Source: a virus
Length of the DNA stretch: 35,403 nt
IMG/VR virus record: IMGVR_UViG_3300045581_000162
Location: 1-35,403 of that record
Direction: 5' to 3' (one strand)
Under the pieces are notes generated by a model. The model worked only from the letters and a program-made list of their open reading frames with translations. It did no database searches and was not told the origin of the DNA. The position numbers and the translations under genes are program-made. Positions 1-35,403 of the stretch are shown piece by piece; within the stretch, counting starts at the first letter, position 1; every line of letters begins with the position of its first letter.

Positions 1-1
1 T

Positions 2-196
2 GTACTTAGTCACCGCGACAAGTCGCAATCAGAGATTAACGCCAACGCCCGCCTAATCGCCGCTGCGCCTGATCTGCTGGCAGCATTGCAGGGGCTTTTG
101 AGGGGGATATTTGACGGGCCGGATGATGCCGACGCTGCAACGTTAGTTGCTAAGGCCCGCGCCGCCATTGCCAAAGCGACAGGAGAAACGACATGA
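2..196 (+). CDS. Partial NARLIAAAP-type phage protein (5' end outside window)
   Basis: Sixty-four codons are open from the window edge to TGA at 194-196. The peptide starts VLSHRDKSQSE and carries the NARLIAAAPDLL block found in many small early proteins of proteobacterial phages. The function of that family is unknown. It is a close paralogue of the gene at 336-644: the first 18 codons are identical in DNA, the middle diverges, and both end AAIAKATGETT. Its stop overlaps the next start (ATGA). The beginning lies left of the window, so length and start cannot be given. Confidence 0.75.
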   Translation, partial: VLSHRDKSQSEINANARLIAAAPDLLAALQGLLRGIFDGPDDADAATLVAKARAAIAKATGETT

Positions 197-339
197 GCAC
201 GTTACGTGCAGCCGCTGCCGAGCGCGAGGCGTGCGCAGCAATAGCAAACGAGCACAAAGAGCATTGCTACGACGGAGACCAAGATTGGTATAAGTGTCGC
301 AGCATAGAAGCAGCCATCAGAGCAAGGGGGAACAAATGA
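193..339 (+). CDS. Small early phage protein, 48 aa
   Basis: ATG at 193 overlaps the previous stop and follows a good ribosome-binding site (AGGAG about 8 nt upstream). The 48-residue product starts MSTLRAAAAERE and ends AAIRARGNK. This is the common phage pattern of an N-terminal Ala/Glu helix with a Cys-Ala-x-Ile-Ala core and an Ile-Arg-Ala-Arg-Gly end. No function is known to me. It contains two cysteines in the body (EREAC and EHCYDG). It is shorter than a 60-codon cutoff but its translational coupling on both sides makes it convincing. Its first residues resemble those of the gene at 641, consistent with the duplicated cassette. Confidence 0.7.
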   Translation: MSTLRAAAAEREACAAIANEHKEHCYDGDQDWYKCRSIEAAIRARGNK

Positions 340-644
340 ACAAGCACACACCTGGACCGTGGAACTGCAACCGCGCCAGCGCGGCAGGCCGCGAAATCAT
401 TGTTTCTGAGGTGTCGCCGGTCGATGTTGCTGTACTTAGTCACCGCGACAAGTCGCAATCAGAGATTAACGCCAACGCCCGCCTGATTGCCGCTGCGCCT
501 GATTTGCTGGAGGCGCTGGAGTGGTGCGCTGAGACGCTGGCGGTATTCGTTGCAGACGGAAGCGCCGCGCCGGAATCGGTGATCGGAAAGAACTTGACGA
601 CCGCCCGCGCCGCCATTGCCAAAGCGACAGGGGAAACGACATGA
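336..644 (+). CDS. NARLIAAAP-type phage protein, 102 aa
   Basis: The start ATG at 336 overlaps the previous TGA and has a GGGGG ribosome-binding site 5 nt upstream; an in-frame ATG at 294 would overlap the previous gene by 46 bases and is less likely. The product begins MNKHTPGPWNCN. HTPGPW at the N-terminus followed by NARLIAAAPDLLEAL in the middle is a very widespread architecture in small phage early proteins, with no known biochemical role. The C-terminal half is a paralogue of the truncated gene at 2-196. It ends with an ATGA overlap into the next gene, as part of one translationally coupled operon. Confidence 0.8.
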   Translation: MNKHTPGPWNCNRASAAGREIIVSEVSPVDVAVLSHRDKSQSEINANARLIAAAPDLLEALEWCAETLAVFVADGSAAPESVIGKNLTTARAAIAKATGETT

Positions 645-1387
645 CCACACTACGTGAAGCTGCAGAGATGGCGCTGGAGGCTTTGAAACAATCGCGCCCA
701 AAACCTTGCGATGAAGATGACGATTACGCAGAACTAGCATGGAAGAAACACACTGCGGCAATTGATTTTTTGCGCAAAGCGTTAGACGCCGACAGCATGG
801 CGAGCTTTCCGGAGTCGAAACCATATTGGGTAACAGAAAGACAGATAGATCGAAACGAAATTGTGAAGATGGCAAGAGCAGCCGGATTTTTTTATTCTTC
901 GGGCGGATCGGAATATATGCTTTGCAGAATTCCAAATCTTGAGCGTCTAACGACTCTTATTGTTGCTGCAAAACGTGAATGGAAAGGACTGGTAGATAAG
1001 GAACCTGTTGCGTGGATGGTCTACACGTTGGACGGCAGTTCAGCATTCGTGACCGATAACCCCAAAGACTTTACAGAAAACCATCGAGCGTTACCCCTCT
1101 ACACCGCACCACCCGCAGCACCTGTGCAGGAGCCTGTGGCATGCCAACACAAAAAACCTATCTGTGATTCGCAAGGCAAGACACTCGGATATTCCGATTG
1201 GAAAGACGGAAAAGGTCTTGCTTGGTGGCCGCATAGATCGCTCTACACCGCACCACCCCAACGCGAATGGCAAGGGCTGACGGATGAGGAGATCTGGTCT
1301 GACGGAAGCCGAATGGGCTTATCGGAGGGTGGGATACGCCGGTTCGCCAGAGAGATAGAAGCCAAGCTCAAGGAGAAGAACACATGA
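641..1387 (+). CDS. Modular LYTAPP-repeat early phage protein, 248 aa
   Basis: ATG at 641 overlaps the previous stop. The N-terminus (MTTLREAAEMALEAL) is a helix common in phage early proteins. The middle and C-terminus hold two modules that begin with Glu-Pro-Val-Ala and end with Leu-Tyr-Thr-Ala-Pro-Pro, at about residues 122-157 and 165-205. They are bracketed by EWKGL and EWQGL sequences. An 18-base stretch encoding the LYTAPP motif is identical at 1097-1114 and 1241-1258. The last 40 residues (GLTDEEI onward) resemble a small helical unit frequent at the C-terminus of such proteins. No catalytic motif was seen and the function is unknown. Confidence 0.8.
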   Translation: MTTLREAAEMALEALKQSRPKPCDEDDDYAELAWKKHTAAIDFLRKALDADSMASFPESKPYWVTERQIDRNEIVKMARAAGFFYSSGGSEYMLCRIPNLERLTTLIVAAKREWKGLVDKEPVAWMVYTLDGSSAFVTDNPKDFTENHRALPLYTAPPAAPVQEPVACQHKKPICDSQGKTLGYSDWKDGKGLAWWPHRSLYTAPPQREWQGLTDEEIWSDGSRMGLSEGGIRRFAREIEAKLKEKNT

Positions 1388-1587
1388 CCATCAAACTCAA
1401 CACCGATCAGACAGCAGCAGTAGACCAGTCCTATTTCTGGCAACCCATGGCTACATGCCCACTATCTGTGAAGGTTCAACTGTTAGGAGCTGGAGGCGTG
1501 GCAACGTATGGAAATTGGGATGGCTATAACGGTTTCTGGAAAGGTTGGGCACCGTTACCTAAACGTAAGGAACAACACAATGAATGA
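1384..1587 (+). CDS. Small DUF551-like phage protein, 67 aa
   Basis: ATG at 1384 overlaps the upstream stop and is preceded by AAGGAG. The product contains W-x-P-M-x-T-C-P near residue 19, then V-x-V-Q-L-L-G, a Gly-rich stretch and a final GWAPLPKR. This Trp-x-Pro-Met/Trp-x-Pro-Leu-Pro layout resembles the short phage family DUF551, in which WxPLP is typical. The resemblance is by eye only. Function is unknown. The gene overlaps the next start by 8 bases. Confidence 0.7.
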   Translation: MTIKLNTDQTAAVDQSYFWQPMATCPLSVKVQLLGAGGVATYGNWDGYNGFWKGWAPLPKRKEQHNE

Positions 1588-1774
1588 CAAAGGTTTGGAG
1601 CAGTGGGCCTGGGAGTGCGATATAAAAGAAGATATAAGCAAACTAATAAAGTTTGCTGACCGCATACATTACGAAGCATTCTCGACAGGCTACGACGCAG
1701 GGATGGCATACCAAAAAGAAGTAAATTTAACAACAATCAACAGAATCATTAACGAACTGAAAGGGAAGCTGTGA
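1580..1774 (+). CDS. Hypothetical early phage protein, 64 aa
   Basis: I place the start at ATG 1580 (MNDKGLEQWAWE), because the longer in-frame ATG at 1508 would overlap almost all of the end of the previous gene. AAGGAA lies 7-12 nt upstream. The product is acidic at the N-terminus, then helical with a Tyr/Ala/Gly-containing middle (GYDAGMAYQKE). No family is recognised. It ends in a GTGA overlap with the next gene. Confidence 0.65.
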   Translation: MNDKGLEQWAWECDIKEDISKLIKFADRIHYEAFSTGYDAGMAYQKEVNLTTINRIINELKGKL

Positions 1775-2082
1775 AGAGACTACTTGCATTTGCACTGCTG
1801 TTCGCAACACAAGCCCAAGCAGAATCCTGGGGTGGAAAAGACAAATGGCAGCACGCGATTGTTGGCGCGGGTACCGGGGCAGTGTTCACAAAGATCACGG
1901 ACGACTGGCGCTATGGCTGCGCCGCTGCTGCGGCTGTAGGTTTGGCCAAGGAGATTTACGACAGCACCAACCGCAACCGCCACACGCCATCGTTCAAAGA
2001 CTTTGCTGTTACCGCTGCCGCAGGCTGTGGTTCTAGTATTGTCGTTGCACCAAACTACGTAGGAATCTCTCTTAAATTTTGA
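1771..2082 (+). CDS. Secreted YfiM-like protein with signal peptide, 103 aa
   Basis: GTG start at 1771 overlaps the previous TGA. Residues 1-18 form a classical Sec signal peptide: MKR, a hydrophobic core, then a QAQA cleavage site. The mature part starts ESWGGKDKWQHA and contains the pattern D-K-W-Q-H-A, Gly-rich helix, KEIYDS, and HTPSFKDF. This resembles bacterial YfiM/DUF2279-type periplasmic proteins and phage relatives. No lipobox cysteine is present next to the cleavage site, so it is probably a soluble or membrane-associated periplasmic protein. An envelope-modifying or superinfection-exclusion role is possible but is inference. Confidence 0.75.
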   Translation: MKRLLAFALLFATQAQAESWGGKDKWQHAIVGAGTGAVFTKITDDWRYGCAAAAAVGLAKEIYDSTNRNRHTPSFKDFAVTAAAGCGSSIVVAPNYVGISLKF

Positions 2083-2089
2083 GGATCAC

Positions 2090-2482
2090 ATGCCAAGACC
2101 TAACCCACCGTGCAACAAAGGGCGGAAAATAATAAAGGTCAACGCGCTGACCATGGCGCAGCTAATGAAGCATCTCATGGAAGGGGTCTACTCATGCAAA
2201 GAACTGGCAGCAGAGACCGGACTGCACTACGTGACTGTCCTGCACTACACCCGAGAGTTGTACCGGGCCGGAGTTCTGCACATTGCCAAGTGGGAGCGCT
2301 GCGCCTACGGTAAAGATCAGGTGAAGATTTATAAGTTTGGATCGAAGCCCGACGCAACGCGGCAGCGGCTGACAGACGTAGAGAAGTCCAAGCGGTACCG
2401 CGAAAAGAAGCGGCAGATGGCCCTGCTGCATCGCCTTGCAGGCGCTATGCCGTGTGGGAAGCCACAAGAAGTTATGGCCTAA
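2090..2482 (+). CDS. Winged-helix DNA-binding protein (paralogue 1), 130 aa
   Basis: ATG at 2090 follows GAGG 6 nt upstream. Residues about 20-75 form a winged helix-turn-helix: a first helix (TMAQLMKHL), a turn, CKELAAETGLHYVTV as helix-turn-recognition helix, then a second helix and a beta wing ending KIYKFG. A basic tail follows with SKRYREKKRQ. The gene at 3902-4225 encodes the same layout and is clearly a paralogue. A role as early transcription regulator is inferred from the fold; targets are unknown. Confidence 0.75.
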   Translation: MPRPNPPCNKGRKIIKVNALTMAQLMKHLMEGVYSCKELAAETGLHYVTVLHYTRELYRAGVLHIAKWERCAYGKDQVKIYKFGSKPDATRQRLTDVEKSKRYREKKRQMALLHRLAGAMPCGKPQEVMA

Positions 2483-2570
2483 AAGGGCTTGTAAGGCACA
2501 TTTTATTGGGGCAGAATCGTTACTTAAATCCAACTCTAACTACGGTACTACGGTGCATCGTAGCCAGCCA

Positions 2571-2768
2571 GTGTCAAAACTATCAGACATTTTCAAAGCA
2601 GTGTTCAAACCTCAGTCTGCGGCAGCAGAGGCAGCGAAAGAAGTGGAGATGGCAAAGAAGGAGCTGTTACGCCATCAAGCCGCCGCTGACTATCACGCCA
2701 GGATGAGTGAGTATTGCATCGCATCAATCCGCCGCTTGAGCGGCTTCATACGGGAGGAGCAAAAATGA
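2571..2768 (+). CDS. Small coiled-coil phage protein, 65 aa
   Basis: The reading frame is open from 2436, but that upstream part overlaps the previous gene and looks like non-coding translation. I prefer GTG at 2571 (MSKLSDIFKAVF), although no good ribosome-binding site is visible. Just upstream there is a small inverted repeat, CTACG at 2548-2552 and CGTAG at 2559-2563. The product is a helix with heptad-like spacing (AAKEVEMAKKELLRHQ) and a basic amphipathic end (IASIRRLSGFI). No known function. It is translationally coupled to the next gene by ATGA. Confidence 0.6.
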   Translation: MSKLSDIFKAVFKPQSAAAEAAKEVEMAKKELLRHQAAADYHARMSEYCIASIRRLSGFIREEQK

Positions 2769-3004
2769 GAGGGCAGTGGTTCCGCTTCAAGCGGTGGTGG
2801 TCAAACAAGATGCACGAGCTAGAGCATCGCATGGGCAACAACTCAGGATTCCTTACAACATGGTGGGAGCGCGATGAGAACGGGCTTCACGACCGCCTAA
2901 TGCTGGGATTTAAGTGTGACGTGTGCGGCAAGGTGAGCGGGGCTCACGAGTCTTTCATAACGCAGCAACTTAGAGAAAAGAAAGGGCGCTACCGTGACAT
3001 TTAA
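2765..3004 (+). CDS. Hypothetical protein with CxxC motif, 79 aa
   Basis: ATG at 2765 overlaps the previous stop and has GGAGGAG about 5 nt upstream, making this a better choice than the in-frame ATG at 2714. The protein starts with a strongly basic, Trp/Phe-rich segment (MRGQWFRFKRWW) and contains KCDVCGKVSG near residue 53. A single CxxC could be half of a zinc knuckle, but no second pair is present; a dimeric site is possible. Family not recognised. Confidence 0.65.
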   Translation: MRGQWFRFKRWWSNKMHELEHRMGNNSGFLTTWWERDENGLHDRLMLGFKCDVCGKVSGAHESFITQQLREKKGRYRDI

Positions 3005-3209
3005 TTCTGACGCTTTGACGTTGCACCCAACGATGCATCTGCGGTTTGTACTGCGCGACGTGGCATCTTTAGATGTAAAAAGTAACAGCTATGACTCGGT
3101 AACGGTCAAAATCCTACAACAGTGGTTCCAGCCCGCAGAACGCTACATAGGTGTCATCGCGGGTGAGTGGCGCGATGTTCCGCTGGTCACAGGGGACAGT
3201 GAAGCATAA
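2994..3209 (+). CDS. Hypothetical early phage protein, 71 aa
   Basis: GTG start at 2994 overlaps the end of the previous gene by 11 bases; GAAAGGG lies 6-7 nt before it. The product is a mixed alpha/beta sequence with a strand-like segment (HLRFVLRDV) and ends GEWRDVPLVTGDSEA. No family is recognised. It lies inside the continuous early operon and is followed by a short 12-base gap. Confidence 0.55.
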   Translation: MTFNSDALTLHPTMHLRFVLRDVASLDVKSNSYDSVTVKILQQWFQPAERYIGVIAGEWRDVPLVTGDSEA

Positions 3210-3221
3210 ACAGGAGGCTCT

Positions 3222-3425
3222 ATGGCGAGCGCTGTCGAGATTGCAGATGCTGTACTGAAAGAAGCAAACATGCCGACGTATAGCGAAGCGGTCTCCGCGT
3301 TAAGGGCGCTCGCAAAAGAGATCGGGATGGCCAAGCATGTGGACACGCATATCACATACAAAGCATGGGTCTTGCTAGACATGCTGGACAGATCGCAGGG
3401 GGAGAGACATGCCGACGACAAGTAA
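3222..3425 (+). CDS. Hypothetical early phage protein, 67 aa
   Basis: ATG at 3222 is preceded by a strong AGGAGG site about 5 nt upstream, which fixes the start. The product is mostly helical: VEIADAVLKEANMPTYSEAV is followed by a second amphipathic helix and a Trp-containing third helix. Function unknown. It overlaps the start of the next gene by 17 bases. Confidence 0.65.
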   Translation: MASAVEIADAVLKEANMPTYSEAVSALRALAKEIGMAKHVDTHITYKAWVLLDMLDRSQGERHADDK

Positions 3426-3912
3426 ACCAAGGAAGAAATACAAGCCGAAGCCGCAGCTAACCAACCCGCTCGGTTACGTGCTTGAGGGTATGGAGACTGT
3501 GCGTTCCCGCGCAGACCACATGCTGAAGTTCAAGATAAAAAACAGTGCCGCACTCCTCGCGCTGATGCGAGGAAATGCAACTAAGCAGGACATGAACATC
3601 CTAGTGGCTGTGAGTAATATGACAGAAACGCTATGCTCTATGGGGTTCGGAAAAGAGTACAGCGCCGTCGCTGTCGATGGTAGAGAAGCGATCTTGAAGA
3701 TCATTTTCAGGGCGGTGGATAAGTTGAAGTTTGTGCCCACTGGCCCTGAAATAACGGCAGTTCGTGAATTGGTAGAGCTACATGAGCAGCAGATGGGCGT
3801 CATTACGATTGCTGAGATGGACAAGGCCATCGCGCTGGCAGACAAACAGCTAAGGGCAAAAAAGAACGTCATCAGACTGCCCGAGATCAATGGAGTACCC
3901 GATGCAGGATGA
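3409..3912 (+). CDS. Hypothetical helical phage protein, 167 aa
   Basis: ATG at 3409 follows GGGGGAGAG. The N-terminus is a basic Lys/Pro-rich tail (RKKYKPKPQ), suggesting nucleic-acid contact. The remainder is predicted mainly helical. It reads VLEGMETVRSRADHMLKFKIKNS early on and TGPEITAVRELVELHEQQ later. Proteins of this general layout are frequent in phages of Burkholderiales, but I know of no assigned activity. It overlaps the next gene by 11 bases with the chosen start. Confidence 0.7.
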   Translation: MPTTSKPRKKYKPKPQLTNPLGYVLEGMETVRSRADHMLKFKIKNSAALLALMRGNATKQDMNILVAVSNMTETLCSMGFGKEYSAVAVDGREAILKIIFRAVDKLKFVPTGPEITAVRELVELHEQQMGVITIAEMDKAIALADKQLRAKKNVIRLPEINGVPDAG

Positions 3913-4225
3913 GAAGCATACAAAAGTCAATCACACCGTCATGGCACAGACGCTGATGATGCTCAGGGCTGGGCCGGTAACCGCCCAGTCAGTTGCCACA
4001 AAGACAGGTGTACACATCGTCACCGCCCAGGACTGGCTCCGGGCGCTGAAGAAACAGGGTGCGGTCTATATCGGGTCATGGTTGCCTGATAGCCTGGGGC
4101 GAGATGCCATACCCGTCTATGAGCTTGGAAACGAGCCGGATGAGCCAAGAAGAAAACTAAGCCGCGCTGAGATCGCTCGGCGCTATCGTCAACGTCAACA
4201 ACAGAAATGGGGTAATGAATCATGA
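3902..4225 (+). CDS. Winged-helix DNA-binding protein (paralogue 2), 107 aa
   Basis: ATG at 3902 has GGAG 6 nt upstream; the in-frame ATG at 3890 is an alternative. Residues 11-75 form a winged helix-turn-helix with VMAQTLMMLRAG, then QSVATKTGVHIVTA as helix-turn-recognition helix and a wing ending PVYELG. A basic tail (ARRYRQRQQQK) follows. The arrangement matches the protein at 2090-2482 element by element, with conserved MAQ, TG.H.VT, the wing and the S/A-x-RYR tail. Probable DNA-binding regulator; target unknown. It ends in an ATGA overlap. Confidence 0.75.
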   Translation: MQDEKHTKVNHTVMAQTLMMLRAGPVTAQSVATKTGVHIVTAQDWLRALKKQGAVYIGSWLPDSLGRDAIPVYELGNEPDEPRRKLSRAEIARRYRQRQQQKWGNES

Positions 4226-4455
4226 AAGAGGGTAATGCCGACGAGAGGCAAGTAGGCGGAACGCACTACAAAGACATGGGCATACAGCCCTGGGCAGTCA
4301 TGCAAGCAGTGCTGACAAGAGAAGAATGGCTCGGGTATCTCAAGGGGAACGTAATCAAATACGGGATGCGGCAAGGCAAGAAAGACAGCGACGACGCTGA
4401 GAAAGCCAAGCACTACGCACAGAAACTCTTGGAAGAGACGGGGAAGATTACATAG
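4222..4455 (+). CDS. DUF3310-type (SaV-like) protein, 77 aa
   Basis: ATG at 4222 overlaps the previous stop; GGGGTAA lies upstream. The sequence has the hallmarks of DUF3310: VGGTHYKDMGIQPWAVM, a central GYLKGNVIKYGMRQGKK, then a DAEKAKHYAQKLLEE helix. These match the family's GG-x-HY, IQPWD, GN-x-IKY-x-R and KA-x-HY-x-x-x-L positions. The family is widespread in phages and is sometimes labelled nucleotide kinase, but no kinase motif is present here, so I do not assign an activity. It is the last gene before the structured gap. Confidence 0.85.
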   Translation: MKEGNADERQVGGTHYKDMGIQPWAVMQAVLTREEWLGYLKGNVIKYGMRQGKKDSDDAEKAKHYAQKLLEETGKIT

Positions 4456-4545
4456 TCGGGTGTCAAGTGTCAGTCCTGCCCCGCCTTGTAGATGTTGGTC
4501 AGGACTGCTCGGTGCGTACCCGATGGACATGCGTTCGCGCACCGA
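4456..4545 (+). ncRNA. Candidate structured RNA with two hairpins and a pseudoknot
   Basis: This lies in the longest gap (170 bases) of the rightward gene block. Hairpin 1 pairs CAGTCCTG (4471-4478) with CAGGACTG (4500-4507). Hairpin 2 pairs TCGGTGCG (4509-4516) with CGCACCGA (4538-4545). Both stems are perfect 8-bp helices with 21-nt loops, one base apart. TCGGGT at 4456-4461 is complementary to ACCCGA at 4518-4523, inside loop 2, so a pseudoknot is possible. A further GGGGG (4563-4567) and CCCCC (4584-4588) pair precedes TATTTATTA. It resembles no RNA class I can name. It could be a 5' leader element of the replication genes or a processing site. Confidence 0.5.
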
Positions 4546-4562
4546 CTCCACTTAACTCGGAA

Positions 4563-4598
4563 GGGGGCGAGGAATCTACACATCCCCCCTATTTATTA
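4563..4598 (+). terminator. Weak terminator-like hairpin before the replication genes
   Basis: GGGGG at 4563-4567 can pair with CCCCC at 4584-4588 across a 16-nt loop, followed by the A/T-rich TATTTATTA. The stem is short and there is no clean T run, so it may be an attenuator or chance. It sits downstream of the candidate pseudoknot and upstream of the GGAG ribosome-binding site of the nuclease gene. Confidence 0.25.
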
Positions 4599-4625
4599 CC
4601 TACCAATAACTATTCGGAGCTACAC

Positions 4626-4919
4626 ATGGGATCAACGCCTGAAGCGGCTGTTAAGAAAAAGATTCGTCAAATTTTAGACAGCGCAGGGGCGTATTACGCC
4701 ATGCCTGTCGGCAGTGCCTACGGTAAATCGGGCGTTCCAGATTTCCTAGTCTGCTATCGGGGCAAGTTCATCGGTATTGAGGCTAAGGCCGGTAAGAACA
4801 CCACAACGGCGCTGCAAGATCGAGAACTTGCCAATATTGTACAGGCCGGCGGTGTTGCGCTTATCGTCAACGAAAATGATCTCGGACAGCTACAGGAGGT
4901 GTTCAATGCGACCACATAA
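4626..4919 (+). CDS. VRR-NUC domain nuclease, 97 aa
   Basis: I start at ATG 4626, which has GGAG 8 nt upstream; the frame is open back to a GTG at 4467, but that part covers the structured gap and is not conserved-looking. The product is a minimal VRR-NUC (PD-(D/E)XK superfamily) nuclease. A helix (TPEAAVKKKIRQIL) leads to GVPDF with Asp39, then GIEAKAG with Glu52 and Lys54, and a following Gln64. These are the expected metal-binding and catalytic residues. Stand-alone phage VRR-NUC proteins act on branched or replication-intermediate DNA by analogy with their family. It opens the replication module and overlaps the next gene by 14 bases. Confidence 0.88.
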   Translation: MGSTPEAAVKKKIRQILDSAGAYYAMPVGSAYGKSGVPDFLVCYRGKFIGIEAKAGKNTTTALQDRELANIVQAGGVALIVNENDLGQLQEVFNATT

Positions 4920-5202
4920 GACAGCGGAACAAGACAGCGACATGCTCGCAAAAATCGCGGCGCTGCCAGATGAACAGCAAGAGTGGTTCAAAGCCCTGGT
5001 GCGCGTCATCGCATCCTGCTATGGGGCAGATGCTGTTGCCTCTGGCGTTGCGGTGTTCACCGGCTACGGTCACGATAGTGAGCTGATTGTGGTGCCTATT
5101 AACGCGAATGACATGCAGATCGCTGACATGTTGTTGAATGCGACGAGAGAAATGACGAGCGTTGTGATGGACGACGCGCCGCCTAAAGAACTATTCAATT
5201 GA
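4906..5202 (+). CDS. Hypothetical protein in replication module, 98 aa
   Basis: ATG at 4906 has a near-ideal AGGAGG 6 nt upstream, inside the end of the nuclease gene. The product starts MRPHKTAEQDSDML, has a helix around DEQQEWFKALVRVIASCYG and then a strand-rich GVAVFTGYGHDSELIVVPI. It ends with a helix (ADMLLNATREM) and an acidic-to-basic tail. No family recognised. Its position between the VRR-NUC nuclease and the DNA polymerase suggests an accessory replication role, which is inference only. Confidence 0.7.
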   Translation: MRPHKTAEQDSDMLAKIAALPDEQQEWFKALVRVIASCYGADAVASGVAVFTGYGHDSELIVVPINANDMQIADMLLNATREMTSVVMDDAPPKELFN

Positions 5203-5216
5203 GAATTGAGGCAGGG

Positions 5217-7202
5217 ATGACTGCACCGTTTGATCGCATTTTGGTCATTGACTTTGAGACGTATTACGACAGCCGGGAGTACACGATACGCAAGATGACC
5301 ACCGAGGAGTACGTTCGAGATCCCAGGTTCAAAGCATTCGGGCTGTGCGTAAAAGAGGTGGGAGGTAAGCAGCCTACGAAGTGGGTACGTGGGGAGGATA
5401 TTCCAGCCTGGGCAGACGGTATTGACTGGAGCCGCACCGCAGTGCTGGCCCACAATGCTCAGTTCGATGTAACGATTTTGTCGTGGCGCTACGGGATTCA
5501 GCCTGCGTTCATCCTCGATACGCTGTCGATGGCTCGGGCAGTTCGTGGTGTGGAGGGTGGCAATAGTTTGGCCCAGATTGCGGCAGACTTCGGCCTGCCT
5601 GAGAAGGGTAAAGCTATCCACAAGACGGATGGCGTGTTGGAGCTGCTGCCCGCTATCGAGGCGGAGCTAGCTGATTACTGCGCCCATGACGTGTATCTGT
5701 GTGAGCAGATCTTTCTTACTCTGAGCAAGGGCTACCCGAAAAGCGAGCTTCGCTTGATCGACCTCACCCTCAAGATGTACACCCGCCCCCTGCTGGAGCT
5801 GGATCAAGACATGCTCACCGATGCGCTGCACACCGAGCGCGAACAACGCGAGTCGCTACTGAAGCGGCTCGATGTCGAGGAGGCTGACCTAGCAAGCAAT
5901 CCCAAGTTTGCGGAGATTTTGAAGCGCCTGGGGGTGCCACCCCCAATGAAGAAGAAAAAGCCCACCGTCAAGACGCCGAATCCCGAGGGAAGCACATTTG
6001 CTTTCGCAAAAAACGACGCGCTATTCCAGGCGCTACTTAACAGCGAGAACGAAGACATCACGCTATTGTGCGAAGCCCGATTGAAGGTTAAGTCTACGAC
6101 CGAGAGAACACGGGCACAACGGTTTCTAGACATCTCAAAACGGGGGAGGCTTCCTGTCCCACTGTCATATTACGGCGCGCTGTCAGGGCGTTGGACTGCG
6201 GCAAAGGGGTCTTCGATCAACATGCAGAACCTCAAGCGGGGGAGTTTTTTGCGTTCTGCAATCATGGCACCAGAGGGCTGTGTGCTGGGCGTCGGAGACC
6301 TTTCTCAGATCGAGCCGCGTGTGCTGGCATGGCTTGCCGACTATGAAGACATGCTGGCCATTTTTAGGGCCAAAGGCGATCCCTACGCCATGTTCGGCGC
6401 TCAGATGTTCAATATACCTGGGATGACCAAAGAGAGCCATCCTGATCTTCGCCAATCTGCAAAAAGTGCTTTGTTGGGCGCAGGTTACGGTCTCGGGTGG
6501 GCAAGTTTTTCTACTCAACTACTGACGGGGTTCCTTGGAGCACCCCCTATTCGCTATGACAAAACGATTGCAAAAAAACTGGGCGTTACGTCGGACTACA
6601 TTGAACGGTTCATCGACTGGGAAGAGAACATCCTACGCATGCAAGAGATTCCGCATACTTGCTCGACGAAAGATCTACTCATCCATTGCATCGCCGCAAA
6701 GAAGATCATTGAGCTTTACCGAGCCGCTGCCCATCCTGTTGCCGGATTTTGGGAGCTATGCGAAAGCCTCATTCAAAGATCGCTTGCTGACGGTGAAGAG
6801 TATCGTCACAAGTGCTTGGTCTTCCGCAAAGAAGAGATTGTGCTTCCCAATGGGATGAGTCTGCGGTATCCTAACATTCGTCAGCAAAAAGATGCGCGTG
6901 GGAGACCGAGATGGGTGTACGGTCCAGACGCTACGAGCATTTACGGCGGCAAGATTACGAATAACGTCACCCAGGGCGTAGCCCGTATTGTTATGACCGA
7001 TGGAATGCTCAGGACAGCGAAACGCTATCCTGTGGCAGGCACCGTGCATGACGAGCAGATTATTGTTGTACCCGAGAGCGAGAGTAAAGAGGCACTAGCG
7101 TGGATGCTAGAGCAGATGACGCTTGAGCCGAGCTATATGCCGGGGATACCCCTGGCCGCTGAAGGTGGCGTTCACCGACGTTACGGACTAGCTAAAAAAT
7201 AA
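5217..7202 (+). CDS. Family A DNA polymerase with 3'-5' exonuclease domain, 661 aa
   Basis: ATG at 5217 has GAGG 5 nt upstream; a TTG at 5199 is a possible alternative. Proofreading motifs are intact: Asp12-x-Glu14 (Exo I), N80 with F83-D84 (Exo II) and Y154 with D158 (Exo III). Polymerase motifs follow: SGRW near 323, motif A D361-LSQIE, motif B R412-x3-K416 with Y424-G425, and motif C HDE at 611-613. This is the catalytic set of a PolA-type replicative phage enzyme with both polymerase and editing activity. There is no 5'-nuclease domain, as usual for phage versions. It is probably the main replicase, working with the primase-helicase and the SSB-like protein downstream. Confidence 0.95.
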   Translation: MTAPFDRILVIDFETYYDSREYTIRKMTTEEYVRDPRFKAFGLCVKEVGGKQPTKWVRGEDIPAWADGIDWSRTAVLAHNAQFDVTILSWRYGIQPAFILDTLSMARAVRGVEGGNSLAQIAADFGLPEKGKAIHKTDGVLELLPAIEAELADYCAHDVYLCEQIFLTLSKGYPKSELRLIDLTLKMYTRPLLELDQDMLTDALHTEREQRESLLKRLDVEEADLASNPKFAEILKRLGVPPPMKKKKPTVKTPNPEGSTFAFAKNDALFQALLNSENEDITLLCEARLKVKSTTERTRAQRFLDISKRGRLPVPLSYYGALSGRWTAAKGSSINMQNLKRGSFLRSAIMAPEGCVLGVGDLSQIEPRVLAWLADYEDMLAIFRAKGDPYAMFGAQMFNIPGMTKESHPDLRQSAKSALLGAGYGLGWASFSTQLLTGFLGAPPIRYDKTIAKKLGVTSDYIERFIDWEENILRMQEIPHTCSTKDLLIHCIAAKKIIELYRAAAHPVAGFWELCESLIQRSLADGEEYRHKCLVFRKEEIVLPNGMSLRYPNIRQQKDARGRPRWVYGPDATSIYGGKITNNVTQGVARIVMTDGMLRTAKRYPVAGTVHDEQIIVVPESESKEALAWMLEQMTLEPSYMPGIPLAAEGGVHRRYGLAKK

Positions 7203-7212
7203 GGGGGGTATT

Positions 7213-7896
7213 GTGCAAGCCGATCCGACCGAGAGAATCATAAGGTGGTCTCACAGCGCGTTGAAAGACTATGAAGGTTGTGCAAGGCGGTATTACGAAG
7301 TCAAAGTTCTGAGCAAGTACCCGTTCCAAGAGACCGATGCCACACGCTACGGGGTCGAGGTACATAAAGCGATTGAGGAGTACATCAAAGACGGTACGCC
7401 GATCCCAGCCGCCTATGCGCAGTTCCAGCCGACGGTAGATGCACTACTTAAAAAGCCGGGGCGCAAGCTCGCAGAACATGAGATGGCACTGACGAAGACG
7501 TTGCAGCCCTGCGATTGGAAAGCAAAAGAGGTATGGGTTCGCGGCATCGCTGACATTTTGATTGTCAATGACGACAATCTGACCGCGTGGGTGGGCGACT
7601 GGAAAACGGGCAGCAATAAATACCCTGACCAGGATCAGCTTGTTCTGATGTCTCTGATGGTGTTTGCGCACTTTCCGCACATACGCAAAGTCAATAGTGC
7701 GCTGCTGTTCATCGTCAAAAACTCGATGGTGAAGATGCAGATGTTGCGTGAGCAGGCCGAGGCGGCTTGGTGGAAATATCGTGAGAGAACGGCGCGACTT
7801 GAGGCAAGCTACGCTAACAACGTGTGGCACCCCACGCCCACCCCGTTATGCCGATGGTGTCAAGTGACGGGGTGCGAGTTCAACCCAAAACACTAG
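7213..7896 (+). CDS. Cas4/RecB-like PD-(D/E)XK nuclease with four cysteines, 227 aa
   Basis: GTG start at 7213 with GGGGGG 4 nt upstream. Core motifs are SHSALKDYEGCARRYY at the N-terminus, H51 in GVEVHKAIEEY, GIADIL with Asp near 114, and GDWKTG with Asp129 and Lys131. A Gln-containing helix follows (DQDQLVLMS). Cysteines at 23, 213, 216 and 221 have the one-plus-three spacing seen in the iron-sulfur nucleases Cas4 and AddB. The length fits a stand-alone RecB-type exonuclease. It is likely a DNA end-processing exonuclease in replication or recombination. No cas1 or CRISPR array is present, so a CRISPR role is not supported. Confidence 0.88.
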   Translation: MQADPTERIIRWSHSALKDYEGCARRYYEVKVLSKYPFQETDATRYGVEVHKAIEEYIKDGTPIPAAYAQFQPTVDALLKKPGRKLAEHEMALTKTLQPCDWKAKEVWVRGIADILIVNDDNLTAWVGDWKTGSNKYPDQDQLVLMSLMVFAHFPHIRKVNSALLFIVKNSMVKMQMLREQAEAAWWKYRERTARLEASYANNVWHPTPTPLCRWCQVTGCEFNPKH

Positions 7897-7904
7897 AGGC
7901 AATC

Positions 7905-8144
7905 ATGGTTCAGAAAAACGGAAAAATTGACTGGAAGCATAAATACAAACTTCAGGTGGCCAGCGGTGAGACGAAGGATCAGCTAGAGCGGCAAAAAGCC
8001 CGACGTGCTTACGATAAAGAAGGTGTTGACAGAACGGGTAAGCACATAGATCACGTTAAGCCGCTGCGCTCAGGGGGCAAGACGACAAAAGGCAATCTGC
8101 GGCTTAGAAGTCCAAAAGCCAACATGAAAGACAACGGGAGATAG
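7905..8144 (+). CDS. Small HNH endonuclease, 79 aa
   Basis: I use ATG 7905 (MVQKNGKIDWKHKY) because it falls just after the previous stop; the frame is open back to 7824. The C-terminal half is an HNH motif: GKHIDHVKPL with Asp49-His50, N64 in KGNLRL, and a final NMKDNG. It lacks the CxxC zinc pairs of some HNH enzymes. The basic N-terminal half may contact DNA. It could be a free-standing homing-type nuclease or part of the recombination set; its tight packing between two replication genes argues that it is fixed there. Confidence 0.85.
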   Translation: MVQKNGKIDWKHKYKLQVASGETKDQLERQKARRAYDKEGVDRTGKHIDHVKPLRSGGKTTKGNLRLRSPKANMKDNGR

Positions 8145-8146
8145 GC

Positions 8147-9712
8147 TTGGAGATCCTAGAAAATAAAGCGGTGCTGATTCGCACCAGAGCGCCGCAAAAA
8201 TATACCGTGATCCCCAAGAGCCGCATTGTGGAGGATCACGGTAATGGGGGGTATACCGTAGCGGTGTATTTCGGTCTGGATGAAATGCGGGTTTTAAAAA
8301 ACCTGGGGGTCAAGAGCGTTGTATCCCCCATCACCCGCAAATACAACTGGCCTGGGCGATACAAGCCGATGGCGCACCAGATCGAGACGGCATCATTTCT
8401 GACGCTGCACAGAAAGGCTTTTTGTTTCAATGACCCTGGGACCGGGAAGACGCTCTCCGCGCTGTGGGCAGCAGACTATTTGATGCAGCGCGGCGATGTG
8501 CGGCGCGTACTCATACTGTGCCCGCTCTCGATCATGCACAGCGCCTGGATGGGCGACATCATGAACTCTGTGATGCACCGCAGCGCAATCGTGGCACATC
8601 ACCCCAACGCTGCACGCCGGATTGAGATGGTGCAGGGGGATTACGAGTTTGTTATCACAAACTATGAAGGTCTTAATCTTATCGGTAATGAGATACGTAA
8701 TGACGGCAGGTTTGATTTAGTGATAGTTGATGAGGCCAACGCATATAAGAACCCCTCCACGATTCGCTGGAAGTCATTAAACAGCGTCGTAAAACCTGAC
8801 ACTTATCTATGGATGATGACAGGAACCCCCGCTTCGCAGTCGCCGCTTGATGCGTATGGGTTAGCCAAGCTGGTGCACCCGAACTCGGTACCGAAGTTTT
8901 TGGGGGCGTGGCGCGACAAGGTTATGCGCCAGATAACGCAGTTTAAGTGGGCACCTAAACCGGAAGCGAAAAAGGTCGTGTATGACACGCTTCAGCCCGC
9001 GATACGGTTTACAAAAGAGCAGTGTCTAGACCTTCCCCCCGTCGTGACTGTGACGCGGATCGTCCCGCTTTCACCTCAGCAACACAAATACTATAAGCTG
9101 CTGAAAGAACAGATGTTAGTGCAGGCTGCTGGCGAGACGATCAGTGCAGTGAACGCCGGAGTCATGGTGAGCAAGCTGCTCCAGGTGTCAGCAGGTGCGG
9201 CCTACACTGACGAGAAAGAAGTTGTCACGTTTGATGCGTCGGGCAGGCTCAAGGCGATAACTGAGGTTATCGAGGAGACTTCGCGCAAAGTCATCGTGTT
9301 CGCGCTGTTCCGCTCCAGCATTGACACGATCTCACAGCATTTAGAGTCGCAGGGGATCAAGACGGCGCAGATTCACGGCGATGTGAGCGCAACAAAGCGT
9401 GGGCAGATCATCAACGCATTTCAGCACAGCCCAGACATTCAAGTGCTCGTGATGCAGCCCCAGGCTACGGCGCACGGCATTACGCTGACAGCAGCCGATA
9501 CGGTGGTGTTTTATGGCCCGTTGATGAGTGTTGAGATGTATCTGCAATGTATCGCGCGGGCCGACCGTAAGGGTCAGACATCAGACAAAGTGACGGTGGT
9601 GCACATCATGAGTAGTGCGATTGAAGAAAAGCTGTTCAAAGCGCTGGCTGCAAAAGTCACCGACCACGCACTGCTCACTAGGCTGTTCGACGCAGAAGTT
9701 AAAAATTCTTAA
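8147..9712 (+). CDS. SNF2-type superfamily 2 helicase, 521 aa
   Basis: TTG start at 8147 with GGGAG 6 nt upstream; the next in-frame ATG is 46 codons later and would lose conserved-looking sequence. Motifs in order are YKPMAHQ (Q-like motif, about 72-78), DPGTGKT (Walker A, 96-102), VDEAN (Walker B/DEAx, 194-198) and MTGTP (motif III, 224-228). The second RecA domain has QIHGDVS, a late MQPQATAHGITL segment and RADRKGQ (motif VI). The order and the RADRKGQ end are typical of SNF2-family DNA translocases. It likely remodels or unwinds DNA during replication or recombination together with the adjacent nucleases. Confidence 0.92.
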   Translation: MEILENKAVLIRTRAPQKYTVIPKSRIVEDHGNGGYTVAVYFGLDEMRVLKNLGVKSVVSPITRKYNWPGRYKPMAHQIETASFLTLHRKAFCFNDPGTGKTLSALWAADYLMQRGDVRRVLILCPLSIMHSAWMGDIMNSVMHRSAIVAHHPNAARRIEMVQGDYEFVITNYEGLNLIGNEIRNDGRFDLVIVDEANAYKNPSTIRWKSLNSVVKPDTYLWMMTGTPASQSPLDAYGLAKLVHPNSVPKFLGAWRDKVMRQITQFKWAPKPEAKKVVYDTLQPAIRFTKEQCLDLPPVVTVTRIVPLSPQQHKYYKLLKEQMLVQAAGETISAVNAGVMVSKLLQVSAGAAYTDEKEVVTFDASGRLKAITEVIEETSRKVIVFALFRSSIDTISQHLESQGIKTAQIHGDVSATKRGQIINAFQHSPDIQVLVMQPQATAHGITLTAADTVVFYGPLMSVEMYLQCIARADRKGQTSDKVTVVHIMSSAIEEKLFKALAAKVTDHALLTRLFDAEVKNS

Positions 9713-9720
9713 AAAGGGGG

Positions 9721-9748
9721 TTGCATGACGTAAAAATTCATCTATGAT
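9721..9748 (+). promoter_or_regulatory. Possible sigma-70-like promoter
   Basis: TTGCAT (9721-9726) and TATGAT (9743-9748) are separated by 16 bases, in the 71-base gap after the helicase. The -10 matches 5 of 6 consensus bases and the -35 only 3 of 6. It would drive the coiled-coil protein, SSB-like protein, regulator and primase-helicase. Assignment is by eye. Confidence 0.45.
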
Positions 9749-9783
9749 TGTCAAACATTGGACAAAAAAGAAAGAGGCTACAA

Positions 9784-10194
9784 ATGAACGAAACCGAGTC
9801 TGCTAGCGTGCCGATGGACAAGCTAGCCCGGACGTATCGCAAGATACAGGCCCGGATACAAGAACTGACAACGGCTTATGAGACTGAGATCGAGCGTTTG
9901 AAAGTGCAGCAAGATGTTATCAAGACCGCGCTCAAAGATCAGATGTTGGCTCTTGGCCTGAAGTCAGTCAATACGCAGGAGGGTACAGTCGTCTTATCGA
10001 CAAAAACGCGGTATTCAACCCAGGACTGGGATAGCTTCAAGACGTTCATAGTCCAGCACGATGCTGTGGATTTGCTCGAAAAGCGCATCGCGCAGACGAA
10101 CATGGCCACATTTTTGAAAGACAACCCGGGTGTTGTTCCGCCTGGACTTAACTCTAACTCTGAATACGCAATAAGCGTAAGGAAACCGAAATGA
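9784..10194 (+). CDS. Gp157/Gam-like coiled-coil protein, 136 aa
   Basis: ATG at 9784 has AGAGG 6-7 nt upstream and lies after the candidate promoter, so I prefer it to the in-frame ATG at 9748. The N-terminal half is a long coiled coil (DKLARTYRKIQARIQEL through IERLKVQQDVIKTALK). It is followed by a strand-rich GLKSVNTQEGTVVLS segment and TQDWDSFKTFIV, ending in PPGLNSNSEYAISVRKPK. This layout resembles phage Gp157 and Gam-like proteins, some of which protect DNA ends, but sequence identity to those cannot be shown here. It is coupled to the next gene by ATGA. Confidence 0.65.
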   Translation: MNETESASVPMDKLARTYRKIQARIQELTTAYETEIERLKVQQDVIKTALKDQMLALGLKSVNTQEGTVVLSTKTRYSTQDWDSFKTFIVQHDAVDLLEKRIAQTNMATFLKDNPGVVPPGLNSNSEYAISVRKPK

Positions 10195-10346
10195 AAGAAA
10201 TGACTTTTACATTTACCGAAGCCCAGGCCCAAGTAATTCTTAACGCCCTGGCTGCACGCCCTTACGCCGAAGTCAGCGGGATCATTGAAGCATTTCTAAC
10301 CCAAGCAAACCAACAAGCACAAGCCCAAACCAAGGAGAGCATCTGA
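10191..10346 (+). CDS. Small protein between coiled-coil and SSB-like genes, 51 aa
   Basis: ATG at 10191 overlaps the previous TGA and the stop TGA (10344-10346) overlaps the next ATG, so it is coupled on both sides. The product starts MKEMTFTFTEAQAQVILNAL and ends in a Gln/Ala-rich tail (QANQQAQAQTKE). A beta strand followed by a helix, with ARPYAEV next, resembles short phage proteins of unknown function found beside recombination genes. A strong AAGGAG for the next gene lies in its last codons. Confidence 0.7.
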   Translation: MKEMTFTFTEAQAQVILNALAARPYAEVSGIIEAFLTQANQQAQAQTKESI

Positions 10347-11341
10347 TGAGCAACGTAACCATTTTTAACCCTTCCCAAGCGCCCGCATTCGCTCGTAAAG
10401 GCGAGTTGTCCGATATGGCCAAGGCCCTGGCCGGCGGTGGTGGCGGTGGTAAGCGCATCTCGATCAAGGGCGGTGTGTTCCGTCTTATGAGCGCCGGGAA
10501 AGAAGTGGCAAGCATTGATGACCGCCACCTCAATGTCGTGCTCGTGAAGGCTGCTCCAAAGATCAGCCGCGTTTTCTACATGAAGAGCTACGACTCTGAG
10601 AATGTTGGAGCGCCTGATTGCTGGTCCGCTGACGGCGTGAAGCCGAGCTCTGAAGCTGCGAATCCGCAGCACACGTCGTGTAACGACTGCCCCAAGAACA
10701 TCGCAGGCTCTGGCCAAGGTAACAGCCGCGCTTGCCGCTATCAACAGCGTCTGGCGGTGGTGACTGAGAACGATATGGGCGGTGACGTTTTGCAGTTGGC
10801 GCTGCCTGCTACGTCTATTTTTGGTAAGGCGGAAGGCGATAACCGCCCTCTTCAAGAGTATGCTCGCTATCTCGTGGCGCAAGGGATCAACCCCGAGACT
10901 GTTGTTACGCAGATGCGGTTCGATACCAAGAGCGAGTCGCCTAAGCTGTTCTTCAAAGCTGTGCGTTGGCTGACCGACGATGAGTACGGGATTGTTGAAC
11001 AGCAAGCAGCATCCGAGGAAGCCCTTAAAGCAATCACGATGACTGTTGCTAAGATGGACGGAGTTGGTGCGGCCCCTGTGCTCGAAGGACGCCCGCCTGC
11101 AAAGGCGAAGCCTGCCCCGGTAGCGGTTGTCGAAGAAGATGAGGAAGAGGTTGAAGCTCCCGCTCCTGCGCCCGTAGCAAAGCCCGTTCGCAAGGCTAAG
11201 GCGGCCCCGGTAGTGCAGGAAGTCGCGGAAGATAGCGACGAGATCGACGAGCCTGAAGTTCGTAAAGAGCCGGTCAAGAAGCCCGCTGTGCAGAGCCCGC
11301 CTACGCTGGCTGACATGGTGAGCGACTGGGACGACGAGTGA
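10346..11341 (+). CDS. Probable single-stranded DNA-binding protein with zinc motif and acidic tail, 331 aa
   Basis: ATG at 10346 follows AAGGAGAG. Residues 1-235 form a compact domain with a Gly-rich loop (six glycines at 30-35). Four cysteines, C92, C112, C115 and C130, are spaced C-x19-C-x2-C-x14-C and could hold zinc. Residues 245-331 are a Pro/Ala linker with Glu/Asp blocks that ends SDWDDE, a strongly acidic C-terminus with a terminal aromatic. A zinc-containing core with an acidic tail is the organisation of T4 gp32-like SSBs, whose tail binds replication partners. The gene lies between the helicase and the primase-helicase. The assignment is by architecture, not by direct homology. 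Confidence 0.6.
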   Translation: MSNVTIFNPSQAPAFARKGELSDMAKALAGGGGGGKRISIKGGVFRLMSAGKEVASIDDRHLNVVLVKAAPKISRVFYMKSYDSENVGAPDCWSADGVKPSSEAANPQHTSCNDCPKNIAGSGQGNSRACRYQQRLAVVTENDMGGDVLQLALPATSIFGKAEGDNRPLQEYARYLVAQGINPETVVTQMRFDTKSESPKLFFKAVRWLTDDEYGIVEQQAASEEALKAITMTVAKMDGVGAAPVLEGRPPAKAKPAPVAVVEEDEEEVEAPAPAPVAKPVRKAKAAPVVQEVAEDSDEIDEPEVRKEPVKKPAVQSPPTLADMVSDWDDE

Positions 11342-11346
11342 GTTTA

Positions 11347-11407
11347 GAGGGGGGCCAGACGTAACGCATCTGGTCTTAAAAGCATCGGCGAAAGATCACC
11401 CCTCGCC
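11347..11407 (+). promoter_or_regulatory. Candidate structured leader of the HTH regulator gene
   Basis: The 79-base gap holds a hairpin GGCCAGA (11353-11359) with TCTGGTC (11369-11375), one G-T pair, 9-nt loop. A second hairpin pairs GGCGA (11387-11391) with TCGCC (11403-11407). The loop of the second contains CCCC (11399-11402), which can pair with the GGGG at 11349-11352 just 5' of the first hairpin. The alternative is an outer helix GAGGGG/CCCCTC enclosing hairpin 1. The element ends 13 bases before the start codon, so it could control translation. Confidence 0.4.
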
Positions 11408-11420
11408 ATAGGCAAACACT

Positions 11421-11690
11421 ATGCGAAATAAAAACGACGACACGTTAAACGCAAACTCGCCGCTTGGCGTATGGCTAGTACATCTAGCCGCGCAACATAA
11501 CGTGTCAATCACAAAGATTGCCAGAGCGGTCGGGGCTTCGCGGCAAACGATATACAACTGGGGGCATGGGCGACAAATGCTCTCCGTGTTCCAGCCGCGT
11601 GTTCAAAAGATCGTATCTATACTTAAAAACACCAAACAGGAAGAAGAAGCGTGGAGAAAAATATGTCAAGCATTCGACCTCAGCTTTTGA
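11421..11690 (+). CDS. Small helix-turn-helix transcriptional regulator, 89 aa
   Basis: ATG at 11421 (MRNKNDDTLNAN), with AGG 8 nt upstream. The core is an HTH of the XRE/Cro type: SPLGVWLVHLAAQHNVSITK, then IARAVGASRQTIYNWGHGR, where the second block is the helix-turn-recognition helix. The C-terminal third is a Lys/Glu helix. No ligand or oligomerisation domain is visible. It could repress the early block or the replication genes. There is no opposing regulator or integrase in view to suggest a lysogeny switch. It overlaps the next small gene by 28 bases. Confidence 0.8.
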   Translation: MRNKNDDTLNANSPLGVWLVHLAAQHNVSITKIARAVGASRQTIYNWGHGRQMLSVFQPRVQKIVSILKNTKQEEEAWRKICQAFDLSF

Positions 11691-11824
11691 GCGATGAAGA
11701 GCTTTTGCGCTATTCATGGGTGAACGGCATTGAGCACTTGTCTGCGGAGTGGGTGACCGAGCTTGTGGCTCGGATGGAGAAACTCATTGACGAAAACACG
11801 TCTCTGAAAAAAGTTTCCGACTAA
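11663..11824 (+). CDS. Small acidic protein, 53 aa
   Basis: ATG at 11663 is preceded by GGAG about 7 nt upstream and overlaps the regulator's end. The 53-residue product starts MSSIRPQLLSDEELLRYSW and ends in a short coiled coil (ELVARMEKLIDENTSLKKV). Function unknown. It is placed 21 bases before the primase-helicase gene, whose GAGGGG ribosome-binding site lies in the gap. It is below a 60-codon cutoff but its codon pattern and spacing support a real gene. Confidence 0.6.
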   Translation: MSSIRPQLLSDEELLRYSWVNGIEHLSAEWVTELVARMEKLIDENTSLKKVSD

Positions 11825-11845
11825 TCCACACTGCGAGGGGTCTAC

Positions 11846-14800
11846 ATGAAACCGCTTGAGTTTCTAGCGGAGGTGCTTCCGTCACCCGGAAATGGGCACT
11901 ACTGCATAGCAGCGTTTACAAAAACAAAAAAACACCACTTTTTTACATCGGACTTGGAAAACATCCGTTCGCGTGTGAAGAAGTGGTTATCTGAAAACCG
12001 CGATGTGTACTTCGCACTGGCAACATTCAACGAACCAAAAAGCCGGGAAGCAGCTAACGCGGCGTGGATAAAGTCGATCTTCATCGACATGGATGGCTAC
12101 GAGTCCAAGAAAGCCGCCGCCATCGCGCTCAATACGTTTTTGGAAAAGACCGGTCTGAACGAGTTTGGTACGCCCTACATCGTCAATAGCGGTGGTGGCT
12201 TGCATTGCTATTGGCCCTTCAATGAGCCGGTCGATCCGGTGACCTGGAAGCCTATTGCTGAAAACTTCAAGCGCCTGTGCAAGCAGGAGAACCTCAAGAT
12301 CGACATGACTGTAACGGCAGACGCGGCTCGCGTTCTGCGCATCCCCGGCACGATCAACTACAAGCAGAAATACGAAGCGCCCCGCCCGGTCAAGCTGCTC
12401 TTGGAGGGCACAGCAAAGATCGATGCACGCCGTTTCGGAGCAGCTATTCGTGCGCAGTTGTCAGAGGCATACCAACCCCCGAGCAATGCGTTTGTTCCAA
12501 CCAGTGTCGATCTGCAAGGTGTACGCCCATCCAAAGCCGCAACGCAACGCTCGGCAAACGTCGAGGCGTTGCTGAACAATAGTGAAACGCGGTTTGAGAC
12601 GATATGGATGAAGTCAGAGCGGGGTGTTGGCTGCGCCCAATTGGAGTTCTACCAAAACAACGCGCAGCAAGACGGGATGGAGCCACTCTGGAGAGGGATG
12701 CTGTCTTGGGCAAAAGTCTGCACTGACGGAGATGTGTACGCACAGAAGCTGTCGAAGCTGCACCCGTATACGCCTGAGCGTATGCATCAAAAACTTGCGG
12801 AGATCAAAGGCCCGTACCCGTGCCTGAAGATGGACTCTGAGAACCCCGGCATCTGCCCAAAATGCCCATTCTGGGGAACGATCACCAACGCCCTGGCGCT
12901 GGGTAGAGAGATCGTGACGGACAACCGTGCCAAGGAAATGGTGGTGCCAATCCAAGCCACCTGCGAAGACGCGGCCCCCATTGAGGAATCTGGAGAGCAT
13001 ACGCTGGATGATTTCAATGTGGACGATTCTCGGCCAGAGAATGTCAAGACACGAAAGATTCTGCGCCCGCCCCCTCCAAGGGGGTTCGACTATGGCAAGA
13101 CAGGTGGCGTGTACCGCACCGTGAAGGAAAAAGATGCGACCGGCGTTGAGATCAAAGCTCAGATTCAGATACTCCCGCACGAGCTTTTTGTGGTGGACAT
13201 GTTGCGCCAAGAGCAAGAGCATCAAGTGCACCTGATGGCTATCAAGGCGCTAAGTAAGTCGGGGCTGGGCGGCAGTACGGAGATTGAGCATCAGGCGATC
13301 ATCATGCCTAGTCGCGCCGTGGTGTCTAAGGACGATTTGCTCAAATGCCTAGCATCAAACAACATCTATGCATCTTTTGGGCAGGTGGCGGATAAGCACC
13401 TCTACGACTACGTTCGTGCTTGCGTTGAGAATGCTGCCCAAGAGCGCCGGGTGGTGGACATCCCCATTCAGCTTGGCTGGCAAAAGGATCGCTCGTTCGT
13501 CTACAACAATCGCATTTTCAAGAAAGACGGTGCAGAGATCCCCGTCCCGATGCCTGGGCTGGAGAACATCAACCGCGCAACGAACAGTAAAGGAACACTT
13601 GACGATTGGCGCAAGCCTTGGGAGCTGCTCATTCAAAAGGGAATGCACACCATGTTGGCCGTGTGCATGGATGCTTTCGGTTCTCCGTTGATGCCCTTTA
13701 GCGACCATAAAGGCTTTGTGTGGCACATCGGCTCCACGTCGTCTGGTACGGGTAAATCACTCACGCTCAGTCTCAAAGCTGGCGTCTGGGGGCATCCGAT
13801 CCACTACCGTACCGGAAAAGGCACGTCTTTTGTGGCAATGCAGCAGCGTGCGGGTCTGCTCAACAGCCTGCCCCTGTTAATTGACGAAATCACCAGCAAA
13901 ACCAGAAACGATGTCGAGTGGGCACCAGAGCTTATTTTTGACATCTCGGAAGGCCAAGGTAAAGAGCGTATGGAGGCGGGATCGAACAGGGAGCGGGTGA
14001 ATAACTCGACCTGGGCGCTTACCTGCACGATGACCTCCAACACGCACATGATCGACCTGCTGACCGGAGGCCGCAAACACTCATCACACGGCGAAATGAT
14101 GCGTATGCTGGAGTGGAACCCTGCTAAGGAGCTATCTTTTGAGCAAAGCGACCGTGAGACGCTCAAACTGCTCAGTAAAAATTACGGCGTTGCGGGTGAA
14201 GCCTGGGTTCGCTGGCTGGTCAAGAACTACGAGACTGCCGAGGATGTTTGGCGCAGGGTCCACGAACGTATGCGGACCGAGATCAAATTCAGCGATGAAG
14301 AACGCTATTGGCACGCAGGCTGCACATCTGCTATTGCCGCAGCAATCCTGATCGGTTCTCGGTACGCCAATCTGCTCGACGTGCCAGTCAAGGCGTTGGT
14401 GGACGCGCTACGTGACTTGGTTGAACGTGCTCGGATGGCGCATAAGCGGTCGGTCAGGACGGCAGAGGACATCCTCAACGCCTACACACGCGAGTTCTAT
14501 GGCAAGTTTGTTGTCATTCGGGCCGACGCTGCGGGCCAGCTTATTGCCGACTTGGGCAAGGACTTGCAAGGCAAGACCAGTACCAAAAACACGGTCATGG
14601 GCCGCATCGAGCACGGCATCAGAAACACGAACTATGTGGACTACTTCATCGAAGAAACGCTCCTGCGCCGCCACTGTGCGTCGATGAGCTTCGGATATGA
14701 AGACTTCAAACGGCAGATGGAGGGTATGCAGAAAGCACCGGCAAACTTCGTCATCAAGTACGGTCGCAAGGATCTTTTGGCCAAGACGGATGGGCCTGTG

Positions 14801-14875
14801 ATGCGTGTGCCGGTCATGCACATCAGCATCCCTAAGTCATCGGTAGACGAGAATGGTGAAGTTTCCTTGGGATAG
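11846..14875 (+). CDS. Primase-helicase (AEP primase-like N-terminus, DUF927-type helicase C-terminus), 1009 aa
   Basis: ATG at 11846 follows GAGGGG. The N-terminal third resembles archaeo-eukaryotic primases: FIDMDG with Asp81 and Asp83, SGGGLH ending in His120, a later Asp153, and R165 in ARVLRIPGTINYK. Cysteines 326, 337 and 340 may form part of a zinc site. The C-terminal half is a DUF927-like helicase with GSTSSGTGKS (Walker A, 629-638), LPLLIDE (Walker B, 675-681) and a TGGRKHSSHGEM segment with a likely arginine finger. The pairing gives a self-contained priming and unwinding engine for the phage polymerase upstream. It is the last rightward gene and ends two bases before a terminator hairpin. 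Confidence 0.9.
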   Translation: MKPLEFLAEVLPSPGNGHYCIAAFTKTKKHHFFTSDLENIRSRVKKWLSENRDVYFALATFNEPKSREAANAAWIKSIFIDMDGYESKKAAAIALNTFLEKTGLNEFGTPYIVNSGGGLHCYWPFNEPVDPVTWKPIAENFKRLCKQENLKIDMTVTADAARVLRIPGTINYKQKYEAPRPVKLLLEGTAKIDARRFGAAIRAQLSEAYQPPSNAFVPTSVDLQGVRPSKAATQRSANVEALLNNSETRFETIWMKSERGVGCAQLEFYQNNAQQDGMEPLWRGMLSWAKVCTDGDVYAQKLSKLHPYTPERMHQKLAEIKGPYPCLKMDSENPGICPKCPFWGTITNALALGREIVTDNRAKEMVVPIQATCEDAAPIEESGEHTLDDFNVDDSRPENVKTRKILRPPPPRGFDYGKTGGVYRTVKEKDATGVEIKAQIQILPHELFVVDMLRQEQEHQVHLMAIKALSKSGLGGSTEIEHQAIIMPSRAVVSKDDLLKCLASNNIYASFGQVADKHLYDYVRACVENAAQERRVVDIPIQLGWQKDRSFVYNNRIFKKDGAEIPVPMPGLENINRATNSKGTLDDWRKPWELLIQKGMHTMLAVCMDAFGSPLMPFSDHKGFVWHIGSTSSGTGKSLTLSLKAGVWGHPIHYRTGKGTSFVAMQQRAGLLNSLPLLIDEITSKTRNDVEWAPELIFDISEGQGKERMEAGSNRERVNNSTWALTCTMTSNTHMIDLLTGGRKHSSHGEMMRMLEWNPAKELSFEQSDRETLKLLSKNYGVAGEAWVRWLVKNYETAEDVWRRVHERMRTEIKFSDEERYWHAGCTSAIAAAILIGSRYANLLDVPVKALVDALRDLVERARMAHKRSVRTAEDILNAYTREFYGKFVVIRADAAGQLIADLGKDLQGKTSTKNTVMGRIEHGIRNTNYVDYFIEETLLRRHCASMSFGYEDFKRQMEGMQKAPANFVIKYGRKDLLAKTDGPVMRVPVMHISIPKSSVDENGEVSLG

Positions 14876-14876
14876 G

Positions 14877-14915
14877 GTCGAACCGGGGCAGGGGTTTTTT
14901 GTCCCCTGCCTCGAC
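14877..14915 (+). terminator. Terminator-like hairpin at end of rightward block
   Basis: GGCAGGGG (14887-14894) pairs perfectly with CCCCTGCC (14903-14910). An outer GTCGA/TCGAC helix (14877-14881 with 14911-14915) extends it across a 5-base bulge. The loop is TTTTTTGT; no T run follows the stem on either strand, so this is not a canonical intrinsic terminator. It begins two bases after the primase-helicase stop codon. A second 6-bp hairpin, GCGGCC/GGCCGC with a TCGT loop, lies at 14935-14950. Confidence 0.55.
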
Positions 14916-14962
14916 ACCACAGAGATAAAGCGATGCGGCCTCGTGGCCGCGATGCACCTAGG

Positions 14963-15008
14963 GATAAAAGCCACGGCCCGTATAGGGATCTATAAAGGCC
15001 GCTTTGGC
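14963..15008 (-). terminator. Terminator of the leftward virion operon
   Basis: On the minus strand, just after the stop of the giant gene, GCCA...CGGCC pairs with GGCCGTGGC (9 bp with a 3-nt bulge), with an 18-nt loop, followed by TTTTAT. The plus-strand arms are 14970-14978 and 14997-15008 and the T run is at 14963-14969. It fits an intrinsic terminator of the leftward transcript. Confidence 0.6.
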
Positions 15009-15015
15009 GTCTTCT

Positions 15016-18000
15016 TTATTCGAGATTTTTAGCAATGTCTCGGATGTTTCGAGCCAGTTGAATCTCCAGGCGCTTAATCGCATCAATCTGCCGCTGCTTT
15101 TCTTCGCCCGACAGCTTAGGCGCTGCTGCAATTACACGCTTGAGTTCTGCTAACTCGCCCATCTTCTGCCGGAATGATCCGCCGGTCGAGTTAAGCGCGA
15201 TCTGAGCTGAATACTTGCTGGCAAACTCCGCAGCTTCTGCCGCTCGCCCAGCCTTGACCATATCTCTGTAGCTTTGCGCGGCCTGCTCATACTCTTTAAT
15301 GTCTTTGTAGACCGCATCCAGCGCCCCTCGACCTGTCTCGGGCTGGAACAACGAGCCGATGAACGGCATTTCGCTGAGTTTACGCTCCGGGGCAGACACA
15401 TCTTCAGGTAGTGTGAGGGGGCGCAACGCGAGATTGCTTGCCGACATGAGCGCCATGCCCAGCGTACCGGTGTAGCCACGAACAAGATGCTCGATCTGTA
15501 ACGGCGATGCGCCCGTCGTCGCCCCCAGAAGTTTGGCAAGCTCGGTCGTGTTAGCACGGAAACGGTCTTGAGGGCGAAGGTTTACTTCCCGCGTAGATTC
15601 AATTGGCGCGTCGGTGAAGAAGTTATGGTTTGCGCTCAACTCCACCAGCGGTTTGACCGCAGAGGGGATGCCGATAGGTACAGATGCTTCAAGCTGCTTA
15701 CGAATAACGCCTAGCGCATCTCTTGCCTTGGTATCGCCGAAAGCGGTATTGATGGCCAGTTCGGGCAATGCCTTGAACACAAAACCCAATTCGAACGGAA
15801 TCGGAACGCGAATCGGCTCGTCGCTTCCAGGTGGATAGATGAACCAGTTCATCGCACGTTCTTGCGGGGTGGCGTTTTTGTATGCTTCATCGTCCTGCAT
15901 CATCAGGGCGTAAGCTATAGCCATGCCCGCAATCAACGTCCCGCGCTTGTACAGCTTCTGCGTGATCTGCATACGCTCTTGGAACGGCACGTCTTTTGTG
16001 AAGGCTGCACGATATACCGAGTCCAGACCTTGGATCTGCGCGTTGAAGAACGGGATCATCGTACCCATCCAGTGCAGCGATGCAGAGGTTCCCCGACGTG
16101 AGAAGTTTATAGACTCCGCAGCGGCGAGCACCGACTCCAGGTGGGAGAAGCCTTTTTTGCGGTAGTTGTTGTAGACCGCCGCACGAGTAGCCGTATCCGC
16201 CTTGTGGGCGAACGTATCTAGCATCGCCATGCCTCGCGCCAGACTGTATTTGCCGCTTGTTATAGAGCGCAGAATCCGGGCCTGATCCTCAATATCGCCA
16301 GTCTGCACCATGCTGCTGACCGCCCCCGCACGCTCTAGCGCCTCACCTGCTTGAGTTGGGGCTTTGAGAGACTTAATGAATTCGCGGTACGTGTCGAGAA
16401 CGGCTGAGAAGTCACCGCCTGTAGTCAGATACGCATGGATCGGGTCACGAATCAACTGACGGAACGCATAGACCGGCATCCGGGTGATGCCCTTACGCAG
16501 GAGGCTGACAGGCATCTGCATCGCTCGCACCGCCGTCGGAATCGCCGTTTTGATACCTTGCAACCCCATGACAAATACATCAGCAGGAATGTCGTCCGGG
16601 AATGCGGAAGGGTCTAAGCGCAGGTAATAGTCAACACCTTTGTTTTTAAACCGGGCCACATAGACATCGCGAGGGCCTTCGCCCTTGATAATCTTCCCGA
16701 GGCCCATGTCCTGAACCATGTTTGCCACGTCACGGGTCTGCATGTTTGTCACTGCGCCGCGAAGCAAGAGCGACGTGTTCTGCATCATGCTGGAGTACAG
16801 CGGGAGGATTTTTTCATCGCCGCCGACCAACTCTTTGAGCTGCGGCTGATCGACAACATTACCGATAGTGACCTTGCGGCTGCCCAGCATCAGCTCCACA
16901 GCGCCGTTCTGGACACGGTAGTACGGGATAAAGTCCCCCTTCAGTAACTCGTTTGCCTTCTCACGCGACATTGCGCCCGCCTCAACATAGGTATTCAACA
17001 GGTCTTTGTTGTATTGGCGGTAAAGATCGCGGGCCTCATTAAAGGCGGCTTTAGTTTCCGGATCGCTATCAACGGCAGCTTTAATTTCCGCAGCTTTAGT
17101 CGCATCTAGGAGAGGATTCCCGTCTTTATCCTTGCCGTAATTCAGGCGGTCGTAGCCGATACCCGCTTTTTCTGCACGGAGGATAGCCAGCCAATTTGTG
17201 AACAGGTTTTCCACAAAGGATTCGTTACCGAGCTTGGAGCGGCCCAAAACTTTAGCGATCTGCTGTGCGTTAACCCCGTTCTGGCCTTCAAGAACTTTGA
17301 TTCCTTCTCGTGTGACGAGCTGCGGTACACCTTGCGTAAATGCAAGACTTACTTGGCGGTTCACATCGTTCGTGACGCGCATCAGGAACCGAAGCTGTAG
17401 GGCTTGCGCTTCTGAGACTTTTCCTTTCTCGACACCACGTTTAAGCAGCGCTTCGGACGGGGCCCAGTTATCGGCTAGCCTGGTTCTAAGACGCAGCCCT
17501 GTAACGTTCGCCATGATGCGGTCGCCGATACTCTGTGTTCTTCCGACGAGGCCGTTTACGGTGTTGACCACGCGCTCATTAACGCGATCCGATGCGACGG
17601 CACCTCGGCCTGCGAACACACCTCGCATAGCAGAAGCCATGACTACAGCATCGTTGGTTACGCTGCCTGCTTTTTGTGGAGGCCCGAACAGCGCGAACGC
17701 CTCTTCCATAGACTTGCTAGACAGTCTTTCAGGGTTCATGCCGATCAACTCCATCAAGCCACGAACAATGCGCTGCCACAGCGTCTTGTCAAAGGAGTCG
17801 AGCTTATTACGAAGATTGCTGTTTGTTAGAACTTCAGCGACGAACTCCTTAAGGTCTAGACGCCCGTACTCTCTAGCAAACGCCGGACTATTCTGAATTT
17901 TGCTGAAGGTTGCTTCTAGCCGCAGACGTGCCTCACGTTGAAAAAGCGGGAGGGCGTCAATTGGAACGGTTAACGCCGCATGGGTAACAGAATGCACAAG

Positions 18001-21000
18001 CTCGTGCAGCACAGACTCTTCATTAAGAGAGCCTCGATCCATAATAATCCGGTTGCGCGAAGCATTGAAGTTACCTTCAGTAGGCTGACCGTCCACAACC
18101 AAGTTATCTTTAACCGAGATTTTTGTCTGACGTGTTAAAGATGTTTGCAGCGTCTTGACTGCTTCGGAAAGTGCTCGATGCAACGGATTTTTGCTTTTGG
18201 CCAGCTCGTCAAGCAGCCCCATGACGTTATTGTTTTCCGCTGCATTAGCCGCAGCTTTCGACAACGGCGTCGTAGGGCGCTCTTCAAAGAATACGTTGTT
18301 TGCTCGAAGCTGGACATCAGCATCGGTATCCGTGTCGGACTCGAAGTTTTTGTCTTCAAACAGCTTTGGATTCTCATCCATCGCAGTCTTAGCGTCGGTC
18401 TCTGCCTTGGCGACTTCTTCCGTTGCTAAAGATGTCACTTTACTGTCGGAGGCCGGCCCTCGCACGCCCTCCCAAGAAACAGGGTTTGCAGGCCCCATGC
18501 TGTTCAGAAAATCACGTACCGTCTTATTCGGCAAATATTGCTTACCCGTAACTTCGGATATGAGGCTTTTGATTTTGTCTGCAACGGCCTTGAAAAACTT
18601 TTCAACAATAGAAACAGGTTTTTCTTCTGTAGTGGCCCATCTTGCCGTATTGTCAGCAAACCATTCCGAGAAAGAGTTCCAGTAAGGAGACAGGTCTTTG
18701 CTGGTGAGTTTTTCGAGTCCAACAACCTGCGCTTCTGCAACTTCTTTGCTGCGCATTGACTCTACGTGCTCTATAGCCGACTTTCCTTTGAGGCCAGACA
18801 ACCATTCTGCATGTGCTGCGCGGATCGCGGCTTTAGTTTCTGGAGAAGCTTTATTAAACGCTACACGCTCAACTATGTGCCCAAGCTCGTGCGCAATAAC
18901 TTCTACTGTTACGTTTTCGCTTTTTTTATCGCTTATCTTTAGTGCAAAATCTTTTTTATTTGGTCCAAACGGCTGAACGCGACCGTACTCCTGCGGCACT
19001 TCCTGACTAGTTTGTGCGTTGGCATACTCGCCAAAAAGATTGTATTTTTCACGTCCTTGCGGCCCTTTAACATCGTCCGCATGAAACAGAAATACCCGCA
19101 CATCACCCATTCCTAACGACTGCATTAAGTCATTAAGATAGTGGGCGTATCGAGAGTCAACGCCGTCAGAAGTGGCTACGTTTCTTTTGCTGTTAGTAAA
19201 AGGCCCATCAGGCTTTTCGTTTTGCTTAACTTTTTCTTCAGCAGCAAGCCTATCTGCAACAGACTTTATTTTTTCTTGAACGGCGTTAAATGTGCTTGCG
19301 TAAGGCCTTTCACTAGGCGCTCTAGATGCAGCATTAAACTTATATATGTAGTTACCAGCTTTTATGTAAAAGACGTATATCTGATCCCCAGACAGGTTTA
19401 TACCTCTTGAAAGCACGCCGGTTTTATCAGAGTACACAACCGCTGAACCTGGGTACTGCTTTAAGATATTGTCAACAACCCATTCTGGATGGTCGGCAGG
19501 ATCTTCACTAAAAATGCCTTGTTCTTCCTTCGCCGCAGCTTCTTCAGCTTTGCGGGCAGCTTCAGCCTCTTTAGCTTTGCGTTGCTCTTCAGCTTTGCGT
19601 TGCTCTTCAGCTTTGCGGGAAGCCTCAGCAACCTTTTCAGCCTGCGCACGCGCCGCTTCAGCTTCTTTCTTAGCCGCAGCTTCTTTCGCAGCGTCTTGCT
19701 CCTGTTTTGCTTTTTCTGCTTTGACCCTTGCTTCTTCCGCACGCTGTTCTGCCAATTTTTTAGCGTTTAAAAGATACTCCGCTTTGCGGGCAGCTTCAGC
19801 CTCTTTAGCTTTGCGTTGCTCTTCAGCTTTGCGGGCAGCTTCAGCCTCTTTAGCTTTGCGTTGCTCTTCAGCTTTGCGTTGCTCTTCAGCTTTGCGGGCA
19901 GCTTCAGCCTCTTTAGCTTTGCGTTGCTCTTCAGCTTTGCGTTGCTCTTCAGCTTTGCGTGCAGCCTCAGCCGCTTCAGCCTTGCGTTGCTCTTCAGCCT
20001 GTTCAGTTTTTGGCGCTTCTTCAGTAGCGCGCGCCTCTTTGCGGCGGGCTTTTTCGCGTTCAAAGCCCTCACTTAGCCAATCAGCTTTTCTCTGATAGCG
20101 CGGTTTGTACTCTTGAACAGGTTCTTCGGGGAGCGTCAACCCCAACGACTTGGCCAATGCCAATCGCTTTTCTCTTGTAAGAGGGCTGTCACTTTTAAGC
20201 GCACGGGAGAGCCTTCCAACATCTTGCGCAGCAATCCGACCTTTTGCCATCAAATCCGCAAGCTGCGCATTCAGTTTTTGCTCATACGCTTGAAGCGCGG
20301 CAGCGCCTTGCTCCAGATTGACTTGCGGCTGTGCGCGTTGTGCAACTGCAATCTGGTTCCGCAAACGAACGATGTCATTTGCAGCACGTTTTGCCTTGGC
20401 GCTGTCTTTTTCTTGCTTGGCAGTTTGGAAGCGGTTTTGAGCGCTAGCAAGACGTTTTTCTAGATCCGCGATGTCTGCCTGAGCTGCAAAAGCGGGGATG
20501 CCTTCTTTCTCAAAGGCTGCAGCCTCTTGCGTCGATTCACGCGCCTGGGCTTCTGCAAGCCGGTTTTGTGCGTCGGGGATATTTGCGCGAGTGGCTTCTG
20601 CTTTTTTAGCAGCCTCTTGATAGGCTTCAGGTTCAGTCTCTTTGAACGCCGCGTCGTCTTGGCGCTGCGCGAGCATCTCCAGCTTGCGGATCTCCTCTTG
20701 AATGTCGAACGCGGACTGCGGAGCTTCTTCGACAGGAGCGGGCGCAGGAGCAACGCGCTCAATACCTTCAATCTGGGCTTGCTCGCCGGGTTTCAATTCC
20801 GGCGCAACTGCTGGCTCTGGTGTAGCTACTGGCGCAGGGGCGGGCTCTGCTGGGCGGAGATCAAGACCTGCTTGCCGTTCATCGACAGGCTTTTCGTAAA
20901 GTGACAGCTTTTCATCAACTTTTTGGATGTCCGCCAGCAGTTTGGCGACTTGTGGTTCGGCTTTCGCTTTTTTAGCGTTTTCAAACTTGGTGAGCAGCGA

Positions 21001-22647
21001 ATCGCGCTTGGTTTTAAGTTCGTCTAAGGTGCTGACTCGTCCCCCAAGCCTATTGATTTCACCTTTAAGCCCGACAATCGACTGGTTAATGCTTTGAACT
21101 TGCTTAAAGGCGTCAGCCGTTGCTTGTGGCGCGACGCCGGGCGTCATGGCTGCATCTTTAACTTGTTTAGCGCGAGCAGAAAGGTCATCAAGCTGCTGTT
21201 GCAGTTGGAGCCGCTGGAAGATGCTTTGCTTTTCTTGCTCAACCGGGCTGACGGTAGGCGCTGGTGCAGCCTCAATTTCAGTTTGCACATAGCCCGGTTC
21301 GACGCCAGGAATGCTCATCTGCGTGAACGGACCTTGGCCACCTTGACGCGCCTCTTCTTCAACTCGTTGCTGCTGTGCGCTAGCTGCCTCCGCCGCCTGC
21401 TGTTGCTGTGCGCTAGCTGCCTCCGCAGCCTGTTGTTGCCGACGAGCGGTAATATCTGTCAGTCTTGACCTGTACTCGTCTTTGAGTGGCTTAAAGGTTT
21501 CCAGCGCCGTTTTATGCTTTGCAAGCGCGTCTTCGTATGCAAGATCTTCTTCTGGCGATGCGTCTTTTTTCGGCTTCTTAGGTTTGGGGCTATCAATCAT
21601 CCCCTGTTTGGCAGCTTCAAAATCCGCAATCAGCTTGTCCAGATACTCTGGCTGCGCTTTGCGAGCGGTTTCTTCTTCGGCCAATCGAACACGCTCGGCT
21701 TCTGCTGCAGTGCGTTCTTCCCCGAGCCTAGCTTGCTCAAGTCTGCGACCCTCCGCTTTAATGCCCCCGCGTTCAAACGCACGACCAAACGGGCCAAGCA
21801 CGGCAGTGAGCGCCGCCGCGCCTTGAATGCTTTGAAGATACTCTTGACGCGCCTCGGGGTCTTCGATAGCCAGACCTGCCTGATAACGCTCAATTGCTTG
21901 CTGTGTAGCTTCTGTGAGCATTTCAACAGGCATTACTTTGCCCGTGGCCTTAACGTAGTCGGCAGCAACCTGTTTGACAGTCTGTCTAGCAAGCGCCTGG
22001 GCAGTTTCTTCCGTGACTTGCGCTCCAGCGCGGCCAAGAAGTTTGCCAATCCCCGGCATGACGTACATCGCCGCAGTGTCAAGAAGCGCTTGGGGGACTG
22101 CGGCCCCCGCAGCCTTACCAAGATCTGCCTTCTCAATATCGCCGGTTTCTTCAACCTGCCGACCCAAGTTCGACAGCGTGAACTGCCCGGTGCTGGCAGC
22201 GGTAGCGCCTAAGAAACCAAGACCTGCGGCAACAGGCGCAGATACCGGGAGCGACGCTGCTGCTCCACCTACAACTAGCGGCGCAGCCATCAACGGGAGA
22301 GAACCGCCAAGCGTCTCTTTAAATTTCAACCAAGGAGATGTGCTCCAATCATCCTGGGTAGGCGTAAAGATTTCACGGGAACGCGCTTTAGCAGCTTCGT
22401 AGTCCCGCATGGCTTCTTCGTTGCTCTTCAAGCCGAGCTTGGCTGCGAGAAGACTGGCCTGCCCTTTCGTCTCCTCAATAGTACCCTTAGCTGCGGCCAA
22501 GAAGCCGGAGGTGTCTTGTTTTGGCTTTGTTGGCGCAAACCCGAACGCTTCCGGATATTTCTCAAGTGCAGCGTTCCAAGCGTCTTGAGGAGTCTCCCCT
22601 TCAAGAATTGGAAAAGTTTTACCATTGGGGAGACGGATGAGGGCCAT
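15016..22647 (-). CDS. Giant polyvalent virion protein with two HExxH metallopeptidase-like domains, 2543 aa
   Basis: It starts MALIRLPNGKTFPI. Residues about 100-300 hold hydrophobic Gly/Ala-rich segments likely to cross or insert into membrane. Residues 300-1050 are mostly coiled coil, with repeated KAEEQRKA units at about 880-1035. Domain one has HELGH (1253-1257) and a downstream SEWFAD; domain two has HELVH (1548-1552) and a downstream EFVAEV. Both fit a gluzincin-like HExxH plus Glu arrangement. Later regions include a helical segment (NYGKDKDGN), then MPVYAFRQLIRDP near 2060 and EPIRVPIPFELGF near 2270, resembling the LPD38 domain of polyvalent phage proteins. Such proteins are packaged and injected, and can act on host targets. 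It is the last gene of the leftward operon. Confidence 0.85.
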   Translation of the reverse strand: MALIRLPNGKTFPILEGETPQDAWNAALEKYPEAFGFAPTKPKQDTSGFLAAAKGTIEETKGQASLLAAKLGLKSNEEAMRDYEAAKARSREIFTPTQDDWSTSPWLKFKETLGGSLPLMAAPLVVGGAAASLPVSAPVAAGLGFLGATAASTGQFTLSNLGRQVEETGDIEKADLGKAAGAAVPQALLDTAAMYVMPGIGKLLGRAGAQVTEETAQALARQTVKQVAADYVKATGKVMPVEMLTEATQQAIERYQAGLAIEDPEARQEYLQSIQGAAALTAVLGPFGRAFERGGIKAEGRRLEQARLGEERTAAEAERVRLAEEETARKAQPEYLDKLIADFEAAKQGMIDSPKPKKPKKDASPEEDLAYEDALAKHKTALETFKPLKDEYRSRLTDITARRQQQAAEAASAQQQQAAEAASAQQQRVEEEARQGGQGPFTQMSIPGVEPGYVQTEIEAAPAPTVSPVEQEKQSIFQRLQLQQQLDDLSARAKQVKDAAMTPGVAPQATADAFKQVQSINQSIVGLKGEINRLGGRVSTLDELKTKRDSLLTKFENAKKAKAEPQVAKLLADIQKVDEKLSLYEKPVDERQAGLDLRPAEPAPAPVATPEPAVAPELKPGEQAQIEGIERVAPAPAPVEEAPQSAFDIQEEIRKLEMLAQRQDDAAFKETEPEAYQEAAKKAEATRANIPDAQNRLAEAQARESTQEAAAFEKEGIPAFAAQADIADLEKRLASAQNRFQTAKQEKDSAKAKRAANDIVRLRNQIAVAQRAQPQVNLEQGAAALQAYEQKLNAQLADLMAKGRIAAQDVGRLSRALKSDSPLTREKRLALAKSLGLTLPEEPVQEYKPRYQRKADWLSEGFEREKARRKEARATEEAPKTEQAEEQRKAEAAEAARKAEEQRKAEEQRKAKEAEAARKAEEQRKAEEQRKAKEAEAARKAEEQRKAKEAEAARKAEYLLNAKKLAEQRAEEARVKAEKAKQEQDAAKEAAAKKEAEAARAQAEKVAEASRKAEEQRKAEEQRKAKEAEAARKAEEAAAKEEQGIFSEDPADHPEWVVDNILKQYPGSAVVYSDKTGVLSRGINLSGDQIYVFYIKAGNYIYKFNAASRAPSERPYASTFNAVQEKIKSVADRLAAEEKVKQNEKPDGPFTNSKRNVATSDGVDSRYAHYLNDLMQSLGMGDVRVFLFHADDVKGPQGREKYNLFGEYANAQTSQEVPQEYGRVQPFGPNKKDFALKISDKKSENVTVEVIAHELGHIVERVAFNKASPETKAAIRAAHAEWLSGLKGKSAIEHVESMRSKEVAEAQVVGLEKLTSKDLSPYWNSFSEWFADNTARWATTEEKPVSIVEKFFKAVADKIKSLISEVTGKQYLPNKTVRDFLNSMGPANPVSWEGVRGPASDSKVTSLATEEVAKAETDAKTAMDENPKLFEDKNFESDTDTDADVQLRANNVFFEERPTTPLSKAAANAAENNNVMGLLDELAKSKNPLHRALSEAVKTLQTSLTRQTKISVKDNLVVDGQPTEGNFNASRNRIIMDRGSLNEESVLHELVHSVTHAALTVPIDALPLFQREARLRLEATFSKIQNSPAFAREYGRLDLKEFVAEVLTNSNLRNKLDSFDKTLWQRIVRGLMELIGMNPERLSSKSMEEAFALFGPPQKAGSVTNDAVVMASAMRGVFAGRGAVASDRVNERVVNTVNGLVGRTQSIGDRIMANVTGLRLRTRLADNWAPSEALLKRGVEKGKVSEAQALQLRFLMRVTNDVNRQVSLAFTQGVPQLVTREGIKVLEGQNGVNAQQIAKVLGRSKLGNESFVENLFTNWLAILRAEKAGIGYDRLNYGKDKDGNPLLDATKAAEIKAAVDSDPETKAAFNEARDLYRQYNKDLLNTYVEAGAMSREKANELLKGDFIPYYRVQNGAVELMLGSRKVTIGNVVDQPQLKELVGGDEKILPLYSSMMQNTSLLLRGAVTNMQTRDVANMVQDMGLGKIIKGEGPRDVYVARFKNKGVDYYLRLDPSAFPDDIPADVFVMGLQGIKTAIPTAVRAMQMPVSLLRKGITRMPVYAFRQLIRDPIHAYLTTGGDFSAVLDTYREFIKSLKAPTQAGEALERAGAVSSMVQTGDIEDQARILRSITSGKYSLARGMAMLDTFAHKADTATRAAVYNNYRKKGFSHLESVLAAAESINFSRRGTSASLHWMGTMIPFFNAQIQGLDSVYRAAFTKDVPFQERMQITQKLYKRGTLIAGMAIAYALMMQDDEAYKNATPQERAMNWFIYPPGSDEPIRVPIPFELGFVFKALPELAINTAFGDTKARDALGVIRKQLEASVPIGIPSAVKPLVELSANHNFFTDAPIESTREVNLRPQDRFRANTTELAKLLGATTGASPLQIEHLVRGYTGTLGMALMSASNLALRPLTLPEDVSAPERKLSEMPFIGSLFQPETGRGALDAVYKDIKEYEQAAQSYRDMVKAGRAAEAAEFASKYSAQIALNSTGGSFRQKMGELAELKRVIAAAPKLSGEEKQRQIDAIKRLEIQLARNIRDIAKNLE
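19543..20000. repeat. Coding tandem repeats for KAEEQRKA coiled coil
   Basis: Two tracts (about 19543-19625 and 19780-20000) repeat 18-base and 45-base units built from GCTTTGCG, TTGCTCTTCA and CAGCTTCAGCCTC blocks. They encode, on the minus strand, alternating KAEEQRKA and KEAEAARKAEEQ sequences. The tracts are separated by non-repeated coiled-coil coding sequence. The composition resembles the helical domain II of TolA. Near-identical units make this tract prone to copy-number change and assembly error. Confidence 0.85.
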
Positions 22648-22668
22648 AGCTGTGTGTCTTTCTGTTAG

Positions 22669-22697
22669 AAAAAACGCCTCACTGCTGGAGGCGTTTT
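22669..22697 (-). terminator. Strong intrinsic terminator upstream of the giant gene
   Basis: AAAACGCCTC (22671-22680) and GAGGCGTTTT (22688-22697) form a 10-bp stem with a 7-nt loop. On the minus strand the stem is followed by a run of six T (22669-22674). It lies between the stop of the 578-residue gene and the start of the giant gene, so the giant gene must be reached by read-through or by its own promoter. Confidence 0.85.
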
Positions 22698-22701
22698 CAT
22701 T

Positions 22702-24438
22702 TTAGCGTCCTAAGTCCGCTTGTGCAGCCGTCCCAGGAATTACAGTATCTGTTGATGGACCTCTCGATGCCGCAAGCATTTTGTTATATTCTGCAACAAG
22801 CTGTGCATTAGACAACACCGCGTTTTGAGGCAGCTTGGCAAAGTCCTCAAGGGTCATAATCGGTTTAGCCGCCGCCGCGCCGCCGCGCACCCCCGCCGCA
22901 AACCTACTTGCATCAACCTGCATTTGTGTCATCTTTAAACGGGCAGCGTTATCCTGCTCATTCATGTAGATGGCCGCAGCAGTCTGTTTGTCTACGTTTC
23001 TTGCTTTAGCAATTGCGTCAATTGCTGCGGCGTTCATCCTGTCTACATTACCCTGTAACTGCTGATTGTAGGATTCGAGTGCGTCGTAGTCTTTGCGCCC
23101 CTCTGCACGCTCCATTCTGGCAAGTGCTGCGAGACCGGCCTTACGTTCTTTCTCGGCCTTCTTGAGATCGCCCTGAGCCTTGGAGTACTGGCCTGCGCCA
23201 GCAGATACGCCCTCGACAATCGACTGCAACGTGCTTTTACCGGGCTGGATAACGTTGGATGCGAATGTGAGCCACGCCAGCCCTTCATTCATGCGCTGCT
23301 GCTTCTCGGTCTCGGCCTTGTCTTCAGCCAAAAGGGCTTTTTCTTCCGCAAAAGTTTCAGGCCCTGGACGGCCTTTTTTGTATTCCTCAAAGCGTCTGCT
23401 GGCCTTTTCTTCTTCCGCTTTTATCTTCTCTGCGTAGAAGTCCTCGGTATCTTTCGTCGTGCTGAAATCCTCCGCAGTGCTAGTCGGACGCGGAGCACCG
23501 CCAGAGGGCATACCTAGTGGTGCGCCCGCACCACTTCTAGCGGCGTCAAGCACTTCGCGAGGCATAAGTTGTTCGATACCGGGGCCTCTAGCCTGCGGTG
23601 CGGGCACGGGCTGTGCGGGCACCGACGGTGCTGTTTTAGCAGCCGGGGCAGCGGCAGTCGGCGTACCTTTAAAGCTGGGGAACATCTCAAACTCAGGACG
23701 GTTCCCCGGAGTTCCGGCACGAGGAACGACAGGCTTACCCGCAGCAGCATTGATAAGCGCGGCGTACTTATCCATGCCCGTCATAGCGCCACGATAAGGG
23801 GCGGTGGCAATATCCCCAATAAAACTTCCCACTTTCCCAGCCACTGCACGAACAGGGCGATAGATCCCACGCAGTGCTTTTCTAGCCTCTGCAATCTCAG
23901 CGGCCTCCGCTTCTGTGGGGGCCTCACCGGCTCGTTCCGCCTCAAGCTGCGCACGCATACGCTCTTCTTGAGAACCGCCCTCACCGCTAGCCATCCCCTG
24001 CACCCATTGCGGGTAGTCGTAAGGCGTTGGGACACCACCGCGATTCTGAAAGCGGACCGCTCCGCCATCAGCGTAGCTGACCATCTCTTCCCCGTTATCG
24101 CCAAGCACAGGCGCGTACCCGTACTCGTCCAGGCTACCGCCGCCAGCAAACGCTACAAGACCGCCATCAGCAAACTGCATCTCAGGATTCAGCGCACCAA
24201 TACCCTGATCTTCGGGCAACTGTTGCGGCTGCATTGCAGCAAGGGCTTGCTGGTTTACGGGAGGTTGTGGGGTTTGTGCTTGCGCCTGCCCCTTCATCCG
24301 AAGCTGTTTACGGGTATTGCTCTCGTTAAACGCCAACGGAAACATGTAGGGGTCTTGCTTGTGCATCTCAGCAAAACGCTGTAATTCAGCGTCGCTCATC
24401 ATGCGCAGACGGGACGTGATTTGATTAGCGTCGATCAC
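22702..24438 (-). CDS. Putative internal or minor virion protein with ADGG motifs, 578 aa
   Basis: ATG at 24438 overlaps the upstream stop (ATGA). The N-terminus is helical (MIDANQITSRLRMMSDAELQ). Two Gly motifs follow, FADGGLV at 89-95 and YADGGAV at 122-128, plus a nearby run of three glycines. The middle is Pro/Ala-rich low-complexity sequence. The C-terminal half is coiled coil (EEKASRRFEEYKK, QRMNEGLAW, KAEKERKAGLAALARM). Proteins with ADGG motifs and this composition recur among structural proteins of aquatic phages, without assigned function. It lies directly upstream of the terminator and the giant gene. Confidence 0.7.
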   Translation of the reverse strand: MIDANQITSRLRMMSDAELQRFAEMHKQDPYMFPLAFNESNTRKQLRMKGQAQAQTPQPPVNQQALAAMQPQQLPEDQGIGALNPEMQFADGGLVAFAGGGSLDEYGYAPVLGDNGEEMVSYADGGAVRFQNRGGVPTPYDYPQWVQGMASGEGGSQEERMRAQLEAERAGEAPTEAEAAEIAEARKALRGIYRPVRAVAGKVGSFIGDIATAPYRGAMTGMDKYAALINAAAGKPVVPRAGTPGNRPEFEMFPSFKGTPTAAAPAAKTAPSVPAQPVPAPQARGPGIEQLMPREVLDAARSGAGAPLGMPSGGAPRPTSTAEDFSTTKDTEDFYAEKIKAEEEKASRRFEEYKKGRPGPETFAEEKALLAEDKAETEKQQRMNEGLAWLTFASNVIQPGKSTLQSIVEGVSAGAGQYSKAQGDLKKAEKERKAGLAALARMERAEGRKDYDALESYNQQLQGNVDRMNAAAIDAIAKARNVDKQTAAAIYMNEQDNAARLKMTQMQVDASRFAAGVRGGAAAAKPIMTLEDFAKLPQNAVLSNAQLVAEYNKMLAASRGPSTDTVIPGTAAQADLGR

Positions 24439-25613
24439 TTTGACTCCTTCATACGTGCCAAGGCGAGGTCTTGCAGCCCAGCAGCTTTAACGCGACCACC
24501 TTTTTTCATACCGGCAATCTTACTGACACCATACGCAGCTCCGCCAAGAGCCGCAAGATTCTGCATCGGAGACGGAGCGGGCGAATACATCGTGCGAGAC
24601 GTGCCTTGTGCACCGCGCAAAATATCGGAGATGAATCCGAGCTGCTGATACGGGTAGTTCCGCTGGGCCATAAAGTCAGAATACTGCTGCCCCAGGATGT
24701 TCTGGACTTGCGCTTGCTGCTGCGCACCCATTGCAGCCTTCTGGCCGAGAATGTCAGATTCCTGAGCAAACTGTTGCTGTCCCAGTGCTCCGAGCTGTTG
24801 TGCGCCCTGCAAAGCCGTTTGAGCGCCTTGAAGGTTGGCTCCGAACCCGTACTGGCGTGACTGCTCCGCCATTCTCTGGGCTTCGAGCGCGGCTTGTTGA
24901 TTCTGTTGCTGCGCCTGCATCATGGCTTGAAGGCCGCTCTGACCAGCAGAAAGTCCCGTTTGCTGATTCATTTGCTGCGCTTGCAGAGCGCGAGCCTGAT
25001 CCTGCATGAACGCTTCCCGGCCCGTAGAGAAAGCTGACTGCAGCCCCTGCGCCTGGATGTCGCCCTTTTGCATTGCCAGATTACGCGCAGCCTCGGCATC
25101 CATGATGGCCTGCCTAGAACCGCCGAATGCACCAGCGCCAACAGCTTGAGCCCCGCGCTGAGTACGAGCAATATCCGCCTGCCGCTGCGCTTCTCGCTGC
25201 TGGATGTCTACGACATTCTGCATGTATGGCGACATGTACGCCTGAGCTGCGCCAGGAGCCGTAAACGCCTGCGTCCCAACTCGCTCGTAGCCAATCTGGC
25301 CTGGAGTGATCTGTGGTGCCGTAAATGCAGATGGGTTGTATTGCTGCCCCATGCCTTGCAATGCGGCAGCCTGCGCAATTTGTGATGCTGCCCCTAACTG
25401 CGGCGTAGCTTGTCGCTGCTGTGCCCCAGCAAACGCTTGTTGCTGAAGCGGGGTAAACTGGGCGATCCGCTCGCCGGTATAGGGCTGATAGGGAGCCTGC
25501 GTAATAGCGCCAGCTTGCCCAATAAGCTTCTCAAAATAAGGGGCTGCGTATTCAGGGATATTCGTCTGATACGCAACTGTTTGTCCACTGCCGCTGGAAC
25601 CGCCACCGCTCAT
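24435..25613 (-). CDS. Gln/Ala-rich putative virion protein, 392 aa
   Basis: ATG at 25613 overlaps the upstream stop. It begins with a flexible MSGGGSSGSGQT tail, then IPEYAAPYFEKLIGQAG and PYTGERIAQFTPLQQQAF. This is a conserved-looking N-terminal block seen in virion proteins of aquatic phages. Residues 60-300 are dominated by Gln and Ala in helical patterns (for example QQNQQAALEAQRMAEQS). The C-terminus has a Tyr-rich hinge (YSDFMAQRNYPYQQLG) and ends with KKGGRVKAAGLQDL, a Gly-Gly motif like those in its neighbours. Probably an ejection or adaptor protein; this is inferred from operon position. Confidence 0.7.
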   Translation of the reverse strand: MSGGGSSGSGQTVAYQTNIPEYAAPYFEKLIGQAGAITQAPYQPYTGERIAQFTPLQQQAFAGAQQRQATPQLGAASQIAQAAALQGMGQQYNPSAFTAPQITPGQIGYERVGTQAFTAPGAAQAYMSPYMQNVVDIQQREAQRQADIARTQRGAQAVGAGAFGGSRQAIMDAEAARNLAMQKGDIQAQGLQSAFSTGREAFMQDQARALQAQQMNQQTGLSAGQSGLQAMMQAQQQNQQAALEAQRMAEQSRQYGFGANLQGAQTALQGAQQLGALGQQQFAQESDILGQKAAMGAQQQAQVQNILGQQYSDFMAQRNYPYQQLGFISDILRGAQGTSRTMYSPAPSPMQNLAALGGAAYGVSKIAGMKKGGRVKAAGLQDLALARMKESK

Positions 25614-26014
25614 AATTTCACCTCAAAAATTCTGTACTTTTCCGTGAACCCGAGCCGTGTCAAGAGTCTAAAAACGGACTCTCGTGCAGCCCCCTCAATA
25701 GCCGTGACACCCATCGACGCTAGCAACGCTTTAAGCTGCGTCAGAGAATCTTCGGTAACGATAAGATTGCCGCCCATCGCCATAATGAATGCGACGCGGG
25801 CTGTTGGTCGGTTAAATATCTCGATAATCCCTGCACCAACAATCGCGCCATCTTCAACCGCCACTACTAAGACCGCTTGCCCGCCAGACACCATCGCCTG
25901 AAGGTGCGATACGGCATAGTCCCCCTTAGCGTGCTCCACTGCTGCAGCAATGTGCTTCTCGACCATCGGCCAAGTGCGTGGAACCCACTCAAGAGGGACG
26001 TGTTGGATCTGCAT
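25610..26014 (-). CDS. GNAT acetyltransferase-like virion-cluster protein, 134 aa
   Basis: It begins MQIQHVPLEWVPRTWPMVE, an N-terminal helix typical of GNAT-like phage proteins, followed by strands (AVLVVAVEDGAIVGAGII). A central region reads FIMAMGGNLI, and the sequence ends with RLLTRLGFTEKYRIFEVKL, matching the C-terminal GF-x-E-x-YRIFE block of GNAT-fold proteins. A clear Q/R-x-x-G-x-G/A acetyl-CoA loop is not visible, so catalysis is uncertain. In T7-like phages a GNAT-fold protein (gp13) acts in virion assembly rather than as an enzyme, and this gene's position between internal virion genes fits that. Confidence 0.75.
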   Translation of the reverse strand: MQIQHVPLEWVPRTWPMVEKHIAAAVEHAKGDYAVSHLQAMVSGGQAVLVVAVEDGAIVGAGIIEIFNRPTARVAFIMAMGGNLIVTEDSLTQLKALLASMGVTAIEGAARESVFRLLTRLGFTEKYRIFEVKL

Positions 26015-26016
26015 CT

Positions 26017-28581
26017 CTATACCAATTTATGGGGGTTCACTTGTCGCTGTTGGGACTTCTTCCCGTGTGCATTGTGCCGAATCTTGTCCAACATAGCGTA
26101 GAACTTCTTCGATCCGCCATATTTTTTAACGTCTTCAGGCGAAATATACGCTTCACCGCGAGCAACACGGGCTTTTTGTTTGCCCTCAATCGTAGTGGGA
26201 ATAGAGTCGCTCATGCCGTCGCCAGGACCATCAATCGGCTTGGCGTTGAACTTTCTCATCAACACTTCGAGTCCAGCATCGGTGCTGCCATTACCCAGCG
26301 CGGAAACTACGTCGGCAGGAACAACAAACCCGCCACTACGAAGACCTCCGCCTGCGGCATAGCCGGGTGATTTAGGCGCAGTAACCCACCGCGCCTCATC
26401 TATATAACGGCCATCCGGCTGAAGTACCCGTTGAGATACGACCTTACCGCCCGCAGCAATCTCTGCAGGAGTCCACGAGCCTGACGAAACAGGGGCAGGA
26501 GCTGGAGCCGGAGCAGACATAGACGCAGCGCCTGTGTAGGGAACCCATCTACTAATAGTCCCGCCTTCATTTCCCCAAGGAACTTCCACACGCCTACCGC
26601 CAGCGGCAATTTCTTCAGGTGTCCACGCACCATTTGCGCTGGGAGCTGGAGCTGGCCTAGGTGCAGGTGTCGGTGCGGGTGTCGGTGCGGGTGTCGGTGC
26701 GGGTGTCGGTGCAGGTGTCGGTGCAGGTGTCGGTGCAGGTGTCGGTGCAGGCGTACCATACGCTTGCTTTAAGTAATCCTCTACCTGCTGCGTGCTGTAC
26801 CCGGTGGCCTCAGCAAGACGTGCGTTACTAACGCCGAACTGCCCCGCCGCCCTATTGATTTCTGCCGCGCGTTGAATATCCGTGAGCCCTTCATTTTTTA
26901 GGATTTTGTCCACATAGTTCTTGATCTCCTCATTCGAATACTGCTGCTGTTGTGGAGCAGGTGCAGGGGTCGGTGAAGGCGTCGGTGCAGGGGTCGGTGA
27001 AGGCGTCGGTGCAGGGGTCGGTGAAGGCGTCGGTGCAGGGGCGGGGACTTTAGGAGCAGGAACCCACCGCTTGTTTTCTGTAGCATCCGACCCTTCGTAG
27101 TACGTTTCGTAGTACCCGCCAGCGGAAATCTCGGCGGGTGTCCACGTTCTGCCAGTTGCTGGGTCAACGTAGTTGCCGCCCGGTGCAGGAGCAGGAGAAA
27201 CGGGCGTGCCGCCAATTGCGCTTGTGCCCGCCGTGGTAATCGGTTGCGTTACCTTCTCCGCCGTAGTCGTCGGCGCCCCATAGAGATAGCGGAAGGCATC
27301 AGCACTTGCACCCGTCATACCGCCAACTGGCGCGATACCGCCTTGCATCGGGCCTAGAAACGACTGAATAAACGGCATGTCGTACCCGGAAGCCTTTGCT
27401 AATTGCTCACGAGTGACGCCGTACTCTTGGGCCGTTTTGTCAATCAATGCGCCGCGCTGGGGGTAATTTAAGTCTGTCATCCCCATCACAGTCTGCACAT
27501 AGTCTTTTATGCGCTGGGGTTCGACGTTAGCCGGCAGAGTGCTGCCGTACTGCGTAGGCAGACTCATCAAACCTTGAGGAGGCGGAGCCGCAGGGGGGTT
27601 GGCGGCGGGGGCTGCAACAAAAGGCTGTGCCGCCAATCCCATCAAGCCGGTCGGCTGTTGGGAAATTACCGGGTTGTAGCTAATTTGTGGAGCAGGCGTA
27701 ACTTCACCACCTTCTGCCAGCTTGCGATAGGTCGGCGCAAAGTAGCGGCGCTCGCCCGTATAGCTTGACGATGTTGGCTCGCCATCGGTATAGCCTGGAA
27801 TGTATTCGTACTCGCCACCTTCGCCCGAATAGCGTCGGCGCGTAGTAATTTCTGGCTCCATCATGGTCAGTGGTGCCGCCGCCATCATCGCCGGGCTCAA
27901 CAGTTTTCCAAACCCACCAGCACCCTTAACAAACTCTCCCGGCTTTTGAAACGCAGCTTCTAGCGACTGTCCAAACGTAGGTTTAACCGGAGGGGTGTGC
28001 GCCCCAGCAGGCCAGAATTCAGTCTCCATAGGAGCCTGCATAGACTCCGCCACCGTCGGAGCGACGGGCTGCGTAACCGCTACAGGGGGTACAACAGGCT
28101 GAGGCAGAGGCTGCCCAGCCCATACTTCTGGACTAACGGTTTCAAGCCCAGTGGTCGCCATAGGCGTAGAACCGGCTGCGGCTGCACCTTCGGCTGCGGC
28201 AGCACTAGACGCAGCATTCAGCCCCGATCCGATGTTAGCGGCCAAACTAGCGCCGCCATACGCGCCCAATCCGCCCATCAAGGCACCCATCAGAGGGTTC
28301 TGCCGGTTAGTCAACGCCCCAACGCCTGCCCCAACCCCCGCAGCTAACAAGCCACTTCCCGGCAGAATGAAGTTCATACCGACGCCAACCAGCGTGGGGA
28401 GGATGCTTTTCAAAAACCCGGCTTCAGGCAAACCAGTTTCAGGATTCACCGTAAGGCTGCCGCCATGCGCTTTAGCCAAAGCTTGAAGTCCGTGCACCTC
28501 GCCGGGGGTCATGTGGACAAGCAGTGTGTCCTCCCCGCGCCCTTTGGATGCCAGATGCGATGCGACTTTTTCAAGGCTCAT
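26017..28581 (-). CDS. Modular Pro/Ala-rich virion protein, 854 aa
   Basis: The start ATG (28581) has GAGG 6 nt upstream. N-terminal part: [19 protein letters not shown], followed by a long hydrophobic Gly/Ala segment (about 55-130) that may insert into membrane. Two related helical domains occur at about 357-410 ([12 protein letters not shown]) and 551-608 ([14 protein letters not shown]). Three WTPxEIxAGG...RWV modules occur at about 477-511, 650-683 and 698-738. Pro-Thr/Ala-Pro linkers connect them. The C-terminus has [10 protein letters not shown] and [11 protein letters not shown] (785-795), a pattern common in virion proteins of aquatic phages. Probable ejection or tail-interior protein. 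Confidence 0.75.
26666..26750. repeat. 12-bp tandem repeat encoding Pro-Thr-Pro-Ala
   Basis: Seven copies of a 12-base unit GGTGTCGGTGCR encode, on the minus strand, alternating Pro-Thr-Pro-Ala residues. It forms an extended linker inside the 854-residue virion protein, between the second helical domain and the second WTP module. Confidence 0.85.
26961..27041. repeat. 24-bp tandem repeat encoding Pro/Thr/Ser linker
   Basis: Three copies of a 24-base unit (GTGCAGGGGTCGGTGAAGGC plus GTCG) followed by a partial copy encode Pro-Thr-Pro-Ser-Pro-Thr-Pro-Ala linkers in the 854-residue protein. It is a separate expansion from the repeat at 26666-26750, with a longer period and Ser instead of Ala. 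Confidence 0.8.
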
Positions 28582-28615
28582 AGGTGCCTCACAGAAAAGG
28601 GGTTATTAAATTTTA

Positions 28616-29986
28616 TCATGATGTCAAGTCGAAGAACGATAGTGCGCCCCATCCAGCACCTGTTCCAGACAGGGTGCGAGCCGCCAAGGTAAAGGTATCG
28701 CTAACCCCCGCGAGAGACACGCCTAACTGCATATCCCAGTTGTAGTTATTGCCGCTGGCCAGCGGCACACGTCCTGACCTACCTGACGTATAGCCGCTAG
28801 AAACAATCGCCCCGCCCGTCATTGCCGTAGCGGTGTAGTCAACCTCAACATTGGGGTCAGTAGCAGAAGCCGTCCAAGACGGCCCAGTCAAGGTCGCGTT
28901 TTTAATGAGCGCGATCTCGTAATTGTCCGTTGTGGTGGGCAAAAAATCGTAGTTAAACGGGACAACGACCGACCCCAACGCTGTAGACGCCAAACGAATC
29001 GACGCCAGCGGATAAAAAGACGTGGTGATAAAGCCGACGCCAGGGACAGACGTGCGCCGGGCCATATGCTCAATGGATGTTTGCTCGTAGCCCCCATCTG
29101 AAATGACGGTAGCACATATCTGCTTCATGCTGGAAGCCGAGCTAGTAACAGCGGTATTCGTGATTTCGTATCGCACGGGCAGCACCGCCGTGGTCATATA
29201 CACCGAGGCAATTTGATTGGCGTTTTTGAACGTATGGCAAACGATGAACTGGCCATCAATGATGAAGCCGCAACGCACTGAGCCTACGCCAAGCCACTCA
29301 AAGTCCATCCACAAAATCTGCGCCTTGGTCGTGTCCAGCAAAACACCGCTGGGGCCAAGCCCGTCAAGCTTATCGCCATTCCAGTTAGCCTGCGGAACTG
29401 ACCGCGCATCAGACACAGCGCCGCTGGTATATGACCGCAGTACAAACGACTTAGACGAGTCGTTCTGCTCAAAGAAAACACCGTTTTGCGTACTAAAGTA
29501 CCCCACACGCTGCCGCAGACCCGTCTTAGCCGCGTTCATTACAAACGTGGCCATGAGCATCAAACCTTTACCCGGCTGATAGGGGAAGCTGCGATAGCTT
29601 TGACGGACGACCGAAGAACCTGAACTGGTGGTGACGTTAAGTTGAACCGACGCTTCATTAGGCAGGTACGTGGTCGTCCCGCCCGTGGCAGTAGACGTAT
29701 CAAACTGCGCATCTGCCGCGTATCGACTCTGGCTATCAAACAACGTGTAGGGTTGACCTACGCGAAGCCGCCCAAACGCATCCACATTGGTGCCACCAAT
29801 AGAAACGGGGATCGTCGATGTTGCAGCCACGAGTTGTCCTAGGATGTTGTCAAGCTGGGCAAAGTACAGCCTCAATACGTTTGAAAACTGCTCTTGATAG
29901 CGCGCGTCATAGGTATGGGGTGCTGAGGGCAGTCGAGGGGCGACAACCCTGTTTAGCGGATCATCGGAAGTAACGATGTAGGACAT
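28616..29986 (-). CDS. Virion structural protein, 456 aa
   Basis: ATG at 29986 has a strong GGAGGT 5 nt upstream that overlaps the stop of the 718-residue gene. The N-terminus is helical (ARYQEQFSNVLRLYFAQLDN); the rest is beta-rich. The middle contains GLRQRVGYF, NGVFFEQND and LWMDFEWLGVGSVRCGFII, a pattern seen in structural proteins of marine and freshwater phages and thought to form tail-surface or capsid-decoration beta sandwiches. No enzymatic motif. The gene lies immediately downstream of the tail protein gene, supporting a tail-associated role, which is inference. Confidence 0.75.
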   Translation of the reverse strand: MSYIVTSDDPLNRVVAPRLPSAPHTYDARYQEQFSNVLRLYFAQLDNILGQLVAATSTIPVSIGGTNVDAFGRLRVGQPYTLFDSQSRYAADAQFDTSTATGGTTTYLPNEASVQLNVTTSSGSSVVRQSYRSFPYQPGKGLMLMATFVMNAAKTGLRQRVGYFSTQNGVFFEQNDSSKSFVLRSYTSGAVSDARSVPQANWNGDKLDGLGPSGVLLDTTKAQILWMDFEWLGVGSVRCGFIIDGQFIVCHTFKNANQIASVYMTTAVLPVRYEITNTAVTSSASSMKQICATVISDGGYEQTSIEHMARRTSVPGVGFITTSFYPLASIRLASTALGSVVVPFNYDFLPTTTDNYEIALIKNATLTGPSWTASATDPNVEVDYTATAMTGGAIVSSGYTSGRSGRVPLASGNNYNWDMQLGVSLAGVSDTFTLAARTLSGTGAGWGALSFFDLTS

Positions 29987-29988
29987 GT

Positions 29989-32145
29989 TTACCTCCGACG
30001 CCCGTCAGGACGAATGTTCATGCGATTCGCACCGCACTGCCATTTTGTACCTAGCGTGCTGGACTCGATTCTAAAAGCCATTTGCCTACCGCGCACGCGA
30101 ACGTAAACGAACTCTGTAAATTGCTGTACAAGATAGTTACGCTGCGCAGAGTAGTTATTACCGCTAACCACATCCGGGTTTGATGCCGCAGCGGTGTACA
30201 GCGCCCCGGGGTTCTGCCTTGGTTTTAGCGTGATGGTGACTTCTGGGGCGGCGGAAGTTGAACCATCAAAACCGATGTCCGGAATGATCGCGTCCACAAA
30301 AGCGTAACGATCCCCTTCGCCAATATCAAAGTCTGCCGACTGAATGTACGCGGTTATAGGAGATGGCGGGTTGGTAGTGCCGTCGTCATTGCCGTCTTCG
30401 TGGTAGATGATCTGCCCGTCATAACCAAGTGCAACTGGCGTTGCAAGGTACGGTGAATCGAGCCATGCCGTTCTAGCAAGCGACCCGTAGTACCAAGCGT
30501 TTTCGAGATAGTTAAAGATAACGTAGCGGTCTACGGTGTCTGAGTTCGCAGAGCAATAAAACCACCAGATTTCGTTAAAACCTTCGCTCGTACCGGCAAA
30601 AAACTGGTACCGCTGCAAAAGATTGATGTCTCCGAACACGTACTGCCGCAACGTACATGGCAGCGTCTCGACCCGACCGGAGTAGACATAGAACTTATCA
30701 ACCCCCATCCAGTACGTGATGTTGTTCGCCACTGCCGTCGCGTTGGGGGACGCGATAGAGATGTTATCCGCCATGATGTTGAACCCCCACACGTAGGGAG
30801 GCCCAAGGTACTGCATGGAGTACAGCGCGGCATCAGTCCACACCAGAACTTCTTGGCGTGTCTGTTGAGCCGTCTGGATCTCGCTACCTCTACTCAAACG
30901 GAAACTGCCCGCTTGGTTTGTGACTGCCGGAGTCCATACGTTGAAGTTTTCTTGGTCCGACCACCTGATTAGCATAGGGTCACGCACAGCTGATCCGTAC
31001 TCATTAGTACCAAAAGCCAAGACAAACCTGGAGCCGTCGGAAACCAATGTGAAGGTGCATGTTGTCGGGCAGTCTGCAACCGTCAAAGAGTGCGTACCCG
31101 TCTGAGCGCCCGCAGTAGTATCAATCGGCGCCCCGCCAAAAGAAGCCGAAAAGTTAGCCGTCAACCCTGCCACGTTTACCAAGTAGTACGTAGTTCCCGG
31201 CACCATACTGGTCGGCAAAGTGCCGTTAGTCTCAGGCACAAATGACGTGCCTTCCGCCAGCGCACTAGTGAGTAGCAAAACGCCCGGATTAGCGTTGGTG
31301 ATTGTGAATGCCTGCGCGGTGAGCCTTGTGGCTCGGGTAACAACAGAAATGTCGTTCGGATCGGGGTTCCAGATGTAGAGCCCACCGTAACGCGGGTTGG
31401 CGATCAACGCTTCGCCGTAATTACTCCCGCTCCAAAGTCTAGCGTTAGAGCCGGAAAAATTAACCGCCGTATTACCCCAGACCCCTGCGCCCCATGTGTT
31501 TGCCCCCCACCCCGCCACGGAATACGTGATGTCAGGGCCTGGGGAAATCTGAAACGCGCCGACAACGCTGGCCCCGCCATTACCTGTATCAGATGCAGTG
31601 GCGTTGACGCCCGCATTGATCGTAAACGTGTTCGTTGTGTAAGAGACAACGATGAATTCCGAATTCAGGACATTTGAGGTGATGTTGCCACCCAGCGTGT
31701 TAGCTCCGCTAAAAGTAACAAAATCGCCTGTGGCGCAGCCGTGATTCGTACAGTTGACCGTCACAATGGCGGTCAGCCCCACAGTGTCAGCAGTAAAAGT
31801 TACATCCCCCGCCTTGGTCGTATAGCGAAGTGGTGTGATGTCCGTGATAGTCCCGCTAGTGCCTAGCTGATGGTACAGCTTTGAGTTAGTACCTATAGCA
31901 AGCGGCTCGACCCCTGCAAGGGTCTGCCAAGTGAACAGCCAACGCCCAACACCCCAAAAAGACCCGTTATTTGCCGGTTTTAGCGGTTCGCTGGTGACGT
32001 TAAAGTCGCGTGTCCACCCCCCAAGCTTTTCAGGCACACCCGACCTAAAACGAATCTTATCCCCCTCAAACCAGCCGCCTTTGTTAGCAAGCGCCGTGTT
32101 ATCGCGGTTGATTCCGGGTTTGAACAGTAGTTTTTGTATGGTCAC
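29989..32145 (-). CDS. Tail tubular or stabilization-type protein, 718 aa
   Basis: It begins MTIQKLLFKPGINRDNT then GGWFEGDKIRFRSGVPEKLGG, an N-terminal pattern shared with a widespread phage tail/stabilization protein family. A series of strand-rich segments follows, including NSKLYHQL, VSFVT-like repeats and YWMGVDKFYVYSGRVETLP near 475-493. Its size and order (lysozyme, this gene, then the 456-residue virion gene, in transcription direction) fit a short-tailed phage's tubular or stabilization protein, like T7 gp12 in role. Direct homology to gp12 is not shown by sequence here. Confidence 0.8.
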   Translation of the reverse strand: MTIQKLLFKPGINRDNTALANKGGWFEGDKIRFRSGVPEKLGGWTRDFNVTSEPLKPANNGSFWGVGRWLFTWQTLAGVEPLAIGTNSKLYHQLGTSGTITDITPLRYTTKAGDVTFTADTVGLTAIVTVNCTNHGCATGDFVTFSGANTLGGNITSNVLNSEFIVVSYTTNTFTINAGVNATASDTGNGGASVVGAFQISPGPDITYSVAGWGANTWGAGVWGNTAVNFSGSNARLWSGSNYGEALIANPRYGGLYIWNPDPNDISVVTRATRLTAQAFTITNANPGVLLLTSALAEGTSFVPETNGTLPTSMVPGTTYYLVNVAGLTANFSASFGGAPIDTTAGAQTGTHSLTVADCPTTCTFTLVSDGSRFVLAFGTNEYGSAVRDPMLIRWSDQENFNVWTPAVTNQAGSFRLSRGSEIQTAQQTRQEVLVWTDAALYSMQYLGPPYVWGFNIMADNISIASPNATAVANNITYWMGVDKFYVYSGRVETLPCTLRQYVFGDINLLQRYQFFAGTSEGFNEIWWFYCSANSDTVDRYVIFNYLENAWYYGSLARTAWLDSPYLATPVALGYDGQIIYHEDGNDDGTTNPPSPITAYIQSADFDIGEGDRYAFVDAIIPDIGFDGSTSAAPEVTITLKPRQNPGALYTAAASNPDVVSGNNYSAQRNYLVQQFTEFVYVRVRGRQMAFRIESSTLGTKWQCGANRMNIRPDGRRR

Positions 32146-32148
32146 GGT

Positions 32149-32604
32149 CTACCCCAAAAGTGCAGATTCGGCGGCGCGTCTTTTTACTAAGCCTGGGAGG
32201 ACTCTGCCGCCACCACGGACCCACTTCTTCAATTCAAGCTTCGTACCGTCGATGTCATCTGCGTTAATTTTTTTACGCAATGTGGAGGACTTTAATCGAC
32301 CTGTGCCAAGGTTAAAAGTGAAATCAATGATGGCGGCTTGGGCGGCTGTACCCCACAAATGTAGCGTGGGGCAGAGTGTAAGTACCGTTGGCTGGATTTT
32401 GCGCAGCTCGTGGAACAGTAACGCTTCCGCACGCTGTTTAGTGATTGGCGGGTCCGTCAGGCTGACTCGAACACCGTTTTCATACCGAGTTGACCCATAA
32501 CCGATTGTAGGCACATTAGCAGGGCACACGTAGGGGCGAAGAAACAGCCCCTCAAAGCGCCTGCAAAGCATTGCCGCAATCGTGATGGCGTCGTCATTTC
32601 CCAC
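32149..32604 (-). CDS. Phage lysozyme (GH24 endolysin), 151 aa
   Basis: I start at GTG 32604, overlapping the holin stop by 11 bases with AGGAG 11 nt upstream; the longer frame to 32655 overlaps by 62 bases, and ATG 32571 is a third choice. The catalytic region reads RRFEGLFLRPYVCPANVPT followed by IGYG. With this start the residues are Glu18, Cys27 and Thr33. Their spacing (+9, +15) matches the T4 lysozyme Glu-Asp-Thr triad, but the Asp position is Cys, as in several prophage lysozymes. The rest (AIIDFTFNLGTGRLKSSTL, GLVKRR) is the usual GH24 C-terminal lobe. It cuts peptidoglycan glycan strands. There is no signal peptide, so export depends on the adjacent holin. Confidence 0.9.
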   Translation of the reverse strand: MGNDDAITIAAMLCRRFEGLFLRPYVCPANVPTIGYGSTRYENGVRVSLTDPPITKQRAEALLFHELRKIQPTVLTLCPTLHLWGTAAQAAIIDFTFNLGTGRLKSSTLRKKINADDIDGTKLELKKWVRGGGRVLPGLVKRRAAESALLG

Positions 32605-33061
32605 GCTTTCCCAGGCTCCTGTCAGCAAAGAAAAACCCGAGGATGGCGCCTGCAAGCTCCATGTCCCACTCCGCCATCTGGAACCCCTGTGCGACTAACT
32701 TACCCACCCAGAGCAACAATGCAATCGTAGCTGCAGCGGGTCGGATAATCCCATTCCACACATCAACAAGGGAGTAGCCGGTCGGCGCGAAAGCTCGCTG
32801 CATAGCTTGACTGAACGCATCGGCCTCGATTTTATCCACTTCCCCTTGCGACTGCGCCTCAATGACCTTGATGCCTAGCTGTGCTTGAAGCTGCAAAGCT
32901 TCTTGATTACGAACATGCGCTCGGTCGTCAAGCTCAATTTGGATTTTGAGAAGCTTTAGTTCGTGCTCGTTATCTTGGCGCTTGTTGATGAAGGACGCAA
33001 TTTCCCCCCAAAGCATCCTGAATACAGAGCCGCCAAGAAAAGAGAGAAGCGCACTTAACAT
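32594..33061 (-). CDS. Holin, GTA-holin 3TM-like, 155 aa
   Basis: A hydrophobic N-terminal segment (about 2-18) leads to a charged coiled coil (residues 25-90, NEHELKLLKIQIELDD and following). Two hydrophobic segments follow at about 104-122 (IIRPAAATIALLLWVG) and 136-147 (LAGAILGFFF). The sequence ends ADRSLGKRGK. The NGIIRP and GFFFADRSL blocks match the GTA-type three-segment holin family by layout. It sits immediately before the lysozyme and overlaps it, so the two form the lysis cassette. It would permeabilise the inner membrane to release the lysozyme. Confidence 0.85.
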   Translation of the reverse strand: MLSALLSFLGGSVFRMLWGEIASFINKRQDNEHELKLLKIQIELDDRAHVRNQEALQLQAQLGIKVIEAQSQGEVDKIEADAFSQAMQRAFAPTGYSLVDVWNGIIRPAAATIALLLWVGKLVAQGFQMAEWDMELAGAILGFFFADRSLGKRGK

Positions 33062-33069
33062 GATGCCCC

Positions 33070-33435
33070 CTACTTGAACCGTCGCAACTTATACAGCGTC
33101 TGGAGGAACAGCGCGACGATCTCATCAACGATGTTCTGTAAAGCCGTGTCTTTCCAGCCCTTTCCGAACACCTCTTGCCGCAAGCTTTCAATTTCTTCGA
33201 GCTGAAGTTCCAGCTCGTCGGCAACATTGTCTTCGCCTTCAGGCGTGAGATACGGAATCGTCTTTAGCGCACTATAGCGCCCTTGGTACGTCTCTGCCAA
33301 TTGATCGGCCAGCGGGATGATGCCTTCATAGAACTCTTGCAGCGCGACGTGCGCTGCATAGGAGGTCGTCTTCAGGTGTTCCCGGTGCGCGATGTCCCGA
33401 GACAGGAACAGAATAGCGATGATTTCGTTGCACAT
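33070..33435 (-). CDS. DUF5856-type helical phage protein, 121 aa
   Basis: The start is MCNEIIAILFLSRDIAHREH, followed by LKTTSYAAHVALQEFYEGI and AETYQGR. These blocks match the DUF5856 family of aquatic phages, whose helix pattern with paired His residues is reminiscent of ferritin-like four-helix proteins. Whether metal is bound is unknown. It lies between the tail-associated genes and the holin, 8 bases before the latter. Function not established. Confidence 0.75.
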   Translation of the reverse strand: MCNEIIAILFLSRDIAHREHLKTTSYAAHVALQEFYEGIIPLADQLAETYQGRYSALKTIPYLTPEGEDNVADELELQLEEIESLRQEVFGKGWKDTALQNIVDEIVALFLQTLYKLRRFK

Positions 33436-33443
33436 GCTAGAAA

Positions 33444-34013
33444 CTACCCCTCAGTGCTCGGTGTAGGCCATATCAACGGCGGGAGGTCAGCCTCGATGTC
33501 TGCGTAACTGTTTGGAAGTGGCCTCACGCCCGATTGCACATCGGTAAAAATTTTGTAAAGCTTGGACCAAGTGGCATCCCTAGCATCGACGCCGCACTGC
33601 CCCTCTGCTTTGAATTTCGCATTTGGCGACAAAGCGTAAGTACAAAGACTAAGAATGTTGTCGTAGCCCCGAGTTTGCGCAAAGGTGTCGAGACGCTGCT
33701 GAGTTGCATTCACAACTTCGTCTTGAATGACTTGCACTTTTTGCGCTAGCTCTTCGCTAGTCAGGGGCCGCACCGACCATACCTGCGTCCAGCATTGATT
33801 GGCAACAGAAAACACAGGCGTGCCCTCTACCAGTGCTTGGCGCTTTTCGTCGTAGCTGGGGGGCTGTGAAGCTTGCACTCGCCAAACGCCGAAACTTTGC
33901 AACAGCGCATCTTCCAGCGAGTCTGGAAAACTTATGTCGGGATTGTCTCGGCGCAAATCGGTTGCCGTGTACGGGTACCGCTTGACTGCGCTGTTTTCGA
34001 TCAAAGCGTACAT
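33444..34013 (-). CDS. Tail-fibre-associated protein, 189 aa
   Basis: It begins MYALIENSAVKRYPYTATDL, an N-terminus common to tail-fibre assembly-type proteins of phages. A middle block (TPVFSVANQCWTQVWSVRPLT) is followed by a coiled-coil QVIQDEVVNATQQRLDTFAQ. A last block holds KAEGQCGVDARDATW. The last part is of a DUF4376-like type in which a helix precedes a cysteine-containing turn. Its position downstream of the beta-propeller protein and fibre end supports a fibre-related role. Assembly chaperone or structural part cannot be distinguished. Confidence 0.65.
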   Translation of the reverse strand: MYALIENSAVKRYPYTATDLRRDNPDISFPDSLEDALLQSFGVWRVQASQPPSYDEKRQALVEGTPVFSVANQCWTQVWSVRPLTSEELAQKVQVIQDEVVNATQQRLDTFAQTRGYDNILSLCTYALSPNAKFKAEGQCGVDARDATWSKLYKIFTDVQSGVRPLPNSYADIEADLPPLIWPTPSTEG

Positions 34014-34016
34014 ACG

Positions 34017-34265
34017 TTACTCCAACTGTTGCTGTACAACCGCCAGCATGATTTTGGCTTTCTTTTGCTCCAGTTTTTCAGAAGCCAGCAAACCGCGCAA
34101 TTGCTCTGAAAAAGAGTGCAACTCCGTTTGCTCCGCATCGGACAACTCTTGTATCTTTGCAAGCGCAAGGGTGTAGTTGTCAATGTTAATTTGATAGTGC
34201 AGCACCTCTTGTTGTCGAGCAGCAAAGGCAGCCCCAAGAATCTCATTGCGTGTGTTCATGTCCAT
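34017..34265 (-). CDS. Small coiled-coil protein, 82 aa
   Basis: I start at ATG 34265 (MDMNTRNEILG) with AAAGG 6-7 nt upstream; the in-frame ATG at 34295 lies inside the preceding gene. The product is one long helix with heptad-like spacing (QQEVLHYQINIDNYTLALAK, then LSEQ-like and KLEQKKAKIMLAVVQQQLE). No family known. It is part of the tail gene cluster, so a small tail or chaperone protein is plausible, without direct evidence. Confidence 0.6.
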   Translation of the reverse strand: MDMNTRNEILGAAFAARQQEVLHYQINIDNYTLALAKIQELSDAEQTELHSFSEQLRGLLASEKLEQKKAKIMLAVVQQQLE

Positions 34266-34279
34266 TTTTAGCCTTTGTA

Positions 34280-35323
34280 TTAGACAACCGACCATGCGAC
34301 GTTATTACCAATATCAGGAGGCAATGTAGCAGGATTGGCAAACTTAGTTCCAAAGCCTGATGTAGACCATGGGTACACAGTGATATAGGGGGATGTATCA
34401 TGCCCTACGGCAAGAGCAGAACTATCTGGAGCAAACGCTACGCCAGTGGTGCCAGCCCCCGTATTCGTAGGCAACGTAGCAGGATTGGCAAACTTCGTTC
34501 CAAAGCCTGAACCGGACCATGGGTACGCGGTGATGTATGGTGAAGCGACGTGCATGACCGCAATAGCCGCCCCGTCTGGAGAGAAAGCTACGGATTGACA
34601 ATTCGACGGAGGCAATGTTGCAGGATTGGCAAACTTAGTCCCAAAGCCAGAACCGGACCATGGGTACGCGGTGACGTATGGTGAATTGCTGTGCGAAACA
34701 GCAATAGCCGCACTGTTTGGCGAAAAAAATACCCCACTACAAAGCCCGGTAGGCAACGTAGCAGGATCGGCAAACTTAGTCCCAAACCCCGAGCCAGACC
34801 ATGGGTACGCAGTGATGTATGGTGAAGTGCCGTGCGCAACAGCAATAGCCGCACCGTTTGAAGAAAAAGCTACACCATAGCCGGTACCCGCAGGCAGTGT
34901 TGCAGGATTGGCAAACTTGGTTCCAAAACCCGCGCCTGACCATGGGTACGCTGTTATAGATGGTGAAGTGCCGTGCGCAACAGCAATAGCCGCATTGTTT
35001 GGAGAGAACGCTACGCCATACCCAGTGCCCGTAGGTAACGTAGCAGGATTGGCAAACTTCGTTCCGAAGCCTGAACCAGACCACGGATACGCTGTTACGT
35101 AGGGCGATGTGACGTGCCCCACTGCAATAGCCGCACCGTCTGGAGAGAACGCTGCGCCGAACCCAGCGCCCGTAGGCAGCGTAGCAGGATTGGTAAACTT
35201 AGTTCCAAAGCCTGAACCGGACCATGGGTATGCGGTTACGTAGGGCGATGTGACGTGTGCCACTGCAACCGCTTTTGGCTTTCTTAATCCCGCTGTAGCG
35301 GCCCGAAGTTTGTCAGCAAGCAT
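34280..35323 (-). CDS. Seven-repeat beta-propeller-like tail protein, 347 aa
   Basis: I start at ATG 35323, which shares its first base with the upstream stop (TAATG) and has AGGGGA 6-7 nt upstream; the longer in-frame ATG at 35371 overlaps the fibre gene. After a short helix (MLADKLRAATAGLRKP), seven repeats each contain AYPWS, GFGTKF, NPATLP and AFSPDGAAIAV. The repeat spacing is 141 bases (47 residues) five times and 150 bases once. Seven such units would close a seven-bladed propeller. The AFSPDG block is like that of WD40 and related propellers. It may be a receptor-contact or fibre-tip protein, which is inference from the position beside the fibre gene. Confidence 0.8.
   Translation of the reverse strand: MLADKLRAATAGLRKPKAVAVAHVTSPYVTAYPWSGSGFGTKFTNPATLPTGAGFGAAFSPDGAAIAVGHVTSPYVTAYPWSGSGFGTKFANPATLPTGTGYGVAFSPNNAAIAVAHGTSPSITAYPWSGAGFGTKFANPATLPAGTGYGVAFSSNGAAIAVAHGTSPYITAYPWSGSGFGTKFADPATLPTGLCSGVFFSPNSAAIAVSHSNSPYVTAYPWSGSGFGTKFANPATLPPSNCQSVAFSPDGAAIAVMHVASPYITAYPWSGSGFGTKFANPATLPTNTGAGTTGVAFAPDSSALAVGHDTSPYITVYPWSTSGFGTKFANPATLPPDIGNNVAWSVV
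34316..35270. repeat. Seven tandem 141-bp coding repeats
   Basis: The GGGTAC-type block coding for Tyr-Pro-Trp recurs at about 34371, 34521, 34662, 34803, 34944, 35085 and 35226: intervals of 150 and then five times 141 bases. The units are similar but not identical, so the copies are old enough to have diverged or are under selection at specific positions. Unequal recombination could change blade number. Confidence 0.9.
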
Positions 35324-35403
35324 TACGCATCCCCTACGCGAGCGCCATAGATCGTTGTTCCGACCTTCCAAAGCTGAATGACGGTGAACCCAGTGGTATT
35401 AAG
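35323..35403 (-). CDS. C-terminal end of a probable tail-fibre protein (partial)
   Basis: Twenty-six codons are visible up to the stop TAA at 35323-35325; the rest lies beyond the right edge. The end reads GFTVIQLWKVGTTIYGARVGDA (split as GFTVIQLWKV and GTTIYGARVGDA). Hydrophobic-aromatic C-terminal ends of this kind occur in phage fibre or spike proteins. The stop overlaps the propeller gene start (TAATG), so the two are translationally coupled. Name and length cannot be given from this fragment. Confidence 0.55.
   Translation of the reverse strand, partial: LNTTGFTVIQLWKVGTTIYGARVGDA

Follow-up and report, generated by a model that had tools for sequence, protein, structure and literature searches.

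A giant LPD38-class phage protein with two putative metallopeptidase domains of separate clades

The window, that is the whole analysed stretch of 35,403 bases, a virus record whose genome may be incomplete, carries on its minus strand a single uninterrupted open reading frame of 2543 amino acids (15016..22647, no internal stops) which, by ORF reading and gene order, is the final gene of the virion operon and combines two adjoining zincin domains, here called z1 and z2, with a C-terminal LPD38 core. New here is the observation that a zincin motif precedes this core in 47 of the 48 non-redundant relatives that share it; polyvalent proteins with several metallopeptidase (MPTase) domains have been known since 2017 (Iyer et al., 2017; PMC5512222). 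We consider it probable that the giant is an LPD38-class ejection protein of a phage of the short-tailed type, in which the resident z2 cuts the giant or its partners and z1, gained by recombination, performs a second cut. One of the two domains belongs to the usual equipment of phage injection proteins, and its neighbour has apparently been added from another phage lineage.

The layout of the protein, all coordinates referring to the minus strand, starts with hydrophobic Ala/Gly-rich segments (residues 113-151, 22195..22311), which hydropathy resolves into two moderate stretches, 113-131 and 133-151, with a mean Kyte-Doolittle value of about 1.5. The N-terminal membrane segments of a preliminary description made from the sequence correspond to these hydrophobic stretches, for which membrane insertion is plausible. 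Low-complexity AEEQRKAKEAEAARKAEE repeats of linker-like character, recognized by repeat search and in the sequence itself, occupy about residues 870-1050 (19498..20040) and are followed by z1 (residues 1133-1420, 18388..19251; alignment, model and fold match), z2 (residues 1438-1663, 17659..18336; profiles and model) and a helical conserved core (residues 1696-2541, 15025..17562; alignment and model). The LPD38-like end proposed previously is borne out by a match to Pfam PF18857 at residues 2253-2430 (15358..15891; E 2.5e-35, 122.7 bits versus a gathering cut-off of 27). The C-terminal approximately 845 amino acids recur in conserved form in about 80 viral contigs, the relatives being mostly metagenomic, and a pattern scan of bacterial genomes recovered no prophage relatives. 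The AlphaFold model of the core is poor.

The motifs HELGH (residues 1253-1257, 18877..18891) and SEWFAD (1327-1332, 18652..18669) in z1 and HELVH (1548-1552, 17992..18006) and EFVAEV (1601-1606, 17830..17847) in z2 lie exactly at the positions first described, with Glu1328 and Glu1601 as likely third ligands on the basis of motif and conservation. Because two HExxH motifs arose in only 1/5000 residue shuffles of the giant and one in 60/5000 (0.012 expected per protein), the pair is beyond chance. That the protein holds two separate metallopeptidase-like domains, as had been claimed, is upheld by invariant motifs, zincin topology and distinct relatives of each domain. Structure prediction, which had been suggested as a check, is in agreement, as both modelled domains show the strand and helix order of a zincin, in which the HExxH helix is followed further on by another that bears the acidic motif.

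In the z1 alignment of 37 rows, consisting of the window protein and 36 relatives, H1253, E1254, G1256, H1257, Y1322, E1328 and A1331 are invariant and D1332 is retained in 97%, a HExGH plus ExxAD signature that is gluzincin-like by sequence. The AlphaFold model (mean pLDDT 79.5, about 90-97 in the core) shows a confident zincin fold in which a small sheet of strands precedes the HExxH helix; HELGH falls within helix 1244-1262, SEWFAD within helix 1326-1340. Foldseek against viral models (BFVD) retrieved a polyvalent protein at E 1.6e-12 and, more weakly, SprT-like, IrrE, M34 and M48 folds, and a fold search of the PDB gave weak matches (E >= 0.08) that include several zincins, for instance lethal-factor-type domains, M61 and IrrE; matches to Leucurolysin-A and ribosomal protein L4 were taken as chance or general zincin resemblance. 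Sixteen of the 37 family members, the window's own z1 not among them, match Pfam Peptidase_M78 at E<=0.1 (best 7e-6), and the z1 clade, which is other than that of z2, appears M78-like by its sequences. Alignment and model together confirm z1 as a real zincin and putative metallopeptidase.

A single-sequence z1 query of viral contigs found no relatives. Weak alignments were obtained with the late-module giants of Microcystis phage Mae-Yong1326-1 (UUJ74515.1) and Vibrio phage VS-ABTNL-3 (PVS_24), which contain a z1 domain, and an alignment query built from these two giants retrieved 40 z1 loci in viral contigs, with identities of up to 52%. Where the whole ORF is readable, z1 sits in giants of roughly 1,800-2,800 amino acids. 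The Mae-Yong1326-1 giant has an additional second HExxH (HEWAH), and neither of the two isolate giants matches the window core or z2. At one locus, L094 (2-1439, 1442-4442), an in-frame stop separates the z1 part from the core part, which is either a sequencing error or a true split; its close relative L093 is unbroken.

For z2, H1548, E1549, H1552, E1601 and F1602 do not vary across the 23 rows of the alignment, and the model (pLDDT 80-90) places strands at 70-74, 86-89 and 94-98, the HExxH helix at 104-120 and the Glu1601 helix at 160-169 (model numbering). No independent PDB fold match was obtained for z2 together with the core, the long model being of low confidence and poor in its core part. 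Profile comparisons place z2 by sequence in a clade of ejection-protein metallopeptidases comprising the N4 virion RNA polymerase, gp65 of the crAss-like Cellulophaga phage phi14:2 and the phiKMV-like internal virion protein. Against an alignment of N4-type domains, hhalign gives 99.2% (E 2e-19), and the z2 profile matches phi14:2 gp65 (2e-21; 2e-5 by tblastn), a Helicobacter pullorum prophage giant and the virion RNA polymerases of phiCB2047-B, Vibrio phi 1 and N4 (1e-7). Further matches are phikF77 gp41 (E 2e-14), annotated as an internal virion protein, PDB 9sfn ('internal virion protein', 1337 amino acids; E 4e-6) and PDB 23sg gp10 (E 5e-4), the two latter with HExxH. Profile and model evidence thereby confirm z2 as a real zincin and putative metallopeptidase. 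In a partial virion RNA polymerase of Vibrio phage phi 1 (L126), HELIH and HELVH domains occur in one N4-type protein and both match the z2 profile.

That z1 and z2 represent an internal duplication or chance motifs is suggested by their adjacency and common HExxH, but the two belong to separate clades with different conserved motifs and their own relatives, and the shuffles described above speak against chance motifs, which makes this explanation extremely improbable. A duplication was rejected on direct comparison, as hhalign gave only 33% over 40 columns around HExxH.

Among the z2 homologues, phi14:2 gp65, the RNA polymerase associated protein, was annotated from MS/MS proteomics; it is shorter than the window giant (1421 amino acids) and adjoins the virion RNA polymerase gene. 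A literature search for zincins or metalloproteases in crAss-like phages found nothing. The phiKMV-like protein phikF77 gp41 (1337 amino acids, the same length as the 9sfn chain) has a z2-type domain with HEAVH ... KELVAWGLT, but is half the length of the window giant and matches neither the LPD38 core nor z1. In a non-exhaustive search, no description of a link between z2 and this solved internal virion protein was found in the literature.

In the N4 virion RNA polymerase gp50, the C1 HExxH domain (2124-2375) is homologous to z2 and is followed by the helical C2. Gp50 and the window giant have in common the order of a likely membrane-spanning N-terminal part, a low-complexity linker, a HExxH domain and a large helical C-terminus, and gp50 is likewise the last gene of a late operon, with gp51 and gp52 upstream. 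In contrast, gp50 possesses one HExxH and the window giant two, and gp50 carries a payload, the RNA polymerase, between linker and HExxH domain, while no RNA polymerase domain was found in the window giant. PHROGs matches in the giant are two C-terminal families of unknown function and phrog_2206 (virion RNA polymerase; E 4e-7), the latter restricted to residues 1516-1647 and hence falling over z2; with this restriction and no Pfam RNA polymerase match, an RNA polymerase payload was rejected. Homology of the giant's core to C2 was also rejected, as neither a sequence match nor a fold match was found, the core model being poor.

LPD38 is the only Pfam match in the giant, and no enzymatic domain besides the two zincins was recognized by Pfam, PHROGs or NCBIfam. 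The injection envisaged in the preliminary description is likely, as discussed below, and the multi-effector character found no support in these domain searches. Polyvalent proteins are defined by disparate enzymatic activities in one polypeptide; the giant shows two domains of one activity class. It probably is another representative of the known polyvalent class with LPD38 and multiple MPTases, members of which have one to five MPTase domains (Iyer et al., 2017; PMC5512222), and resembles these as a giant phage protein near late genes with LPD38 and zincin-like MPTase domains. It differs from them in that only peptidases are recognizable and in that two separately derived clades stand in tandem before the LPD38 core.

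The giant closes the virion operon downstream of a homologue of a DNA ejection protein (phrog_4287, 392 amino acids, 24435..25613, minus strand; PHROGs and gene order), with a 578-amino-acid virion-operon protein (22702..24438, minus strand; gene order) directly upstream of it. Across loci, the ejection protein is found upstream of the giant in 56/69 and a convergent primase gene downstream in 53/69, and the giant thus has the position in the virion/ejection gene module that characterizes phage ejection proteins. A further LPD38 giant, the DarB-like gp69 of Burkholderia phage JC1, was identified in purified virions by 51 unique peptides (PMC9144972). Like the window giant, gp69 has a C-terminal LPD38, and its gene closes the virion module (PMC9144972); unlike it, gp69 comprises 4515 amino acids with transglycosylase-like, methylase and helicase-type domains. 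By analogy, gene order and homologues in virions make it likely that the giant is injected, as had been proposed.

Relatives were collected by a whole-protein search with patterns of peptides from several protein parts, among them two core patterns and a z1 pattern (YWNSFSEW). Upstream of the core, HExxH or HExxxH is present in 47 of the 48 non-redundant relatives, and the 48th (L007) is truncated by the end of its contig; when upstream sequences were shuffled, 0.17% had a motif in the near-core interval. The motif mostly lies 80-320 amino acids before the core, and in 15/58 it is located further upstream with other sequence in between. The 47 comprise 27 with z2, 17 with a third type, z3 (HExxxH), one with z2 and z3 and two unassigned ones with HEVGxH; z1 giants, retrieved via z1, were left out of this count. 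Iyer et al. (2017; PMC5512222) likewise report the HExxxH form of zincins. The core tree requires 11 changes of z2, at least 9 of them forced by well-supported branches, and 8 of z3, at least 6 forced; z1 giants form a separate clade. Even chances may be given to the view that every giant needs at least one zincin ahead of the LPD38 core but can draw it from three or more clades (HExxH z2, HExxxH z3, HExGH z1), with many replacements, tandem pairs such as that of the window protein being intermediates or two-step proteases of the ejection machine; a literature search, not exhaustive, found no description of such an arrangement.

Six distant isolates with the core, the phages D274, PTXU04, phiARM81mr, CF418P1, Pag-Yong1 and Vibrio 1.183.O of proteobacteria or cyanobacteria, all have a zincin motif upstream (6/6), and the giants of D274, phiARM81mr and 1.183.O contain helicase, methylase and ddrB-ParB domains, none of which was recognized in the window protein. 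In Bacillus phage poppyseed (L134 5809-10848), which has a Gram-positive host, the LPD38-core protein is without HExxH or HExxxH; the zincin may go with Gram-negative hosts. A HELGH at residue 1474 of L072 (ORF 9433-16906) was labelled z3, not z1, in the tree run and is apparently the HExxxH-clade motif minus one residue, and from such sequences the two motif forms may interconvert by single deletion.

The window protein groups with L003 and then L002 (100/100). As both sisters have z2 only, z1 is most simply explained as gained, and since z1 relatives sit in other giants, the sequences suggest that the lineage of the window protein probably acquired it. One locus found through z1, L112, has z1 followed by z2, as in the window protein, and in L084 and L086 z1 is the sole recognized zincin, directly before the same core.

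The reading we prefer, of an LPD38-class ejection protein with a resident and an acquired protease, would have the giant stored in the phage head and released together with the DNA or ahead of it; its hydrophobic N-terminal part and long flexible linker would be followed by the two zinc metallopeptidase domains and the large helical core. Cuts by the resident z2, for instance to release modules, would fall on the giant itself or on its partner ejection proteins, at maturation, in passage or once inside the cell. Acquired by recombination from a related giant lineage, z1 would contribute a further cut, in the giant or in a host protein. As nearly all relatives keep a zincin whose clade can change, the need for proteolysis appears inherent to the giant and not directed to one specialized host target, and the near-obligate presence in the sequences favours a role on the phage's own ejection proteins. 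Cleavage of the giant by z2 before packaging is not required, because the N4 virion RNA polymerase is packaged unprocessed (PMC5512222) and the 9sfn chain appears in the PDB in full length, HExxH included.

A division of labour of the kind proposed in the preliminary description, in which z2 processes the giant or virion proteins and z1 enters the cell as an effector that cleaves a host protein such as a defence or regulatory protein, accords with z1 being a gained, lineage-specific domain resembling M78/IrrE-type peptidases, some of which cut regulators. Yet because L084 and L086 have z1 alone before the core, z1 can serve as resident protease too, and we judge this strict division possible but unlikely, while z1 is the better candidate than z2 for any extra job. 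Alternatively, the zincin folds might be structural or perform other chemistry, the HExxH motif occurring also in radical SAM enzymes (as an N4 study notes, PMC12633501), and conservation of the motifs in z1 and z2 does not prove activity. That they hold zinc or aid encapsidation without cutting is quite unlikely, however, as the catalytic Glu is invariant in all aligned rows of both domains and independent clades, each with its catalytic motif complete, replace one another, something for which a scaffold would have no use.

Few parts of infection are as poorly understood as the giant proteins that phages inject. A common protease clade ties LPD38 giants to the ejection proteins of N4, crAss-like and phiKMV-like phages, and a protease nearly always accompanies the LPD38 core, yet its kind varies. 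What these metalloproteases cut, and when, can be addressed by single-residue changes in phages with laboratory hosts.

Between the 578-amino-acid gene and the ATG of the giant, a terminator-like hairpin (22669-22697, minus strand; AAAACGCCTC CAGCAGT GAGGCGTTTTTT) has a perfect 10-bp stem, a 7-base loop and a T-run and may lower the dose of the giant; upstream of 80 relatives, one weaker candidate only was found. Elsewhere in the window, an 854-amino-acid virion-operon protein (26017-28581, minus strand) contains PAPTPAPTP repeats, with 12/24-bp tandem repeats at 26660-26751 and 26960-27041, and a 363-amino-acid protein (34280-35371, minus strand) consists largely of about 5.7 copies of a propeller-like 141-bp (47-amino-acid) repeat with 80% match (FSPDGAAIAVGH...TAYPWSGSGFGTKFANPATLP).
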